Assembly (NCBI GenBank): GCA_019636655.1
Contig: JAHBXB010000001.1
Coordinates: 620,001-684,000 of the forward strand
Length of the DNA: 64,000 bases
Origin: Phycisphaeraceae bacterium
GTDB lineage: Bacteria > Planctomycetota > Phycisphaerae > Phycisphaerales > UBA1924
Reading direction: 5' to 3'
Shown here: in pieces, positions 1 through 64,000 of the stretch
How the letters are laid out: every line of letters begins with the position of its first letter
How positions within the stretch are numbered: the stretch's first letter is position 1
Translations under genes and position numbers: made by a program
The notes under the pieces: model-generated
The model's input: the letters and a program-made list of their open reading frames with translations, nothing else
Told to the model about the DNA's origin: nothing
Databases searched by the model: none

Positions 1-3000
1 TACGCATCACGCATCTTGCGCTCGGGGGCGCCGGTGGGCCCGACGTAGTGCACGCCGCGCCTGTTGTGGATGGCGATGGCCAGGCCCGACTCGAGCCTCT
101 GGCTCGCGAGCCGCTCGATCCGCTGTCGAACCGGTGCACAGGGCCAGGCTCCATCCTCGTCGGCGGGCGCGAAGGCGAGGACCTTGCCGATGTGGGAATC
201 GCACAGGTCGAGCCGGTCGCAGTCGCCTGCCAGTCGGCGGGCGCTGTCGATCCACTCTCCCAGTGCTTTTTCGTCGACGGTCCCCTCCACGGCCGGCTTG
301 GTGGCCGCGTCGTCGGAGCTTGCAGCGCTTGCGGGCACCGTGGGCCTCGCAGTCCGGAGGTCCAGACCGGGGACGACGTGCCACGCCTCCAGCAGCTTCC
401 ATGCCTGTCTAGCACGAAGCCGGCGCTGATCCGCGTTCGAGGATGGGGTTTCCGGCGTCGCCGGCTCGTCGGGAACGGCCTCACCCTTGGCACGATAGAC
501 AAGTTGGAGGAGTTCCACGAACAACTCCGGCGATCTCGCCAGCTGTCTGCACAGCGCCCTTAGACCCCGGCCAGAGTGCTCCAGCACGGGCAGCCAGTGC
601 CACTCCCAGTTCACGAGCAGTCGTTCGACGTCGTCGCCCGACCCCGCGTGCTCCTCGATGAAGGCCAGAACTTCCGAGACGCTGTGGGCCAACCACGACA
701 GAGAGGGTGCGCCGAGCTCCGCGGCGGGATCGTGCTGCGGCAGCTGCCTGGTGACGAGCTCGCAGAGGGCAAGGACGCGAGCGACCGAATCTTCGCCCGA
801 TTTGCTCCTCACGGTGTCGTGCGTCAGCAGGGCTGCGAGCGAGATCGCGGTGTAGGGCCGTCCCGCCTCGATCAGCCGGGACAGAGCGACCTCGGCCTCT
901 TCAATCCGCAGGAAGCGGAGACTCGCCTGGGTCCAGTACCGTGCCGCCAGCTCGCGGTCCATGTCGTCCAGCGCCTTCCACAGGTCCACTGAGGGGGCCA
1001 GCGAGAGCGCGAAGCGGACCGCAGCATCGCGGGGACCAGCCTCACGGATCCGTTGGAGGTGGCCAGCGCCCCACGCTGACCCAACGCGTTGTTCGCGCCT
1101 TCGCACGAACCCATCGCCGAAGCGGCGGTTGGTGGTCCATTGCACGTCGGTTGCGCCGGAGATGAGGGTCTCATCGATCATCGCGATCTCCTCCTCGTCC
1201 GTCAATACGAGCTCGGCGAGCGTGGCGCCGAGCGCCTCGGGCGATTCGACCTCCTTCGACCAGTCCACCACACCGCGGAGGCCCTCCTCCACTCGAACGG
1301 CCTCGACGGCCGCCACCCGCGCCCGGGTGACCTCGTCCTGCTCCTCCTTCCAGGTGGCCTTGCGATTCCCGAGGCCGCGGGGGTTCGCGACAAACAGCCA
1401 ACGATGCTGGTCGCGGGCGCGGTCCGACTCGAACTTCTTTGCGAGCGGACGGAGCACCTCCAACTCGGCCGGCTCCAAGGCCCAATCCGCCTCCGGGAAC
1501 TCCTCGTGGTGCTGGATCAGCTCGCGCAGCCCCTCCGCGAGCGCCAGCCGTTCCTCGTTCGACCACCCTCGCGCATCCAAATTCATCAGTGCATTGGCCG
1601 CGGCTCCCGCATGCGCCGGCACGGATCGGAACAGCACCGGGAGTTCGCGGACGAGCTCCTCCCATCTCTGCGGGAGGTGACCGGCCATGGTGATGACCCG
1701 ATCAACGAGGGACTCGGTGAACTCGCGGTAGTCGGCCATGCTGGGCTGCTTGAAGTCCGCCGGCCGCCAGTCCCGGAACTGCGGCTCGGCGCTCGGACTC
1801 GAGACGTCATGATCCGACGGCAGAAGGGCGAGGGAGCACCGCCACGCGGCGTCGGGGCATCGACTGCTGACGTGATCGAACGCGTCCAATCGTTGCGACA
1901 ACGATGCGGCCGTCCCGGGGTGCCAGGGCAAGAGGATCTCTCGGAGGCTGTTCTTGGGCCGGTTGGCCAGCCGGCCCCCCGGATCGGCCTCCGCGAGCCG
2001 GCCGAGCAGAACCGCGACCCGCGACACCAGTTCGGGGCTCCACGCCAAGCGTTCGAGCGCCCACAGGAGGTAGGTATGCGGGCTGGAGCCGAACATGCCG
2101 CCCTCGGTGAAGATCGAGGTGAGGACGGCACGGTCCTCGACGACGCGCTCGGCCGCGGCCAGGAACACCTCGGGGGCGGCCTCGGCCAGATCCGGGAGCC
2201 AGGGCCCGAGGGACAGCCACGAGTCGGAGAGGGATTCGGTGTCCAGCAAGGTCCGAACGAGGCCGGCGGCGATGCCGGGACCATCCATGTCGCGAAGTCG
2301 GTCGCCGCGAACGGCGAGCATCGCAATTGAGCTGACCAGCCCCTCTCGCAGTTGGGTGGACTCTTGATGTGTCTTGTTCCGCAGCGACTTCATCCACCGG
2401 TCTTCCGGGGCAAGATCCAGCGCAGGATCGCGGGTGCCGAGCACCCGGAGCGCCACCTCAGAGAATCGCTCCATCAGGTCGTGCGTGAAGTGGGGTGCAA
2501 GGTGCTCCCAGGCCACCCGCCAGGCCTTCCAATCCCAGTGTTTGCCGGCGACCTGGAGAGGACCGCCGGGCTTGCGCCACTCTGCGGCTGTCACGAAGAC
2601 GTCCCGGTATTCGCGGTCCGCGAGCCTGGCGACGGCCGTGTGATCGGGGTGTTCGGCAACAGTCCAACGACGAGCAAGAACGAGCGGCGCGAGCAGGCTG
2701 GCCGCAGGTTCCTGAAGCCAGGGCAGATCCTGGAGGCCACTGTGCCCTAAGGCCCACAGCACCGCTTGAAGGCTCCCGCGCGATTCTCGTGCGATCCGTG
2801 CGGCCTCATCGGGCCGGTACCCGAACGGTGAAAGTTCTCTCTCGATCGCCTCTCGTCGGAGAGGCGGCAGGTCCAGTCGCGAGCCGGGGCGCTCCGCCGC
2901 ACCACCGAGGTCGTTCCGCTGCGGAACGACCAGGTGAACATTCCGCAGTCGTGCCGAACGCAGGTCCGGGACGAGCGTGGGGTCGGCAACCACCACGATG

Positions 3001-3812
3001 TGCGGCGAGTGCAGAGCTCCGAGGTGGTGGATGGCCCCCGCCCCTCGTGCAATCAGCGTACGGGGCGCAAGGTCCACGGCGACGGGCCCCGATTCCGAGC
3101 CCAGCACGACTGCATCTACAAAGCAAACGACCTCATCGGCGGACTCCGCGGTCACAGCGAGGTCATCCCGGGGATCGGCGAGCCATGCCCTAAGCGTGGC
3201 GGCCTCTTGGTCCCGGCCGCCGATGATCAACGCGGGGGTTGCCGGCTTTGTCAGCGGGGTCAGGACGTTGCGGCGCCAACTGGTGTCGACATCATCGAGT
3301 TCCGCGACGGGCGTCCCCCGCTCATTGTTGAACCAGACGGCGACCGCGGGGGCCAGGTCGAACCACTCGGAGAGCACCTGCCCGTCGACAACACGAACAT
3401 CCAGCCAGGCACCCTCCGCCCTTCGCGCGGCGATCCAGGCGTCCTTTCCGGCCCAGACGTTCGGCGTAACAAACACAAACGTCGTTGCGGTGGGATCGAC
3501 GCCCGCCGGCGCGGCGGTGCGCTTCTTAAAGTCGCTGTCCGCCTTCAGTTCCGGGTCCTGCCCGACACCCATCTCCCAGGCCGAGGCGCCGGTCGGGATG
3601 TACGGGTGCCTGGAAGCCGATTCGACGCGCCCATCCCATCCGGTCAGGCGGATGTCGTCGCCCGCTGGAATCGTCAACGATCCGAGTGTGCCGGGTATGG
3701 TGGTGGCCACGATCAGCCGGCGGACGACAAGGGGGAGGAGTTCCTGCGCATCACGGCGCGTCGATACGAAGTACGCCGCAAGGTCGAGGGAAGTCACGAG
3801 TTGTCGAGCCAC
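1..3812 (-). CDS. Very large protein of the AAA/S8-protease cluster, partial (C-terminus beyond left edge)
   Basis: The reading frame is open from a GTG at 3812 to the window edge, at least 1,270 codons, and the end is not seen. The GTG is chosen because AGGAG lies six bases upstream. It follows the protease gene after 72 bases, on the same strand. The first 160 residues contain a GWDG turn, a SAWEMG segment, a DFKKR segment and FVFVTPNVW, a layout I recall from nuclease-like N-terminal domains of large NTPase defence proteins. I see the acidic and basic residues such a fold would need but cannot prove it. Around residues 200-250 the segment LIIGGRDQEA resembles an NTPase region without a P-loop, and no Walker A motif was found. 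The rest is Trp/Leu-rich and probably helical repeats. The function is unknown; a role with its two neighbours, perhaps in phage defence, is inferred. Confidence 0.75.
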   Translation of the reverse strand, partial: MARQLVTSLDLAAYFVSTRRDAQELLPLVVRRLIVATTIPGTLGSLTIPAGDDIRLTGWDGRVESASRHPYIPTGASAWEMGVGQDPELKADSDFKKRTAAPAGVDPTATTFVFVTPNVWAGKDAWIAARRAEGAWLDVRVVDGQVLSEWFDLAPAVAVWFNNERGTPVAELDDVDTSWRRNVLTPLTKPATPALIIGGRDQEAATLRAWLADPRDDLAVTAESADEVVCFVDAVVLGSESGPVAVDLAPRTLIARGAGAIHHLGALHSPHIVVVADPTLVPDLRSARLRNVHLVVPQRNDLGGAAERPGSRLDLPPLRREAIERELSPFGYRPDEAARIARESRGSLQAVLWALGHSGLQDLPWLQEPAASLLAPLVLARRWTVAEHPDHTAVARLADREYRDVFVTAAEWRKPGGPLQVAGKHWDWKAWRVAWEHLAPHFTHDLMERFSEVALRVLGTRDPALDLAPEDRWMKSLRNKTHQESTQLREGLVSSIAMLAVRGDRLRDMDGPGIAAGLVRTLLDTESLSDSWLSLGPWLPDLAEAAPEVFLAAAERVVEDRAVLTSIFTEGGMFGSSPHTYLLWALERLAWSPELVSRVAVLLGRLAEADPGGRLANRPKNSLREILLPWHPGTAASLSQRLDAFDHVSSRCPDAAWRCSLALLPSDHDVSSPSAEPQFRDWRPADFKQPSMADYREFTESLVDRVITMAGHLPQRWEELVRELPVLFRSVPAHAGAAANALMNLDARGWSNEERLALAEGLRELIQHHEEFPEADWALEPAELEVLRPLAKKFESDRARDQHRWLFVANPRGLGNRKATWKEEQDEVTRARVAAVEAVRVEEGLRGVVDWSKEVESPEALGATLAELVLTDEEEIAMIDETLISGATDVQWTTNRRFGDGFVRRREQRVGSAWGAGHLQRIREAGPRDAAVRFALSLAPSVDLWKALDDMDRELAARYWTQASLRFLRIEEAEVALSRLIEAGRPYTAISLAALLTHDTVRSKSGEDSVARVLALCELVTRQLPQHDPAAELGAPSLSWLAHSVSEVLAFIEEHAGSGDDVERLLVNWEWHWLPVLEHSGRGLRALCRQLARSPELFVELLQLVYRAKGEAVPDEPATPETPSSNADQRRLRARQAWKLLEAWHVVPGLDLRTARPTVPASAASSDDAATKPAVEGTVDEKALGEWIDSARRLAGDCDRLDLCDSHIGKVLAFAPADEDGAWPCAPVRQRIERLASQRLESGLAIAIHNRRGVHYVGPTGAPERKMRDA

Positions 3813-3884
3813 ACTGAGCTCCTGGGGCTCCCGCGTTCCAAGGCGGCGAACGGGTGGTGCGCGGCCGTGCAGGGCACGGTTGGA

Positions 3885-6110
3885 TCAGGTCTGGAGGGGG
3901 ATCTGCACGATCGGATTGATGGGTTCGAGTTGGTTCCTGTAGCGGCGGAGAACCTGGTCGTACAGGTCCGCCACACGCGGCGCCTCGACCGTGACGACCA
4001 GGGCGTATCGGATCTTCGGCGCCGAGGACACGCTGTGGCTCTCAGCCCTGGCGTTGTAGTGCACATCAAAGACCGGTCCGTTGAGACTCCGACCAAGCTT
4101 GGTAACCTCGGCGTGCAAGCAGGTCTCCCACTTGTGGGCGTCGCGGCGGAGCTTGTCCTCGGTCGGGTACAGCGCACCCGGCCGGAAGAATGTGTCGGTC
4201 TTGGCGTGGAGCGCATCGGGCGGATCACGGTTTTCCTTGTCGGGGCGGAAGAACACCTCCAGTCCGCTGCGGGTGTAGTTCCCGGAGTGGCCGGGGTCTA
4301 CGGGTGTCGAGAAACAGAATGTCGCCCGGATCGACACGCGGCCGGCGAGCTGCGCACCGGGCATGGGGATCGGAGCGCGGACAAACTTGCGGGCCTCCAT
4401 CTTGCCTTGGTAGACGACGGACACCATGCCCGGCGGGCAGATCACCATCGCCTCGATGGTCCGCGCGATGCGCCCCCACCCGATGTCGGTGCGCGAGAAT
4501 CCTGGGTTCTCGCTGCCGTGGATCAGTAGCGCTTTGATCGCCAGCGGCGAGAGATTCTGGCCGAAGTGCGCGCGGATCCCCAGCGCCGACCGGAGCGCAT
4601 CGGGCGAGGCGAAGCTGGTCCCGGTGACTCCGACAACCCTAGGAACGGCGTCGGCGTCCAGCACCAGGTAGGGCTCGCGGTCGCTGCCGCCGAAGGCGAG
4701 CAGGTCTGGCTTCACGATCCCGGGGCTTCGTCCGGGGCCGATCGAGCTGTACACGGCACGCTTCCATTTCACACCGGCAGAGTCGCAGGCGCCGATGGAG
4801 AGGCCGTTGACGCAATCCGCCGGGACCTGGATGCGGTTGTGCCGGAGCTCGGCGTCATCTTCGCCGCCGTTGCCGACGGCGATCGAAGCGATGGTGGTTC
4901 CCTCCGACAGGTACTCGTCAAGGACACTGGTCCACGCGTGCACGTCGTCGTCATCGACCGGCATCGCCGGGCCCATGCTGAGGTTGATGAACTCGTACTG
5001 CTTCGTCTCCAACACGGACTTGATCCGCTGGAGCACGTCGTACAGCTCGTAGGGGTCGTGGTGAGACTTCTCGTCCAGCACCCGATAGTGGTCGACGGCG
5101 GCGAAGGGTCGTTCGGCCGCGGCATCAGGGTCGATGCTCCCGAACAGCAGGGCGGAAGTGACGGCGTGGCCGTGGAGGTGCAGCTCCTTCAGCGGCCTGC
5201 CAACCCCGTCAGTGTCGTGGGCGACCGCCCAAGGCGACAGCGGGGAACGGTCGGGCAAGCCGCCGTCGAAGACTGCGACCCGGAGCGACGGATCCAGGGG
5301 CGGCTGCGTGGGGAGCGAGACCTTGCTCCCCTTCGGCGCAAGACCGCGGATGATCGGCCTCATCACGCGGATCCTGGGCATCTCGCGGGCGGCGCGGAGG
5401 AACGAGAACTCCGCGATCTCACCGATCCGGGCCTTGGGGGCCTTCATCCGAAGGAAGCAGAGCCCGCCGGCATAGAACCGCAGGTCCATGTCCGCCTTCA
5501 CGCCCAACGGCCTAAGGAACGCCCGGAATCCCTCCAGGATGTAGTCGTCATGGCGGCGATCGCTGGCGTGGAGCACCACCTCGAACAGGACCTCGTCGTG
5601 CTTCGAGAACACGGCCTTGATCTTGCCTGCGGGCTCAATCGCCGCGAACTTCTCAACGGCCGCGAGGTCATCGGCCCCGACGGTTTTGATGGTCCACCGC
5701 GGGAGCTTGTCGGCCCAATCGCGGAAGGCGCCGCGGGGCCCAGCCACGAAAACCTCCGTGCTGGGCTTGGGCTCGGGCACCCTGCCCATGCTGCGACGCT
5801 CGGGCGTGACCTCCACCCCGCGGCTGCCAACCGTGCGGAGGCCCACGGCGTTGATCAATCGACTGGGAAAATAGCTCTTGGCGATGTACTCCGGATGCAG
5901 CGTGATGCTCGCCACCGTCTGGTCGTGCGGACACGCGAGATCCGGGAGCGCTTCCAGCCGGCGGACCGCGGCGACAAGCATGGGCTCGAGCCGCTCACGG
6001 GCGGCCGGGATGGAGTACGGCGCCTCGCGTTCGACCGGACGGCCCGGTACCACGATGGGCTCGACGAGGTTCTCGCCGCGACCGAGCAGGAAGTTGGGGC
6101 GCTGCGGCAT
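3885..6110 (-). CDS. S8 family (subtilisin-like) serine peptidase
   Basis: The 741-residue protein has a full subtilase core in its middle: catalytic Asp282 in VFDGG, His313 in LHGHAV, oxyanion Asn414 in AVGNGG and Ser499 in GTSFASP. About 270 residues precede the core and about 200 follow it, so it is much longer than secreted subtilisins. No signal peptide is visible, so it should act in the cytoplasm. The gene lies 18 bases after the AAA ATPase gene and 72 bases before the large protein gene, which suggests one transcript. Paired AAA ATPase and S8 protease genes are a recurring arrangement in bacterial accessory regions, where the ATPase is thought to control or feed the protease. The substrate is unknown; cleavage of the large neighbour is one possibility. 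Confidence 0.9.
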   Translation of the reverse strand: MPQRPNFLLGRGENLVEPIVVPGRPVEREAPYSIPAARERLEPMLVAAVRRLEALPDLACPHDQTVASITLHPEYIAKSYFPSRLINAVGLRTVGSRGVEVTPERRSMGRVPEPKPSTEVFVAGPRGAFRDWADKLPRWTIKTVGADDLAAVEKFAAIEPAGKIKAVFSKHDEVLFEVVLHASDRRHDDYILEGFRAFLRPLGVKADMDLRFYAGGLCFLRMKAPKARIGEIAEFSFLRAAREMPRIRVMRPIIRGLAPKGSKVSLPTQPPLDPSLRVAVFDGGLPDRSPLSPWAVAHDTDGVGRPLKELHLHGHAVTSALLFGSIDPDAAAERPFAAVDHYRVLDEKSHHDPYELYDVLQRIKSVLETKQYEFINLSMGPAMPVDDDDVHAWTSVLDEYLSEGTTIASIAVGNGGEDDAELRHNRIQVPADCVNGLSIGACDSAGVKWKRAVYSSIGPGRSPGIVKPDLLAFGGSDREPYLVLDADAVPRVVGVTGTSFASPDALRSALGIRAHFGQNLSPLAIKALLIHGSENPGFSRTDIGWGRIARTIEAMVICPPGMVSVVYQGKMEARKFVRAPIPMPGAQLAGRVSIRATFCFSTPVDPGHSGNYTRSGLEVFFRPDKENRDPPDALHAKTDTFFRPGALYPTEDKLRRDAHKWETCLHAEVTKLGRSLNGPVFDVHYNARAESHSVSSAPKIRYALVVTVEAPRVADLYDQVLRRYRNQLEPINPIVQIPLQT

Positions 6111-6128
6111 GGTGGGATGCTCCGGCCG

Positions 6129-7247
6129 TCATTCATCGTGATGACGAACCGCCTTGCGTATGGTGTCGCGGCTGATGCCGGTCAGTTCATGGGCGTCCCG
6201 TTGGGAGACGACGTCTGACTGCGTGAGGATTCTTGCCAGGTCGATCCGATCGGCCTTCCGGAGGCCCTCGGCGTGCTGCCGGACGATGCCGCGGAGCCGA
6301 TGATCGAGCGGTTCGCCGCTCACGGCGGCGGCGCGTCGGGCCGCGATGATCGACCTGTAGATGTCGCTGAACGACTTGCCCTGGAGGACGATCCCCAGTG
6401 CGTGCTGCCACGGCGCGTCGTGGGGCATGGCGTCCCCGACGAACTGGTGCACCGCCTCGGCGACCTGGTCCGCAGTCGGCAGGCCGAACTCGACGACCAT
6501 GTCGAACCGTCGCCAGACCGCCGGATCGAGCAGATCGGGGTGGTTGGTGGCGGCTAGCAGCAGGCCGGTCGACGGCCAGTCATCGATCTCCTGCAGGAGC
6601 ACCGTGACAAGGCGCTTCAACTCGCCGATCTCGGTGCGATCATCCCTCCGCTTGGCGATCGCGTCGAGCTCATCGAGCAGCAGGACGCAATCCTGTGTCT
6701 TGGCGTAGTCCAACACCTGACGGACATTGCCGCCGGTCCGGCCCAGGAAGCTGCTCATGACCGCGGACAGGTCCAGGACCAGCAGCGGCTTGCCCAGCTG
6801 AACGGCCAGCCACTTGGCAGCGAGCGTCTTGCCGACACCGGGGGGGCCGGTGAACAGGGCCGACCTCGTCGGATCGAGCCCTGCCTCTCTCAATCGCTCA
6901 CCGGCCTGTCGCTCGGCAACAAGCGTCTCAAGCTGTGATCGAACCGCGTCGCTGAAGATGGGGTCCACCTCCAGTTCGGCAGCGTGCTCGACGCGGAGCA
7001 GATGGAGCTTGGAATCGAGATCAACCGGGACCGCGTGCTCGGCCTGCCGTCGCAGCGGCGATGCGCGGGTCGGCCCTTCCTTGAGGAGCTCGGCGACCCC
7101 AGCGGCCATCTGCGGCGCCGTGTCCCGGTACCGCTTGGACAGCTTGTAGAGGAAGAGATGCACGTCTTGGGGACGGCCGGCCATCGCTAGCCGGGCCAAG
7201 TGGACGAAATCCTTGGACAAGTCATGTTTCTGTTCCGGCTGTGCCAT
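6129..7247 (-). CDS. AAA family ATPase partnered with S8 protease
   Basis: The 372-residue protein is an AAA ATPase with Walker A GPPGVGKT at residues 134-141, Walker B LLLDELD with Asp192/Glu193, a sensor-1 segment AATNHP near 233, and an Arg pair at 246-247 that could be the arginine finger. The last 30 residues (VSQRDAHELTGISRDTIRK) read like a helix-turn-helix, which is unusual for a protease-assisting ATPase. The start has the ribosome site AAGAGGTGAA directly upstream. It is the first gene of the minus-strand cluster that continues into the S8 protease and the large protein. It likely remodels or delivers substrates to the protease, or senses a trigger; both are inferences from gene order. 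Confidence 0.88.
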   Translation of the reverse strand: MAQPEQKHDLSKDFVHLARLAMAGRPQDVHLFLYKLSKRYRDTAPQMAAGVAELLKEGPTRASPLRRQAEHAVPVDLDSKLHLLRVEHAAELEVDPIFSDAVRSQLETLVAERQAGERLREAGLDPTRSALFTGPPGVGKTLAAKWLAVQLGKPLLVLDLSAVMSSFLGRTGGNVRQVLDYAKTQDCVLLLDELDAIAKRRDDRTEIGELKRLVTVLLQEIDDWPSTGLLLAATNHPDLLDPAVWRRFDMVVEFGLPTADQVAEAVHQFVGDAMPHDAPWQHALGIVLQGKSFSDIYRSIIAARRAAAVSGEPLDHRLRGIVRQHAEGLRKADRIDLARILTQSDVVSQRDAHELTGISRDTIRKAVRHHDE

Positions 7248-7386
7248 TTCACCTCTTACTCAATGGTAGCATTGACTGGACGATTTCGCAACGTCTACAA
7301 TGGTTTTCGTCCACATGGCCCGAGAAGGCGTACTTTTCCGGTCCTGCGGGATGGCCGAGTCGGGGCATAGGGGAATGGAGATCGTC

Positions 7387-7620
7387 ATGGCGAGCAAGAA
7401 CTACAGCGTCGGACCGCACGAGGATGGCTGGCAGGTGCGGCGCGATGGCGCGCATCGCGCTTCGGAGGTGTTCCAGACCAAGGCACCGGCCATCGAACGC
7501 GGCAAGGAACTGGCCAAAGAGTCTGGAGGGGAGTTGCGGATCAAGGGGGAGAACGGCCGGATCCAGAACCCCAACAGCTACGGGAACGATCCCAATCCAC
7601 CCAGGGACCGCCGGCACTAA
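7387..7620 (+). CDS. DUF2188-like small protein
   Basis: This 77-residue protein has the DUF2188 pattern as I remember it: an aromatic/Gly start (YSVGPHEDGWQVRRDG), a SEVFQTKAPAIERGKELA helix, and an end with GRIQNPNSYGNDPNPP. The ATG at 7387 is preferred over 7375 because GGAG lies seven bases upstream of it. DUF2188 proteins are small, common in bacterial accessory DNA, and have no known biochemical role. The gene is divergent from the AAA ATPase and lies 119 bases before the two-domain cyclase, so it may share a promoter region with either. The family call is fairly firm; any link to the defence genes is guesswork. Confidence 0.75.
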   Translation: MASKNYSVGPHEDGWQVRRDGAHRASEVFQTKAPAIERGKELAKESGGELRIKGENGRIQNPNSYGNDPNPPRDRRH

Positions 7621-7739
7621 TCGCAGTTCGCCGACGATCAGATGCGATGCAGGCGGACGGAGCCGCAACGTCACAGCGGATGTGTTCAAGAACGAGATGC
7701 GTGGGCAGAACGAGCAGGTATGGTGAAGGAGCACAAACG

Positions 7740-9296
7740 ATGGGCTGGGATGAACAGAGTTCACGGGACCGGGTCGAGCAGCACAGTTTCGAGGACGAGG
7801 AGATCGAGGTGGCGGACCTGGCCCGCACGATGGACTTCGCGAACCTCAGCACCAAGCAGGTGCGGCGCGCCGAGGCCGCTCACCTGTACGCCGATGTTCC
7901 GAACTTCCACGCCGCGGTGCTGGATGCCGGCGCGGACAAGCAGAAGCAGAAGAAGCTGATCCGCGCGGCCAGCGTGCTGCGCAAGGTGCAGTCGGACCTG
8001 CTGAAGGCCCCCGAGATCATCGGGGACGATCAGATCGGCCGGATCCAGCTGCAGGCGGCGCGGCTCCACGCTCTTTGCTACAAGCCCTACTCCGACGAGG
8101 CGCAGCGGGCCCTCCGCGCGGTCGTGATGGGGATCACGCTGAACACGTACATGTACGACGTGTTCAACGGCGTCTTCGATGACGTGCGCAACTTCCAGAG
8201 CGCCGTCGGTGTTGCCGCGGGGACTAGCCTGATCGCCAACATCGGGACCCACGGCGACCGGGAACGCATCTGCCTGGGGAGCAGCGCGAACCTGGCGGCT
8301 AAGGTCCTGGGGGCCGGGAACACGGTGACGGTCACCGAAGAGGTGTACGACCATCTCCCGGAGTCCCTACAGGCTCGGTTCGACAAGGCGGGCGTGGTGG
8401 CGGGCCATCAGACGTTCAAGAGCCGGGGGCTCCGATGGAGCACGGCGCCGGAGGTGGCCGAGGAGCTCGACATCGATTGGGACGAGCAGTGGTGGCGGGA
8501 GCAGACCGAGGCATACCGCGACGAACTGCCGCTCGCCGACATGGAGGTGTCCGAGGCAGAGGTCGCGATCGACGTCGGTTCGTTGACCGAGCGGAACAGC
8601 CGGCGCACGGAGGCGATCGCGGTGTACGCCGACCTGGACGGCTTCACACGGCACGTGCAGAACGCCGAGGAGGACGACGAAGTCGCGGCCCTGGTGCAAC
8701 AGCTGCACATGATCCGCCACGAGTTCCACGCGATCCTCAAGGACGACTACTCCGGCGTGGTGCTGCAGCATCAGGGTGACCGGGTCTTCGCGATCCTGCA
8801 CGAGCCATGCGGCGACGATGACACGAGTCACGGGCGTCGGTGTCGGAAGGCCATCGATGCGGCGATCGGCGTGCAGTCGTCCATGGAGCAGGTGCTGAGA
8901 GGCCGACTCGGAGATCGGAAGGACCTGCGGGTGGCCGTCGGCCTGGCCGTGGGTCGCGTGCTCGTCTCCCGCCTCGGGAAGAAGGGCCAGCGGGAAGTGA
9001 TCTGCCTGGGGCCGGAGGTGATTATGGCCGAGGATCTGCAGCTCGAATCGACCGGCGGGCAGGTCCGGCTGACAGAGGAGCTGTACGAGACGATCAACGA
9101 CGAGGTGCTCAAGGGCGAGTTCAAGGAGGATGATGGGTCGTTCGTGGCGGACGGCCTCACGTTCCGCCGGCTCGACGACCTTCGTGAAGAGGCGGCGGCG
9201 AGGAGCGGCAAGCTCGGCGCCGTCGCAGAGGCAGGCCGCGTCCGGGTGGTCACCGACAATCCCCGTCCGCAGAAGCCCTGGATGCCCGAGCCGTGA
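7740..9296 (+). CDS. Two-domain class III nucleotide cyclase with a predicted composite active site
   Basis: The 518-residue protein contains two class III cyclase domains, about residues 40-215 and 285-455. In domain 1 the first metal Asp is kept (YADV, Asp52), the second is replaced (aligned position Ala107 in LQAARLHAL), but the SSANLAAK segment with Asn184 is kept. In domain 2 both metal Asp residues are kept (YADLDGF, Asp298; QGDRVF, Asp347), but the Asn segment is replaced by GPEVIMAED. The two halves are therefore complementary, and one catalytic site could form between them. The ATG at 7740 has GAAGGAG upstream. The stop overlaps the start of the E2-like gene (GTGA), so the pair is translationally coupled. 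No membrane segment is seen. The nucleotide made is unknown. The resemblance to PycC next door suggests antiphage signalling. Confidence 0.85.
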   Translation: MGWDEQSSRDRVEQHSFEDEEIEVADLARTMDFANLSTKQVRRAEAAHLYADVPNFHAAVLDAGADKQKQKKLIRAASVLRKVQSDLLKAPEIIGDDQIGRIQLQAARLHALCYKPYSDEAQRALRAVVMGITLNTYMYDVFNGVFDDVRNFQSAVGVAAGTSLIANIGTHGDRERICLGSSANLAAKVLGAGNTVTVTEEVYDHLPESLQARFDKAGVVAGHQTFKSRGLRWSTAPEVAEELDIDWDEQWWREQTEAYRDELPLADMEVSEAEVAIDVGSLTERNSRRTEAIAVYADLDGFTRHVQNAEEDDEVAALVQQLHMIRHEFHAILKDDYSGVVLQHQGDRVFAILHEPCGDDDTSHGRRCRKAIDAAIGVQSSMEQVLRGRLGDRKDLRVAVGLAVGRVLVSRLGKKGQREVICLGPEVIMAEDLQLESTGGQVRLTEELYETINDEVLKGEFKEDDGSFVADGLTFRRLDDLREEAAARSGKLGAVAEAGRVRVVTDNPRPQKPWMPEP

Positions 9297-9889
9297 CGGC
9301 GTGGTTCGAGTCCGATCCGGCGCGGTGGGCCGGCGAGCAGGAGATTGCACACCGCCTTATGGAGGGCGTGACCGCGACGATCGACGAGTCCGGACGGTCC
9401 GTGATCCGCGGCACGTTCCGGCTCCTTTCCGAGCACGGCACGGAGCTTGATCGATTCGCGCTTCGGTTCGTCTACCCGGATGGGTTTCCGTCCCGTGGAC
9501 TGCACCCCAGCGTCTACCTCGACAGCCACCGCGACCGCTGGCGGAACACGGTCGACAGCCACATCGAATCGGACTGGAAGCTCTGCCCCTACGTCCCGGG
9601 AGAGTCCGAGGTGAACTGCCTGCGCCCGGATGCGCTCGCGACGATCCTCGCCCGCGTCCATGTGTTCCTTCGCCTGGAGACCATCTACCAACGGGACCTG
9701 GTAAAGGAACTGACGACCGGGATCAAGGCCCGGTGGCCGGGGCCGCAGCGATCGCACGGGGACCTGGGGCTGTTGGAGGCCGCCCGCGAGAGGCGCCCCT
9801 CTCCCAACGGCCCCTGCATCTGCGGGAGCGGGAAGAAGTACAAGAAGTGCCACCTGTGGAAGCTGTCGCGGCCGAAAGGTCGCCGCTAG
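9293..9889 (+). CDS. E2-like (ubiquitin-conjugating fold) protein with C-terminal SEC-C zinc motif
   Basis: The 198-residue protein starts at a GTG overlapping the cyclase stop by four bases. Residues 15-145 look like a bacterial E2 fold: a strand pattern ending in LRFVYPDGFPSR, then His90 and Cys98 in HIESDWKLCPYVPGES, where His and Cys occupy the usual active-site places. A WPGPQRSHG segment (148-156) follows, a motif I associate with E2-like proteins of defence loci. Residues 173-187 (CICGSGKKYKKCH) form a SEC-C zinc motif. In type II CBASS, E2 domains attach the cyclic nucleotide synthase to a target through its C-terminus and raise its activity. Here the partner would be the class III cyclase, whose C-terminus (WMPEP) has no obvious terminal Gly. 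The E2 call rests on a weak pattern; the SEC-C call is firm. Confidence 0.7.
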   Translation: MTAWFESDPARWAGEQEIAHRLMEGVTATIDESGRSVIRGTFRLLSEHGTELDRFALRFVYPDGFPSRGLHPSVYLDSHRDRWRNTVDSHIESDWKLCPYVPGESEVNCLRPDALATILARVHVFLRLETIYQRDLVKELTTGIKARWPGPQRSHGDLGLLEAARERRPSPNGPCICGSGKKYKKCHLWKLSRPKGRR

Positions 9890-10797
9890 ATGGCGCCGAG
9901 TTTGCGGGTAGCTTGGCGCAGTTCGTGGCACGCCGGCCCCAGTTCGTCGGCCAGCGAGCAGCCCTCGCGGCACACGTAGGTGATCGGGGTCACCCCCAGC
10001 AGGTCGGTGGGTATCTTGAGATCGCCCCCATGCTGCCGCATCAGGAACACGCGCTCGCGGCCGAGCTTCCCCATGAACAGGCCGAGCTCGAACACCACGT
10101 TGTCGCGGGGTCCCTGGTACTGCTGGTCGCGGCTCGCGATCTTGTCATCGGGGCCGAAGACGAACAACGCGAAGTCTGCCTCCGACACCTGCCGTATCAG
10201 GTCGTCGACGGGAATGCCGGACGGCCCAAAGACCCCAGTGGTCCAGATTTTGACCACCAAGGGGTCGTGTTTGAGCTGTTGCTGGACCTCCCGCGCGACA
10301 CTGAGCCCCTCGACGGATGACCCCAGGAACAGGACCGGCATCGGGTTCGCGGGCCGATGGAACTTCTCGCGTTGCCGGAGTCGTTCCGCCAGGATCCTGC
10401 TGGCCGCCTTCCAGAGACTGCCTGACGTCTGCTCCGCGATCGACTCGAACGTCTCCCCTGCCAACTTGAGGACCGTCACCGCGTCCCGCGCCTTGACCGT
10501 CGCCGACCTCGGCGCGGCCGGTTCAATCACCGCCATCTCCCCGATCGTCTCCCGCGGACCGCGCGCGGCAACCGCACGGTTATTCACAAACACGTCCGCA
10601 ACCCCGGTGAGAATGAAGTAGACGGTGTTGTCGGCGGCTCCCTGTTCGATGATCGTCTGGCCCGGTTGGAACTCAACCAGCTCGCCGTGCTCGGCGAGCA
10701 GCGCCGCCACACCCTCATTGTGCTGAACAAGCCGGCTGTCGAGCAAGGCGTCGACCAGCCGTTTGCGGCCCGCGTCTCCCACGAAACGATCCTTCAT
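9886..10797 (-). CDS. pycTIR: PycTIR: cyclic-nucleotide-binding TIR effector of a Pycsar system
   Basis: The 303-residue protein has a CAP-type cyclic-nucleotide-binding domain at about 20-140 (phosphate-binding cassette GEMAVIEPAAPRSATV) followed by a TIR-like domain at about 152-290. The TIR part has the signature DNVVFELGLF, with Glu237 as the likely NADase residue, and the opening strand VLFLGSSVEG. This is the Pycsar PycTIR layout, in which a cyclic pyrimidine nucleotide activates the TIR domain to consume NAD+ and stop growth. The ATG at 10797 is preferred to one at 10818 because GGGAGG lies just before it. It is the last gene of the minus-strand operon after pycTM and pycC, 48 bases after pycC. 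Its stop shares four bases (CTAG) with the E2-like gene coming the other way. Confidence 0.9.
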   Translation of the reverse strand: MKDRFVGDAGRKRLVDALLDSRLVQHNEGVAALLAEHGELVEFQPGQTIIEQGAADNTVYFILTGVADVFVNNRAVAARGPRETIGEMAVIEPAAPRSATVKARDAVTVLKLAGETFESIAEQTSGSLWKAASRILAERLRQREKFHRPANPMPVLFLGSSVEGLSVAREVQQQLKHDPLVVKIWTTGVFGPSGIPVDDLIRQVSEADFALFVFGPDDKIASRDQQYQGPRDNVVFELGLFMGKLGRERVFLMRQHGGDLKIPTDLLGVTPITYVCREGCSLADELGPACHELRQATRKLGAI

Positions 10798-10845
10798 GAC
10801 GATCCTCCCGGCCCGCATGCCCGCGGCACGACCCCGTCGCGTGAA

Positions 10846-11544
10846 TCAATCGATCCCCCAGTGCCAGTTCGAACGGTAGATCACCGCTCCCTTCATGCCG
10901 GCCCACGGCACGGGCTCCCACATGGGCCTTCCCGCCGAGATCCTTGTCGAGTCGTTCATGCCATCGTACACGGCCTTGGTCATCCAGGAGGAAAACCCGC
11001 CCTCTCGCATCGCGCAGAGTTTGGCCGCGTAGTTCGCTGGCCGCCCGATCCACACGAGGTCGTTGTACTGGCGAATCCCGGTCTTGACCACCATGAGGGG
11101 ACCGGCATCGATCCCGACGACCTGACGGAGCTCGAAGTCCGTGCCAGAGTACTTTGCCTTGATGGCAGGGTTGATGATCTCGCGGACAGCGTGGTTGATG
11201 CGGAGCGCCGCCCGAGCGGCGCGGGTGCACTTGGAGTCGTCAACGAAGACTGCCATGACACGATCGCCGTCGAACGCCGTGATCTCGCCGGACTCCGCAC
11301 GGATGATCCTTGAGGCCGCCACCAGGTACATCTTGTAGACCTTGGCGGCGAATCGGTCGTTCTGGCTGTCAACGAGCGCCGTCGACGCCACAAGGTCGGC
11401 GTACAGCACCGCACCATCGATGTCGACAGCCTCGTTGCCCAGTGTGAGGTCCACAGTCTCCGGGACCTTGCGGCCCTGCCTGCGGACGAACTCTGAGTTG
11501 ATGATGCTCGTGACTTCGCTCTTCAGGTCGTTTGTGAACCCCAT
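10846..11544 (-). CDS. pycC: PycC: pyrimidine nucleotide cyclase of a Pycsar system
   Basis: The 232-residue protein matches the Pycsar cyclase type closely: it opens with MGFTNDLKSEV, has metal ligands Asp50 (LYADL) and Asp94 (FDGDRVMAVF), a substrate/dimer region VVGIDAG, and the WIGRPANYAAKL segment with Asn171. PycC enzymes are homodimeric class III cyclases that make cCMP or cUMP after phage infection. Which base is used cannot be read with confidence here. The start ATG lies two bases past the pycTM stop, so the genes are tightly coupled. The product should signal to both PycTM and PycTIR. No domain is missing and the length is normal for the family. Confidence 0.93.
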   Translation of the reverse strand: MGFTNDLKSEVTSIINSEFVRRQGRKVPETVDLTLGNEAVDIDGAVLYADLVASTALVDSQNDRFAAKVYKMYLVAASRIIRAESGEITAFDGDRVMAVFVDDSKCTRAARAALRINHAVREIINPAIKAKYSGTDFELRQVVGIDAGPLMVVKTGIRQYNDLVWIGRPANYAAKLCAMREGGFSSWMTKAVYDGMNDSTRISAGRPMWEPVPWAGMKGAVIYRSNWHWGID

Positions 11545-11546
11545 AG

Positions 11547-12038
11547 TCACCCTCGATACAGGTACGCGACGGCTGCGGCCCAGAGGATGACACCGCTGAA
11601 CAGGTAGCCGAGTGCGTACTTCATCGCGCCGTGCTTGCCGGCGGCGATCTCTGCGTTGACGTGTGTCTGCGCGATCAGGTCGTTGAGGTACTCGGCTGGC
11701 CCGCACGCGAGCACCGCCTCGCGGTATTCAGAAGCGTTGCGCTTGCAGATCTTGCCAAAGTAGATCAATGACCCGGGCCCCTCGGTTTGTGGAAATGTGG
11801 CCACCCAGCAGAAAAACAGACTGACGACACAGCCAGCCGATCCGCACAACGCAGCCAGGATCTGATCCCAGGTGACCGCCGATGGCTCGGGCACCACGGC
11901 GGCGATGACCCCAAGGAGGGCGGTGTCGATCGTCGCTGCGAAATTGACCTTGCTGTCCACCGATGCGATCGCCTCGATGTTCCGATCGAGGATCTGCTCC
12001 TGCCGCTCGATGAGCCCCTGCAGTGTGCTGTCGTCCAT
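11547..12038 (-). CDS. pycTM: PycTM: membrane effector of a Pycsar system
   Basis: The 163-residue protein begins MDDSTLQGLIERQEQIL, a leading helix typical of Pycsar membrane effectors, followed by hydrophobic segments at about 28-47 (IDTALLGVIAAVV), 56-80 (ILAALCGSAGCVVSLFFCWV) and 141-161 (YLFSGVILWAAAVAYLY). A soluble stretch with a conserved-looking YLNDLIAQTHVNAEIA helix lies between the last two. PycTM proteins respond to cyclic pyrimidine nucleotides and disrupt the inner membrane. This is the first gene of the operon, two bases from pycC. The ATG at 12038 is chosen on similarity of the N-terminus; a GTG at 12071 is an alternative and neither has a strong ribosome site. Confidence 0.85.
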   Translation of the reverse strand: MDDSTLQGLIERQEQILDRNIEAIASVDSKVNFAATIDTALLGVIAAVVPEPSAVTWDQILAALCGSAGCVVSLFFCWVATFPQTEGPGSLIYFGKICKRNASEYREAVLACGPAEYLNDLIAQTHVNAEIAAGKHGAMKYALGYLFSGVILWAAAVAYLYRG

Positions 12039-12132
12039 AGTGGCTGGAGGATAATCCCTGAAGTCGCCCACAGACGGACGACCAGCAACAATCTGGAAGG
12101 ACTATTGGTGTTGCTTATAGGTTTGGGGGGGT

Positions 12133-12197
12133 GATTCAGCGCACTTTTGTCGGGTTCACGGAGGGCGATTCAGCGCATACCGGAGGGCGATTCAGCG
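12133..12197. repeat. Iteron-like direct repeats (probable replication origin)
   Basis: The nonamer GATTCAGCG occurs three times, at 12133, 12167 and 12189. The last two are part of an identical 17-base repeat, CGGAGGGCGATTCAGCG, at 12159-12175 and 12181-12197, spaced 22 bases or two helical turns apart. They lie directly after the replication initiator gene and next to a DnaA box. This is the layout of an iteron origin where the initiator binds. Three copies is few for a full iteron array, so some may regulate the gene rather than start replication. Confidence 0.6.
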
Positions 12198-12217
12198 TGG
12201 ACAACTCCCGCTGTCCC

Positions 12218-13192
12218 TCACTTATCCACAGGCCCAGTTAGCTTCAACGATCGCGGCATCGCGACCCACCCGCGTGACAGCGGCGGCAACGACGGCCGCA
12301 GCACCAGCCCCCCTATCACCTCGTCGATGCGGGCATCTGGATACACGGCGCACACCTGCCGCAGCGCGTGCCGGAACTCCTTCTTGAAGTCCTTGGACCG
12401 GGCGTAAGCCGGCCCGAACTGGTCCTTGAGGTTCTGCCAGCTCAACTTCACACCACCCGGTTTGGTCACGCGGCAGAGCCGATGCGCCAGCCATGTGTAC
12501 ACGTCCAGAGCCAGCGACGAGTGCTTGAGAGCACCGAGCGCCCGGTAGTCCAGCGGCACCGCGTGCCCCACGAGCGTGTTGTAGAAGTCTTCGGAGAGTT
12601 CGAGAACGCCCGGCCACAGCGTCCGCTGTGACCCATCCTGGTCCCCTTGGTGAAGCCAGGCCTCGAACCGCTTGATCGGCTTGGCATCCAGCGTCACGGC
12701 CTTGCCGTGCGCGAACATACCGATGGTCATGCGGCACGCCGCGAGGGCTTCCATCTGCCGCTTGAGGGCGGTGTACCCACCGCGGGGGCCCCCACTGGTC
12801 TGCATGCCCAGCCGCGTGAGGAACTGCCGCATGCTGTCGCCGATCTCAACGGACCGGTTCCGCGTCCGCACAGCTTCAGAGGAAACGTGGACCAGGACGA
12901 GACGGGGCGTCGCTCCATAAGGCAGAGGCTGATCCACCCAGTCGAGCCCGTTGTAGAGCTTGCCGGCCTCCAAGAGCAGGCTCGCGTGCCCGCTCCGCCG
13001 CTCGTAGATCCGCTCCACCGTCCGGCTCCTGGGCATCCCGATCTGGCAGAGCACCGAGTGCAGGAAGTCCATGCGGTCCGGCGGCTCCTGCCGGATGGCC
13101 GTGGCCGCATCGATCAACCGTTCAATCGTGCGCGGGATCCTGACCAGCTCGCGGCCGCGGCCGTCCCAATCCGGGGGCTCCGAGTCCCTCAC
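12218..13192 (-). CDS. repA: Plasmid replication initiator, RepA_C type
   Basis: The 324-residue protein looks like plasmid RepA proteins. The N-terminal half contains RTVERIYERRSGHASLLLEAGKL, the middle has SGGPRGGYTALKRQMEALAACRM, and the C-terminal part has the typical region around DFYNTLVGHAVPLDYRAL and LALDVYTWLAHRL, then a DQFG/KDFKKEF segment. Such proteins bind iterons and open the origin. The start is set at a GTG overlapping the stop of the ribbon-helix-helix gene (GTGA); an upstream GTG at 13219 would overlap that gene more deeply. The gene is third in a minus-strand operon with parA and the small partition protein. Its end contains a DnaA box and iteron-like repeats follow it. 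An intact initiator suggests the element can or could replicate as a plasmid. Confidence 0.82.
   Translation of the reverse strand: MRDSEPPDWDGRGRELVRIPRTIERLIDAATAIRQEPPDRMDFLHSVLCQIGMPRSRTVERIYERRSGHASLLLEAGKLYNGLDWVDQPLPYGATPRLVLVHVSSEAVRTRNRSVEIGDSMRQFLTRLGMQTSGGPRGGYTALKRQMEALAACRMTIGMFAHGKAVTLDAKPIKRFEAWLHQGDQDGSQRTLWPGVLELSEDFYNTLVGHAVPLDYRALGALKHSSLALDVYTWLAHRLCRVTKPGGVKLSWQNLKDQFGPAYARSKDFKKEFRHALRQVCAVYPDARIDEVIGGLVLRPSLPPLSRGWVAMPRSLKLTGPVDK
12222..12230 (+). promoter_or_regulatory. DnaA box at the 3' end of the replication initiator gene
   Basis: TTATCCACA is an exact match to the DnaA box consensus. It lies inside the last codons of the initiator gene (CTGTGGATAAG on the coding strand) and 25 bases from the nearest iteron-like repeat. 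A DnaA box beside iterons is normal in plasmid origins and supports placing an origin at 12.13-12.23 kb. Confidence 0.55.
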
Positions 13193-13488
13193 CGGATCAG
13201 CCCGTTGCTCCGAAGCCACGGCTCGATCGCCGCTTCGAGCATGTCCTGCAGGGTGTTGGGCTCGGTCCCGCTCAACTGGCGTTCGAGCGATGCCCGCTTC
13301 AACGCCTTCGCGAGATCCCCTCTGATCCGTGTCGTGATCGACACACGCTCCACGACCGGGCCGGCGTTGGCAATAGCCGGCCGGTTCGAGTACACGAACT
13401 CCCGCTCCTTGACGGGATCCACGGCATTGCCAGCGGCCGCCGCGGCCGGCGGCTTGATTCCCTCAGTCAATGTCCTCCTGTCCACCAT
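13189..13488 (-). CDS. Small ribbon-helix-helix-like partition/regulatory protein
   Basis: The 99-residue protein has a disordered Ala-rich start and a C-terminal segment VERVSITTRIRGDLAKALKRASLERQLSG...TLQDMLEAAIEPWL, which reads as one strand and two helices, the pattern of a ribbon-helix-helix DNA-binding domain. The ATG at 13488 has GGGGAGGGGAG just upstream. It lies between parA and repA with overlapping or nearly overlapping ends on both sides, so it is probably the ParB-type (ParG/Omega-like) partner that binds the centromere and represses the operon. This role is inferred from position and fold. Confidence 0.65.
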   Translation of the reverse strand: MVDRRTLTEGIKPPAAAAAGNAVDPVKEREFVYSNRPAIANAGPVVERVSITTRIRGDLAKALKRASLERQLSGTEPNTLQDMLEAAIEPWLRSNGLIR

Positions 13489-13499
13489 CTCCCCTCCCC

Positions 13500-14180
13500 T
13501 CACTTCGCTTCGGCGGGCTCTTTGCGTCCCGCCTTCGCCGGTTCGTGCAGGAACACATCGGGCAACAGTTCACTGAACAACTGCTCGACCTCGATCGCGG
13601 CGTCCCTGGCACGCGATCCCATATCCCAGACGACACTCCCCTGCCCCGGTGCATCCGCGTAGATCTGCCGGAGCGTCATCGCGGTCGTTGCCAGCGGCAG
13701 CGACAGCGCCTGGGCCGCATCCTTCATGTCCTTGGTCAGCCGGTAGTTCTTGCCGACCATGCTCAGCACGATCCTCGCCTCCGGGGCACCGCCCCGGATG
13801 TCCTGGGCCTGCCGCAGCACTTCGGTGACTTTGGCCAGTGCCCGCACTTCGAGCATCGACGCCTTGCACGGCACGATGGCAAAGTCCGACCGGAGCAGCA
13901 AGGCCCTGCTGGTCTCAGTCTGGCTGCCGGGGCCATCGGCGATGACGAAGTCCGCCTCCTGCCCCAGCGATGGGAGTTCATTCAAAATGGTGTTAGCATC
14001 CGCGAGCGTCACCGCCCGCACCTCGGGCGCCGCCTCGCGAACCCACTCCGATGACGATTGCTGGGTATCGCAGTCGGCCAGCACCACGCCGTGCCCATGA
14101 CGGCACAGCCAGGCGGCGAGGTGGACGGCAAGCGTGGACTTACCGACCCCTCCCTTGCTGTTGGCGATGGTGATGATCAT
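13500..14180 (-). CDS. parA: ParA family partition ATPase
   Basis: The 226-residue protein begins with the deviant Walker A motif NSKGGVGKST (residues 7-16) and continues with VVLADCDTQQSSSEW and a FVIADGPGS segment, as in small type Ib ParA proteins without an N-terminal DNA-binding domain. Such ATPases move plasmid copies apart over the nucleoid together with a small centromere-binding protein, here the ribbon-helix-helix gene that follows at once. The ATG at 14180 gives the normal family start; a longer frame runs upstream to 14327 but looks non-coding. It is the first gene of the parA-RHH-repA operon. The upstream region holds repeated GCAAGC hexamers that may be the partition site or operator. 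Confidence 0.9.
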   Translation of the reverse strand: MIITIANSKGGVGKSTLAVHLAAWLCRHGHGVVLADCDTQQSSSEWVREAAPEVRAVTLADANTILNELPSLGQEADFVIADGPGSQTETSRALLLRSDFAIVPCKASMLEVRALAKVTEVLRQAQDIRGGAPEARIVLSMVGKNYRLTKDMKDAAQALSLPLATTAMTLRQIYADAPGQGSVVWDMGSRARDAAIEVEQLFSELLPDVFLHEPAKAGRKEPAEAK

Positions 14181-14212
14181 CCCCGATCCGTACCACGGAT
14201 CGAGCCTTACAG

Positions 14213-14394
14213 GCAAGCAGTATTTCACGACGGCTCGCAAGCCCCCATGCTCGCCTGCTCGAGAGCAAGCGTGCACGCAGGCCAGCAAGCATGACGACCA
14301 CCATGCACGACGACGTGCCTGCAACACGGGTGTCCATCTGGCAAGTCTGCCATCACGCTGTCGTGCCGGCTGGCCAGCATGCCGTCAGGCTTGC
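14213..14394. repeat. Clustered GCAAGC hexamers upstream of parA
   Basis: GCAAGC occurs at 14213, 14237, 14265 and 14285, and the inverse GCTTGC at 14389, within the 520-base gap between parA and the next gene. Spacings are 24, 28 and 20 bases. Centromeres of type Ib partition systems are often short repeats placed just upstream of parA, where they also act as operators, so these are candidates. Hexamers can recur by chance, so the call is tentative. I see no gene in 14181-14701. Confidence 0.3.
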
Positions 14395-14701
14395 TGGACA
14401 GTCGGACGGCCGGCTGGTTTCACGGTGCAATCCGATCGCGAGCAGCGATCGGGGAGATGTCTGCACACAAAATGGTTCAAGTTGGCAATCAGCAAGTGGT
14501 CGGATGAACCGGGCGTCAGGTCAAGTTCTCAAGCTCGATGCCACGGTCAGGCGTTCGGATGAAACGGCCGCGAGAGGGCGGAGCTGGTCCGGGTTGCGGA
14601 GCCCCGAGCGGCCGGAGGCCGGCCTTCCTGGGTGTCGATGTTTCCGCCGAGTCGACTCGATTCGTCGACCCTATGTCGAACGCCACCAGCTACACTCGTC
14701 G

Positions 14702-15238
14702 ATGCACGACGCCGCGACAATCATCCGCTCCTGGCGGGACACCTTTCTAGCCCAGAAGAGGCTCGCAGAAGGAGCCATGGCCCAGGTCTCCGACGAGCAG
14801 CTTCACTCGCCTCTGGCGGCGGGGCTCAACAGTATTGCGGTCATCGTCCAGCACTTGGCGGGCAATTTCGAGTCTCGCTTCGGCTCTGGATGGCTGGAGG
14901 TCGATGGCGAACGACCCACGCGTGACCGCGACACCGAGTTTGCAGATCGCCGCCTGCCCCGAGATCAGCTCATGGCCCTGTGGGACCGCGGCTGGCAGAC
15001 GTTGCTGAGCGCTGTGGACGCTTTGCGCCCGGAAGACCTTTCTCGAACGATTCACATACGCAACGAGCTGCACACCCTGCCGCTCGCGATGGCGCGAGCA
15101 CTCGCACACGCCGCCTACCACACGGGCCAGATCATGCAGATCGCCCGCGGATTGGCTGGAAGCGAGGGATGGCGGTGGCAGACGGTTCGACCGGGCGGGA
15201 CGCGAGAGTTCAATCGTACGAAGGGGCTGCCGTACTGA
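14702..15238 (+). CDS. DinB/DUF1572-like protein
   Basis: The 178-residue protein has the DinB/YfiT four-helix pattern: an opening helix (AATIIRSWRDTFLAQKRLAEGAMAQ), LNSIAVIVQHLAGNFESRF with a first metal-type His, and a final helix ALAHAAYHTGQIMQIARGL with two His residues in H-x3-H spacing. These proteins bind metal and some act as thiol transferases; the DUF1572 group has no assigned substrate. The ATG at 14702 fits the family start; no good ribosome site is seen. It stands alone between parA and a terminator hairpin. The end TVRPGGTREFN is typical of this subgroup. Confidence 0.82.
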   Translation: MHDAATIIRSWRDTFLAQKRLAEGAMAQVSDEQLHSPLAAGLNSIAVIVQHLAGNFESRFGSGWLEVDGERPTRDRDTEFADRRLPRDQLMALWDRGWQTLLSAVDALRPEDLSRTIHIRNELHTLPLAMARALAHAAYHTGQIMQIARGLAGSEGWRWQTVRPGGTREFNRTKGLPY

Positions 15239-15257
15239 CGGCGGGGTCGCGAGCGGG

Positions 15258-15295
15258 AAAAAAGGAAAACCGCCGGAGCGGGATCGCTCCGGCGG
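15258..15295 (-). terminator. Rho-independent terminator after the ParB-like gene
   Basis: A perfect 10-base stem, CCGCCGGAGC at 15270-15279 with GCTCCGGCGG at 15286-15295, has a six-base loop. On the minus strand it is followed by TTTTCCTTTTTT. It begins 28 bases after the stop of the long ParB-like gene, so it should end that transcript. On the plus strand there is no T-run, so it would not stop the DinB-like gene. Confidence 0.8.
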
Positions 15296-15322
15296 TCGTC
15301 CGCGTTCGGTTGGCGCGGCGCG

Positions 15323-17170
15323 TCAGTCTGCATCACGTTTCGGAGTCCAGGCGTTGACCCGCTCCGCCAGCGTCTTGTCCTCAAACCCCTTGGGTTGGGT
15401 CCTGGCCTGGCTGAACAGTGCGGCCAACTCCTCGACCAGCGCCGACTTCTTGCGGCTCAGGGCGGCCGATCCGCGGGCCTTTCCTCCCAGCGTCCCGACC
15501 AGGTCGGCAAGCTGGATCTTCTGGTACCCCGACAGCCACTCGGCATCCGGCGTCCAGTGATCGCGGACCGCGACCTTCAACTCCGTCGCCAGCATGCCGA
15601 GCAGGGCCGTCTCCCGCTGGCCGTGCCCGGTCAGGCAGTCGGCTAACAGCACCACGAGAAGCTCGTCCAACGCCTTCTCGTTCAGCTTGCACAGCCGCTT
15701 GTACGCGTCCTCCTCGTACACGATCCTGTCCTTCTTGAACGGGTCGATCGCGTCCCGCTCCTTGCGGAGCGCGGCGAACACGTCGGACTTGAACGTCTCC
15801 GACGCCCCGGCGTGGAGAGTGGTCCCGTTGGCCTCGCGGCGGAGCGCGATCGCATCGCTGGTCACCTTGTCGTGGAGGGCCAGCACGAGCAGCCGCTTGC
15901 GGACGATGGCCGGGGCCGTCCGGACCGCCTGCCGCACCGCGATCGCCTCGTGATGCCGAACCGCTGCGGCCTGCCGGTCCGACAGGTCGTTGGCCGTGGG
16001 GGGAGGGGGCGGGGCCTCCGGCTTCCCGCCACCGCCCGCCGTCCCGTTCCGCCGCTCGTCCTTGCCGATCCTCGGCACCCGGTAGTGCCGCTCGACCCGG
16101 CCGTCCGGCGAAAGCACGAGGAACGCCGTCGCCCGGCACTTGGTCTCTTCGTCGTACCGTCCCTGGGCCTCGCGGACGATCTCATCCTCCTCCTGGTCGA
16201 GCGCGTCCAACTCGGCCGATGCCTTGTCGTCGTCCGCGTCATCTTCGCCGATCTCGATCTTCTCCCGCTTCTCGGCCAGCTTGTCGAGCCTCGCCCGCTC
16301 GGCCTGGGTGAACCTCGGCTCCGGCTCGCTCATGGAGTACAGCCGGTCCTGCACCTCGGCCCGCTCGCCAACGATGACCTCCTTCCATCCGTCCTCGATC
16401 AGCGTCTCCCGCTCCCTGGTCAACGCCGCGGCCTGGGCCTGCATGAACGCCTTCCGCTCGATCAGGACACAGTCGCGGAACAGGTCGGTGCTGACCGCCT
16501 CCGCCGGGAGCGAGTCCACGTCGAACAGAGCGTGCTTGGCGTCGATCCACCGGTCCTCGATCAGGTTGCGGACGTGCTGGGCGTGCCTCGGCCGTCCATC
16601 CGTCTCCTTCCACACCTCCATCTGCCTCGCCTCGGGCACCGCCGCGAACGCCTCGGCCGTCGCGGTGTCGATCTGGTTCGCCCGGTACGCGTCCTTCACC
16701 GTGCGGCACAGCCCGGCCAGCTTCATCCGCTGCCGGATGTACGCCTCGCTCACTCCGAAGTGGGCCGCGATCGCGTTGACTCCCTGGCGGTCGACGCTGG
16801 CCATCCGTGCGAACGCCTCGGCCTCGTCCAAGGGGTGCATCCCCTCGCGGGTGAAGTTCTCGGTGAGACTGAGTTCCTCGGCCTCCTCAGCCTCGACCTT
16901 TCGCACGACGCACGGGATGGACACTGTCTCATCCTGGTACACCGCCCGGAGCGCCTCCAGCCTCCGGTTCCCCGCGATCACCCGGAAGTGCCCGTTCTCC
17001 GGCCGGACCACCAGCGGCTCCAGCAGCCCGTGGGCCCGGATGGAGGCGACCAGTTTCCGGTGAGCCTCCCGCTCCGGCTTGACCCGCCTGGGGTTCCGGA
17101 GGTTGGCCACCAGCTTGGACAACGGGACGGTTACGCTCGCCTGACTGTGGCTCGATTGATTGGCCTGCAT
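15323..17170 (-). CDS. ParB/RepB/Spo0J-like protein with long C-terminal extension
   Basis: The 615-residue protein begins after AAGGAGA at an ATG (17170). Residues 12-105 form the ParB N-terminal domain (VPLSKLVANLRNPRR, LLEPLVVRPENGHFRVIAGNRRLEALRAV), with the Arg-rich box GNRRLEAL that binds CTP in ParB proteins. A helix-turn-helix region follows (NAIAAHFGVSEAYIRQRMKLA, about 145-165). The remaining 400 residues include a charged, acidic linker (IGEDDADDDKAS), a Pro-rich stretch and a helical end, and are far longer than in a normal partition ParB. Proteins of this build are common on conjugative plasmids, often called ParB-like nuclease-domain proteins, with no proven role. It has its own terminator. 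A role in segregation or in element regulation is possible. Confidence 0.82.
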   Translation of the reverse strand: MQANQSSHSQASVTVPLSKLVANLRNPRRVKPEREAHRKLVASIRAHGLLEPLVVRPENGHFRVIAGNRRLEALRAVYQDETVSIPCVVRKVEAEEAEELSLTENFTREGMHPLDEAEAFARMASVDRQGVNAIAAHFGVSEAYIRQRMKLAGLCRTVKDAYRANQIDTATAEAFAAVPEARQMEVWKETDGRPRHAQHVRNLIEDRWIDAKHALFDVDSLPAEAVSTDLFRDCVLIERKAFMQAQAAALTRERETLIEDGWKEVIVGERAEVQDRLYSMSEPEPRFTQAERARLDKLAEKREKIEIGEDDADDDKASAELDALDQEEDEIVREAQGRYDEETKCRATAFLVLSPDGRVERHYRVPRIGKDERRNGTAGGGGKPEAPPPPPTANDLSDRQAAAVRHHEAIAVRQAVRTAPAIVRKRLLVLALHDKVTSDAIALRREANGTTLHAGASETFKSDVFAALRKERDAIDPFKKDRIVYEEDAYKRLCKLNEKALDELLVVLLADCLTGHGQRETALLGMLATELKVAVRDHWTPDAEWLSGYQKIQLADLVGTLGGKARGSAALSRKKSALVEELAALFSQARTQPKGFEDKTLAERVNAWTPKRDAD

Positions 17171-17469
17171 CGCCAGTCTCCTTGTGCCGAGACGGGCCAA
17201 GTCGCTCGGTCGAACCGATCGCACGGGCGCTTGCCTCTCGACGGAGGTGGGCTGCTCTCCTGGCGCGGGGGTCCCCCGCGCGTACAATCACCCCGGCGAG
17301 AGGCAAGGGGCATCCACTCATCTCAATGAAGACACGCCCGGCCCCGCGACGCCCCGCGGGGCCGAACCGTCTGTTGACCTGATCCGGCCCGGACCAGCCC
17401 CCGCGGCACCTGAGCGGACCAGTGCCCGGCTTGATAGGGCGGGCCCGGCACCACTGGTACGATGTCGGC
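17171..17469. other. Divergent intergenic region
   Basis: These 299 bases separate the ParB-like gene from a plus-strand gene and must hold their promoters. There is a strong palindrome CCCCGCGGGG around 17350. I see no convincing -35/-10 pair and no RNA gene. Confidence 0.3.
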
Positions 17470-17913
17470 GTGCCACGCAGGAAGATTGCGAAATACGGGC
17501 AGCACGCGCTGAGCGTTCACCGGGAGGGGCTTCCTCGGGAGCCGCAGCTTGTATACATCGCGTGCGCGAATAGGCGCGTGAAGTACCCGGCAGGTCTCAA
17601 GTCGAGAGTGGTGTACATCGGGACCACCGAACGGGGCGTGGCGCGGATCGCCGAGAGCGCGGCCAAGAAAACTACCGAACTTCTGACGGAGCACGGATTC
17701 AAAACGCTCCACTTCTTCGTGGTCAAGTGCCGTGGAGTCCAGAGCATCGCCATGTGGGAGAAGCTGGAGAGTGCGCTGCTCATGGAGTTCCGGGACATGT
17801 ACGGCGTGTTGCCTAGGGGCAATCACAAAATCAGCAAGAAGTTCACGTGGGCGTCGATCGAGGAGCACTTCGTCAGGTCAGCGCTCCGGGACACCCTGCT
17901 GGCGTACGACTGA
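17470..17913 (+). CDS. Small protein with GIY-YIG-like nuclease features
   Basis: The frame runs from a GTG at 17422 or 17470 to 17913; the later GTG is chosen but neither has a clear ribosome site. The 147-residue product has LVYIACAN, then VVYIGTTERGVARIAES, which fits the two short strands and conserved Arg of GIY-YIG endonucleases. A later MWEKLESALLMEFRDMYG segment provides a plausible Glu. These nucleases cut DNA in repair, mobile introns and defence. The gene ends 20 bases before an HNH nuclease gene, with which it may be co-transcribed. The motif is degenerate (VYI/VYIG), so activity is uncertain. Confidence 0.55.
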   Translation: MPRRKIAKYGQHALSVHREGLPREPQLVYIACANRRVKYPAGLKSRVVYIGTTERGVARIAESAAKKTTELLTEHGFKTLHFFVVKCRGVQSIAMWEKLESALLMEFRDMYGVLPRGNHKISKKFTWASIEEHFVRSALRDTLLAYD

Positions 17914-17933
17914 TCCGAGGTACAGGGAGAGTC

Positions 17934-18959
17934 ATGGCAATCTCAGAGAGGGATATCAAGCTGCTGTGGGGGCGTGCCGCGGGACATTGCTCGGCTCCCG
18001 GTTGCCTGGTCAGCCTTCTTCCGCTGCTCGACAACAGCGGAAGCGTCGTGATGGGCGAAATGGCGCACGTGATCGGGCGACGCCCGGGATCGGCGCGGAA
18101 CGACAGCGGCGCTGGAGAGGGGGACGGCTACGACAATCTGATTCTCCTCTGCCCCAATCACCACACCGTTGTCGACAAGGCGGAGGCGGATTACCCGCCG
18201 GCGACGCTGCGGCAGTGGAAGGCGGTGTGGGAAGCCCGGGTATCGCGCCGCGTCCTGAAGCGGGTGTCCTCCCGGAGCGACGACATGCTGGACACGCGCC
18301 TCTGGACTTATTTCAACTTCGGGCTTGTGCTGAAGCTGCATCGGGAGCACTGCGCCGATCCGCCCCTCGGTTCACTCTCCCGCCTACGGCAGGGAGGGAT
18401 CGTCGACGACGACGGCTTGCCACGAAGCGGGGATGGAGAGAAACGGTTCGGCCCTCCCCGAACGGTGTTCGAGACCTGGGCCCAGGACAAGGCGCGTCAG
18501 CTCCAGCAGTTCTACTCGGGGATTGTGGAGGGGCTGATTCATGAGACCCCGCCGCTTGACCTGGACGAGGTCTGGGGCATCCGCAAGCTGCGAAGCCTGC
18601 TCTACCCGATGGCCGTCGTGTCGTTGAATCGCCGGTGCCACTTCAAGACAGTGCGGAAGCAAGGCGAGAACGAGGAACGACGGGTGCGGTGCCGGGCGAA
18701 GGGCATCGAGGTCGTGTTCCAGATGGACTCGTGGAACGTGTTCAGCAGTTCGTCGCTCGACCTTCACTTCCGGGGGAGCACTCGGACCCTGGCGCTGTTG
18801 CTGGTGAGGAGCGTGGAGGCGTCGCCGGGGTCGGGCCCGATTCGCCTCGTCGTCAAGACGACACCAATCGCCCTTGGGGCGGGGTTTCCTCCGAGCAGCG
18901 ACCGGACGCCGGCGATCGCATGGCGCAAATGCGAGAGCGACGAGGACGAGGCTTTCTAG
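17934..18959 (+). CDS. HNH endonuclease domain protein
   Basis: The 341-residue protein has an N-terminal HNH domain: a zinc pair Cys19/Cys24 (GHCSAPGC), AHVIGRR with His45, then LILLCPNHHTVVDK with Cys73, Asn75 and His76/77. This form of HNH is usual in bacterial defence and phage nucleases. The C-terminal 250 residues have no family I recognise; they may sense or bind a partner. The ATG at 17934 has GGGAGAG upstream. The gene follows the GIY-YIG-like gene closely. Its stop overlaps by four bases (CTAG) the stop of the ArdC-like gene on the other strand. A DNA-cutting role in defence or in competition between mobile elements is likely but inferred. Confidence 0.8.
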   Translation: MAISERDIKLLWGRAAGHCSAPGCLVSLLPLLDNSGSVVMGEMAHVIGRRPGSARNDSGAGEGDGYDNLILLCPNHHTVVDKAEADYPPATLRQWKAVWEARVSRRVLKRVSSRSDDMLDTRLWTYFNFGLVLKLHREHCADPPLGSLSRLRQGGIVDDDGLPRSGDGEKRFGPPRTVFETWAQDKARQLQQFYSGIVEGLIHETPPLDLDEVWGIRKLRSLLYPMAVVSLNRRCHFKTVRKQGENEERRVRCRAKGIEVVFQMDSWNVFSSSSLDLHFRGSTRTLALLLVRSVEASPGSGPIRLVVKTTPIALGAGFPPSSDRTPAIAWRKCESDEDEAF

Positions 18960-19810
18960 CATTGGGGCGTCACCGTGGTTGTCGAGGACGCGGCCTGCCG
19001 CACATCATGGTCGGCGTGGCTGATCAACTTCGCGATGATCTCTGCCGCGGTCTTCTGGATGCGGTCGAGCGACGCGGCCAGCGTCTCGGTCTTCCCGTCG
19101 TAGAGCTGGATGTAGTCGCTCGCGGCGGTTCCGGTCTCCAGCCCGATGGCGGAGGACACGACGAACGCCACCGCCTCGGCCTCGGTCTCCCGCACGGTCT
19201 TGGAGATCTCTTTCCGGTCCTCGCCTCGGTGCAGCAGCTCGTGGGCCAGCTCGTGCACGATCACTGCGAACTCACGGGCCGGCGGCAAGCCGGGCCGCAC
19301 GCTGATCCGCCCGCCGCGTGAGACGCCGTCCGCCCCCATCGGCAGGTCCTCGGTGTCCAGCGTGATGCCCCGCTCCGCGACGAGGGCCTTGATCCGCTCC
19401 AGGTGCACGCCCGGATCGCCGGCGACCTGCGGCGGCTCGGGCAGCTCTGCGCCCTCGGTCTGCGCCACGTCGAACACGTGCACGCCGCGGAACCGGAGGA
19501 CCGGACGGGACTTGCCCTCATTGCTCTCGTCCTCGTCCCTCGGCTTGATCAGCATCGGCGCCAGGATGGCGATCCCCTTCTCGCCCTTCTTGACGAACCG
19601 GCCCAGCGACTTCCAGGTGTGGAACCCGGCGACGTGGGTCGCCTCCGGCCGTTGCCAGAGGATGAGCATCACGTTCCCGAAGCTGTACTTGTGGAACCGG
19701 GCCAACACGGCGAGGTACTTCGTGAGCGCCTCACTCTTGCCTGCGGCCAGCGCGGTGGCGAGTGATTCGAGGGCCTGATCGGCGATCTTCTTGACTTGGT
19801 CGGCTTTCAT
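18956..19810 (-). CDS. ArdC-like antirestriction protein with zinc-peptidase domain
   Basis: The 284-residue protein has the N-terminal single-strand DNA-binding domain of ArdC-type proteins (FHKYSFGNVMLILWQRPEATHVAGFHTWKSLGRFVKKGEKGIAILAP, residues 39-84 in order) and a C-terminal zincin motif HELAH at 186-190, followed by an EAEAVAFVV helix for the third ligand. ArdC-like proteins are carried by conjugative plasmids and protect incoming single-stranded DNA from restriction. The ATG at 19810 has GGAG eight bases upstream; the frame continues upstream without a good start. Its presence fits a transferable element, as do the relaxase and coupling protein genes further right. Confidence 0.85.
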   Translation of the reverse strand: MKADQVKKIADQALESLATALAAGKSEALTKYLAVLARFHKYSFGNVMLILWQRPEATHVAGFHTWKSLGRFVKKGEKGIAILAPMLIKPRDEDESNEGKSRPVLRFRGVHVFDVAQTEGAELPEPPQVAGDPGVHLERIKALVAERGITLDTEDLPMGADGVSRGGRISVRPGLPPAREFAVIVHELAHELLHRGEDRKEISKTVRETEAEAVAFVVSSAIGLETGTAASDYIQLYDGKTETLAASLDRIQKTAAEIIAKLISHADHDVRQAASSTTTVTPQC

Positions 19811-20330
19811 GGATTCTGCTCCTGGTGCGGGTCCCGCGACGTGCGGTCCCTTCACCGGGCAAGGGACCACTCGCGGGTGCACCAGGGAGCAAGCGGCGCG
19901 GCCGTTCCTCTACACCGTCGCTTCCTCCACCCGCCCGCCGGAGAGCCCGCCTCTGCACAGCCGAGTGCCAGATCCAGTCCCGTCCCTGCGGGACCTGGCG
20001 CGAGGCGTGCCCGGCTCGAAGGCGGGCAGAGCCAGCCGCGACGGCGGCCGCGCCGCGTCCGAAAGCCGACTCAGTCAAAGGGAAACCCGCCCCGGTCACA
20101 CTGCCGCAGCTGCACCGATCGTGCAGCACTCACAGCGCCGTGCGGAACGTGCCCGGCCGGGAGGAAATGGGACGAAAGGCCAACTTGTCAGACGCTCGCG
20201 GGGTCCACGTCAGTCGCGACGGTGCAGGCAACGCGGGAACGGGATGCCCCGCGCGATACGAGCCGGTCAGCCAGTAGGGACTGTGGTGAAGTCGACCTCT
20301 TCGCGCCTGTTCGATGCGGTGAACTTGCCG
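19811..20330. other. Intergenic region, no gene recognised
   Basis: About 520 bases lie between the ArdC-like start and the toxin stop. Several short frames are open but none has a ribosome site and family-like sequence. The promoter of the ArdC-like gene must be at the left end. I see no clear repeat or RNA gene. Confidence 0.3.
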
Positions 20331-20666
20331 CTACTGAGCGACCGTCACGGCCCGCCGGAGCATGGAGATCGGATCGGCCATCGTCGGCAGCACCGCGAGG
20401 ATCTGCACCGCCTCGGGCGTGACGCGGTAGAGCACGCCGAAGGGGAACCGATGCGTCAGGGCCCGTCGCACACCCGGGTGCACCTCGGGGCACGAGAGGG
20501 GGAACTCCTCGATCCGCACCGCGGCGCCGCGGATCTCGGCGAGGAACTCTCGTCCGAGTCCGGGCCTCGTGGCGTCGTACGCGGATGCCGCATTGGCGAT
20601 CTCGAACACTGCCGGCGGCGCGATGACCACCGGCAGGAGGCGGGTCTGGTGCGGGAGGGGGGTCAT
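20331..20666 (-). CDS. ParE/RelE-type toxin
   Basis: The 111-residue protein has the RelE/ParE fold pattern: an early PPAVFEIANAASAYDATRPGLGREFLAEIRGAAVRIEEFP stretch (two helices), then VRRALTHRFPFGVLYRVTPEAVQILAVLP, the four-strand sheet with conserved Arg and Phe. Such toxins either cut mRNA at the ribosome or block gyrase; which one cannot be told. The start ATG overlaps the antitoxin stop by four bases, the usual toxin-antitoxin coupling. The pair would stabilise the element. Confidence 0.85.
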   Translation of the reverse strand: MTPLPHQTRLLPVVIAPPAVFEIANAASAYDATRPGLGREFLAEIRGAAVRIEEFPLSCPEVHPGVRRALTHRFPFGVLYRVTPEAVQILAVLPTMADPISMLRRAVTVAQ

Positions 20667-20899
20667 CGCCGCGCGATCCGGACGATGGCGGCGTCGAAGG
20701 GCTCACAGACCATGAGGCCCGAGTCGATCGCTGCGATGCGGCCCTGGATCTCGATGACCTCGGCATCTGTCAGCAGCGCGGCCTCGACGGAGTCGCGGAC
20801 GCTCTCCCAGAGCCGCTGGGCAAGGTCGATCCGCTCGGTGACGGACAAGGCCGAGAAGTCAAAGTCGTGGTGTCCCGTTGGGTGCACGCAATCCTCCAT
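20663..20899 (-). CDS. Addiction-module antitoxin (TIGR02574 type)
   Basis: The 78-residue protein has the short antitoxin pattern LSVTERIDLAQRLWESVRDS followed by LLTDAEVIEIQGRIAAIDSG, which is typical of the addiction-module component family paired with ParE/RelE toxins. It is upstream of the toxin and overlaps it by four bases. It should bind and neutralise the toxin; no DNA-binding domain is visible, so autoregulation is uncertain. The first 12 residues (MEDCVHPTGHHD) are unusual, and the true start could be slightly downstream. Confidence 0.8.
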   Translation of the reverse strand: MEDCVHPTGHHDFDFSALSVTERIDLAQRLWESVRDSVEAALLTDAEVIEIQGRIAAIDSGLMVCEPFDAAIVRIARR

Positions 20900-21011
20900 C
20901 TGTGTGGGTTTGGTGGGGAGAATGACACGCTCGATTGACCTTGTAAAGGGCGGAGTTGCCAGTGCAGGGTGACCGCCAGGCCTCTACGTTTCCCTGCTAA
21001 CCTTGCTACCG

Positions 21012-22694
21012 ATGCCACCTGCCCGGCCGACTACGAAGGGGATCCTGCAGCGTGGGTTTCTTCCCAAAGAGCTGCCTCCCTGTTTTGACTCCACGACCTT
21101 CGCGGTGTTCGCGCACGCAAGGGCGAAGTCTCTCTCGGGGGCCTACGCCGGGAAGTGGACGAGGTCGGTGCGGTACAACCTTGTACGCCCCGGGGGTGGA
21201 AGGCGGGTGCTGTCGATTCCGAATCCGCTCGGGTACGCCTGTCTGGCAGCGACGCTGCTGGAAGACTGGCCGGCACTCTCGCGGCAGTGTCAAGGATCAC
21301 CGCTGTCACAAAGCACGCCGCGGGCGGGACTTGAGGGAGAGCGGGAGGTCATGCCCGCCAAGGAGCTCAGGTCACTCTTCGACTTGCGGCTTGGGAACCG
21401 GGCAGAATCGGGCTACATGGTTCGGGCGGACGTGCTCGATTTCTATGGGTCGATCTACACGCACAGCGTTCCGTGGGCGCTTGTAGGAAAGAGCGTGGCC
21501 AAGGGTCGGGTGCGCGGGAAGGCGGCGAAGGGATCCAAGCCTTGGCCGGACCGACTCGACGAGGCGTTGCGGAATGTCCAAGACGGACAGACGAACGGAA
21601 TCGACGTCGGGCCGGACAGCTCGTTCGTGATTTCCGAACTGCTGCTCTCGGTGGTCGACACGGAATTGAAGAAACGAATCCCTGGCATTCGGGGGTTTCG
21701 GTACTACGACGACTATGAGCTCTACTTTTCGGAGCGGAGCGAAGCGGAGGAGGGGTTGGCGGCGCTGCAGGACGCGTTGCTCGAGATGGAACTGGTGCTG
21801 AACCCGCGAAAGACCGAGGTTGTCGCGCTCCCGCAACCTCTCGACTTCAGATGGGCGATGGAGCTTCGGCAAGCCGCCCGCGGGATCGGAGGCCGACGCA
21901 CGCAGCGGGATAGCTTGGTCGACCTGTTCGAGCGGTCGTTCTCGCTCATCGCAGGGGGCACCAGGGAGCACGTTCTCCGATATGCGGTGGGCCTCGTGCA
22001 GGAGGAGTTCCTGCACCCCGACAACTGGCCGGTGTATGAGAAACTGCTCTGGCAGGCCTCGCACGTCGAGCCTGCGATTCTCCCCGCGGTTCTGGGCGAA
22101 GTCCTGAGGTATCGCGATATGGGATTGGCAGACGGCGGCGAGGCTCCGATTGACCTCGAGATGGCCGGCGACGTCCTGAACCGCCACATCATGCGGTCGC
22201 TGCGACAGGCCACTTCGCACGAGGTGGCGTGGGCGGTCTGGGGACTCGCGGCGCTGGAACGATCTATGGAGAAGGACGCAGCGGTCGCTGCGTGCAAGTC
22301 GGTGGATGCGGTCGTGGCGGTCATGATGTTGCTCGCGGACGAGCGGGGGATCATTGACAAAGGCTTCACAACCGACGCATGGACGGATGCCGCAGCGCCG
22401 GAGGCTCTCGCGACCGGCGTCTGGTTGCTGGCGTACGAGGCTGGCGTCCGCGGCACGAAGCTCGGGAGCTTGGCAGCCGGGCAGGGCTGGTCGGCAAGCC
22501 CGTTCGAGGAAATGTTCGAGAAAATGAAGCGGGCCGGCGTGACGTTCACTGCGGATCGCTTTGGATACTCGGAGGAGGATTTCGATTCCGATGAGTACGA
22601 CTACTCGTTCGATGACGACGACGAGGACGACGATGAGGAGGATGTCGATGAAGACTGGGACGACGACGACGATGATGGAGGCGTGAGGTTCTAA
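21012..22694 (+). CDS. Reverse transcriptase, defence-associated (DRT/unknown-group) type
   Basis: The 560-residue protein is an RNA-directed DNA polymerase. The catalytic box is YYDD at 231-234 (FRYYDDYELYF); motif A is MVRADVLDFYGSIYTH with Asp140 and Asp143; a motif B-like GIDVGPDSSFVISELLLS is at 196-213. The opening ILQRGFLPKELPPCFDSTTFA is one I associate with stand-alone RTs of the unknown groups, many of which are phage-defence RTs. There is no group II intron maturase domain and no diversity-generating repeat nearby. Residues about 290-500 are helical and repeat-like, and the last 45 residues are almost all Asp/Glu. The ATG at 21012 is preferred to a TTG at 21003. It sits alone between the toxin-antitoxin pair and an exported protein. 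The subgroup is not determined. Confidence 0.85.
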   Translation: MPPARPTTKGILQRGFLPKELPPCFDSTTFAVFAHARAKSLSGAYAGKWTRSVRYNLVRPGGGRRVLSIPNPLGYACLAATLLEDWPALSRQCQGSPLSQSTPRAGLEGEREVMPAKELRSLFDLRLGNRAESGYMVRADVLDFYGSIYTHSVPWALVGKSVAKGRVRGKAAKGSKPWPDRLDEALRNVQDGQTNGIDVGPDSSFVISELLLSVVDTELKKRIPGIRGFRYYDDYELYFSERSEAEEGLAALQDALLEMELVLNPRKTEVVALPQPLDFRWAMELRQAARGIGGRRTQRDSLVDLFERSFSLIAGGTREHVLRYAVGLVQEEFLHPDNWPVYEKLLWQASHVEPAILPAVLGEVLRYRDMGLADGGEAPIDLEMAGDVLNRHIMRSLRQATSHEVAWAVWGLAALERSMEKDAAVAACKSVDAVVAVMMLLADERGIIDKGFTTDAWTDAAAPEALATGVWLLAYEAGVRGTKLGSLAAGQGWSASPFEEMFEKMKRAGVTFTADRFGYSEEDFDSDEYDYSFDDDDEDDDEEDVDEDWDDDDDDGGVRF

Positions 22695-22803
22695 CTGGTC
22701 ACATTGCGAGTGCCGACGTGTCACAGCCGCGAAGGAACCCGGACACCGCTACGCTTCGGGCTGGGGCAGTGTGTATCCCCCGGAATGAGAGCTCAACGTG
22801 GAC

Positions 22804-23709
22804 ATGTCGTTTCGCCGTCGGTGGCTCGGACTTCCTCGAGTGGTGTGTGTCGCCCTCGCCACCGCCGCCCCGGCTTCGGCGGGTGTGCTGTTCAACAACG
22901 GCCCCATCGTGACCAATCCCACCGGCGGCACCGGCGCCATCGCCGGGCTGCCCATCAGCCAGGCGGACGGGTTCACCGTCCCGGGGTCGACGTTCATCTT
23001 CTCCACCACCGGCATCGGTGCGACGGTCCCCGCCAACGTGTCGGTGGCCGAGGATTTCACGGTCCCCGCCGGGCCCGGCTGGGATCTGGACAGCGTCACG
23101 CTCTTCGCCTTCCAGACCTCGCAGACGACGCCGACGGTGACGAGCGTCCGCCTCAACCTCTGGACCGCGGCCCCGTTCTCGGCCGGCTCGCCGGCGCCGC
23201 TCCCCGATCCCTTGCCGCAGCCGGTGCTCTCGGTGCCGCTGACCCTCGCGGCCGGGCCGGGCACATTCGTCGCGCACCGCCAGAGCCCGACGAGCACCTC
23301 GACGGTCCGGCCGGTCTTCTCGTACACGGTTTCCCTGGACAGCCTGCCCAACGGCGGCGTCCTCGCGCCGGGGACGTACTGGCTGGAGTGGTCGTTCGAG
23401 GGGGCGGCGACCCCGTCCTCCAACGTGTTCGTGCCGCTGGTGTCTCCGCGGACCGCGGTGCCGGAGCACAACGCCCGGCTGTTCAATGCGCTGAACTCCT
23501 CCGATACCCGCGACTGGTTCGAGGGGCGCGAGGGGTTCGTCGCCGGCGAGTCCGAGGGCCGGGCGTACTCACTCCCCTTCGTGCTGGGCGGAACCGTGGT
23601 CCCCACTCCCGCCAGCGGGATGGGCCTGGCGATCGGAGCCGCGGCGGCCTTGCGCCGCCGACGCCGGCCGATCTCTTCCGGGCCCCGGGCTTGTGAACCC
23701 CAGGCGTGA
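22804..23709 (+). CDS. Exported protein with PEP-CTERM-like tail (paralogue of the gene at 33.1 kb)
   Basis: The 301-residue protein has a signal peptide (MSFRRRWLGLPRVVCVALATAAPASA), a beta-rich body and a C-terminal VVPTPASGMGLAIGAAAALRRRRR, a PEP-CTERM-like sorting tail of Pro motif, hydrophobic stretch and Arg cluster, here followed by 14 more residues. The body shares VLFNNGPIVTNPTGG and EDFTVPAGPGWDLDSVTL with the protein at 33128, so the two are paralogues. Proteins of this kind are carried to the surface by the exosortase system; their function is unknown. The ATG at 22804 is preferred over a GTG at 22798. The gene follows the RT gene after about 110 bases and is likely a separate unit ending at a hairpin. 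Confidence 0.75.
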   Translation: MSFRRRWLGLPRVVCVALATAAPASAGVLFNNGPIVTNPTGGTGAIAGLPISQADGFTVPGSTFIFSTTGIGATVPANVSVAEDFTVPAGPGWDLDSVTLFAFQTSQTTPTVTSVRLNLWTAAPFSAGSPAPLPDPLPQPVLSVPLTLAAGPGTFVAHRQSPTSTSTVRPVFSYTVSLDSLPNGGVLAPGTYWLEWSFEGAATPSSNVFVPLVSPRTAVPEHNARLFNALNSSDTRDWFEGREGFVAGESEGRAYSLPFVLGGTVVPTPASGMGLAIGAAAALRRRRRPISSGPRACEPQA

Positions 23710-23715
23710 AAGAAC

Positions 23716-23741
23716 GGACCCGCCCCGTCAAGGGCGGGCCC
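23716..23741. terminator. Hairpin between convergent genes
   Basis: GGACCCGCCC at 23716-23725 pairs with GGGCGGGCCC at 23732-23741 (one mismatch) around a CGTCAA loop. It lies between the stops of two converging genes, where a two-way terminator is expected, but there is no clear T-run on either side. Confidence 0.45.
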
Positions 23742-23760
23742 GCCCGGTGGGTCGAAGGCG

Positions 23761-23994
23761 CTACTCCTTCTTCTCGGAGTCGACGCGGAGGGTGAGGCGG
23801 CCGTCCAGCGGCACGCACTCGACCTGGACGTTGAAGCCCTTGCCGTCGGCGTGCGCCCACGCGGACCCGATGCGGGTCCAGAAGGACTTCTTCTGCTCGC
23901 CGGTCCCCACGTCGCGGACGTGGTAGACGGTGTGGCTGGGGGCCTTGCCGGAAGCGCCCTGGGCCTGGCTGGTGGTGCTGGTGTTGCTGTTCAT
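23761..23994 (-). CDS. DUF736-like small plasmid protein
   Basis: The 77-residue protein has a Ser/Thr-rich start and a core VYHVRDVGTGEQKKSFWTRIGSAWAHADGKGFNVQVECVPLDGRLTLR (about residues 26-71), which recalls DUF736 and similar small proteins found on plasmids next to transfer genes. The ATG at 23994 has a strong AAAGGAGA ribosome site. It is divergent from the relaxase gene. No biochemical function is known for the family. Its place by the relaxase suggests an accessory role in transfer, but that is only inferred. Confidence 0.7.
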   Translation of the reverse strand: MNSNTSTTSQAQGASGKAPSHTVYHVRDVGTGEQKKSFWTRIGSAWAHADGKGFNVQVECVPLDGRLTLRVDSEKKE

Positions 23995-24539
23995 ACGAGT
24001 CTCCTTTCGAGAGGTTGTGAGGCCGCGACTATCGCGACCTGATGGCACTCCTCGCGAGCCGGACGAGACGGAGACAGATCGCTGTCGTTCCGTCAAGCGG
24101 AAACTGGGAGGGACCCGTCGAGCTGCAGCCCCCTCGCGGGCGAAGCGAGCGGGAGGAACCGGGTTTCTGCTGGACGGACCGGCGACGGCTCGACCGTGCC
24201 AGCAGCAGCGTCGCGACTGGTCGGGCGGCCTCGATCTCGAAAGGCCCAAGACTCGCAGAGCACCACGCACCCGCAGCGGCCCGGCGCCGACCAGTCCCGC
24301 CACATCGTCACTCTTCTCGCTCCCGCGAGGACCGGAGAGCACAAGTCTCATTCGGCCCGCATCCGCGTGGGTGATCGCCAGGCAGGAGTTCCAGGTTGCA
24401 CCGTGCAATCTGCGACGGTCACCCCACATATCGCGCATCGCCGAGAACCGCAGCGCCGAGCCTCCCGTAGGGCGGGCCAGTAGCCGCGGGTCACGCTCGC
24501 GTTTACCGGTTGGTAACTACTTCTGTGGTAAGGTCGAAG
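23995..24539. promoter_or_regulatory. Region upstream of the relaxase: candidate oriT and operator
   Basis: This 545-base gap lies between divergent genes. Directly before the relaxase, TTACC at 24503-24507 and GGTAA at 24512-24516 form an inverted repeat, and a third GGTAA is at 24527-24531, fifteen bases on. MobF relaxases usually nick an oriT placed next to their own operon, and accessory proteins bind short inverted repeats there. The position and repeat make this the best oriT candidate in the window, but no nic sequence is recognised. Confidence 0.4.
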
Positions 24540-27200
24540 ATGCTCCGCATCGTCCAGAACACCTCCGTCGGCGGCGCCAAGAGCTACTACTCCACCGCCG
24601 ATTACTACACCGAGGGCCAGGAGCTCACCGGCACCTGGCGCGGCCTGGGCGCGGAGCGCCTCGGCCTCTCGGGTGCAATCCAGAAGTCAGACTGGGACGC
24701 TCTCTGCGACAACCTCGACCCCCGCCCCCCCCACGCCGGCGAGCAGCTCATGCCCCGCAACCGCCGAGTCCGCCGGGTCGGCTACGACCTGAACTTCCAC
24801 TGCCCCAAGAGCGTCAGCGTCCTCTACGGCCTCACCAGCGACCAGCTCCTGCTGGACGCCTTCCGCGACTCGGTCAACGCCACGATGCAGGACATGGAGG
24901 CAGAGATGCAGACCCGCGTGCGCTCGCAGGGCCGCAACGAGGACAGGACCACCGGGAACCTGGTCTGGGGCGAGTTCATCCACTTGACTGCAAGACCAAT
25001 CGACGGCGTCCCCGACCCGCACCTGCACGCGCACTGCTTTGCGTTCAACACCACCTTCGACCCCGAAGAACAGCGCTGGAAGGCGGGGCAGTTCGCCGGC
25101 CTCAAGCGGGACGCCCCGTTCTTTGAGGCGGTCTTCCACTCCCACCTGGCCCGCCGCATCGAAGAGCTCGGCCTCCGCACCGAGCGCACCCGCACCGGCT
25201 GGGAGATTGCCGGCGTCCCGACCACCGCGATCGAGAAGTTCTCCCGCCGCACCGCGGCGATCGAGGCCGAGGCCAAAGACAAAGGCATCACCGATCCGCA
25301 CGCCAAGGGGGAACTCGGCGCCCGGACCCGCGAGCACAAGGTCAAGGACCTCCCGATGGACCAGCTCCGCCAGCAGTGGCACTCCCGCCTCTCGGCGGAC
25401 GAGCAGTCAGCGCTGGAGAACATCCGCGAGCGGACCGGCTCCAAGGCCCTCCCCGAGGACGAAGCGGCCACCCGCGATGCGGTGCTCCAGGCCATCGACC
25501 ACTGCTTCGAGCGGAGCGCAGTCCTCCCGGAACGCACGCTCCTGACCGAGTCCCTGAAGCGCTCCGTCGGCAAGGCCGCCCCCGACCGGGCGATCGCCCG
25601 GACGAGAGGCCAGCCGCTGATCACACGCACGCGGGACTCCCGCCGGTTCGTGACCTCGGCCGAAGTGCTGAGGGAAGAACAGGGCATGCTCGCCTTCGCC
25701 AAGTCCGGCCGCGGCGCCTGCCGCTCGCTCGCCCCGGCGGGGTACCAGCTCACCCGCGACTGGCTGACCGACGAACAGCAGGCCGCCGTGCGGCACGTGC
25801 TGACCAGGCACGACCGCGTGATCCTGGTCCGCGGCGCTGCAGGGACTGGCAAGACCACCATGATGCAGGAGGCTGCCGACGGCATCCGAGCTGGAGGCCA
25901 CGATGTGCTCACCTTCGCCCCCTCCGCCGCCGCCAGCCGCGGCGTACTCCGCCACGCCGGCTTCGGCGAAGCCGAGACCGTCGCGCGCCTGCTGGTGGAC
26001 CCACAGCTGCAGGACCGCGCCCGCGGCCAGGTGATCTGGATCGACGAAGCGGGCCTGCTCGGCTCCCGCACCACCGCGCAGGTCTTCTCCCTCGCGGACC
26101 GGCTTGATGCCCGGGTTGTGCTTTCGGGCGACCGCCGCCAGCACGGCTCGGTGGAACGCGGCGGCGCCCTGCGCCTGCTCGAAGACGAGGCGGGTCTGAT
26201 CCCCACCGAGCTCCGCCAGGTCCGCCGCCAGACGGGTGAGTACAAGCGAGCCGTCGAGGCCCTGGGCGAGGGGCGCACCGCCGAGGGATTCACGCGACTT
26301 TCCGACCTGGGCTGGATCAAAGAGATCGGCGATCAGGAGCGCTACAGGGTCCTTGCCGCCGCGTACCTCGACAGCACTTCCAAGGCCGGCAGCACGCTGG
26401 TCGTCTGCCCGACGCACGCCGAGTCGGACCGCATTACCGCCGAGATCCGCGACGGCCTCAAGGCCACCGGCCGCCTGAGCACAGACGAACGGGCGTTCAC
26501 CAAGCTCATCCCGCTGCAGCTGACCGAGGCCCAGCGGGCGGACAGGCTCTCCTACCAGCCTGGCGATGTGCTGGTCTACCACCAGAACGCCCGCGGCCAC
26601 CGCAAGGGGGACCGCCTCATCGTCGGCGCGGATCCGGTCCCGACGGAGCAGGCGAATCGCTTCTCGGTCTTCCGACCGGGCTTCATCCGCCTGGCCCCCG
26701 GCGACCGCGTGCGGATCACCAAGAACGCCACCTCGATGGACAAAGCGAAGCGCCTCAACAACGGCGACCTGGCGGGCGTGGAGGGTTTCACGGCCAGGGG
26801 CGAGATCATCCTGGACTCCGGCGCGGTGCTGGCCCCCGGTTTCGGCCACCTGGACTACGGCTACGTCGTCACCAGCCACGCGTCCCAGGGAAGGAGCGTG
26901 GACCGCGTGATCATCGGCCAGTCGGCCGAGTCCCTGCCGGCTTCCAGCCGCGAGCAGTTCTACGTCAGCGTCTCCCGCGGCAAGAAGCAGGCGACCATCT
27001 TCACCGACGACAAACGGGCTCTTCTGGACGCCGTCAGCCACGGCGACGAGCGACTCACCGCGACAGAGCTGATCCACGAACGCGAGCGCCGCGAGCGCGG
27101 CAGCACGCTGCAGCGTCGGGAGCTGCTGGCCGTGACCCCGCCCCCGGCCCGGGAGCCGACCACCGTCCATGAGCACAGGGAGATCGACCATGACCGATGA
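24540..27200 (+). CDS. MobF-type conjugative relaxase-helicase (TrwC/TraI family)
   Basis: The 886-residue protein has an N-terminal relaxase domain: catalytic tyrosines among Tyr16/17 and Tyr22/23 (SYYSTADYY), and the metal triad His161, His163, His165 (HLHAH). From about residue 410 a RecD-like helicase follows, with Walker A GAAGTGKTT near 432-440, Walker B VIWIDEAGLLG near 500, and late motifs GYVVTSHASQGRSVD and EQFYVSVSRGK. It nicks one strand at oriT, stays bound to the 5' end and unwinds the DNA for transfer. The family is typically 900-1,000 residues or more, so this is at the short end. The ATG at 24540 matches the usual MLxIxxxxS start. The next gene overlaps its end by 11 bases. 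Together with the coupling protein it marks the element as transferable. Confidence 0.95.
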   Translation: MLRIVQNTSVGGAKSYYSTADYYTEGQELTGTWRGLGAERLGLSGAIQKSDWDALCDNLDPRPPHAGEQLMPRNRRVRRVGYDLNFHCPKSVSVLYGLTSDQLLLDAFRDSVNATMQDMEAEMQTRVRSQGRNEDRTTGNLVWGEFIHLTARPIDGVPDPHLHAHCFAFNTTFDPEEQRWKAGQFAGLKRDAPFFEAVFHSHLARRIEELGLRTERTRTGWEIAGVPTTAIEKFSRRTAAIEAEAKDKGITDPHAKGELGARTREHKVKDLPMDQLRQQWHSRLSADEQSALENIRERTGSKALPEDEAATRDAVLQAIDHCFERSAVLPERTLLTESLKRSVGKAAPDRAIARTRGQPLITRTRDSRRFVTSAEVLREEQGMLAFAKSGRGACRSLAPAGYQLTRDWLTDEQQAAVRHVLTRHDRVILVRGAAGTGKTTMMQEAADGIRAGGHDVLTFAPSAAASRGVLRHAGFGEAETVARLLVDPQLQDRARGQVIWIDEAGLLGSRTTAQVFSLADRLDARVVLSGDRRQHGSVERGGALRLLEDEAGLIPTELRQVRRQTGEYKRAVEALGEGRTAEGFTRLSDLGWIKEIGDQERYRVLAAAYLDSTSKAGSTLVVCPTHAESDRITAEIRDGLKATGRLSTDERAFTKLIPLQLTEAQRADRLSYQPGDVLVYHQNARGHRKGDRLIVGADPVPTEQANRFSVFRPGFIRLAPGDRVRITKNATSMDKAKRLNNGDLAGVEGFTARGEIILDSGAVLAPGFGHLDYGYVVTSHASQGRSVDRVIIGQSAESLPASSREQFYVSVSRGKKQATIFTDDKRALLDAVSHGDERLTATELIHERERRERGSTLQRRELLAVTPPPAREPTTVHEHREIDHDR

Positions 27201-27678
27201 GAATCGCCCCGGCGAGAGCCTCCTGGAGCGGTACACCGGCCGCCGCCCCGCGGGGGCGGGCGGGCCGGGAGAGCGCGGCGGCGAACCCGGAGCAGCGGAT
27301 TCGCCCTTTGGATCGGCCTCACTCTCCACCGCTCAGGAGGAAGGCACAGCGGAGGACCTGGGCGCCTTCGGTTGGCTCCGGGGCATCCGCGACCGGGCCG
27401 TGATGCTGGAGCTGCGGAAGTCGGACGGGACGATCCTGGCAATCGGGTACGGCTGGCTGGAGCGGGCGGAGTTCCACCCCTCCGACGGGATCGTGCTGCA
27501 CGTCCTGGGGCGGACGATCAAGATCAGGGGCCGCAACCTCAACCGCGACACCCGCCCGGGCATCCGTCTCTACGAGGGCATCGTTCGGCACCGAGTGCCG
27601 TGGCTGCGCCAGGCAGATGCTCGAGAAGATTCTGCCGCGGGTGACAGCGCGGCCGTGATCGAGGACATCCAGTTGTAG
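27190..27678 (+). CDS. Uncharacterised protein coupled to the relaxase gene
   Basis: The 162-residue protein starts within the relaxase end (ATG at 27190, GGGAG upstream) and overlaps it by 11 bases, so it is probably translated with it. It has a Gly/Pro-rich disordered first third and then a compact beta-rich region: WLRGIRDRAVMLELRKSDGTILAIGYGWLERAEFHPSDGIVLHVLGRTIKIRGRNL in order from about residue 60. I do not recognise the family. The position suggests a transfer accessory or regulatory protein. Confidence 0.65.
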   Translation: MTDENRPGESLLERYTGRRPAGAGGPGERGGEPGAADSPFGSASLSTAQEEGTAEDLGAFGWLRGIRDRAVMLELRKSDGTILAIGYGWLERAEFHPSDGIVLHVLGRTIKIRGRNLNRDTRPGIRLYEGIVRHRVPWLRQADAREDSAAGDSAAVIEDIQL

Positions 27679-27802
27679 TGCGAATCGAGCGAGCAAACTG
27701 GGGAGCACATGGCGTGTAGCATTGCCGGGAGGGCGGCGAGAGATCGCCGCATCGGCCATTTGTCCGGAGAACGGGCCGCCATCCCGAGGTACGCTTGCAC
27801 TC

Positions 27803-28345
27803 ATGAGCAGTTCGCGAACCACGATCGACGCCAAGACGGCCGAGTTCATCCGCTCGCAGAGGCTGTTCTTCGTGGCCACAGCGCCACGGAAGGCGGACGG
27901 GCTGATCAACCTGTCTCCCAAGGGGCTGGACACGTTCGTGGTACTGGACGAATGCACGGTCGCCTACCTGGACCTGACGGGAAGCGGCATCGAAACGGTG
28001 GCGCACCTGAAGGAGAACGGACGGATCGTAGTGATGTTCTGCGCCTTCGAGGGCGCGCCCAACATCCTCCGGCTGCACGGCCGGGGCGAGGTCGTTGAAA
28101 TGGAGAATCCCGAGTTCGCGGCGATCGCGGCCGTCTTCCCGCCCCGGCCTGGCGCCCGGGCGGTGATCAGGATCCACGTGAAGCGTGTATCGTATTCGTG
28201 CGGCTTTGGTGTGCCGCTGATGGAGTTCCGGGGACACCGCACGCGGCTGGAAGAGCACTGCGAGCAGAAGGGGGAGGCAGGATTGCGAGAATACCGCGAG
28301 CGGAAGAACCGGACGAGCCTGGAGGGGCTGCCCGGTCTGGGCTAG
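27803..28345 (+). CDS. Pyridoxamine 5'-phosphate oxidase-like flavin-binding protein
   Basis: The 180-residue protein has the split-barrel pattern of the PNPOx-like family: FFVATAPRKADGLINLSPKGLDTFVVLDECTVAYLDLTGSGIETVAHLKENGRIVVMFCAFEGAPNILRLHGRGEVV, with the typical FVAT start, INLSPKG and a GRI strand. Members bind FMN, F420 or heme and reduce small molecules; true pyridoxine oxidases are longer and have other C-termini, so this is an uncharacterised branch. The ATG at 27803 fits the family start. It converges with a small membrane protein gene and the two stops overlap (CTAG). It probably is cargo unrelated to transfer. Confidence 0.85.
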   Translation: MSSSRTTIDAKTAEFIRSQRLFFVATAPRKADGLINLSPKGLDTFVVLDECTVAYLDLTGSGIETVAHLKENGRIVVMFCAFEGAPNILRLHGRGEVVEMENPEFAAIAAVFPPRPGARAVIRIHVKRVSYSCGFGVPLMEFRGHRTRLEEHCEQKGEAGLREYRERKNRTSLEGLPGLG

Positions 28346-28560
28346 CGCCCCGGCCCGCGGTAATCGCGGGTGCGTTTCTCGTCCCTGGCTTTGAGGCCGC
28401 GCAAGAGGGGCTGGAGCATCCCGACCACCGACGCCGCGGCCATGACGCCCATGCACACCATGGCGACCTTGTTAAACACCGCGGCGTCCCGCTCCGGGGC
28501 GTGCTTGGCCATCTGCTGCGCATCGCGGGCAATGTAGAAGGGGTTGGGCTGGTTCATCAT
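28342..28560 (-). CDS. Small single-span membrane protein
   Basis: The 72-residue protein has a soluble start (MMNQPNPFYIARDAQQMAKHAPE), one hydrophobic segment (VAMVCMGVMAAASVVGMLQPLL) and a charged Arg/Lys tail. GAGG lies upstream of the first of two ATGs at 28560. I do not recognise the family. It is convergent with the flavin-binding protein gene and shares four bases at the stops. Confidence 0.6.
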   Translation of the reverse strand: MMNQPNPFYIARDAQQMAKHAPERDAAVFNKVAMVCMGVMAAASVVGMLQPLLRGLKARDEKRTRDYRGPGR

Positions 28561-28642
28561 GCGGTCCTCACCCTTCGACCCTACCACAACTCGATGCCGA
28601 GAAGTGTGACAGTTTGATGACATTCGGAGGGGCTCGCAGCGA

Positions 28643-31600
28643 TCACCTGCCCTGCGCGCCTGCACGCATCAACTCAAGCCGCCCCCGTGCCACGTACGCC
28701 AAATCCACCGCTTCGGCGTTCCGTTGGACACACTGCTCAAACCGCTCAATAGCAGCCGGCTTGTCCCCAGCAAGCATGAGCACCATACCCGCATAGAACC
28801 TTGCTCGGGTTTGCTCTGTCGTGCCCTTGGCCACCTCTAGTAACTGCTCCTCGCCGACGGATCCTGAGGCCAGTTGCAGAGCGACCCTGGTGAACTTGTC
28901 GGAAGCGATCGCGATGCTGTTCTTGAGGAGCCTAGCGGCGAGTTCCGTCCGGCCTGCCTCAGCCAGAACGAAGTACTCCAGAATGGCAGACTTGTCCGCA
29001 GACACACCAGTCTGCCCCGACTGCTCGTCCAAATCCTGCAGCGCCAAGTCCCACTGTCCCAGCATCGCATACGCGTGGGCGCGTCCTGTGAAGCAGTTCG
29101 TCTTGGTCCCATCCAGCTCGATGGATCGCGTGAAGTCCGCGATTGCCATCTCCGGCCTTCCGAGTGCAATGCGCAGCCACGCCCGGCTCCCAAAGTCTCC
29201 CGCGTTGCGACCGTCGATCGCGATGGCGTGCGAGAGCGCGTCCTCGGCTTCCGCGAGTTGGTCGATCTTCTGGGTCAGGATCGCCCGCATGCGGTAGCGA
29301 TCCGCGCTGTTCGGCTCAAGTCGGATGAGCTCGTCCACGTCCGGGATCGCTTCGGCCGGTCGATTGAGGTACACCAGTGCCGCGATGCGGTTGTTGCGGG
29401 CATTGAGATTCGTCCGCCGCAGCTCGATCGCGCGGTCACAGTCGGCGAGGGCGTCTTCCCACAAGTTCAGCCGGGACAGGACGATCGCCCGGTTGACGTA
29501 GGCGTCGTCATAGCGAGGGTCGATCTCGATCACCCGGTCGAAGTCGGCCTTGGCGTCGGCGAGCTGACCCGCCTGCAAGTTCGACCACGCCCTGGTGAGG
29601 CACGGCTGAATATCGGATGCCGGAGCGAGTTCAATGGCTCGTGTGGCATCGGCGATCGACTCCTCGTGCTTGCCGAGCACGGAGCGCACCTGGGCCCGGC
29701 CGACGTATCCCGCGACCAGCTTGGTATCGAGCATGATCGCTTTGGTGAGCACGTCCTCCGCGTCCATGGGCCGGTTTAGTCCCTGGTACGCCTGGCCCCG
29801 CTGCAGCAACAAGCCCACTCCATCGGGTACCCGTGCCGACACCTTCTCCAAGTCATCCAGCTGCGACTGGTGCTCTCGAAGATTGCCGTAGCGGTGCGCC
29901 CTGTTCAACAGCGCATCGGTCCGGTTCGGTTGAAGCTCAAGGGACTTGGTAAACAGCGATATCGCTTCGCGATCGTCCGTTGCGATGACGCCTCTGGCGA
30001 GAAACGCGTCCGAGCTCCCGGGCGCCAGCCGCACCACCTGCGCAGCCTGTTCGCGGAGTTTCGCGGAGGATTGCGCCTCGCCCCACTGATACACCGCCAA
30101 GAGGTAGAGATGCGATCGGAGGTCGTCGGGGTACTTCGCGCAGACTTTCTCGAGCACCTCGGCGGCTTCTCGGCCCCTCTCCTTGGCATGCAGTGCCCTG
30201 CCACGTTCTCGGAGTAACGCCAGATTGCCCGGATCGAGAGCGAGCCCCTGATCGGATGCGGAAAGAGCCCGTTCCGGCTGCCCCGCTTCGGCCGCGGCAA
30301 CGGCTTGGTTGAAAAGGAGCGTGACTTGGCTGGCGCGAAAGTCCGCTGCGCTCTTCTCGGCTTGATCGGATGCTCGCCAAGCCCGCACCCCCAAGACTCC
30401 GCCTGCAGAGACCGCTAGCACCATTGCGAGCGTCAACCCCGACATTGCCTTCCGACGCCTCACGAAGTTCAGCGCCCTCACCATCGCCGGCGGTCGCCTC
30501 GCCAGGATCGGCATCCCCAGGACCCACCGCTGTAAGTCGTCCGCAAACGCCTGCGCCGATTCGTACCGCTCCCTCGGCCGCTTCGCCAAGGCCTTCTGGC
30601 AGATGATCTCCAACTCCGTCGGGACTTGGCGGACGATCGCCCGCGGCCGCATCGGTTCGGTCGAAATCACCCGGTGCAGAATCTCCCGATCGTCCTCCGC
30701 CGCAAACAGGGGCTTGAAGGTGAGAAGCTCGTAGAGCGTTGCCCCTAGAGCGTAGACATCGCTGCGCCGATCCACCGGTCCCACAGTCGCGTCCACACTT
30801 TCGGGGCTCATGTATCGCGAAGTGCCGATAAGCGCCTGCGTCATCGTCAGTGGGCGGTGCCCGTCCACGCCGTTCGGCGATCCAACCATCATGGATCGAG
30901 CGAGCCCGAAGTCGCAGATCATGAGCCGACCAGCGCGGCTCAGCAGCAGGTTCGCCGGCTTGATGTCCCGATGCAGCACTCCTTGTTCGTGCGCGTAGTG
31001 CAGCGCCTCGGCGACGTCGGCGATCCACCCCGCCACACGCTTGAAGTACTCGGCGCCACCGGCGTGCCCGCTGCTGCCGCCGCGAACAGCAGCGGCGAGC
31101 TTCGTCACCGCCGATGTCGACGGCGTCGGCGTCTTGTCCGTCGCCGACGCCACGATCGTCAGCGCCGCTTCCAGCCCGCCTGCCTCTCGCATTTCCTGGA
31201 TCAGATCACGCAGAGACCGCCCCTCGACCAACTCCATCGCGTAGTACAGGGTCCCGCCCACCTCCCCGAAGTCGTAGACGCCGATGATGTTCGAGTGCTT
31301 CAGCCCCGCGGCCAGCGCGGCTTCCCTTCGGAATCGCTCCATCGCGTCAGGCCGCACCGCCCCGAGCAGTGCCGGCAGCACCTTCAACGCCACGTGCCGG
31401 TGGAGGCTTGGCTGCCACGCCTTGTACACCACCCCCATCCCGCCCCGTCCGATTTCGCACTCGACGCGGTACCCCGCCTTGCCTCCTGCCCCCGCTCGGG
31501 CGCTTGTTGATTCAACTCCCAGTAGCTCGTTGAGCCGATCCACTGGCGTGGCAATGTTCAGCGGCATCTCCCGCCACACCCTCTCCGCGGCCTTCAGGTC

Positions 31601-31777
31601 GTCCGCGAGCATCCCCAGTCCGCCGATCCTGGTGCTCTCTTCCAGCCAGCGTCGGCACACTTCACAGGTTTCGACGTGCTCCGCCAGTTCGCTGAACTGC
31701 TCCTCGCTGAGCGGCTGGCTCGCGTTCGCTCCCAGCTCCATCTCCGCAGCTCGGCGGCATGTCCGGGTCGTCGTCAT
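28643..31777 (-). CDS. Ser/Thr protein kinase with membrane span and TPR repeats
   Basis: The 1,044-residue protein has a short N-terminal zinc-finger-like motif (HVETCEVC, His34/Cys38/Cys41) as in anti-sigma factors, then a Hanks-type kinase at about 103-420: GRGGMGVVYKA, Lys132 in VALKV, HRDIKPAN with Asp271, and DFGLA with Asp289. A membrane segment lies at about 446-465. The rest (about 480-1040) is a long run of TPR repeats. The kinase should sit in the cytoplasm and the TPR domain outside it. The gene overlaps the stop of an ECF sigma factor gene by four bases. Such pairs are a planctomycete hallmark; the kinase is thought to control the sigma factor. All catalytic residues are present. 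Confidence 0.92.
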   Translation of the reverse strand: MTTTRTCRRAAEMELGANASQPLSEEQFSELAEHVETCEVCRRWLEESTRIGGLGMLADDLKAAERVWREMPLNIATPVDRLNELLGVESTSARAGAGGKAGYRVECEIGRGGMGVVYKAWQPSLHRHVALKVLPALLGAVRPDAMERFRREAALAAGLKHSNIIGVYDFGEVGGTLYYAMELVEGRSLRDLIQEMREAGGLEAALTIVASATDKTPTPSTSAVTKLAAAVRGGSSGHAGGAEYFKRVAGWIADVAEALHYAHEQGVLHRDIKPANLLLSRAGRLMICDFGLARSMMVGSPNGVDGHRPLTMTQALIGTSRYMSPESVDATVGPVDRRSDVYALGATLYELLTFKPLFAAEDDREILHRVISTEPMRPRAIVRQVPTELEIICQKALAKRPRERYESAQAFADDLQRWVLGMPILARRPPAMVRALNFVRRRKAMSGLTLAMVLAVSAGGVLGVRAWRASDQAEKSAADFRASQVTLLFNQAVAAAEAGQPERALSASDQGLALDPGNLALLRERGRALHAKERGREAAEVLEKVCAKYPDDLRSHLYLLAVYQWGEAQSSAKLREQAAQVVRLAPGSSDAFLARGVIATDDREAISLFTKSLELQPNRTDALLNRAHRYGNLREHQSQLDDLEKVSARVPDGVGLLLQRGQAYQGLNRPMDAEDVLTKAIMLDTKLVAGYVGRAQVRSVLGKHEESIADATRAIELAPASDIQPCLTRAWSNLQAGQLADAKADFDRVIEIDPRYDDAYVNRAIVLSRLNLWEDALADCDRAIELRRTNLNARNNRIAALVYLNRPAEAIPDVDELIRLEPNSADRYRMRAILTQKIDQLAEAEDALSHAIAIDGRNAGDFGSRAWLRIALGRPEMAIADFTRSIELDGTKTNCFTGRAHAYAMLGQWDLALQDLDEQSGQTGVSADKSAILEYFVLAEAGRTELAARLLKNSIAIASDKFTRVALQLASGSVGEEQLLEVAKGTTEQTRARFYAGMVLMLAGDKPAAIERFEQCVQRNAEAVDLAYVARGRLELMRAGAQGR

Positions 31778-32652
31778 GATTGAGCTTCCTCGTCCCCCTC
31801 CACAAACGTGTCCGTAATCTCGGCATCCCCAGTTGCCGCGTCACGTTTCTTGGCGAGTTCCGCCATGCGCGTTCGGATCATGCGCAGCACCTGGCTGCGG
31901 GTGACGTACACGTGCCCGATCGTCATCCCGAGTTCCTTCGCCACCACCGCCGCGGGAACTCCGCGAAGCACGTACAACCGGAAGGCCTCCATCCGCCGCG
32001 GCGCGATATCCTCCGCCACCTCCTCCAGGCAAAAGAGCAGATCCTGCATCCGCCACTGCTCATCCCAGTCTCGCCGGTCGTTTTCCCCTCGGCGCTGCGC
32101 TCGGTTGCCCGCGTCCCCTGACTCATCCAGGCCTGAAGGGCCGCCGAGAGGCACCTCGCCGCAGGCTCTCCGCTTTCGGTACACATCGAGGATCTTGCGT
32201 TCCGCGATCCGCAAGATCCAGTTGCGGAAACGCCCACGCGTGGTCTGGTATTCGAACTCGCCGATGTGCCGAAGGACCACCATCATGACCTGCTGCACGA
32301 CGTCCTCGGCATCGGCTGCACTCAGGCCGCGGAGCATTGCCACGCGGTACACCGGCGACGAGTACATCTCGTAGAACCGCTGCCAAGCGGCATTCCCCAC
32401 TCCAAAGTGCGCCGTTCGAACGTCAACCCGGGGCTGGCCGTCGGGTCCGGTCATTGAAGAAGGAGCATTCGCGAGTTGCCGGAGTTGAAGGAGGAGTGAC
32501 GGCCGAGTGTCCGACAGGTCGCGTCCGGAAACGACTGGGAGGCTTGCAGAACGCGGAGAGCCGAAGGCCTGCTGACCCGGTACGTTCGGCGGCTGCAGAT
32601 CCCGAGGAAGCCGCGGGGGTGGCGTTGGGGGAGTTGGCGGGGTCGCGGGCAT
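31774..32652 (-). CDS. ECF RNA polymerase sigma factor
   Basis: The 292-residue protein has a Pro-rich start (PPTPPTPPPRLP), then a sigma-2 region (WQRFYEMYSSPVYRVAMLRGLSAADAEDVVQQVMMVVLRHI, with DAEDVVQ as usual) and a C-terminal sigma-4 helix-turn-helix (AVVAKELGMTIGHVYVTRSQVLRMIRTRM). The start at 32652 follows GGAGAG. It is long for an ECF factor because of the ~90-residue N-terminal extension. It overlaps the downstream kinase gene by four bases (ATGA), so both are made together. Phosphorylation by the kinase is the likely trigger, by analogy with other planctomycete sigma-kinase pairs. Its target genes are not known. Confidence 0.9.
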   Translation of the reverse strand: MPATPPTPPTPPPRLPRDLQPPNVPGQQAFGSPRSASLPVVSGRDLSDTRPSLLLQLRQLANAPSSMTGPDGQPRVDVRTAHFGVGNAAWQRFYEMYSSPVYRVAMLRGLSAADAEDVVQQVMMVVLRHIGEFEYQTTRGRFRNWILRIAERKILDVYRKRRACGEVPLGGPSGLDESGDAGNRAQRRGENDRRDWDEQWRMQDLLFCLEEVAEDIAPRRMEAFRLYVLRGVPAAVVAKELGMTIGHVYVTRSQVLRMIRTRMAELAKKRDAATGDAEITDTFVEGDEEAQS

Positions 32653-33127
32653 GTTCTCTCCACCAAACGCTATCACACGTGTGGCTCCGTCCCCCCCCCG
32701 CTCGTCGTGCCCATCAACTGCTGCCCAAAGGCAAACAGACAGCGTCGCCAAGCTCGCTGGCGCACCATAGCGTCTTCTCCCCACTACGTTGGCAGCCCCC
32801 CGTTCTAAACGGGACAGCCGGGATTCGGCGAAGGATAGGGGCAGTGGAGTCAGTCAGTGCCCGCAATGGCCCTTCTCGCAGCCGAATCAAGTACTGCGTT
32901 GGCAGACCACAGAAGGAGTCCCAAGTGGAACCCGCTCCACAAAATTGAGGGAAGTCGATTCAGATTCGGCCGCGGCAGCCGTATTCACCACGGACCGGGA
33001 GCGTCCTGGTGGCCACACACTGGCAAACGCTTGTCTTGGCGCGGAAGGTCCGCCGCATCCGGAGGCGTGGATCTCTGGAAGTTCAGAGTGTGTCAACCCG
33101 CATGACTGCGGGAGAGAGGGAGCCGTC
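32653..33127. other. Divergent intergenic region, no gene recognised
   Basis: This 475-base gap lies between the divergent sigma factor gene and an exported protein gene and must hold their promoters. The longest open frame across it lacks a ribosome site and family-like sequence. A C-run near 32690-32700 is the only notable feature. Confidence 0.3.
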
Positions 33128-33964
33128 GTGTCCAAGAATCTGAAGAGCCGAAACGTGATTGTCGTTGTTTCCGCCACCGTTCTGGTCGCGGGCCTTGGCG
33201 TGTCCGCCGCCAGCGCGGATGTCTTGTGGAACAACGGCAGCATGGTCACGCGTCCGGGACAAGGTCTCGGAGGAGCGGATGTCAGTGAGGCCTCGCAGAG
33301 CAACAACCGCGTCGGCATTAACTCGTTTCGGGTGCCATCCAACGGTCTGCAAGACGCGAAGGTCGCCGATGATTTCACAGTTCCCGCTGGGGGTTGGACT
33401 GTTGCAGGGATCACCGGGTATGCGCAGATGAGCTCGTCGTATTCGAGTCCGCCCTCGGTCTCTCCGATTACTAGCGTGCTGTTCCAACTCTGGAGTGCAT
33501 CGCCCTCCGATGCAAACGACCCTGGCGCGGTCATCGCGAGTAGCACGACGATTTTGAGCAATGAGTGGTCGGGGGTTTACCGCATCAGGAACGGGTTCTC
33601 AGTCACGACTTCCAATCTGCCAGTGTGGGCTGTCACGGCGGACTTCGGCGGCCTGACACTGGCTCCGGGTAACTATTGGGTGTCGTTCAATTTTCAAGGC
33701 ACAAGCCCAACGGGAGGCACGACAGGTACTACACCATTTGTGATGGCCATCGACGGCACTGGTGCCCCGGTGAACGTCGACGGGAACGGACGCGAGTGGA
33801 CGATGACGTCAGAAGGCACGAGTGGATGGAGCCAGACCCAACTGGGCACGCCAGTGCAGGGCGTCGAGTATCCGTTCATCGTGAGCGGGACACCTGCTCC
33901 GGCACCGGGAGCAGCGACCCTGCTCGGTCTCGCTGGCCTGGCGATGGCGAGACGTCGCCGCTAG
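33128..33964 (+). CDS. Exported protein with PEP-CTERM-like tail (paralogue of the gene at 22.8 kb)
   Basis: The 278-residue protein starts at a GTG with GAGGGAG upstream. It has a signal peptide (KNLKSRNVIVVVSATVLVAG...ASA), a beta-rich body and the tail PAPGAATLLGLAGLAMARRRR, a PEP-CTERM-like sorting signal. The body shares VLWNNGSMVTRPG and DDFTVPAGGWTVAGIT with the protein at 22804. Its role is unknown; proteins of this build are exported and anchored or processed by the exosortase system. It lies about 170 bases before another exported protein gene. Confidence 0.8.
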   Translation: MSKNLKSRNVIVVVSATVLVAGLGVSAASADVLWNNGSMVTRPGQGLGGADVSEASQSNNRVGINSFRVPSNGLQDAKVADDFTVPAGGWTVAGITGYAQMSSSYSSPPSVSPITSVLFQLWSASPSDANDPGAVIASSTTILSNEWSGVYRIRNGFSVTTSNLPVWAVTADFGGLTLAPGNYWVSFNFQGTSPTGGTTGTTPFVMAIDGTGAPVNVDGNGREWTMTSEGTSGWSQTQLGTPVQGVEYPFIVSGTPAPAPGAATLLGLAGLAMARRRR

Positions 33965-34136
33965 GCAATGGGGGGAGTTCGCGTAGCCAAGCCGCTGGCC
34001 AGTCGACCGATTCGATGGGTCCAGCGCATTGGACACTCGCACGCAGAGTGTGAACGGTCATAGCGTGAGGCAACTAGAGAACATGCCTAACCATACGTCC
34101 ATTATGCACGTGATCATACAACGGAGATATTGTGCC

Positions 34137-36443
34137 ATGCGGTCGAGTAAGCACTGCCACGTGATGATGTCCCGCCTTGCAACACAAGTCGTAATCGCCG
34201 TGACTACACTGACAGTTGCTGTGCCCACATACGCACAGTACGTGAGTGACACTCTCTCCACGTGGGGCGGACCCATCAACTGCTTCCTCAAGGTTGGCAA
34301 TGTCGCCTACTGCGGCATCGGCTCGCGGCTCGTCGTGTTGGATCTGTCCGACGAAGCAAACATCCACGAGCTCGGCTCGGTCACGTTCCAGGGGTGCATA
34401 ACTGATGTGGTCGTCCGCGGCTCCTACGCCTACGCCTGCGGCCGGGCCGAGACTTGTCTGATGAACGTCGTCGACATCGCCAACCCCGCCTCCATGTCCA
34501 TCGTGTGGCAGGCGTCGTATGGCCCAACCGCCGTGCGGAGTCCGAAGAAATTGCAGGTCTACAGCAACACCCTCTTTGTGAACGGCGCCGGCGGCCTGGA
34601 TGCCTACGACCTCTCCAATCCCGCCGCGCTCGACAATGGGGTGCACGTCAACCTTCCGAGGCCCGTGCAGGACCCAACCGTGTCTGTGGCGGACTTTGAG
34701 GTTGCGGGCGACCTCTTGTACGTCGGTGATGAGAACAACCGCCTTATGGTCTACGACCTCCACCCCGCCGACCCCACGCATCCGACATTCCGCGGCCAGT
34801 GCTCGATCCAGAACGATTCGGACGCGCAATGTCGACACTTGGCGGTCAACGGGACCCGCGTGGTGCTCACTTCTAACTGGCAGTGGCGCGACGGGATCAA
34901 CACCGGATCATCCCACAACACAGTGACGATGTTCGACGTGGCCAATCCTTCAGCACCCGTCCCTCTCGGGACGTTAGATGACTTCTACATCGGCTGGGGC
35001 GTGGCGTTACGGGGGAACCTGGCTATCGTGGCCGACTGGTATCCGTTGCCTGCCCAGCCGCAGTACACGCCTTTGACTCAGCTCAAGGGCTTGGCCATTG
35101 TCGATTTCGCGAACCCTTTGAGCCCAACCACTGTGGGCACATACAACACCGACCACAGCTCCATGTACGACGCGAAGGTGATTGGCGATCGCGCCTACGT
35201 GCTCGACGTGGGCCAAGGCTTGGTCGTGCTGGATATCTCGGACCCTGCGAATCCCGTGCGTGTTGGCGGTTACTACTCGCCCGGTCACCTCGGTCAGATG
35301 ACCAAGGTCGGCGACCTCTTGTATGTCGCCGATGTTTGGAACGGCTTCACCATCCTGAACGTATCTAATCCCGCGGCGCCGAGCGTGGTGGGGGTGTATC
35401 GCAGCGTCGGCGACATCCGCCACCAGAATAACTGGATGGTCGCCGTGCACGGGAACCTTGCGTACCTCGCCGCGGGCTACGGCGGCATCCAGGTCGTGGA
35501 TGTCTCCAATCCCGCCAACCCCACGCTGGTGACGCAATACACCGGCACATCGGGCGCAGCACCTGCGAGTGTGCAGGCGCTCGAAGTCGATGGAAGCGTC
35601 CTGCACACCGTACAGGCTCGGTTCGAGGCGCTCACGTGCAGCTTCTCGGCGCCTACGTACGTCAACTACGACCTCTCTGCCGGACCCCAGAGTCTCAGTG
35701 TGTTGGGCTACGGGTGCCTCAACAACGCGGCGCAAAAGCTCATGACCCGATCCGGGATCACTTTTACGTCGTACGCCCAGTCGCCAATCGACGATCGCGA
35801 TCCTGCGAATCCGGCATTGAGACCCTCGTTGCCGCTCATCACATCGCCTGATCTCAGCCGCGTGGACGACATCGCGATCGACGGCGACTACCTCTACGTG
35901 GCCAACGACAGCAGCGGGAACGGCTATCCGGTGACCATCTTCGATATCAGCGACCCCCTTTCGCCGGTGCGACTGGGCATGGCCACGAACTTCGCCTACA
36001 ACCGCCACGCCGTGGCGGCGTCGGGGAACTGGGCGTTCTCGTCGGACTCCGGCTACCTGTACGTGCTCAACGTCACGAATAGAGCGGCGCCTTCGCTTGA
36101 GTTCGCAAGCCCTACTGGCGGCGGCACGAACCTCTTGGCCGAAACGGGCCCGAGTGGCTTGCCCATCATTTACTCGACGTCAACGGGCGATTACAGCCCC
36201 AGCGGTGCCGTGTACACCTTCCAAGGCCTGAAGGTCCGCCGTTTGCGCTGCAAGGCCGACTTCGACGGCAACGGAGAAATCGCGCCCGCCGACATTGCGT
36301 CATTCGTCAATGCCTGGCTCAACGGCCTGAACACCGGTGGCCTTGCGGCCGACTTCGACGGGAACGGGCGCGTCGAGCCCGCCGACATTGCGGCGTTCAT
36401 TAACACCTGGCTCAATGGCCTGCAGACAGGATGCCATGTGTGA
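34137..36443 (+). CDS. Secreted LVIVD-repeat protein with C-terminal dockerin pair
   Basis: The 768-residue protein has a signal peptide (start at 34137, GGAG upstream; hydrophobic core VVIAVTTLTVAVPTYAQ) and a body of repeated blades of the kind LLYVADVWNGFTILNVSNPAAPSVV and AYVLDVGQGLVVLDISDPANP, the LVIVD-type propeller. The last 65 residues are two calcium-binding dockerin-like loops, CKADFDGNGEIAPADIASF and AADFDGNGRVEPADIAAF, each followed by a WLNGL helix. This end is typical of planctomycete surface proteins, which are thought to attach or assemble through it. The function of the propeller is unknown; it resembles choice-of-anchor proteins. Confidence 0.88.
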   Translation: MRSSKHCHVMMSRLATQVVIAVTTLTVAVPTYAQYVSDTLSTWGGPINCFLKVGNVAYCGIGSRLVVLDLSDEANIHELGSVTFQGCITDVVVRGSYAYACGRAETCLMNVVDIANPASMSIVWQASYGPTAVRSPKKLQVYSNTLFVNGAGGLDAYDLSNPAALDNGVHVNLPRPVQDPTVSVADFEVAGDLLYVGDENNRLMVYDLHPADPTHPTFRGQCSIQNDSDAQCRHLAVNGTRVVLTSNWQWRDGINTGSSHNTVTMFDVANPSAPVPLGTLDDFYIGWGVALRGNLAIVADWYPLPAQPQYTPLTQLKGLAIVDFANPLSPTTVGTYNTDHSSMYDAKVIGDRAYVLDVGQGLVVLDISDPANPVRVGGYYSPGHLGQMTKVGDLLYVADVWNGFTILNVSNPAAPSVVGVYRSVGDIRHQNNWMVAVHGNLAYLAAGYGGIQVVDVSNPANPTLVTQYTGTSGAAPASVQALEVDGSVLHTVQARFEALTCSFSAPTYVNYDLSAGPQSLSVLGYGCLNNAAQKLMTRSGITFTSYAQSPIDDRDPANPALRPSLPLITSPDLSRVDDIAIDGDYLYVANDSSGNGYPVTIFDISDPLSPVRLGMATNFAYNRHAVAASGNWAFSSDSGYLYVLNVTNRAAPSLEFASPTGGGTNLLAETGPSGLPIIYSTSTGDYSPSGAVYTFQGLKVRRLRCKADFDGNGEIAPADIASFVNAWLNGLNTGGLAADFDGNGRVEPADIAAFINTWLNGLQTGCHV

Positions 36444-36774
36444 GAGCGCTGGTGGCGGCGGAGTGGCGGTGTTGGATGTGGTTCGCCCGTACTTGCCGTG
36501 TGCCTAATCATCGCGTCACGGGATGACACGAGTCTTGCAGGGCATGAATTCCTGCACCTGGCTCTCCGTACCGGTTCCGGTCGTCCATGAGGACCTCACC
36601 TACGGATGGCGCCGCTTGGGTCTACGCCGGCCGGCAGTGGTCCAAGGAAGACACCGCCGCATCGCATAGCGGGGGCGGAAGGACATACGAGGGCGTTGGC
36701 AGCTGGCGGCGCGACAACTCCTCACCCTTCCCGCCTCTTCTCTCCGGTAACCCTCCGAGCGATTCCTCAGTCTG
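36444..36774. other. Intergenic region, no gene recognised
   Basis: About 330 bases separate the dockerin protein from the next gene. Short open frames are present without ribosome sites. No repeats or strong hairpins were noticed. Confidence 0.3.
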
Positions 36775-37281
36775 ATGACTTCGACGCTGCCCTCCCCAAC
36801 GCCTGCACCCGTCGTCGTTGCACCGAGCCCGGGAGCGACGTCAGCGCTCTCTGATGGGTCGCACCGAGTCGTCACGGTTGGCTTCGGATCGCCAGCCGAC
36901 GCAGTCGCTTGGTTCTACGTCGCCCGAGACCCGCACCCTGGGATCACCATCGTCTGCGTCGGCGATGACCCCGGCGATCTGCTCGGGATGCTCCGCCATC
37001 GTCGCCGGGCCCCAAACTTGATCGTGATCGACGCCCGCACTCGCCTCGGCGCGGCGACGCTCGCTGCGTCGTCCCTCCGATCCCGCGGGTTCTCCGGCGC
37101 CATGCTGGGTGTGGTACCGGTCCGTGAGAACGGGGGTGGGCTCGCGGCTCGGCAGCTGATCCGTGCCGGGTGCAACTGCTGCACGAGCCAGACGCTCTGT
37201 CCATCGGACCTCGGCTTGTTGACCGATCTGCCGGCCGAGTGGCGGGCCAAGGGGTCGCTGTTCGCCAAGCTGATCAGGTAG
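36775..37281 (+). CDS. Uncharacterised protein, receiver-like fold suspected
   Basis: The 168-residue protein alternates strands and helices: RVVTVGF, ITIVCVGDDPGDLLGMLRHRR, NLIVIDARTRLGAATLAASSLRSRGF, GAMLGVVPV, then RQLIRAGCNCCTSQTLCPSDL. The order and the central VIDAR look like a response-regulator receiver or related alpha/beta fold, but the acidic pocket is incomplete, so it may be a pseudo-receiver. The CNCC and C-P-S-D segments are unusual. The same domain recurs at the start of the next gene's product, where it is fused to a pseudopilin. The function is unknown. Confidence 0.7.
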   Translation: MTSTLPSPTPAPVVVAPSPGATSALSDGSHRVVTVGFGSPADAVAWFYVARDPHPGITIVCVGDDPGDLLGMLRHRRRAPNLIVIDARTRLGAATLAASSLRSRGFSGAMLGVVPVRENGGGLAARQLIRAGCNCCTSQTLCPSDLGLLTDLPAEWRAKGSLFAKLIR

Positions 37282-37769
37282 CCGCCGATACGAGTCGATT
37301 CGGATCGAGACCCGCGACTCTTGCTCGACTAGCGCCTTCTATCACCACCACGGCTTCACCACGGCGCCGCAAGGCCAACGCCGCGACCTTCGATTGTTGA
37401 GTCACCACCACCGTTCTCTTCCTCGATCGCTTTAGATTCGTTGACGCCGAGCGTATTGCTGACGATCGCTCGCGGCGGAAGGCTCGATAGAGCAGTGTCC
37501 GTATCGGCACGTGGTTGTTCAAGCTGGTCCTCTTTTCGACCCCGGAGTACACCTCCCTCCAGGGAGCCCACCCGTCGCTTACGCGACGCGGCGTGGTGGG
37601 CTTGGCACGGGAACCCCGCCGCTCCACGCGGGCGGCGGGGTCTCTTCCAGATCACGCCCGCCCCACCGACCGCCCCAAGGCGAGCGGCCAACGGAGTGCG
37701 GGGCGGGCAGTCAGGGAGGACGCCGGGCCGAGACGCTCGGCGTTCTTTGTGAAGGGCAGGGCAGCATCC
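37282..37769. other. Intergenic region upstream of the fusion gene
   Basis: About 490 bases lie between the receiver-like gene and the chosen start of its fused paralogue. The frame of the downstream gene is open back to 37515, so its N-terminus could be longer, but the upstream part does not read like protein. A GTG at 37749 is an alternative start. Confidence 0.3.
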
Positions 37770-39296
37770 ATGGACCAGACACTGCCGCAGCAAGGATTCC
37801 ACCCCGCTCCCCCCACCTGTCGAACAGCCCGCTGCCGGGGCAGCCGCGTGGCAACGCTCGGACCCGGACCGCAGAGCTCGTCAGTCGCTTGGTTCTACAT
37901 CGGGCCCTCGCGCACCTCGCGCCGGGGTGTGACGATCGTGCACACTACCAGTGAGGATCGGGGCGGGACCACCGAGGCGAGCGTGCTCGGCATGCTGCGC
38001 AACCGCGGCCGCACGCCGGCTCTGGTGATCATCGACGCCCGCGCCCTCCCCGGCCGCGCCCTGCTCGCCGCCTCGTCGCTGCGGGCCTACGGCTACCGCG
38101 GCGACATGCTGGGCCTAGTCCCCTCCGGGCCCACCGGTCACCCGACCGAGCGCCAGCTCCTCGCAGCCGGCTGCGACTGGTGCACGGGCTCATCGCTGTG
38201 CCCGTCCGAGGTGGCCTCGCTGCTGCATGATCCTTCGGGGGGACCCAGCACCGGACTCCGCCTACGCGAGCGCGCCCGCGTGCACGGCGGCGCTCCCGGT
38301 CATTGCGGGTTCACGCTCGTAGAGCTATTGGTAGTGATCGCGGTGGTCGCGGTCCTGATCAGCCTGCTGGCGCCTGCGATCTCCGGGGCACGTCTGGCGG
38401 GCCGCAGGTGCGTCAGCGCCGCCAACCTCCACTCGCTCTATGGCGTCCACGCGGCGTACTGGAACGAGCATAAGGACTCGCTCCTCAATCCCTTCGACGC
38501 GGGCACTCCCACGATGTACCCCGGGCTGCAGACGCTCACGGGCCCGGTTGCCTGGTCAACAGTGATCGCCCCGTGCACCTCTCAGACCGCGTCGCCAGGG
38601 GGGCTAACGATTTGGGACGCAAGTCGAACGACCGAGGCGTACTGCCACATCTGGGGCTCGTACGTCGCCGACTATCTGGAAGGGATTGACGACGGACCGG
38701 CGTGGATGCGCGATCCCTCCGACCCGGTCCTGGCTCAGCGAACGGCGGAGCTGCGTGCGTCGTCCTGGCCCCAGAACCTTCGCCTGTACGACACCTCCTA
38801 CTGGTACCCGCCTGTGTTCTGGCTCAAGAGCGAGCGGTACCAGTCCGAGACGTTCGTCCCGATCGGACCAGCGCCGGGCGAGTCGCAGTGGCTGGCACGC
38901 CACACCATCTCTTCGGTGCCGATGTCCTCCCACAAGGCTCTGCTGTTCGAGCGGATGGACTGGTCGGGGAGGCGGCCGGTCCAATGGAACAACCTCAGGG
39001 CCAGGCCGCAGGTCGCGTTCGTCGACGGGAGCGTGTCGGTGGTCACCATGGCGGACGTGCACGCGCTGGCGGAGTCCGCCCACCCGAACGTGACTGGCAC
39101 ATTTCGCCCCAGCGGGTATTTCGATCCGGCGGCGGACTTCGCGCAGACCTGGCTGATCGGGCCTCCCGTGGGCCCCAGCGACGGGACCGACCCCTACGAG
39201 ACCGGCGGCGCTCCCTACGCGGGGACAACGGCCTGGCGGCAGTACCTCTACGCCACCCGCAAGGGTGTTGGCGGGATGGATGTGGGGAAGCGATGA
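37770..39296 (+). CDS. Receiver-like domain fused to a type IV pseudopilin
   Basis: The 508-residue product has two parts in one frame. Residues 35-155 resemble the protein encoded just upstream (VAWFYIG, SVLGMLRNRGRTPALVIIDARALPGRALLAASSLRAYGYRGDMLGLVP, AGCDWCTGSSLCPSE). At 180-207 is a prepilin motif, G180/FTLVELLVVIAVVAVLIS, with Glu185 at the conserved fifth position, and then a planctomycete-type pseudopilin body that includes a FVDGSVSVV segment. Normal prepilin leaders are under about 30 residues; here 180 residues precede the cleavage Gly. A GTG at 38280 would give a 10-residue leader, so an internal start is an alternative reading. The stop overlaps the next start (ATGA). Confidence 0.75.
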   Translation: MDQTLPQQGFHPAPPTCRTARCRGSRVATLGPGPQSSSVAWFYIGPSRTSRRGVTIVHTTSEDRGGTTEASVLGMLRNRGRTPALVIIDARALPGRALLAASSLRAYGYRGDMLGLVPSGPTGHPTERQLLAAGCDWCTGSSLCPSEVASLLHDPSGGPSTGLRLRERARVHGGAPGHCGFTLVELLVVIAVVAVLISLLAPAISGARLAGRRCVSAANLHSLYGVHAAYWNEHKDSLLNPFDAGTPTMYPGLQTLTGPVAWSTVIAPCTSQTASPGGLTIWDASRTTEAYCHIWGSYVADYLEGIDDGPAWMRDPSDPVLAQRTAELRASSWPQNLRLYDTSYWYPPVFWLKSERYQSETFVPIGPAPGESQWLARHTISSVPMSSHKALLFERMDWSGRRPVQWNNLRARPQVAFVDGSVSVVTMADVHALAESAHPNVTGTFRPSGYFDPAADFAQTWLIGPPVGPSDGTDPYETGGAPYAGTTAWRQYLYATRKGVGGMDVGKR

Positions 39297-40387
39297 CGCC
39301 GCGTCGCGCGTTCCATCCCGATTTCGTGGAGCACATGCGGGTTCATGAGGGCTGGCCGCTGACGGAGCGGATCGCAGAGGTGGTGAAGGCCAGGGGCCGG
39401 TTCATCCAGCAGGGGATGTACACGAAGCTCAAGAACGGCGAGCCCGGCACGCGGCGGCAGATCGGGGTCATCATTTCGTACATCCGAGCGCCGGAGCAGC
39501 GCGTGGACCGGGAGCGGAGGGTCCTGGACGACTTCCTCCGGAGCCGCGGCGTGGCGGATGCGGCCTCGACTAGCGATGCGAAGGTCATTGAAATCGTCAG
39601 TGTGCCGGCGCCGCCGGCGACCGGAGTGGGCGGCATCGAGCTCTACAACCGGATCTTCGACCGCATCCTGTTCCCCCTCAGTTACGTGAGGCTCTTCGAG
39701 ACCGAGGAGCAGGTCTGCGAGGCGGTCCGCTGGATGTTTGTCGAGGCGGGCCGGCAGACCACCCCGGGCCGCAGGCTCGGGACGCTGGACGCCAGCCTGC
39801 GCGGCCAGGAGCGGGTCGGCATGCGGATGGCCGAGTACGAGCGGCTGGCGGCAAGCTGGTGGCGGCGGTGCCGGTGGACCGTGATCAAGGTCGTGGGCAC
39901 CCGCAAGTCCGTCGGCATGTGCATCATGCTCCCCGTGAAGCCCGAGTGGTACGACCTGGTGCGATCCGGAAGCAAGCGGACGTACGAGTGCGGCCTCGAC
40001 GATCTGCAGTTCCCATCGGCGCATCTGATCGCGGAAGGGGCGGCGATGAAACCCTCCGAGGTCGGCGTGGCCGAGGAACACAACCCGCGGTGCCTGGACA
40101 TGGCGATGATCTGCCAGTCGGCGTGGCTCTCCCGCGTGGCCGGCTTCGGGGAGGATGTGCCCGTGCGGTGGCTGACCTTCAAGGGCACCCCGAAGAACAC
40201 CAAGCGGGCCCTGTCGTTCGGCTTCAAGCCGACCGGGACCTCGCAGCGGGACATGGGGATCGAGTTCCTGGAACGGACGATCGACCTGGAGGAGGACGAT
40301 CGCGACGCACGGGTCGTCGGCGTCATCCGGCGGCTGCAGCGGCGGCTGGAGAAGGTCTACGGCGACACGGACTGTCCGACCGGGTGA
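39293..40387 (+). CDS. Uncharacterised protein coupled to the pseudopilin fusion gene
   Basis: The 364-residue protein starts in an ATGA overlap with the preceding stop. The first 80 residues (FIQQGMYTKLKNGEPGTRRQIGVIISYIRAPEQR) look like a small DNA-binding or adaptor domain. The remainder has VGMCIMLPVKPEWYDLVRSGSKRTYECGLDDLQF and a conserved-looking WLTFKGTPKNTKRALSFGFKPTGTSQRDMG, perhaps an acetyltransferase-like or other alpha/beta fold. I do not recognise the family. The next gene begins seven bases on, so the two may act together. Confidence 0.65.
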   Translation: MTPRRAFHPDFVEHMRVHEGWPLTERIAEVVKARGRFIQQGMYTKLKNGEPGTRRQIGVIISYIRAPEQRVDRERRVLDDFLRSRGVADAASTSDAKVIEIVSVPAPPATGVGGIELYNRIFDRILFPLSYVRLFETEEQVCEAVRWMFVEAGRQTTPGRRLGTLDASLRGQERVGMRMAEYERLAASWWRRCRWTVIKVVGTRKSVGMCIMLPVKPEWYDLVRSGSKRTYECGLDDLQFPSAHLIAEGAAMKPSEVGVAEEHNPRCLDMAMICQSAWLSRVAGFGEDVPVRWLTFKGTPKNTKRALSFGFKPTGTSQRDMGIEFLERTIDLEEDDRDARVVGVIRRLQRRLEKVYGDTDCPTG

Positions 40388-40393
40388 ACTCGC

Positions 40394-41110
40394 ATGGACT
40401 ACGAACGAGAACAGCGAGCGCTCGTGGCCCGGCTCAACCGAGAATGCCGGGAGGGCTGGTACTCCGGGGAGGTAGCCGCCTCCCCAGCCGATTTCGAGGC
40501 AGACCAGCGGGTGTTCTTGGCGATCGTCGCCGTGCCCCCGATCGGCGTACTTGAACAAATCCGCTCGAACCAGAGAAGGCTGGCGGCCCTGCACGATCGG
40601 GCGTACCGGGTCCCGGAGCGGGCATGGCACCTGACCATCAAGAGCGTCCGCACGATCAGTGATCCTCCGTCATTCACGGAGGATCAAGCGGAGCTGGTTC
40701 TGGGAATGATGGACCGCGTCGTGCCCCGGCATCGGCCCATTTCACTCCGGCTGACCGAGGTCCTGTGCACACCGACGAGCGCCGGCATCGCCGCATTCTC
40801 GGGACCTGAGCTGGGGCGTCTGGTCGCCGACTTGGACTGCGGTCTGCGGGAAGTCGGCGTCCCCGACAACAAACGGCACGCTTCGACGGGTGTGCACTTC
40901 ACGAACCTGACGCTGCTCCGGTTCGCGGCGATTCCCACGGATTGGGATCGACTCACGTGCGAGCCGGTGGAGCCCGTTGAGCTTGAGGTCACCCAGGTGC
41001 AGCTCGTCTCGGCGAACCTGGCGTACTCGCCGGGCAGAACAGTCGTTCACGGGCGGGTGGAACTGGGGTCTACCGGGATGGCGAACGGCTCGGATCGGGA
41101 GCGGACGTGA
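40394..41110 (+). CDS. 2H phosphoesterase family protein (RNA ligase/cyclic phosphodiesterase-like)
   Basis: The 238-residue protein has two H-x-T/S motifs about 90 residues apart: HLT at 79-81 (AWHLTIKSV) and HFT at 168-170 (GVHFTNLTLLRF). These are the signature of 2H phosphoesterases, which cut or join 2'-5' or cyclic phosphodiester bonds. The opening FLAIVAVPPIGVLEQI is a usual first strand and helix of the family. Bacterial members act on RNA ends; some phage members destroy cyclic nucleotide signals used in defence. Which applies here is unknown. It follows the preceding gene after six bases. Its end overlaps the end of an ankyrin gene on the other strand. Confidence 0.78.
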   Translation: MDYEREQRALVARLNRECREGWYSGEVAASPADFEADQRVFLAIVAVPPIGVLEQIRSNQRRLAALHDRAYRVPERAWHLTIKSVRTISDPPSFTEDQAELVLGMMDRVVPRHRPISLRLTEVLCTPTSAGIAAFSGPELGRLVADLDCGLREVGVPDNKRHASTGVHFTNLTLLRFAAIPTDWDRLTCEPVEPVELEVTQVQLVSANLAYSPGRTVVHGRVELGSTGMANGSDRERT

Positions 41111-41537
41111 CCCGCTGGACCCAGGGCCTTCTGTCCGCCCGACACACCCCGCCCGCCCGGGCGAGCAGCACGGCCGCGGGTTCGTACTCCGCCCCGGCCG
41201 CGAGGTCGAGCGGCGTGGTGCCGCGGCTGTCCTTGGCGTTCACATCGGCCCCGGCCCGGATGAGGTTGTCGATGGCCGCGGCAGACGTCTCGCTGGAGCC
41301 GATCGCGGCGTAGTGGAGGGGTGTGCGGCCGATGTCGTCGCGGGCGTCGGGCGAGGCCCCGTGCTGGATGAGCAGGGCAATGTACTCGGGCTGCCCGAGC
41401 ATGGCGGCCAGGTGGATCGGCTGCACGGCCTCCCCGCGACCTGTGGGGTCAGCCCCACGCTCGAGCAGCTTCGTCAGCGCCGCGATGTCGCGGCGGACGA
41501 TCGCCGCCGCGATCGATTGGTTGTCGTCATCCTCCAT
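41070..41537 (-). CDS. Ankyrin-repeat protein
   Basis: The 155-residue protein has three to four ankyrin repeats: DIAALTKLLERGADPTG, QPIHLAAMLGQPEYIALLIQHGASPDARD, GRTPLHYAAIG...IDNLIRAGADVNAKD, and GTTPLDLAAGAEYEPAAVLLARAGG. The TPLHYAA and GADVNAKD signatures are clear. No signal peptide is seen. Ankyrin proteins of this size bind other proteins; the partner is unknown. It converges with the 2H phosphoesterase gene, with 41 overlapping bases at the ends. Confidence 0.82.
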   Translation of the reverse strand: MEDDDNQSIAAAIVRRDIAALTKLLERGADPTGRGEAVQPIHLAAMLGQPEYIALLIQHGASPDARDDIGRTPLHYAAIGSSETSAAAIDNLIRAGADVNAKDSRGTTPLDLAAGAEYEPAAVLLARAGGVCRADRRPWVQRVTSAPDPSRSPSR

Positions 41538-41791
41538 GAAGTCCTCCCACAGTTGCTGTGATGCTGCATGGGTCCGTGCATAGCACAGCCCGGGAGCGTT
41601 GTCAGCACAATTCGTGAGTCAAGGGAAGCGGCCCATCCCCATCTGTCCCCTCCCAAGCGCGGCAGCGCGGGCGCGGTGACCCAAGCCGCGCTCGACCCAT
41701 CTCGTTTGAACCTGCAGGCAAGGCCGTAGGTGTGGTCGGGAGGGCCGGGGGGCGACGGGGTTCACCGCCGCTTGAGCCCAGGAGCCTTCCG
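41538..41791. other. Intergenic region
   Basis: About 250 bases hold the ankyrin gene promoter on the left and lead to the small gene of the transfer region on the right. No repeat or RNA gene was noticed. Confidence 0.3.
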
Positions 41792-41983
41792 ATGCTGCCG
41801 CGCCTGTTCCAGTCCATCGCCCCCCGTCGTCTGACCAACTCGGCCCAGGCGGTCGCGTATGTGTGCGTGTGCCCGAGCCTGATGCCGCCGCCGCTGCCCG
41901 ACTGGGAGTGGATCCTTCAGGCCGGCCGGGCCGCGCTCGACCGCGGGCTGGAGCTGCTCAGGCTCCGCCGCCGGAGGCCGTAG
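41792..41983 (+). CDS. Small protein before the parB-like/coupling protein operon
   Basis: The 63-residue frame has a good AGGAG ribosome site seven bases upstream of its ATG. It reads MLPRLFQSIAPRRL, a Cys pair in VAYVCVCPSLMPPP, and a helix DWEWILQAGRAALDRGLELLRLRRRRP. I do not recognise it. The ribosome site and the position about 85 bases before the parB-like gene support it as a real gene of the element. Confidence 0.5.
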   Translation: MLPRLFQSIAPRRLTNSAQAVAYVCVCPSLMPPPLPDWEWILQAGRAALDRGLELLRLRRRRP

Positions 41984-42068
41984 CCCTCGCAGACACCCGC
42001 ACCCCCACCACCACGGGTGCGCTCCACCCCACACCCATCACCACCACTTTCGCCTGGAGGAACCCGCC

Positions 42069-42968
42069 ATGATCGACCTTGCCAAGAGAGCCGGCCGCGC
42101 CGAGAGCATCCACTGGCTCACGCTCGACGCAATCACTGTCCTTCCGCAGACCCGCAAGCGCTTTGACCAGGCGCTGATCGCCGTGCTGGCCGACAACATC
42201 CGCGAGCACGGGATCATGCACCCCTTGATCTGCTGCCGCCGCAACGGCCGGCTCGAACTCCTCGACGGCGAGCGGCGCCACCGCGCGGGCGGGCTCCTGG
42301 GCCTGGACCGCGTGCCGGTGCGGATCATCGACGACCCGCTGACCGCGACGCAGATCCTCGCCCGCCAGCTCTCCTGCAACATCCACCGCGAGGACCTCTC
42401 GATCGTGGAGCGCGCGGAGGGGATCCAGCTGCTCATGGACCAGGGGCAGCTCTCAGCCGAGCAGGCCGCAACTTGCCTGGGCCTGTCCCCCTCGACCGTC
42501 AGCCGCACCCTCCCGGTGCTCCGCCTCCCCGAGGACCTGAAGGCCAAGGCCGCCTCTGGCGAGCTGTCCGCCGACGGGGCCTACCTGCTCACCCGCGTGT
42601 CCGACCCGGCGCAGCAGGCGGCGCTCGCCGCCCGCGTCATCGCCGGCGAGCTCACCCGCGATGCGCTCGCTCTCCAGGTCCGCGCCCTGGAGTCGGGAAA
42701 GCCGGCACCCGCGACGCCCGCCATGAGCAAGGCGACGTCGCCAGGTTCAAAGAAGACGCCGGTCTGGCGCATCACCCGCACCATCGCTCCCGGCATCTCG
42801 CTCTCGGTCACCGGCGCCGGAGCCGCGAGCACGCTCGACGGCCTCGTGAATGTGCTGGCTCAGTTCATCACCCGCGGCCGCGACGCCTGCGTCCGCGGCG
42901 CCACCTCGGTCCCCCGCTTCCTTTCCACCTTCCGGCACGACCAGCCCGCCGGGGGGGTGACGCCATGA
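42069..42968 (+). CDS. ParB-like protein
   Basis: The 299-residue protein has the ParB N-terminal domain (ITVLPQTRKRFDQALIAVLADNIREHGIMHPLICCRRNGRLELLDGERRHRAGGLLGLDRVPVRI, with the Arg box GERRHRA) and a central helix-turn-helix (AEQAATCLGLSPSTVSRTLPVLRLP). It has the normal ParB length. It is separate from parA by about 28 kb and is translationally coupled to the VirD4-type coupling protein gene (ATGA overlap). It may act in transfer or regulation rather than in partition, as with ParB-like proteins in conjugation operons. Confidence 0.85.
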   Translation: MIDLAKRAGRAESIHWLTLDAITVLPQTRKRFDQALIAVLADNIREHGIMHPLICCRRNGRLELLDGERRHRAGGLLGLDRVPVRIIDDPLTATQILARQLSCNIHREDLSIVERAEGIQLLMDQGQLSAEQAATCLGLSPSTVSRTLPVLRLPEDLKAKAASGELSADGAYLLTRVSDPAQQAALAARVIAGELTRDALALQVRALESGKPAPATPAMSKATSPGSKKTPVWRITRTIAPGISLSVTGAGAASTLDGLVNVLAQFITRGRDACVRGATSVPRFLSTFRHDQPAGGVTP

Positions 42969-44491
42969 TGGCGCTTCCGAAGTGGCTCCGATCGCGGCGT
43001 GCATCGCCCAGGCCGGGCGTCCATCCCTGGGACGTCTCCGTCCCGCTCCTGCAGCTGTCCCCAACCGACTACTGGGGCATCGGCGACAGCGTGGAAGGGC
43101 TCTGCGCCCTGGGCCGAAGCGGTGGGGGCAAGTCGCGGGGCACGGCGCTCGCCGTGTTCAGCGCGATGCTCGACCACGGCTACGGAGCGATCTTCCTCAC
43201 AGCAAAGCAGGACGAGGTCGCCAATATCGAGCGGCTGTGCCGCTCCAGGGGCCGCGCCGACGACCTGATCATCATCCGCCCGGGCGGGCCCTGGCGGTTT
43301 AATCCGGTCGACCACGAACTGCGCCGACGCGGCGACGGCGCCGGCCAGGCGGACAACGTGGTGGGAATGCTTACGGAGGTGCTGGACCTGGTGGACCGCT
43401 GCGGCAGCGCGGCGGGATCCTCCGCATCGTCTCGCGACGGCGAGGCGTTCTGGCGGCAGGCGACCATGCGCAAGCTCCGCATGTTCGTGCACCTGCTGGT
43501 CCTGGCCTTGGGCACGGTCCGGATCGACGACCTGCACCAGGCGGTCCTCTCGGCCCCGCAGAGCCTGGAGGAAGTCCGCTCGGAGCGCTGGCGGCAGTCG
43601 TACTGCTACCGGCTGCTGGAGCAGGCCAACGCCAAGCCCATGAGCCCTACGCAGCGGCGGTCCTTCGGGCTGATCTGCGACTACATTCTCAAGGAGCACC
43701 CGGCCATGCCCGCCAAGACGCGGGGATCCGTGGACATGATGTTCACGTCGATGACGGATGTGCTCCAGCACGGCGTGATCCACGAACTCTTCGGGCAGGA
43801 CTCGACGTTCACGCCCGAGGCGACCGAGGAGGGCCGAATCCTCGTCGTGGGGACGCCGGTCAAGGAGTGGGGCCTCCTGGGGGTGGTCGCCAACGGCCTG
43901 ATGAAGTTCGCCTGGCAGAAGGCGATCGAGCGGCGCGCCGCCGGCCCGGAGACCAGGCCTGTCCTCCTCGCGGCGGATGAGTGCCAGTACTTCGTGTCCC
44001 CCTTCGACACCCGGTTCCAGGCAACCTGCCGCAGCGCCAAAGCGGCGACGGTGTACCTGACCCAGAACCTCAGCGGGCTCTACGCGGCGCTGGGTGGGGG
44101 TTCGGGGGACCGCGGCAAGGCGGAGGCCGATTCGCTGCTGGCGCTGCTGAACACCAAGGTCTTCCACTGCAACGGCGACAGCATCACCAACGAGTGGGCG
44201 GCCGCGCAGGTCGGGCGCACCCGCAAGCTGTTCCTCAACACCGGGAGCAGCAGGAGCGGCGACGACTGGTTCCCCACGGTGACCGGCCTGGGCCGCAACG
44301 AGCAGCGCAGCACCGGCATGAGTGAGCAGATGTCCTTTGAGCTCGAGCCGTCGGTTTTCACGACGCTCCGCACGGGCGCACCGCAGTGCGGCGGTCTCAT
44401 CGATGCGGTCGTTCACCAGAGCGGCCGCCGGTTCGCGGCGACCGGCAAGACCTGGCTCCCCGTCGTCTTCCAGCCGCCGCGGTCGTCGTGA
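42965..44491 (+). CDS. Type IV coupling protein-like ATPase (VirD4/TraG/TraD)
   Basis: The 508-residue protein has Walker A GRSGGGKS at 50-57, IFLTAKQDEVANIERL, a FNPVDHELRR segment, and Walker B VLLAADECQYF near 338, followed by LTQNLSGLYAALGG and the C-terminal VFTTLRTGAPQCGG. This matches the TraG/VirD4 family that couples the relaxosome to the secretion channel. There is no clear N-terminal membrane anchor, which most coupling proteins have, so it may be a soluble variant; a membrane protein gene follows. The start overlaps the ParB-like stop (ATGA); a second ATG lies three bases on. With the relaxase it supports transfer by conjugation or mobilisation. Confidence 0.85.
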   Translation: MMALPKWLRSRRASPRPGVHPWDVSVPLLQLSPTDYWGIGDSVEGLCALGRSGGGKSRGTALAVFSAMLDHGYGAIFLTAKQDEVANIERLCRSRGRADDLIIIRPGGPWRFNPVDHELRRRGDGAGQADNVVGMLTEVLDLVDRCGSAAGSSASSRDGEAFWRQATMRKLRMFVHLLVLALGTVRIDDLHQAVLSAPQSLEEVRSERWRQSYCYRLLEQANAKPMSPTQRRSFGLICDYILKEHPAMPAKTRGSVDMMFTSMTDVLQHGVIHELFGQDSTFTPEATEEGRILVVGTPVKEWGLLGVVANGLMKFAWQKAIERRAAGPETRPVLLAADECQYFVSPFDTRFQATCRSAKAATVYLTQNLSGLYAALGGGSGDRGKAEADSLLALLNTKVFHCNGDSITNEWAAAQVGRTRKLFLNTGSSRSGDDWFPTVTGLGRNEQRSTGMSEQMSFELEPSVFTTLRTGAPQCGGLIDAVVHQSGRRFAATGKTWLPVVFQPPRSS

Positions 44492-44661
44492 CCCGCCGGT
44501 CCCCATTCATCCCCTCCCCAGCGCGCCGGCGCCGAACCGGGGCGCGCGCACCCGTCCTGTCCCCCGCCTTCAGAACGCAGCGAGCCGCCCGTATCAGCGG
44601 TCAGAAGGCCAGCGATCCACCCGCCACACCTGAGCCACTCATCACGCAGGAGCCCCACCCA

Positions 44662-45255
44662 ATGCAGCAGCACATGGATCCCAACCCCCCCTCCTCCTTC
44701 GACCGCCTGCGCACCGCCTCGGACTGGCTGAACTTCTTCATTCGCGCCTGGGCGTTCGTCCTGGAGGTCTTCCTCCGCACCGGCTTCGGGCCGCGCTACT
44801 TCGGCCTGCAGGCCGTCGCGGCCATCCTGCTCATCCTGCTGTTCCCCGCGCTGTGGCCCGGCCACAACCCCGTTCCCATGCTGGGGCTGCTCTGGCTCTA
44901 CCTGGGGATGTGCCTGCTGGCCCGGATCGACATGATGGCCCGGGCCCTGCGCCGCAAGTCGGCGCACAGCCGGTACGACGGCCGCCCGCGCCTCGGCCGC
45001 CTGCTCCCCCGCATGGACGAGGTCGCGATCAAGGCCAAGGTCGAACCGGCCCTGGGCCTGGCCGTCGGGATCGGCATCGTCTTCCTCAACGCGCCGCTGG
45101 GCGTGTTCCTCATCGGCGGCTCGGTCTGTCTGGCGGCCTCCATCGCCGCGGGCCAGGCCTACGAGCAGGCCCGCGCCCAGGACGCCTTCGACTCCATCCT
45201 CGAGGCCCGCCTTCACGCGGAGCGTGTCCGCGCCATGGCGGGCGATTCCTTCTAG
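44662..45255 (+). CDS. Multi-span membrane protein of the transfer region
   Basis: The 197-residue protein has AGGAG ten bases upstream and at least four hydrophobic segments, about residues 22-40, 48-64 (LQAVAAILLILLFPAL), 72-90 (MLGLLWLYLGMCLLA) and 131-165 (LGLAVGIGIVFLNAPLGVFLIGGSVCLAASI), the last probably two spans. It follows the coupling protein gene by 170 bases and may provide its missing membrane anchor. I do not recognise the family. Confidence 0.65.
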   Translation: MQQHMDPNPPSSFDRLRTASDWLNFFIRAWAFVLEVFLRTGFGPRYFGLQAVAAILLILLFPALWPGHNPVPMLGLLWLYLGMCLLARIDMMARALRRKSAHSRYDGRPRLGRLLPRMDEVAIKAKVEPALGLAVGIGIVFLNAPLGVFLIGGSVCLAASIAAGQAYEQARAQDAFDSILEARLHAERVRAMAGDSF

Positions 45256-45294
45256 CACCGCACGGGCCTCGGCCCGTGCACAGGAGACATGCAC

Positions 45295-45600
45295 ATGTCA
45301 GGCAAGTCCAGACCCAAGTTCGGGGCCGGCTCATTGGAAGCGATGGGCCGCCAGGGTTTGAAGGAGATCCGGGCCGCCATTTTTCCTGAATCGAACATCG
45401 CCCGCGACGCGGAGATGGGCACGTTCGGCACGCTCACGCACGGCGAGGTGGCCGACCAGAAGCACGACGAACGCTCCGCCGAGGGACGCGAGACCGACCG
45501 GCACGTCTCCGTGCTGGATGAGCGGATGAACCAGGTCCGCCAGATGTCCCCGGGCGAGCGCGAGCCCGCCAAAGAGGAACCCCAGCACGAGGTGGAGTAG
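45295..45600 (+). CDS. Small hydrophilic protein of the transfer region
   Basis: The 101-residue protein is rich in Glu, Arg and Lys and has no hydrophobic segment. The ATG at 45295 is eight bases from AGGAG; the ATG at 45289 is too close. It contains GLKEIRAAIFPESNIARDAEMGTFGTLTHGEVADQ and a charged tail. I do not recognise the family. It lies between two membrane protein genes. Confidence 0.55.
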   Translation: MSGKSRPKFGAGSLEAMGRQGLKEIRAAIFPESNIARDAEMGTFGTLTHGEVADQKHDERSAEGRETDRHVSVLDERMNQVRQMSPGEREPAKEEPQHEVE

Positions 45601-45701
45601 CCGCAACACCGTCCGCACCCACACCCCCCACCCCACCAGCCCACGGACCGCACGGCGGTGTCCGCCGTGCACCTCCGGGGCACACTCATGAGGAGTCCAG
45701 C

Positions 45702-45836
45702 ATGTCCGGCATCGCACTGTTCATCGTCCTGATCGGGATCGGCATGGCGGTCAAGAAGACCGTCAACGCGGCGAAGGCCAACCCCGAGGCCGCGTTCAAG
45801 GTCGCGGGGATGGCCAAGCGGCTGCTCACAAAGTGA
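45702..45836 (+). CDS. Very small membrane peptide
   Basis: This 44-residue frame has a near-perfect AGGAG ribosome site six bases before the ATG. It has one hydrophobic segment (MSGIALFIVLIGIGMAV) and a basic amphipathic tail ending in KRLLTK. It is in the same direction and between two plausible genes of the element. The function is unknown. Confidence 0.5.
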   Translation: MSGIALFIVLIGIGMAVKKTVNAAKANPEAAFKVAGMAKRLLTK

Positions 45837-45908
45837 GCCCCTTCCGCCAGCCACGGCGGCCCGCCGCTGACGCGGCGGGTCGCCATTCTCACCTCCGAAG
45901 GAATGACC

Positions 45909-46246
45909 ATGCACCTGAACAGCGAGTTTGGACCGAGGTCCGCCGAATGGCTCCCCACCGATCCTCCCCGCCCGGCGCCGGCGCTGATGACCGCGGCGGA
46001 GGCGGCGGCCTACCTGCGGCTCACCGAGGATGGGCGCGACGTCGGCGACGCGATGACGTCGCTGAACTACCTGGTCAACACAGGTCGCGTGCGGCCCTGT
46101 CGCGTCGGGCGGCACAACCGGTTCACGCGTCTCGAACTCGATCGGTTCCTGCACGAGCAGACGGAGCGCTACGCTCCAAAGAGCCGGGAAACTCCGAACC
46201 GCGGCGGCGCCGGGCGCGAACAGAGAGACGAACCAGGGGGTGACTC

Positions 46247-46250
<4 letters not shown>
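45909..46250 (+). CDS. Helix-turn-helix excisionase-like DNA-binding protein
   Basis: The 113-residue protein has a central MerR/excisionase-like helix-turn-helix: LMTAAEAAAYLRLTEDGRDVGDAMTSLNYLVNTGRVRPCRVGRHNRFTRLELDRFL. This is the usual layout of Xis and related winged-helix proteins. The ATG at 45909 is eight bases from GAAGGA. It overlaps the integrase start by four bases (GTGA), so the two are coupled, as for excisionase and integrase. It likely sets the direction of recombination; this is inferred from fold and position. Confidence 0.75.
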
Positions 46251-47670
<1,420 letters not shown>

Positions 47671-47785
47671 GAACAGCCGCGTCTGCACGCGGCAACAAGC
47701 CCACAAATGTACGCTTCTCGCCCTTCGGGTCAAGCCGGATCGGTCCGGCCGCGTGCCGTTCCAGCCCTACGCCCGCGGCAAGGAG

Positions 47786-47989
47786 TCACTTCTTCGGCAG
47801 CGAGATCTGCTTGCCGTCCTGCAGGGCGAACGCCGACCCATCCTTGCCGACCTTCGACGCCTGGATGAACACGAACACGCACGCCGCCGCCAACGCGATC
47901 GTCGAGGCGAACAGCAGCCCCGTGTAGACGTTCATCGACGCCCGTCGCTGCAACTGCCCGCCGGGCATCTGCATGCCAAACTGACTCAT
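47786..47989 (-). CDS. Small membrane protein, chromosomal
   Basis: The 67-residue protein has a short soluble start (MSQFGMQMPGGQLQRRASM), one membrane segment (VYTGLLFASTIALAAACVFVFIQ) and a short tail. AAAGGG lies upstream of the ATG. It follows the coiled-coil protein gene on the same strand by 63 bases and is probably co-transcribed with it. I do not recognise the family. Confidence 0.65.
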   Translation of the reverse strand: MSQFGMQMPGGQLQRRASMNVYTGLLFASTIALAAACVFVFIQASKVGKDGSAFALQDGKQISLPKK

Positions 47990-48052
47990 CCGGATCCCTT
48001 TCCGCTCGCAGCCTGAAATCCCGCCGGCACCCTGGCCCGAATCTCTCTAGCC

Positions 48053-48904
48053 CTACTGCAGTTTGCTCTGCACACCGTCGCCGCGGCTGACCGACACATC
48101 ACGACCAACCTTGTCCACGCGCCCAATCGACTGCCCCGGGTCGGCCTTCGTGATGACGAGGTTGGCGACGAACGAGCTGCCGCGCACGATCGCCATCTTC
48201 ATGTTCTCCTGCACGCCCTTGTTCGAGCCGACGTCGATCACAACCAACTCATCGCCCGCCGGGCTCTGGACGACATCGGTCACCATGCCGCGGATCAGCG
48301 GGCCGGTCGACTCGAACGGCTGGCCACGCGTGTCGCCGCGGTTGCCCGACTGCACGTTCTGCATCGCCAACTGCACTTCCGCCAGCTGCTCCCGCAGGGC
48401 GCGGGCCGTCTGCTCGAGAACCTCTCGCTGGCTCTGCAGGTCGTTGATGCGGTCGACGAGGTCGATCGCCTGCCGGCTCATCGTCTGCTGCTCGGTACGG
48501 AGAGTCGTCACCTCTTCGCGGTACGAACGGATCAGGCCCGCCTGGGTATCCGTCGTCGCGCTCAGCTGGCCGATCTGAGCCCGAATGGCGGTGGCGTCGG
48601 AGACCGCCTTCTCCTTCTCCGCCTGCTGGGCCGCGAAGGCGCTTTGCAGTTGCTCGATCTGAGCCTTGAGCGCCGAGTTCGCGTTGTTCGCCGCCTCAAG
48701 GTCCTTGGCCATCATCGCTCGAACGTCCGCCGTCTCGGCGATCTGCTGCGACGCCGATGCCTCGGCCCGCTGGCGCTGGGCCCTCTCGGACTCAACACTC
48801 CCGATGATCCGATCCGCGTTCGCGGAATAGGCCACCGTCAATGCCGCCAGCAAAAGGCACAACACGGCGCTCGCCACGATCAGAAACTTGGTCATCAGGT
48901 GCAC
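48053..48904 (-). CDS. Membrane-anchored coiled-coil protein
   Basis: The 283-residue protein has an N-terminal membrane anchor (FLIVASAVLCLLLAALTVAYSA), a long coiled coil (about 35-195, rich in Gln, Glu and Ala heptads) and a compact beta-rich end (IRGMVTDVVQSPAGDELVVIDVGSNKGVQENMKMAIVRGSSFVANLVI in order), which resembles the beta domain of MreC-like proteins. The GTG at 48904 is preferred over the ATG at 48895 because GGAG is correctly spaced from it. The role is unknown; the layout suggests an envelope scaffold. Confidence 0.7.
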   Translation of the reverse strand: MHLMTKFLIVASAVLCLLLAALTVAYSANADRIIGSVESERAQRQRAEASASQQIAETADVRAMMAKDLEAANNANSALKAQIEQLQSAFAAQQAEKEKAVSDATAIRAQIGQLSATTDTQAGLIRSYREEVTTLRTEQQTMSRQAIDLVDRINDLQSQREVLEQTARALREQLAEVQLAMQNVQSGNRGDTRGQPFESTGPLIRGMVTDVVQSPAGDELVVIDVGSNKGVQENMKMAIVRGSSFVANLVITKADPGQSIGRVDKVGRDVSVSRGDGVQSKLQ

Positions 48905-49131
48905 AGTTCACTCCTGCGATGCTCTCGCCAAGAACACTCTCTGCCATCCCCCAAGACCGGTCCTGCCGGTGCAGCGGGGCCGTCGCCGGCCATCGTTCAC
49001 ATAACGCCGTTGCACGTCTCGGGTTAGCCACGGGGTCTCCGCGGCGGGGGGCGTATCATCGCCCCAACACCCCCCTCCTGTCAACCTCCGCACTGTACGC
49101 CTTGCCACCACTACCCGGTTTCAGGAGGGCG

Positions 49132-50232
49132 TCAGGTTCCCTTCGCAGCAGGCCCCGGGCCCACCGAGAGCCGGTCCGTGATCTTCACGATCGCGTACGC
49201 CGCCGAGAGCCGGACCTGCTCATCAGGGTCCTCCAGCATCTGGGAAAGGGGCGTGAGGTTGGCCGCCTGTCCGGTCTCACCGAAGACATACGCCGCCTGG
49301 GCCCGGATTGCCGGATTCGTGTCCTTCACGTGTTCCGAGGCGATAAACGAGCCCCGGGGCAGGCCCAGTTTGGCCAGCGAGCCCGCGGCCGCCAGACGCA
49401 CCTCAGCCGGCATGGGCCTCTTGGTCTCGTCGATCCGGGCCGTCAGGAACACCAGTTGGTCGATCGCCCCCTTGTCGTTGACCTCGCCGATGATCTGCGC
49501 CGCCAGCGCGGTGGCCTCCAGGTCCTCGGGGCGACTGGGGTAGAGAGCAGCCCGAATCTCGTCCACGGCCGTGTTGTCGCCCAGCTTGACCCGCGCCTCG
49601 GCGATCTGCAGCTGGGCCAGCCGCACCTCCCCCGCTGAAGCCCGCGGCATGGAGTCCCGGGCCGCCTCGGTCAGCATGCCGAGCGCCGATGGGTCACCCA
49701 GGTCCCCGATCAGGAACGCCGCCTGGGCCCTGACCCTCGGGTTGTTGTCGGTCAGGTAGATCGACATCGGCGTCGGGTCGAACGACTCGTCGCACCGCCG
49801 CATCGCATACAGCGCGCTGATCCTCACCATCGGAGACGGGTCCACGAGGAGCGGTTGCACGTTGTCGATCTGCTCGGTTAGTCGCGACCGCCCAACCGCG
49901 GTCGCGGCGACCGCCCGCACCCCGAGATTGGGATCCGCAAGGGCCTTGGGGAGCACGGTCTTAAGCCGGCCCGGCGTCCGATTCAGGGCCTCAAGGGACA
50001 TCGCTCGACAGTCCGGCCGCGAGGACGTCGTCTCCTCCAACAGGATGACGATCGCCTGTTCCCGGAGCTGCGTGCGGGCGACGGGGTCCGCCGCGATGGT
50101 CCCCGGATCCTGTCCATCCGACAGCGACTTGCCCCCTCCGGCACTCGGACCCCCACAGCCGGTCCCGGCCGCGGTCGCCCCTGCTACAACCATGGCCAAC
50201 CCAATCCTCGAGATCTGTGCCGCCATCCTCAT
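49132..50232 (-). CDS. HEAT-repeat protein with signal or lipoprotein leader
   Basis: The 366-residue protein begins with a hydrophobic leader (ISRIGLAMVVAGATAAGTGCGG), possibly a lipoprotein signal although the residues before Cys are atypical. It continues with HEAT/armadillo repeats: LADPNLGVRAVAATAVGR, LVDPSPMVRISALYAMRR, LTDNNPRVRAQAAFLIGDLGD and LEDPDEQVRLSAAYAIVKI. Such repeats bind proteins. The ATG at 50232 has GGAG nine bases upstream; an ATG at 50262 is possible. It follows the Lnt gene on the same strand after about 80 bases. Confidence 0.75.
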   Translation of the reverse strand: MRMAAQISRIGLAMVVAGATAAGTGCGGPSAGGGKSLSDGQDPGTIAADPVARTQLREQAIVILLEETTSSRPDCRAMSLEALNRTPGRLKTVLPKALADPNLGVRAVAATAVGRSRLTEQIDNVQPLLVDPSPMVRISALYAMRRCDESFDPTPMSIYLTDNNPRVRAQAAFLIGDLGDPSALGMLTEAARDSMPRASAGEVRLAQLQIAEARVKLGDNTAVDEIRAALYPSRPEDLEATALAAQIIGEVNDKGAIDQLVFLTARIDETKRPMPAEVRLAAAGSLAKLGLPRGSFIASEHVKDTNPAIRAQAAYVFGETGQAANLTPLSQMLEDPDEQVRLSAAYAIVKITDRLSVGPGPAAKGT

Positions 50233-50312
50233 CGTTTGCTTCTCCGCCCCCGATCGCGCCATGCCCCCCACACTTGGTGAGTCTATCGGCGCGGCCCGCG
50301 GCTGAAGGCCAA

Positions 50313-52073
50313 TCACGGCTTGTTCCGCCCGCCTCGCCGTGCCCGCCAGCCGGATGTCAGACCGTACCCCCACAGCCCCGCCGCGCCCACCAGTGTCACC
50401 CACGCGAAGAGATTGCCGATTCTCCCGAAGACAGTCCCTCGATGCTCGACACCGATCGGCACGGTCGCGTTCAACACCCCGTCTGTGAAGGCGGGCGAGT
50501 CCGCCCCGTCCGGGCCCTGCTTGACCAGTGTTCCGTGGGAGTCGATGTCGGCTGAGATCCCGGTATTGACCGATCGCACCATCGGCAGCCCCAGTTCAAC
50601 GCAGCGCCATCGGGCGACCTGGAGGTGCTGTTCCCTCCCTCCCCAAGCCGAGCCGAACCACCCGTCGTTGCTGAGGTTCACGAGGGCGTCCACGCGGGGG
50701 CGCCCGTTCTCGTACGCAAGCAGCCGGCACAGGCTCGACCGTGTCACCTCGAAGCAGATCGGCGTGGCCAGGCTTACCTCCTCCCCACCGGGCCTGATCC
50801 GGAAACGGATGACCTCAGGACTTCTGCCCGACGCCAGGGTGAACTCCATCCCCCTGGCGCCTATGCCCAGGACCCAGTTCTGCAGCGCCGGCCACCGCCA
50901 TACGTACGGGATCATCTCGCCAAACGGCGTGAGCCGCATCTTGTCGTAGGTCGATGCCGAGATCGCCCCGTCGTCCAGCAGCACCGCGCTGTTGAACTTC
51001 GCCCGGTGCCGGACCCGGAGCGCCCCCGCCTCCCGCTCGATCCGCATCCCTTCGATGCGCGTCGCCCCGACGATCATCGGCACCCCAAGAGACTTCTGGA
51101 ACTTGAGCAGCACATCCGCGAACGCCGCCATCGGCGTGAATGGCTCGCCCGGCGATTCTCCCTCCCATCCAAGCCCTCCCTCGTGCATGACTCGCAGAGC
51201 CTCGGGGTTCAGGCCGTCGACAGGGAACATCGTCTCCGGCCAGATGATGACGTCCGCCGCGGGCGCCGCCAGGCGGGTCAACTCGCAGAACCTTGCAAAG
51301 TCCTGCAGGCGAGATCCCAATGTCCACCCGAGCTTGTTGTCGGTGGGCACGTTGGTCTGAACAACCGCGAGCTGCGCCACCCTGCCGCCTTCTGCCGGGC
51401 GGCCCTGGTGCCACCCCCAGGCGCCGATGCCGACCCACGCGACAACCACCGCGCCGGCGCACAGGCCGCCGATTCGCGCGGAACCGCCGGACAAGCCGAT
51501 CGCGTCGATCCCTGCCCCGACAAGGGCTGCAACGAGGAACGACACGAAGTACGCCCCGGCCACCGCGGCGGGCGCTGCGAGGGCCGGCCACTCAATAAGC
51601 GGATGCCCCACCAGGAACCACGCGTACCCCGTCAGCAGCACCTCGCCCCGAAGGACTTCGAGCCCGACCCAGAGAATGGGGACAACAACGCACGCCGGGG
51701 CACGAGGGATCGCACGGACGACGATCGCCAGCATCCACGCGAACGCGCCGCCGAACGAGGCCATGTAGGCCGCGAGCAGCGGGTACCCGACAGGCGTCAC
51801 CTCAATCAGCCATCGCTCTTCGAAAAACCGCGCCGGCAGCAAGCCGACGACGATCAGGATTGCAACCCGCAATCGGCGCGACGGCCCGCGCCCCGCGGCG
51901 ATCCCGACCAGGGCCAGCGGCGCGATCGCCAGCGGAGCCAGCGGCCAAACGCCCACCGGCGGGAAGGCGAGCACGGTCAACAGCCCTGAGAGCAGTCCCG
52001 CTCCCACCACGGCCCACCACGAGAGCAGCCACGCCCCCGGATCTCGACCTAACTTCGTATCCGCATCGGGCAT
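50313..52073 (-). CDS. lnt: Apolipoprotein N-acyltransferase
   Basis: The 586-residue protein has several N-terminal membrane spans (residues about 15-215) followed by a nitrilase-type domain facing the periplasm. The catalytic set is Glu280 (IIWPETMFP), Lys378 (TYDKMRLTPFGE) and Cys440 (TPICFEV), as in Lnt, and a last membrane span is near 560. Lnt adds the third acyl chain to the N-terminal Cys of lipoproteins. The length is somewhat above the usual ~510 residues. It precedes the HEAT-repeat gene on the same strand and follows accD by about 50 bases, so the three may be one transcript. Confidence 0.93.
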   Translation of the reverse strand: MPDADTKLGRDPGAWLLSWWAVVGAGLLSGLLTVLAFPPVGVWPLAPLAIAPLALVGIAAGRGPSRRLRVAILIVVGLLPARFFEERWLIEVTPVGYPLLAAYMASFGGAFAWMLAIVVRAIPRAPACVVVPILWVGLEVLRGEVLLTGYAWFLVGHPLIEWPALAAPAAVAGAYFVSFLVAALVGAGIDAIGLSGGSARIGGLCAGAVVVAWVGIGAWGWHQGRPAEGGRVAQLAVVQTNVPTDNKLGWTLGSRLQDFARFCELTRLAAPAADVIIWPETMFPVDGLNPEALRVMHEGGLGWEGESPGEPFTPMAAFADVLLKFQKSLGVPMIVGATRIEGMRIEREAGALRVRHRAKFNSAVLLDDGAISASTYDKMRLTPFGEMIPYVWRWPALQNWVLGIGARGMEFTLASGRSPEVIRFRIRPGGEEVSLATPICFEVTRSSLCRLLAYENGRPRVDALVNLSNDGWFGSAWGGREQHLQVARWRCVELGLPMVRSVNTGISADIDSHGTLVKQGPDGADSPAFTDGVLNATVPIGVEHRGTVFGRIGNLFAWVTLVGAAGLWGYGLTSGWRARRGGRNKP

Positions 52074-52125
52074 CGGGAGGCGATCGTAGTTCCCACGCTC
52101 CTGTTGCGCCCGAAACCGGCGCCGT

Positions 52126-52971
52126 CTACTTGCCGGAGTAGTCGATGATCCGCGCCAGTTCGCTCCGCAGTTCGCCGCGCGGCACGACGCGATCGACCAT
52201 CCCCGTCCTGAGCAGGTACTCGGACCGCTGGAACCCCTCGGGAAGTTCCTGCTTGATCGTCTGCTGGATGACCCGCGGTCCGGCGAAGCCGATCAGGGCC
52301 TTCGGCTCGGCCAGGATGACATCGCCGAGCATCGCGAACGACGCGGTGACACCGCCCGTGGTCGGGTCCGTCAGCACGCTGACAAAGAGCCCGTTGGCGT
52401 CGCCGTGCCGTGCCAGCGCGGCCGACGTCTTGGCCATCTGCATGAGCGACAGCCCGGACTCCTGCATCCTCGCCCCGCCCGAGCACGACACGATAATCAG
52501 CGGCAGGTCCCGCTCGGTGGCCGACTCGATGGTCCGGGTGATGGTCTCCCCGACGACACTCCCCATCGACCCCATCATGAACGTCAGGTCCAGGCAGCAG
52601 AGCATCGCGGCCCGGCCCTTGATGAACGCCGTCCCCGCCTTGACCGCGTCCAGCGACCCGGTCCGGAGCTGCTCGCTCATCAACCTGTCGGGGTAGGTCT
52701 TCAGGTCCTTGAAGCGCATCGGGTCCACCGGGGAGATGTTCGTGAACATCGCCTCGAACGAGCCGGGATCGGCCAGTTGCTTGATCCGCTCAGCGGCCCC
52801 TATCCGGTAGTGGTGGCCGCACTCGGGGCAGACGTGGAGGTTCGCCTCCATCTGCTTCCGGTAGATCATCTGGCCGCAGCCGGGACAGCGCAGCCACAGC
52901 CCTTCGGGAATGACGGACTTCTTGGCCGGCTTCAGCTCGGTCCACGTCCGCGTTGTCGCCTGGGTCATCAT
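52126..52971 (-). CDS. accD: Acetyl-CoA carboxylase carboxyltransferase subunit beta
   Basis: The 281-residue protein has the AccD zinc ribbon Cys29/Cys32 and Cys48/Cys51 (CPGC...CPEC) followed by the carboxyltransferase fold with SCSGGARMQESGLSLMQM, TDPTTGGVTASFAMLGDV and AEPKALIGFAGPRVIQQTI. It transfers carboxyl from biotin to acetyl-CoA in fatty-acid synthesis, with AccA. The length is normal. It starts at one of two adjacent ATGs. It is followed on the same strand by lnt, giving an envelope-lipid group. Confidence 0.97.
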   Translation of the reverse strand: MMTQATTRTWTELKPAKKSVIPEGLWLRCPGCGQMIYRKQMEANLHVCPECGHHYRIGAAERIKQLADPGSFEAMFTNISPVDPMRFKDLKTYPDRLMSEQLRTGSLDAVKAGTAFIKGRAAMLCCLDLTFMMGSMGSVVGETITRTIESATERDLPLIIVSCSGGARMQESGLSLMQMAKTSAALARHGDANGLFVSVLTDPTTGGVTASFAMLGDVILAEPKALIGFAGPRVIQQTIKQELPEGFQRSEYLLRTGMVDRVVPRGELRSELARIIDYSGK

Positions 52972-53100
52972 TAAGTTCCTGCCACGCCCCCATGCATGCA
53001 GCCCGGTCGTTCAGCAGCCGGGCCCGCGAACGCGAATGGGGAGTTTAAGCGACGGTCATCGGTCAATCAAAGCCAGTTCCAACACTACCAATCGAAATCC

Positions 53101-53790
53101 TTACTCTCCCCGGAGCGCCCGGATGATCCGTGGTCGATCGCCCGCCGGCACGCCAAACACCGCCGAAGCCGCCACCATCACGTCACACCCGGCCCCCCGG
53201 ACCTCGGCGGCGTTCTCCGGCCGAATGCCGCCGTCCATTTCCAGCCGCTGGGTCGTTCGGAGCCGCGGACGAATCTGAGTCGCCTTGTCCAGCGTCTCGG
53301 AGATAAACGCCTGACCGCTGTATCCGGGGTTGACCGACATCACGAGGATGAGGTCCGGCTCCGCGAGCACGCCCAGGATGTCGGAGACCGGTGTCGGCGG
53401 GTTCAGCGCCAACCCGGCGGTGCACCCCGCGTCGTGGATCCGCCGAACCAGGCTCGCCACCCCCTGGGCCCCCACCGCCTCGATGTGAAACGTGAGGTTG
53501 TTGGCCCCCGCCCTGGCAAACGGCTCCACGAACCGATCCGGCTGCGACACCATCAGGTGAACATCAAGGAACGCGTCTGGAAACTCCCGCCTCAGCGACC
53601 GGCACATGTCCGGCCCCATCGTCAGGTTCCCCACGAAATGGCCGTCCATGACGTCCAGGTGCAGCAGGTCGGCGCCGCCATCAAGCACGCCGCGGCAGTC
53701 AGCCCCCATGTGCGCAAAGTTCGCGGAGAGGATCGACGGAGCAATAAGCGGCAGTCGATCCGGCAGGACGTCCGTGAACAGGTTCCGCAT
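53101..53790 (-). CDS. rpe: Ribulose-phosphate 3-epimerase
   Basis: The 229-residue protein opens LIAPSILSANFAHMGADCR and contains LLHLDVMDGHFVGNLTMGP, FLDVHLMVSQPDRFVEPF, LALNPPTPVSDI, ILVMSVNPGYSGQAFI and LEMDGGIRPENA. All are signature segments of Rpe with its metal-binding Asp/His residues. It interconverts ribulose 5-phosphate and xylulose 5-phosphate in the pentose phosphate pathway. The length is normal. It lies 129 bases before accD on the same strand. Confidence 0.97.
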   Translation of the reverse strand: MRNLFTDVLPDRLPLIAPSILSANFAHMGADCRGVLDGGADLLHLDVMDGHFVGNLTMGPDMCRSLRREFPDAFLDVHLMVSQPDRFVEPFARAGANNLTFHIEAVGAQGVASLVRRIHDAGCTAGLALNPPTPVSDILGVLAEPDLILVMSVNPGYSGQAFISETLDKATQIRPRLRTTQRLEMDGGIRPENAAEVRGAGCDVMVAASAVFGVPAGDRPRIIRALRGE

Positions 53791-53903
53791 GACCGCAGTC
53801 TACCCGTCGCTCCCTCGCTCCGCCGTGCACCGCCGCCGCGCGCAGCGCCCCGGGCCCGTAGAATCTGCGGTCAGGAACACCGATATTGGATGGAGTCCGA
53901 TTC

Positions 53904-55379
53904 ATGCCAGGCCAGACCGCCAAAGCGGGCCCGACTGCACCGACCCTCGAAGCCATGCGGGCACGCCTCGCCGAAATCGGCCAGGACCACGTGCTCCGCT
54001 TCTACGACTCGCTCTCGCCGGCGGAAGCGGCTGGGCTTCTCGCCCAGATTGCCCAGATCGATCTCGCCACGATTCCTTCGCTTGTGAGGGACTTTGTCCT
54101 CGGCAAGCCGGCCACAGCGGACCATTCGCATATCGAACCCGCGCCCTTCTTCCCCGCCGATCCCTTGAAGCCCCACGGCGGAACGTCCCGAACCTGGGAT
54201 GCCGGCGCCTGCCGCAAGTCCGGCGAAGCCCTGCTCCGCGCCGGCAAGGTCGCCTGCTTTACGGTCGCGGGCGGGCAGGGCTCCCGGCTCGGGTATGAGG
54301 GTCCCAAGGGCTGCTATCCCGCCGGCGCCGTTACCAACAAGCCGCTGTTCCAGATGTTCGCCGAGCAGATCCTGGCGGCGTCGAAGCGATACGGGCACGC
54401 CATTCCGTGGTACATCATGACCAGCCCGCTGAACCACGAGGCCACCGTCTCGTTCTTCAGCGAGCGGGACTACTTCTCACTGCCCCGGGCCGACGTCCGA
54501 TTCTTCCCGCAGGGCGTCATGCCCTCCTTCGACATGGCCACCGGCAAGATGCTGCTCGCTTCGCCGGGCGAACTCGCCACCAACCCCGACGGCCACGGCG
54601 GCGCCGTCAAGGCCCTGCAGGTCTCCGGCTCGCTCGCCGACATGCAGCGCCGCGGTATCGAGCACCTGTCCTACTTCCAGGTCGACAACCCGCTTGTGCG
54701 ATGTGTCGACCCCGCGTTCCTCGGCCTCCACGTCGGCGCGGGGGGCTCGGACTCCTCAAAAGAGGTCTCGAGCAAGATGATCCCCAAGGCCTACCCGGAA
54801 GAGAAGCTTGGCGTCTTCTGCTCCGTCCACGGCCGGGTCGAGGTAATCGAGTATTCCGACCTCCCGGAGCGGCTGCTCAGCGAGCGGACGGAGCAGGGCG
54901 AACTCCGGTTCCTCGCCGGCTCGATCGCGGTCCACCTGTTCTCGGTCAGCTTCCTCCAACGGCTTGCGGCCGATGCCGGCCTGCGCCTCCCGTACCACCG
55001 AGCCGAGAAGAAGATCCCGCACGTCGACCTGTCCACCGGCAAGGTCGTCAAGCCATCGCACAACAACGGCGTCAAGCTCGAGCGGTTTATCTTCGATGCG
55101 CTGCCGATGTGCAGGCGATCCATTGTCCTGGAGACGGACAGGATCGAGGAGTTCGCCCCGATCAAGAACGCAACCGGCGTGGACAGCGTCGAATCGTGCC
55201 GGCGAATCCAGACGCAGCGCAACGCTCGGTGGCTCGCGGCGGCCGGTGCCGCGATACCGCGCACCGCCACGGGCGAGCCGGATTGCACCATCGAAATCAG
55301 CCCCCTCACCGCGCTCGAGCCGGCGGATGTCCGCCCCCCGGCCCACGCCATCGGGCCGGGCACGAGCCTCGCCCTGTGA
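53904..55379 (+). CDS. UDP-sugar pyrophosphorylase (UDPGP family, UDP-GlcNAc type likely)
   Basis: The 491-residue protein has the UDPGP signature FTVAGGQGSRLGYEGPKGCYPAG (about 117-138), then PWYIMTSPLNHEATVSFF, RFFPQGVMPSFD, a GHGGAVKAL, YFQVDNPLVRCVDP and the late PHVD and LERFIFDALP segments. These fit the eukaryotic-type UDP-N-acetylglucosamine or UDP-sugar pyrophosphorylases, which make nucleotide sugars from UTP and a sugar 1-phosphate. Substrate choice cannot be told for certain. The ATG at 53904 is eight bases from GGAG. It heads a plus-strand group with a hydrolase and a thioredoxin-fold protein. Confidence 0.88.
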   Translation: MPGQTAKAGPTAPTLEAMRARLAEIGQDHVLRFYDSLSPAEAAGLLAQIAQIDLATIPSLVRDFVLGKPATADHSHIEPAPFFPADPLKPHGGTSRTWDAGACRKSGEALLRAGKVACFTVAGGQGSRLGYEGPKGCYPAGAVTNKPLFQMFAEQILAASKRYGHAIPWYIMTSPLNHEATVSFFSERDYFSLPRADVRFFPQGVMPSFDMATGKMLLASPGELATNPDGHGGAVKALQVSGSLADMQRRGIEHLSYFQVDNPLVRCVDPAFLGLHVGAGGSDSSKEVSSKMIPKAYPEEKLGVFCSVHGRVEVIEYSDLPERLLSERTEQGELRFLAGSIAVHLFSVSFLQRLAADAGLRLPYHRAEKKIPHVDLSTGKVVKPSHNNGVKLERFIFDALPMCRRSIVLETDRIEEFAPIKNATGVDSVESCRRIQTQRNARWLAAAGAAIPRTATGEPDCTIEISPLTALEPADVRPPAHAIGPGTSLAL

Positions 55380-55422
55380 CAGCCCGCCTGCGGCCACCGG
55401 CAACCGGTGCGGCGCCCCGCCC

Positions 55423-56298
55423 ATGATCGACCGATTCGCCCGATTCCCGGCCGACCTCGCCCGCCGCGCCCGGCACGCGCACCTCGCCGGCCACATCCCG
55501 GCGCTGCTTGCGCACCCTGATTGGAGCACCCCTGCTCCGACAGTCATCTGGCTCCACGGCAGGACGGTCAACAAGGAACTCGACCCCGGCCGGTACCTGC
55601 GCTGGATCCGCGCCGGCATCGCCGCCTGCGCGATCGATCTCCCGGGCCATGGGGAGCGAGCCGACCCCGACCAGCAGCAACCCGATCACACCCTGGATGT
55701 TCTTGGGCAGACCGTTGCCGAGATCGATGCGGTCATCGAGGCCCTCGCCGACCCCTCCCACGCCGGGGTCTTCGACCTTGATCGCCTGGCGATCGGTGGC
55801 ATGTCCATGGGCGGCATGGCCACACTGCGGCGGCTCTGCGAGCCCCACCCGTTTGCCTGCGCCGCCGTCGAGTGCACCACGGGCGACCTGCACTCCCTGT
55901 ACTTTGGGCCCCGCGCCGATGGCGAGACACCATGGCCGGTCCGCCACGACCCGGCGCGCGTCGAGCAGGTCGACCCGATGGCCCACATCGATGACTCACC
56001 CGGGTGGTCTCCTATTCCCCTCCTGGCCTTGCATTCTGAGGCCGACAGGGTCGTCCCCTTCAACTCGCAGCGGCGTTTCATCAGCGCGCTCGCCGATCGC
56101 TACCGCCGCATCGGCGCCGATCCATCCGTGATCCGACTCGTCTCGTGGCCTCAAACCGGGGCACCGGAAGAGCACTCCGGGTTCGGCCGTGTTGCGAACG
56201 AAGCCAAGAACGTCCAGACCGAGTTCCTTGTTGAGCACCTCCGGCCCGCCCCGCGCGCTGAGGAAGCCCGCCCGAACCCCGCTGCCGAGAGACCCTGA
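55423..56298 (+). CDS. Alpha/beta hydrolase
   Basis: The 291-residue protein has TVIWLHGRTVNKE (oxyanion region), the nucleophile elbow GGMSMGGMAT, an acid in LHSEADRVVP and a late EEHSGF for the catalytic His. The fold is that of dienelactone hydrolase and prolyl oligopeptidase-like esterases; the substrate is unknown. There is no signal peptide. It lies 43 bases after the pyrophosphorylase gene and one base before the next gene, so the three are probably co-transcribed. Confidence 0.88.
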   Translation: MIDRFARFPADLARRARHAHLAGHIPALLAHPDWSTPAPTVIWLHGRTVNKELDPGRYLRWIRAGIAACAIDLPGHGERADPDQQQPDHTLDVLGQTVAEIDAVIEALADPSHAGVFDLDRLAIGGMSMGGMATLRRLCEPHPFACAAVECTTGDLHSLYFGPRADGETPWPVRHDPARVEQVDPMAHIDDSPGWSPIPLLALHSEADRVVPFNSQRRFISALADRYRRIGADPSVIRLVSWPQTGAPEEHSGFGRVANEAKNVQTEFLVEHLRPAPRAEEARPNPAAERP

Positions 56299-56299
56299 G

Positions 56300-57670
56300 A
56301 TGCCCCGATACACCAGGACCCGTCGTGTCGTTGTCGCCGCCCTGCTGCTCGCGGCCGCCGTGCCGTCCCTCGCAGCGCCCCCGACCGATGAGCAGATCAC
56401 CATCGCCATCGAGCAGTTCCAGCGGGCCTCGTCCGAACTGGCCGGCTCATCGCCCGATGGGCAGATCTCACCCAAGCAGCGGAAGGAGCTGGCGGACAAG
56501 GCGATGGCGCAGATCGACCTCGCCCAGATTTCGACCGAGCAACTCGAAAGCCTCCAGGCCGCCGATCTCATGGGGCTCTCATCCCGCCGGCCCGAGTTTC
56601 TCGCCCGCCTCAAGGAACTCTCCCAATCTCCGGACGCCTCCGGCGCCGCGGCGGCCTCCATGCGCCTCCATTTCCTCCGGGGGCTGCCGCGCCAGGAACA
56701 ACTCGAGATGCTCCGCGCCGCCCTCACCCACCCGGGCCTTGCCGACGCCTACAGGGCCGGTCGCGCCGAGGAGACCCTGATCGCGATGCGCGGCATCCCG
56801 AAGTCCGTCCTCGATGATCTTCGCGATGTCGTCCTCGGCCTCGGCCCCGTGTTCACCGGCGAGACCGCCCCTGAAATCGTCGCCCGCACTCGGGCCCTGC
56901 TCGACGCCGCCCTGGCACTCTCGCCCGAGGACGCGGCCGCCCGCGAGCCCCTGCGATCGAGCCTGAGCGCCGCCATCGCTGCCGCGCAACCCCGGGTGCC
57001 CGCCGAGGACAAGTCCCTTGCGAACTCCCTCGACAACCTCCGGACCTATGTCGACGGCGCCTACGCCAAGGGGGAGCTCATCGGCCACCCCGCGCCAGAC
57101 CTTGACATCACCTGGTGCAGCTCCGATCCACCGATCACCTCCCTCTCGCAGTTCAAGGGGAGCGTCCTCGTGCTGGAGTTCTGGGCCAACGCCGACCGCC
57201 ACTCCATCGAGAGTTTCGCCGACATCCGATCGCTCCTCGACCACTACCAGGGCTCCCCGGTGGTCGTGCTCGGGGTCACCGGAGTTCAGGGCTTCTTCGC
57301 AACAGGCGAGACCGACGCGGACGGCAAGGCGGTGCGGATCGACACCTCCGGCAACCCCAGCCGCGAGTTTGAACTCATGCCGTCATTCATGAAGGCAAGG
57401 GGGGTCACCTGGCCGGTGGTCGCCGCGAGCCAGGGCGTCTTCAACTCCGACTACGGCGTCAGCGCGGTCCCGCACCTAGTCATCATCGACCCCAAGGGGA
57501 TCGTGCGCCACCGTGCCGTTCACCCCAACTCGAAGATCACGCCCCTCGCCGAGAAAACCGCCATGATCGACACCCTGCTGATCGAAGCCGGTCTTCCCGC
57601 TCCCCCACCGCCGGCGTCGCCGCCGTCCGAATCGCAGCCGGCCGCCGGCCCGGACCAGCCCAGCCCATAG
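56300..57670 (+). CDS. Exported thioredoxin-fold (TlpA-like) protein lacking CxxC
   Basis: The 456-residue protein has a signal peptide (RRVVVAALLLAAAVPSLAA), a helical middle (about 30-255) and a C-terminal TlpA/AhpC-like domain from about 260: HPAPDLDITW, LSQFKGSVLVLEFWANADRHS, PVVVLGVTGVQGFF, GVSAVPHLVIIDPKGIVRHRAV. The active-site position after LEFWA is NADRHS instead of WCGPC, so it cannot act as a dithiol oxidoreductase. A Pro/Ser-rich tail ends it. It starts one base after the hydrolase stop. A binding or structural role in the envelope is possible. Confidence 0.82.
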   Translation: MPRYTRTRRVVVAALLLAAAVPSLAAPPTDEQITIAIEQFQRASSELAGSSPDGQISPKQRKELADKAMAQIDLAQISTEQLESLQAADLMGLSSRRPEFLARLKELSQSPDASGAAAASMRLHFLRGLPRQEQLEMLRAALTHPGLADAYRAGRAEETLIAMRGIPKSVLDDLRDVVLGLGPVFTGETAPEIVARTRALLDAALALSPEDAAAREPLRSSLSAAIAAAQPRVPAEDKSLANSLDNLRTYVDGAYAKGELIGHPAPDLDITWCSSDPPITSLSQFKGSVLVLEFWANADRHSIESFADIRSLLDHYQGSPVVVLGVTGVQGFFATGETDADGKAVRIDTSGNPSREFELMPSFMKARGVTWPVVAASQGVFNSDYGVSAVPHLVIIDPKGIVRHRAVHPNSKITPLAEKTAMIDTLLIEAGLPAPPPPASPPSESQPAAGPDQPSP

Positions 57671-57676
57671 ACCGCT

Positions 57677-58174
57677 TCACACGCTCGGCCGCCGCCCCGC
57701 GCGGCGCCATGCGCTGACCTGCCCCAGGTGCCCCGACTCGTGATCGATCATCAGGTGAACGATCGCATCGCCCACATACGGGAACCTCTGCTTCCACCGT
57801 TCCAGCGGAATCGGCGCCGCCAGCACGGCGGACTCGGCCTGTTCGAGCACCCGTGCCAACTCGTCGTGCAAGCGCAAGTACGTGTCCATCAGCGCCGCCT
57901 TGCGCGGATACTCCGCGATGTCGTTCAGCGGCCTGGAATCGCGCCCATACCGATGCTTGATCGGATCCTCGAACGACTGCCCCTGCAGGATCGCGGCGAG
58001 CACGGGCGGGTACACGCTGATGTGGGAGAACACCCACGCCGGGTGGTTCATCGTCACGCCCGGCACCGGCTGCGACACCATGTCAGCATTGGAGAGGTCC
58101 GCGACAAGCCTCGCCGCATAGTCGCGTTGACGGTCCCACGTCCGCAGAATCGCTGAGACTAGTGGATCGCTCAT
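57677..58174 (-). CDS. DinB family protein
   Basis: The 165-residue protein has the DinB fold pattern: LVSAILRTWDRQRDYAARLVADL, MVSQPVPGVTMNHPAWVFSHISVY with the first His residues, and the final DAIVHLMIDHESGHLGQVSAWRR with H-x3-H. DinB-like proteins bind a metal and some transfer thiols. The substrate is unknown. The gene converges with the thioredoxin-fold gene and lies 15 bases before the MmgE/PrpD gene on the same strand. Confidence 0.88.
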   Translation of the reverse strand: MSDPLVSAILRTWDRQRDYAARLVADLSNADMVSQPVPGVTMNHPAWVFSHISVYPPVLAAILQGQSFEDPIKHRYGRDSRPLNDIAEYPRKAALMDTYLRLHDELARVLEQAESAVLAAPIPLERWKQRFPYVGDAIVHLMIDHESGHLGQVSAWRRAGRRPSV

Positions 58175-58189
58175 CGATGCCCCCTTCGG

Positions 58190-59764
58190 TTAGCGACGGG
58201 CCGCCTTCTTCTTGGCCGCCGTCGTCTTTGAAACCCGTGCGGCCGGCCGCGTGCGACCCGCCGACGACGTCCTCTTCCCTGAACCGACCCGCCCGTTGCG
58301 CGACGCCTTTTTGGCGGCACCCCCGCCGCCCCCTTTCGTCATCAGCCGCATGAACCTCCCCAGGGTCTTCTCGTTCTCGATCGACATGATCACCCGGCCC
58401 AACTCCGCGCAGCGTTGCCTCCCCACCACATCCTGCCCCAGCGCCGTGAACTTGACGCCGATCTCCTCCTCGGTCATCGGATCCCGCGGGTCGCCCTTGG
58501 GCACATCCACCCGCTTGGAGAACGACCGCCCGTCCGTCGTCGTGATCGTCACGCGGCTGGGCTGGAACTTCGGGAACAGCGCCTCAAACTCGTCGTTCGC
58601 CACCACCTTCACCTTGTCCATCACCGGGATCAGGCCCCGGTCCATCACCCGCTCCTCCTTGAACTGCAGCGGAGTCACCATCCCGTCGACCAGCCCCACC
58701 GCCATGCAATACGGCAGCGAGTGGTCCGCCGTTTCCTTCGAATCCGGGCGGTACTTGTGCGGATCGCCGAGGATGTCCGCCGCGCGGGCGATGACCTCCA
58801 CCCGGATCTCCGCCACCTGCTCGGCCCGGACGCCGTTCTCCTTCACGCACTTCATCATCGCCGTCAGCGGCGCGTGCGACAGCGCCTCGATCGGGTACGA
58901 CTTCATCCCGCAGTCGATGATCTTGTAGTGATCACCGCGGGTCCGCGGCAGCCCGCCGACCAGCTTGTCCGAATCAAACCGCGCCGCCTGTCCCTTGTAC
59001 TGCACGTGGCCGAACACCGCGTACAGCCCCTCCTTGCCGTCGATGATGTGCTCCGGCCCGGAATACCCGCGCGCCGCGAGCATTGCAGACTCCACGCCCA
59101 TCCGCGTCGCCCACGGGTCCACCGTGTTCTTCATGTTCGTGAGCTTGCCCGCCGTCACCGCCCCGGGAGAGAACGTGCGCGCCGCGCTGATCCCCATCGC
59201 CGCGACGTGCTGCGCCGGCGTCAGCCCCAGCACCCGCCCCGCGGCGAGCGGCGCCGCGAACGCCGTCAGCGTCGCGTGGTGCCAGCCGTACTCCCGCACA
59301 CCCGGAACCCCCGCTTCGCACAGCCGCATCTCAACCTCGTACGCAATCACCGTCGCGACGATCAGGTCCTTCCCGCCGAGCCCCTTGTACTCGCACAGCG
59401 CCAGCGGCCCCGAGATGATGTCGCTCGGATGGCACGGGTCCGCCTTCCAGTAGATGTCGTTGTAGTCCATCGCCCGGATCATGTGCCCGTTTAGGAACGC
59501 CGCATCCACCGGGTTGGTCTTGAACCCCGACACGAACGCCGTGCATCGACCTCTTCCGGCCGCGGCCATCTCCTTGTGGTGCGCGAGCAGGATGTGGGCG
59601 TCTTCCTGCTGGCTGCCGCCCAGCGCGCACCCGAACGAATCGTACAGGAAGAGCTTCGCGGCCCTGATCGCCGCGGGGCTTAGGTGCTCGTACCGCAGGC
59701 CGCTGGCCCACTCCGCCAGGTCCATCGACAGGTAACGCTTGCTCTCGGTGTGGCCGGAGGCCAT
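58190..59764 (-). CDS. MmgE/PrpD family protein (2-methylcitrate dehydratase-like) with basic tail
   Basis: The 524-residue protein is of the MmgE/PrpD family: LFLYDSFGCALGG, LNGHMIRAMDYNDIYW, CHPSDIISGPLAL, HHATLTAFAAPLAAGRVLGL, NMKNTVDPWATRMGVESAMLA and KIIDCGMKSYPIEAL. Members dehydrate 2-methylcitrate or related acids; cis-aconitate decarboxylase is also one. The ATG at 59764 follows AGGAG. The last ~50 residues, Lys/Arg/Ala/Ser-rich with KTTAAKKKAARR at the very end, look like a histone H1-like tail and are not part of the fold. It is close to an isocitrate dehydrogenase-like and an aconitase-like gene, a fitting pathway context. Confidence 0.9.
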   Translation of the reverse strand: MASGHTESKRYLSMDLAEWASGLRYEHLSPAAIRAAKLFLYDSFGCALGGSQQEDAHILLAHHKEMAAAGRGRCTAFVSGFKTNPVDAAFLNGHMIRAMDYNDIYWKADPCHPSDIISGPLALCEYKGLGGKDLIVATVIAYEVEMRLCEAGVPGVREYGWHHATLTAFAAPLAAGRVLGLTPAQHVAAMGISAARTFSPGAVTAGKLTNMKNTVDPWATRMGVESAMLAARGYSGPEHIIDGKEGLYAVFGHVQYKGQAARFDSDKLVGGLPRTRGDHYKIIDCGMKSYPIEALSHAPLTAMMKCVKENGVRAEQVAEIRVEVIARAADILGDPHKYRPDSKETADHSLPYCMAVGLVDGMVTPLQFKEERVMDRGLIPVMDKVKVVANDEFEALFPKFQPSRVTITTTDGRSFSKRVDVPKGDPRDPMTEEEIGVKFTALGQDVVGRQRCAELGRVIMSIENEKTLGRFMRLMTKGGGGGAAKKASRNGRVGSGKRTSSAGRTRPAARVSKTTAAKKKAARR

Positions 59765-59932
59765 CGTGCTGCTCCTGGTTTTCTCGCGTGTGCCCGGTTC
59801 TCGCCGCGACATGCTCGCCGGCGCGTCGCGGAACATGGTACACGGAGCGGCATCGGGCGCCTATCAGCGGCTCACCGCCCGATCATGAACACTCGTCGCC
59901 AGCCTGCATCGGCACAGGATCGCCGCTTCCGC

Positions 59933-61090
59933 CTACCCCGCATACCTCGCGACCTCCTTCGCCACCTCGATCGTCGTGTTCTTCCCGCCCATGTCGTACG
60001 TCTTGACCTTCCCCTCCTTGATGACACGGGCCACCGCGCCCTCAAGCCGGGTGGCCTTGTCCGACTCCTTGAGCCAGTCCAGCATCATCTTCGCGGTCAG
60101 CAGCATCGCGTGCGGGTTCACCTTGTACTGCCCGGCGTACTTGGGCGCGCTCCCGTGCGTCGGCTCGAAGACCGCGTACGTATCGCCAAGGTTCGCCGAC
60201 GGCGCAAAGCCCAGGCCTCCCACCAGCCCCGCGCACAGGTCGCTCACAATGTCGCCGAACATGTTCTCCGCCACCAGCACCGAGTAGTCCTGCGGGTTCT
60301 TGAACATCCACATGCAGATCGCATCGATGTTCGCCTCGTCCGCCCAGATCCCCGCGGCCTTGTACTCCTCCCCCAGCTTGCGGAAGATCCGCGTCATCAA
60401 CCCGCCCGTCTCGCGGAGCACGTTGGGTTTTTCTACCAGCGTCACCCGCTTGCGCCCCGTCTTCTTCGCGTACTCGAACGCCTGGCGGCAGATGTTCGTG
60501 CACCCCTGCACGCTCACGATGCGCGTCGACAGCGCCACGTTCTCCAGCCCCTTGTCCTTCCACGGCTTCATCTTCGGGTTGGCGCACAGCGCCGTGTACA
60601 CCCCCTCGGGCAGCGGGAAGAACTCCACGCCGCCGTACGACCCCTCGGTGTTCTCGCGGAAGACCACATGGTCGATCATCACGTCGTTGCCCGATGGATT
60701 GGTGATCCGGCTGCCGCGGTAGTTGAGCGGGTTCCCCTCGTAGCTCTTGCACGGCCGCATGTTGGTGTGCAGGTTGAACATCTGCCGCAGCTTCACGATC
60801 GGCGAGAAGTAGACGAGCTTCTTGTCCTTGAGTTCGGGGGCCAACTCCTCCTTCGCCTCGTCCTGCGGCTTGCTCGTGATCGCCCCGAACAGCCCGCAGG
60901 TGGTGTTCTGCAGCACCTTGATGCTGCGGTCCGGCAGCGGGTTCCCCTCCTTGCACCAGAACTCCCACCCGATATCGCAGTGCACGTACTCCGCATCGAG
61001 CTTCATCGCGTCGAGCACGATGCGGGTCGCCTCCATCACGTCGTTGCCGATTCCGTCACCGGGCATCCAGGCGATCGAGTACTTGGCCAT
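59933..61090 (-). CDS. Isocitrate/isopropylmalate dehydrogenase family protein (NAD-dependent type likely)
   Basis: The 385-residue protein starts AKYSIAWMPGDGIGNDVMEATRIVLDAM and contains NMRPCKSYEGNPLNYRG, VVFRENTEGSYGGVEFF, VTLVEKPNVLRETGGLMTRIF, VLVAENMFGDIVSDLCAGLVGGLGFAPSANLGD and FEPTHGSAPKYAGQ, all typical of the beta-decarboxylating dehydrogenase family. It could act on isocitrate, isopropylmalate or homoisocitrate. The aconitase-like gene beside it favours isocitrate or homoisocitrate. The ATG at 61090 has GGAG upstream. It lies about 170 bases upstream of the MmgE/PrpD gene on the same strand. Confidence 0.88.
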   Translation of the reverse strand: MAKYSIAWMPGDGIGNDVMEATRIVLDAMKLDAEYVHCDIGWEFWCKEGNPLPDRSIKVLQNTTCGLFGAITSKPQDEAKEELAPELKDKKLVYFSPIVKLRQMFNLHTNMRPCKSYEGNPLNYRGSRITNPSGNDVMIDHVVFRENTEGSYGGVEFFPLPEGVYTALCANPKMKPWKDKGLENVALSTRIVSVQGCTNICRQAFEYAKKTGRKRVTLVEKPNVLRETGGLMTRIFRKLGEEYKAAGIWADEANIDAICMWMFKNPQDYSVLVAENMFGDIVSDLCAGLVGGLGFAPSANLGDTYAVFEPTHGSAPKYAGQYKVNPHAMLLTAKMMLDWLKESDKATRLEGAVARVIKEGKVKTYDMGGKNTTIEVAKEVARYAG

Positions 61091-61170
61091 TGAACGTCGC
61101 TCCGCGAAGGGGTATCGGGACGGAAACAGACCGAGGAACCAGTATACCAGAAGCGAGACTCTCGCCCCCG

Positions 61171-61737
61171 CTACCGCGCCCGCTGCATCCGCCACGATTC
61201 CGACGCCGCCGCCCCGTCGCGCGTCCCCTCCACCCGCACATCCATGAACCCATCGGGCCGCATGGAGTACGAGATCCGGTTCGGGAAATCGTGCTTGGGA
61301 TTCTCAAAGACCAGCCGCGCCGGCGAAGTCCCCCGTTCCACGAGCCGGAACGGCGTCGGCGGGCACCGGCCCACCGGGCTCGCCAGGTACACCACGCCAT
61401 CGGGCCGCCACTCGATCCGCAGGTACTCGAAGAACACCGTCTTCGCCGCCGTGCTCGGCGGTGCCGGCGAGATGGTCCGCCCCGTCCCCAGCATGGTCCC
61501 CGCGCTCGGCGCCGTCCAGTGCTCCTCGACGCGGTCGCCATTCTCGTCGAACGCCACCCAGGACCCGGCGAGGAACGCCAGATCGGCAAGCCTCGGATCG
61601 TCCGCGACCAGGGCATTGGTCGCTACCTCCACCCCCGGCTGAGACTTCGCCGGCGATGAGCACGACGGCCCCGCGGCAAGAACCGCCAGAATCGCGAGTC
61701 CGAAGCCGACACAACACCTCGACACGCCGTAGTTCAT
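61171..61737 (-). CDS. DUF6265-like lipoprotein
   Basis: The 188-residue protein has a leader with a possible lipobox (GLAILAVLAAGPSC) and the DUF6265-type body: LADLAFLAGSWVAFDENGDRVEEHWTAPSAGTMLGTGRTI, FFEYLRIEWRPDGVVYLASPVGRCPPTPFRL and FENPKHDFPNRISYSM. This is a small beta-barrel family of unknown function. The ATG at 61737 follows AAAGGA. It lies 65 bases after the aconitase-like gene on the same strand. Confidence 0.82.
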   Translation of the reverse strand: MNYGVSRCCVGFGLAILAVLAAGPSCSSPAKSQPGVEVATNALVADDPRLADLAFLAGSWVAFDENGDRVEEHWTAPSAGTMLGTGRTISPAPPSTAAKTVFFEYLRIEWRPDGVVYLASPVGRCPPTPFRLVERGTSPARLVFENPKHDFPNRISYSMRPDGFMDVRVEGTRDGAAASESWRMQRAR

Positions 61738-61802
61738 CGCAGAGTCCTTTGGCATACCACCCCCCCGAGCGTCATTCAGATCTTCAGTGGGAGCCGCGTC
61801 AC

Positions 61803-63863
61803 TCAAGTTTGCCGTTGCAGTCGCCCCTTCACCACCGCCTCGGCGCCCCCCGCCACTACCAGTTCCTGCGCCGTCGGGCTCAGCGCCGGGAACGCGAACG
61901 TCCTGCCGTCAAACGCAACCGTCGACCGCCGGTAGTCCACCACGATCTCCCCCGCGACCACGGTCGGCGCCGACCCCCCGCCGCCCATCGACCGCAGGTG
62001 CTCCACCAATCCCGGGCACTCGAACACCACGAACCCGTTGTTGAACGCGTTGCGCTTGTACGTCTCCGAGAACGATGCCGCGATCACGCACGGGATCCCG
62101 AAGAACTTCAGCGCCGTCGCCGCCTGTTCCCGCGACGATCCGGTCCCGAAGTTCCTCCCGCTCACCACCACGTCCCCCGCCCGGGCCACCGACCGCAGCC
62201 CCGGGTCGTAGTTCTCAAAGATCACCGCCGCCATCTCCTCCGGCGTTAGCTTGTCGTTGTACGTGTGCTTCCCCGCGAAGATGCCGTCGGTGTTCAAGTT
62301 GTCCCGGTCAAGCCACAACACCCGCCCGCGGATCGTCTCCGGGAAACCCTCGATAATCGTCACCGATCCCGCGCCGGCCCCCGCGCCCGCCGCGGCCACG
62401 ACCCGCGACGACCCGCCCACCGCAACATCCGCGAACCGCTCCGGCGCACACACGTACCCCGCCACCGCGCTCGCCGCGACCACCGCCGGCGACCCCAGGT
62501 ACACCTGCCCGTTGCGGTCCCCCATCCGCCCCTCGAAGTTCCGATTCGTCGATGAGATCCCCACCTCCCCGGCCTTGATCGTCCCGGCGCCAAGGCCGAT
62601 GCACGTCCCGCACCCCGGCGGCAACTCGACCGCCCCCGCCTCCAGCAGCGCCGCCCAGTGCCCATCCGCCTGCGCCCGCGACTGCACCTCGGCACTCGCC
62701 GCGGCCAGGTAGAACTCCACCCCCGACGCCACCTTCTTGCCCCTCACGATCCGCGCCGCCTCCGCGATGTCCTCGTACCGCGCGTTCACACACGACATCA
62801 ACCACGCCTTGTTGATCCGCACCCGCCTCGCCTCGATCTCCGGCAGCGAGTGCATCGTCTTCACATCGTTCGGCCCCGACACGTGCGGCACGATCGTCGA
62901 CAGGTCGATCTCCAGTTCCACCGCGTACACCGCGTCCGCATCCGCGCTCAGCCTCGCCCCGTGTGACGCGGCCGAATCGGGCGCACCCCCGCCGCCCGCT
63001 CCCGACCACCACCTCTCAACATCCTCTCGCGTGTACGACCCCAGCGACCCCGCTCGCCTCACGCCCGGCCGGCGTCCCCGCGCGAAATACTCGGCACGCC
63101 CCAGCAGGTACTCCCGCAGCACGCCGTCGAACGGGAACACCCCCGCCAGCGCCCCCCACTCCGTCGTCATGTTCGCGATGGACATCCGCTGATCCATCGA
63201 GAGGCACCCGACCCCCTCCCCCGCCGGCGCCCCCGCAGCGCTCACGAACTCCACCGCGTGGTTCAGCACCTCGTCCTTGTTGAACAGCCCGCACAGCGTG
63301 ACGATCACGTCCTTCCCCACCACGCCCGACCTGAGCCTCCCCTTCAGCACCACCCGCGCCACCGGCGGCACCTGCCACCACGTCACACCCGTCGCCCAGA
63401 TCGACGCCGCATCCGTCCGCACCACCGGCGTCCCCAGCGCCCCCATCGCACCGTACAGGTTCGAGTGCGAGTCCGATCCCACCACCAGCGACCCCGGCAC
63501 CACATACCCCTGCTCGACCATTACCTGGTGCGAAATCCCCGTCCCCGCCGGGTAGAAGTCCACCCCCATCTCGTTCGCGAACGACTCGATCTTCGCGTAC
63601 TTCCCCAGGTTCTCCGGCGTCCGGTTCTGGATGTCGTGATCGATCGCGAACACCGGCTGCCTCGGGTCATGAACGCGCAGCCCGGCCCCTCCTCCGCTCC
63701 CCTTCATGATCTCCTTGAACTTCGGGATCACCGCGCCCGTGTTGTCGTGCGTCATCACGTGCTTCGGCCGGATCGTGATAAAATCCCCGGACCGCACGCC
63801 CGACCCCGGCCCCAGTCCCACGGCGTACCGGCTCGCAATCTTCTCAACAAGCGTCTGCGGCAT
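61803..63863 (-). CDS. Aconitase-superfamily hydratase, large and small subunits fused (homoaconitase/isopropylmalate isomerase-like)
   Basis: The 686-residue protein has the iron-sulfur enzyme core: FAIDHDIQNRTPENLGKY, GSDSHSNLYGAMGALGT, then ligands in SCVNARYEDI and GCGTCIGLG, followed by the swivel domain with GRNFGTGSSREQAATALKFFGIPCVIAASFSETYKRNAFNNGF. Both large and small subunits are in one chain, as in aconitases and some homoaconitases; the length is shorter than TCA-cycle aconitase A. The substrate may be citrate, homocitrate or isopropylmalate. The ATG at 63863 fits the family start. With the dehydrogenase and MmgE/PrpD genes it forms an organic-acid group. Confidence 0.9.
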   Translation of the reverse strand: MPQTLVEKIASRYAVGLGPGSGVRSGDFITIRPKHVMTHDNTGAVIPKFKEIMKGSGGGAGLRVHDPRQPVFAIDHDIQNRTPENLGKYAKIESFANEMGVDFYPAGTGISHQVMVEQGYVVPGSLVVGSDSHSNLYGAMGALGTPVVRTDAASIWATGVTWWQVPPVARVVLKGRLRSGVVGKDVIVTLCGLFNKDEVLNHAVEFVSAAGAPAGEGVGCLSMDQRMSIANMTTEWGALAGVFPFDGVLREYLLGRAEYFARGRRPGVRRAGSLGSYTREDVERWWSGAGGGGAPDSAASHGARLSADADAVYAVELEIDLSTIVPHVSGPNDVKTMHSLPEIEARRVRINKAWLMSCVNARYEDIAEAARIVRGKKVASGVEFYLAAASAEVQSRAQADGHWAALLEAGAVELPPGCGTCIGLGAGTIKAGEVGISSTNRNFEGRMGDRNGQVYLGSPAVVAASAVAGYVCAPERFADVAVGGSSRVVAAAGAGAGAGSVTIIEGFPETIRGRVLWLDRDNLNTDGIFAGKHTYNDKLTPEEMAAVIFENYDPGLRSVARAGDVVVSGRNFGTGSSREQAATALKFFGIPCVIAASFSETYKRNAFNNGFVVFECPGLVEHLRSMGGGGSAPTVVAGEIVVDYRRSTVAFDGRTFAFPALSPTAQELVVAGGAEAVVKGRLQRQT

Positions 63864-64000
63864 GTGGTGTCCCCGAAAACCGGAATGGTAATCGAAGGAA
63901 CCCTTCGCGGGCAGCCCGGCCGCGCACAGCGCCATGCCACCGCCCACCCGCACCGCCTCAAAATACTCAGATCGTCAACCGGACGTGCTACCGCACCGTC

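Follow-up and report, generated by a model that had tools for sequence, protein, structure and literature searches.

A DRT6 (UG12-type) reverse transcriptase whose disordered acidic C-terminal tail has counterparts elsewhere in the family

The window, that is, the whole 64,000-nt stretch of Phycisphaeraceae DNA analysed here, contains a reverse transcriptase (RT) gene with ArdC, HNH-like, and antitoxin-like genes to its left and a TrwC relaxase gene to its right (Table 1). The ArdC gene, an IetAS-like pair, and Pycsar-like genes all lie within 18 kb of the RT gene and, together with the nearby TrwC gene, uphold the first-pass annotation in placing the RT in an element rich in defence genes; the surroundings are mobile, probably plasmid-derived, defence cargo. 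No Pfam or PADLOC match was obtained for a small ORF at 20331-20666 or for the C-terminal half of the HNH-like protein. Elsewhere in the same genome, at approximately position 135206 of contig C5, lies a second defence RT (L012), for which the best PADLOC model is Drt8 (E=1.6e-138).

Table 1. Features of the RT gene and of its surroundings (window coordinates)
Feature	Position	Strand	Remark
IetAS-like pair: subtilase (IetS), AAA ATPase (IetA)	3885..7247		
Pycsar-type cyclase gene	7647..9296	+	the two cyclase genes have best matches to different PycC models
cNMP-binding TIR effector, between the Pycsar cyclases	9886..10818	-	
Pycsar-type cyclase gene	10846..11706	-	see above
RepA	12218..13219		
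ParB	15323..17287		
HNH-like protein	17847..18959		N-terminal part matches SAVED-HNH CBASS effectors
ArdC-type anti-restriction protein	18956..19882	-	PF08401, E=1.2e-11
Antitoxin-like gene (Unstab_antitox), divergent, directly upstream of RT	20663..20899	-	PF09720, E=6.9e-09
DRT6 (UG12-type) RT	21012..22694	+	560 aa, complete
Catalytic Asp140, RT motif A (ADVLDFY)	21429..21431	+	invariant in A4 and A6 alignments
YYDD box, residues 231-234	21702..21713	+	D233 and D234 invariant
Helical (alpha-repeat) domain, approximately residues 280-512	21849..22547	+	AlphaFold secondary structure; ends in GVxF
C-terminal tail, residues 513-560	22548..22691	+	28 of 48 residues D/E; ends DDDDDDGGVRF
Tyr529-Asp-Tyr531 in tail, candidate priming tyrosines	22596..22604	+	inference, by analogy with DRT9 Y496/Y498 and DRT3b Y666
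TrwC-type relaxase/helicase	24510..27200	+	PF08751, E=8.4e-65

The RT frame opens with an ATG at 21012, with an in-frame TTG at 21003, and closes with the stop codon at 22692-22694. The polymerase core is intact, as had been claimed from the YYDD box: D140, R230, D233, and D234 are invariant in a 27-sequence alignment that includes the window RT. The AlphaFold2 model of the window RT, computed with 24 sequences, has a pLDDT of 87 and a pTM of 0.87, and in it residues from approximately 280 to 507 are mostly helix. The helical domain, for which the boundary at residue 280 is our own choice, terminates in a conserved GVxF motif whose F512 is invariant in the A4 and A6 alignments.

To place the window RT among its relatives, we assembled 59 RT frames, having removed every frame that exceeded 95% identity to an earlier entry. 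The 24 frames to which the A1 profile gives more than 380 bits (the next receives 245 bits) are referred to below as the DRT6 clade, and the other 35, all UG/Abi RTs, serve as controls; the 380-bit cut is our own, 8 of the 24 went into building A1, and the solved DRT6 structure 9wy8 is in neither count. Matches at E<=0.001 were found in 11 of 200 near genomes, three of them with DRT6-clade members (G000, G067, G003), and in 137 of 392 genomes of the phylum, most covering the RT core only and three belonging to the DRT6 clade (G000, G384, G406). The own class (397 genomes) gave ten matches at E<=1e-30 with three DRT6-clade members (G000, G067, G860), and 195 Myxococcota gave five at E<=1e-20, again with three (G562, G650, G673). 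Twelve genomes of the class of G384 and G406 held no additional DRT6-clade member, and two genomes of the class of G200 gave no match. Genome contigs yielded one relative, from Corallococcus praedator. Viral contigs (IMG/VR) gave no match with P0001 alone and 25 loci with the A1 profile; the A2 and A3 profiles added no further DRT6-clade contig there. Plasmid searches matched 203 records, seven over 80% of the query, of which five were used; no phage record matched over 80% of the query, and a DNA search of E. coli genomes with L055 gave no match. The best identity of the window RT to any relative is approximately 38%.

Profile, fold, and tree agree that the window RT is a DRT6 (UG12) enzyme, a well-supported assignment to a known defence family, and so support the view that it is a stand-alone defence RT amid defence genes. 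Specifically, the best of 50 PADLOC families is Drt6 (PDLC03748, E=1.4e-128, residues 7-542), while the Drt4 model PDLC03752 reaches E=1.2e-76. The AlphaFold model superimposes on 9wy8, a cryo-EM structure of a hexameric DRT6, with a Z score of 40.9 and an rmsd of 2.1 Å (492 of 495 residues aligned); the other fold matches are DRT4 (Z 34.1), AbiK (26.3), Abi-P2 (22.5), a group II RT (15.5), and a DGR RT (15.0). In the tree, the window RT falls in a 25-row clade together with 9wy8 at a support of 93/95, just below the usual 95 mark, and the UG15 rows form a separate branch (support 100/97). The tree has 38 rows, of which 16 control rows and PDB fragments were chosen by hand, and seven control rows of the 59 frames, among others, are absent from it. 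Phylogenetic placement, which had been proposed as a check, thus puts the window RT with DRT6 and not with retrons or group II RTs, and the earlier description of an unplaced, unknown-group RT gives way to DRT6.

Profile scores alone could suggest DRT4 (UG15) instead: two Drt4-labelled PADLOC models, PDLC02177 and PDLC02179, score 388 and 380 bits on the window RT, near the 428 bits of Drt6, and one or the other is the top model in 8 of the 24 DRT6-clade members. These two models, however, give 255-779 bits for the 24 clade members, against 198-250 bits for three UG15 rows, indicating that they describe the DRT6 clade and not UG15, and both the fold match and the tree place UG15 behind DRT6; a DRT4 identity is therefore highly improbable. 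The structure 9wy8, which is titled DRT6, groups among those eight members in the tree, and our guess is that the Drt4 label is off rather than the placement. The Drt4 labels of PDLC02177 and PDLC02179 may mislead annotation more generally. The NCBIfam Drt4 model gives 228.6 bits on the window RT, below its cut-off of 450.

Other origins were considered and rejected. A group II intron RT is excluded because the maturase model scores 33.1 bits, well below its cut-off of 300, and because an Rfam scan of 15000-30000 showed no intron RNA, in line with the first-pass statement that the gene has no intron context; no Rfam family, that is, no described ncRNA family, passed its threshold in that interval. 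A retron RT is excluded by a score of 11.6 bits against a cut-off of 235 with the St85 model, the sole retron model among the six listed. An orphan RT with a unique tail is excluded by the DRT6 profile and fold and by the acidic tails of relatives.

The helical C-terminal region and the acidic tail are both real. The tail that follows GVxF contains two K/R residues, has a net charge of approximately -26, and is 58% acidic, so that the first-pass wording, about 45 mostly Asp/Glu residues, was fair. In the AlphaFold2 model, tail residues 526-560 have a pLDDT below 50 and are disordered. The acidity is beyond chance: of all 186 stop-to-stop frames of 150 aa or longer in the window, the RT frame is the most acidic at its end, with 27 D/E among the final 45 residues, and the runner-up has 12. 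The acidic codons of the tail (11 GAC, 10 GAT, 6 GAG, and 1 GAA among 48) are mixed and form no simple repeat, and acidic tails stand at the corresponding position in some relatives; an origin by frameshift is therefore unlikely and was rejected. Inspection by eye revealed no strongly acidic frame near the stop codon of L002, L003, L014, L015, and L047, relatives whose tail is not acidic. The first-pass annotation had also named absence of the tail from close homologues, with frameshift evidence here, as an outcome that would count against it; no close homologue was found, the three nearest relatives split (the tail of L013 is acidic, those of L002 and L003 are not), and no sign of a frameshift was found.

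The tail is not unique to this gene, as had been implied, but recurs in DRT6. In particular, 9wy8 has a poly-Asp/Glu C-terminal tail, ending in GDIF and one unread residue, and its modelled chain of 495 residues aligns up to residue 517 of the window RT, so that its tail is absent from the structure model. Calling an end strongly acidic when a 20-residue stretch within the last 60 residues holds at least 9 D/E, we find one in 11 of the 24 DRT6-clade members and in 4 of the 35 other UG/Abi RTs (Fisher p=0.005, a guide only, because the rows are related and not independent). The other 13 clade members fall below the threshold, indicating that acidity is not essential to DRT6. Composition is kept while length and sequence drift: tail lengths and D+E counts are 48 and 28 (L001), 89 and 37 (L056), 109 and 64 (L013), and 112 and 56 (L058), and the Corallococcus tail has EPDEED repeats and an NGF end, the rhizobial plasmid tails have IEDYDDDDFED and a DDGY end, and the viral-contig tails have DEEYFDSS or long EDEDED runs. 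The tail of L061, FFDDDDDDDLPF, misses the threshold. For the tree, 13 rows were labelled as acidic-tailed, namely the 11 that pass the threshold, together with 9wy8 and L061, the last added by eye; parsimony requires four changes of this label, against 11.0 for shuffled labels, and well-supported branches force at least three. The acidic tail is thus clustered on the tree, yet comes and goes; it is a real and recurrent feature of DRT6. The excerpts of two reviews dealing with DRT6 (PMC13213688, PMC13314766) contain neither the word acidic nor the word tail, and within the open-licence literature we found no description of RTs of this type with an acidic C-terminal region or tail.

Aromatic residues are concentrated at the very ends of the clade tails. 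A tyrosine occurs in the last seven residues of 16 of the 24 members (shuffle mean 5.25), and ten terminate in F, Y, or W (shuffle mean 2.24); in neither case did any of 5000 shuffles reach the observed count, and the same holds when five close relatives are dropped (12 and 10, respectively; n=19). The dipeptide [DE]Y is enriched less strongly, whether counted by tails (16 of 24 against 10.38 in shuffles, p=0.003; without the close relatives 11 of 19 against 7.70, p=0.04) or by occurrences (23 against 15.74, p=0.02; without the close relatives 15 against 11.15, p=0.10). A tyrosine in the last seven residues is also present in 14 of the 35 other UG/Abi RTs, Abi-P2-like ones included (p=0.064), and an F/Y/W end in 6 of them (p=0.072), indicating that an aromatic end is a common trait of the wider class, for which DRT6 shows an enrichment at most; the candidate role of a terminal tyrosine as a DRT6 hallmark is weakened accordingly. 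The tail tyrosines of the window RT are Y519, Y529, and Y531, none of them in its last seven residues. Short, tyrosine-containing acidic ends were also observed in Abi-P2-like RTs of viral contigs, L075 and L077 (also L076 and L078), the end of L077 being YDYELDDEDLDDEDE, which makes them a parallel to DRT6 from a different family.

Our preferred reading, which we hold at a probability of roughly 0.75, is that the window RT is a single-gene Class 1 DRT6, of the AbiK/DRT4/DRT6 type, that acts as a hexamer, makes protein-primed, untemplated ssDNA when triggered by phage, and carries its tail as a charged flexible arm that may prime. The enzymatic part of this reading draws on relatives and is the best guess because the window RT shares their whole architecture. 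In the published excerpts, AbiK primes untemplated DNA on Tyr44 of its N-terminal loop and Abi-P2 on Tyr61 (PMC9508834); DRT3b primes on Y666 of 667, in its C-terminal tail (PMC13174585, a preprint); for DRT9 the probable priming residues, Y496/Y498, belong to the C-terminal-tail peptide IMNPQSLNYDYE (PMC12483538); and the priming residue of DRT1 is a serine (PMC13275509). The DRT4 product is given as template-independent, random ssDNA, and a phage DNA-binding protein, ORF55, as protecting the 3′ end of DRT4 DNA and activating both DRT4 and DRT6 (reviews PMC13213688 and PMC13314766). The mechanism of DRT6 itself is called unresolved in one of these excerpts (PMC13314766), and its product chemistry less resolved than that of DRT4 in the other (PMC13213688). 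By analogy, the window RT would most likely assemble into a hexamer, prime DNA synthesis on a hydroxyl residue of its own, and make ssDNA without a template; in phage-infected cells, the ssDNA would be stabilised, accumulate, and halt growth or phage replication. The tail would form a disordered, acidic arm next to the polymerase and act by charge and flexibility, which we favour over an exact motif because composition is kept while length and sequence drift, and it may carry one or more priming tyrosines (Y529/Y531).

Priming from the tail is favoured by the precedents of DRT3b and, probably, DRT9, by the frequency of tyrosine near the ends of the clade tails, and by the lack of any tyrosine in the AbiK-type N-terminal loop of 7 of the 24 clade members. 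It also meets several objections. The window RT has no tyrosine near its very end, and Abi-P2-like RTs do have one there, although Abi-P2 is reported to prime on Tyr61 of its N-terminal loop. The N-terminal loop of the window RT offers Y45 and Y55 as alternative primers. Three of the 24 clade members have no tail tyrosine beyond the GVxF-adjacent position, and two of these, L002 and L014, also lack a tyrosine in the N-terminal loop. The AlphaFold models, moreover, leave the tail disordered both in the window RT and in L063, the member with the shortest tail and a tyrosine end, where the last 11 residues have a pLDDT below 50.

A comparison of the flanks of 19 loci, some of them redundant and with seven clade members having approximately 1.5 kb of flank or less left out, listed no neighbour common to the window, the myxobacterial, and the rhizobial loci, apart from antisense frames lying within the RT gene itself; among some of the viral contigs, other genes are held in common. 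At the rhizobial plasmid DRT6 loci (L044-L046, 1-2955), the RT gene is preceded by a helicase gene and by a gene with an AAA or TOPRIM domain, an arrangement that resembles Gabija (GajAB).

The same tail data can be read in other ways. The tail could be an electrostatic guard, the nucleic-acid mimic of the first-pass annotation: by imitating the ssDNA product it would fill or cover the product channel of the hexamer and restrain synthesis until displaced by DNA or by a DNA-binding protein of the phage. Retention of composition under varying sequence and length (as in L001, L056, L013, and L058), the predicted disorder, and repeated gain or loss on the tree are all consistent with such a guard; 13 of the 24 clade members, however, lack a strongly acidic tail, and the 9wy8 tail, not being modelled, is not seen docked, and we consider a guard possible but short of probable. 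Those same sub-threshold members and the great variation in length would also suit a neutral, fast-evolving disordered extension without specific function. Neutrality is nevertheless unlikely in view of the over-representation of acidic ends relative to other UG/Abi RTs (p=0.005, from related rows), their recurrence on separate branches, and the frequency of aromatic residues at the end, far above that in shuffles.

A bolder reading than a charged flexible arm is that the tail mimics the C-terminal tip of single-stranded DNA-binding protein (SSB), and would recruit or compete for SSB-binding proteins (3′ exonucleases) or meet the phage trigger. The SSB tip binds partner proteins such as 3′ exonucleases. 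Here the host SSB ends in QEDDIPF, and an acidic run followed by a C-terminal Phe is present in the window RT (DDDDDDGGVRF), in L013 (EEDNGF), and in L061; the F/Y/W ends of 10 of the 24 clade members (against 2.24 in shuffles), and the nature of ORF55, a reported DRT4 3′-end protector and DRT6 activator, as a phage DNA-binding protein, also fit. Yet L061 alone among the 24 has the canonical I/L-P-F ending, its 80% identical relative L067 ends in EEAPL, F/Y/W ends occur in 6 of the 35 other RTs (p=0.07), and 9wy8 has its Phe in the penultimate position, with a DIPF-ending query failing to extend that far. Assigning the SSB motif DIPF to the end of 9wy8 proved mistaken, since the residue after DI is Phe. 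We regard SSB mimicry, taken by itself, as very unlikely.

A broader proposal, which we hold tentatively and rate as somewhat unlikely, is that the tail is a functional module of DRT6, either as an arm bearing priming tyrosines (Y529/Y531) or as an SSB-tip mimic through which host exonucleases keep ssDNA in check until a phage protein protects it. If either were true, the tail would be the site where self-control and phage sensing meet, and would explain both the restraint and the triggering of template-free DNA synthesis. Recurrent in the family and not modelled in 9wy8, the tail is a short, removable, and definite segment on which DRT6 can be tested. The window RT is a new member of a known family, DRT6, and the recurrence of its tail is an unexplained, now testable part of that family.

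Compared with known systems, the window RT resembles DRT9 and DRT3b in having tyrosines in its C-terminal tail, and LNYDYE of DRT9 resembles EYDYS of the window RT; DRT9, however, depends on an ncRNA, and its published description gives it fingers, palm, and thumb (PMC12483538); DRT3b works with DRT3a (PMC13174585), and we claim membership in neither. With AbiK (7r06, 7z0z) and Abi-P2 (7r08) it shares an RT domain followed by a helical domain and, by analogy, probably the type of a protein-primed, untemplated DNA polymerase; it differs from them in sequence (approximately 15% identity), in fold (Z 26.3 and 22.5), and in their reported priming from an N-terminal-loop tyrosine. DRT4/UG15 (9vdo, 9vdv, 9l9s, 21ou) has the same architecture and overall fold (Z 34.1) but lies on a separate branch of the tree; only L004 among the UG15-type rows with a C-terminus (L048, L068, L004, L069) passes the acidic threshold, and inspection by eye showed a GYD in the N-terminal loop of 21ou, L048, and L004 but none in that of the window RT. 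The closest likeness is to DRT6/UG12 itself: 9wy8 differs in sequence (approximately 28-29% identity) and in its end, GDIF and one unread residue instead of GGVRF, and has the same profile, the same fold of the ordered protein, the same catalytic residues, and, like the window RT, a poly-Asp/Glu C-terminal tail.
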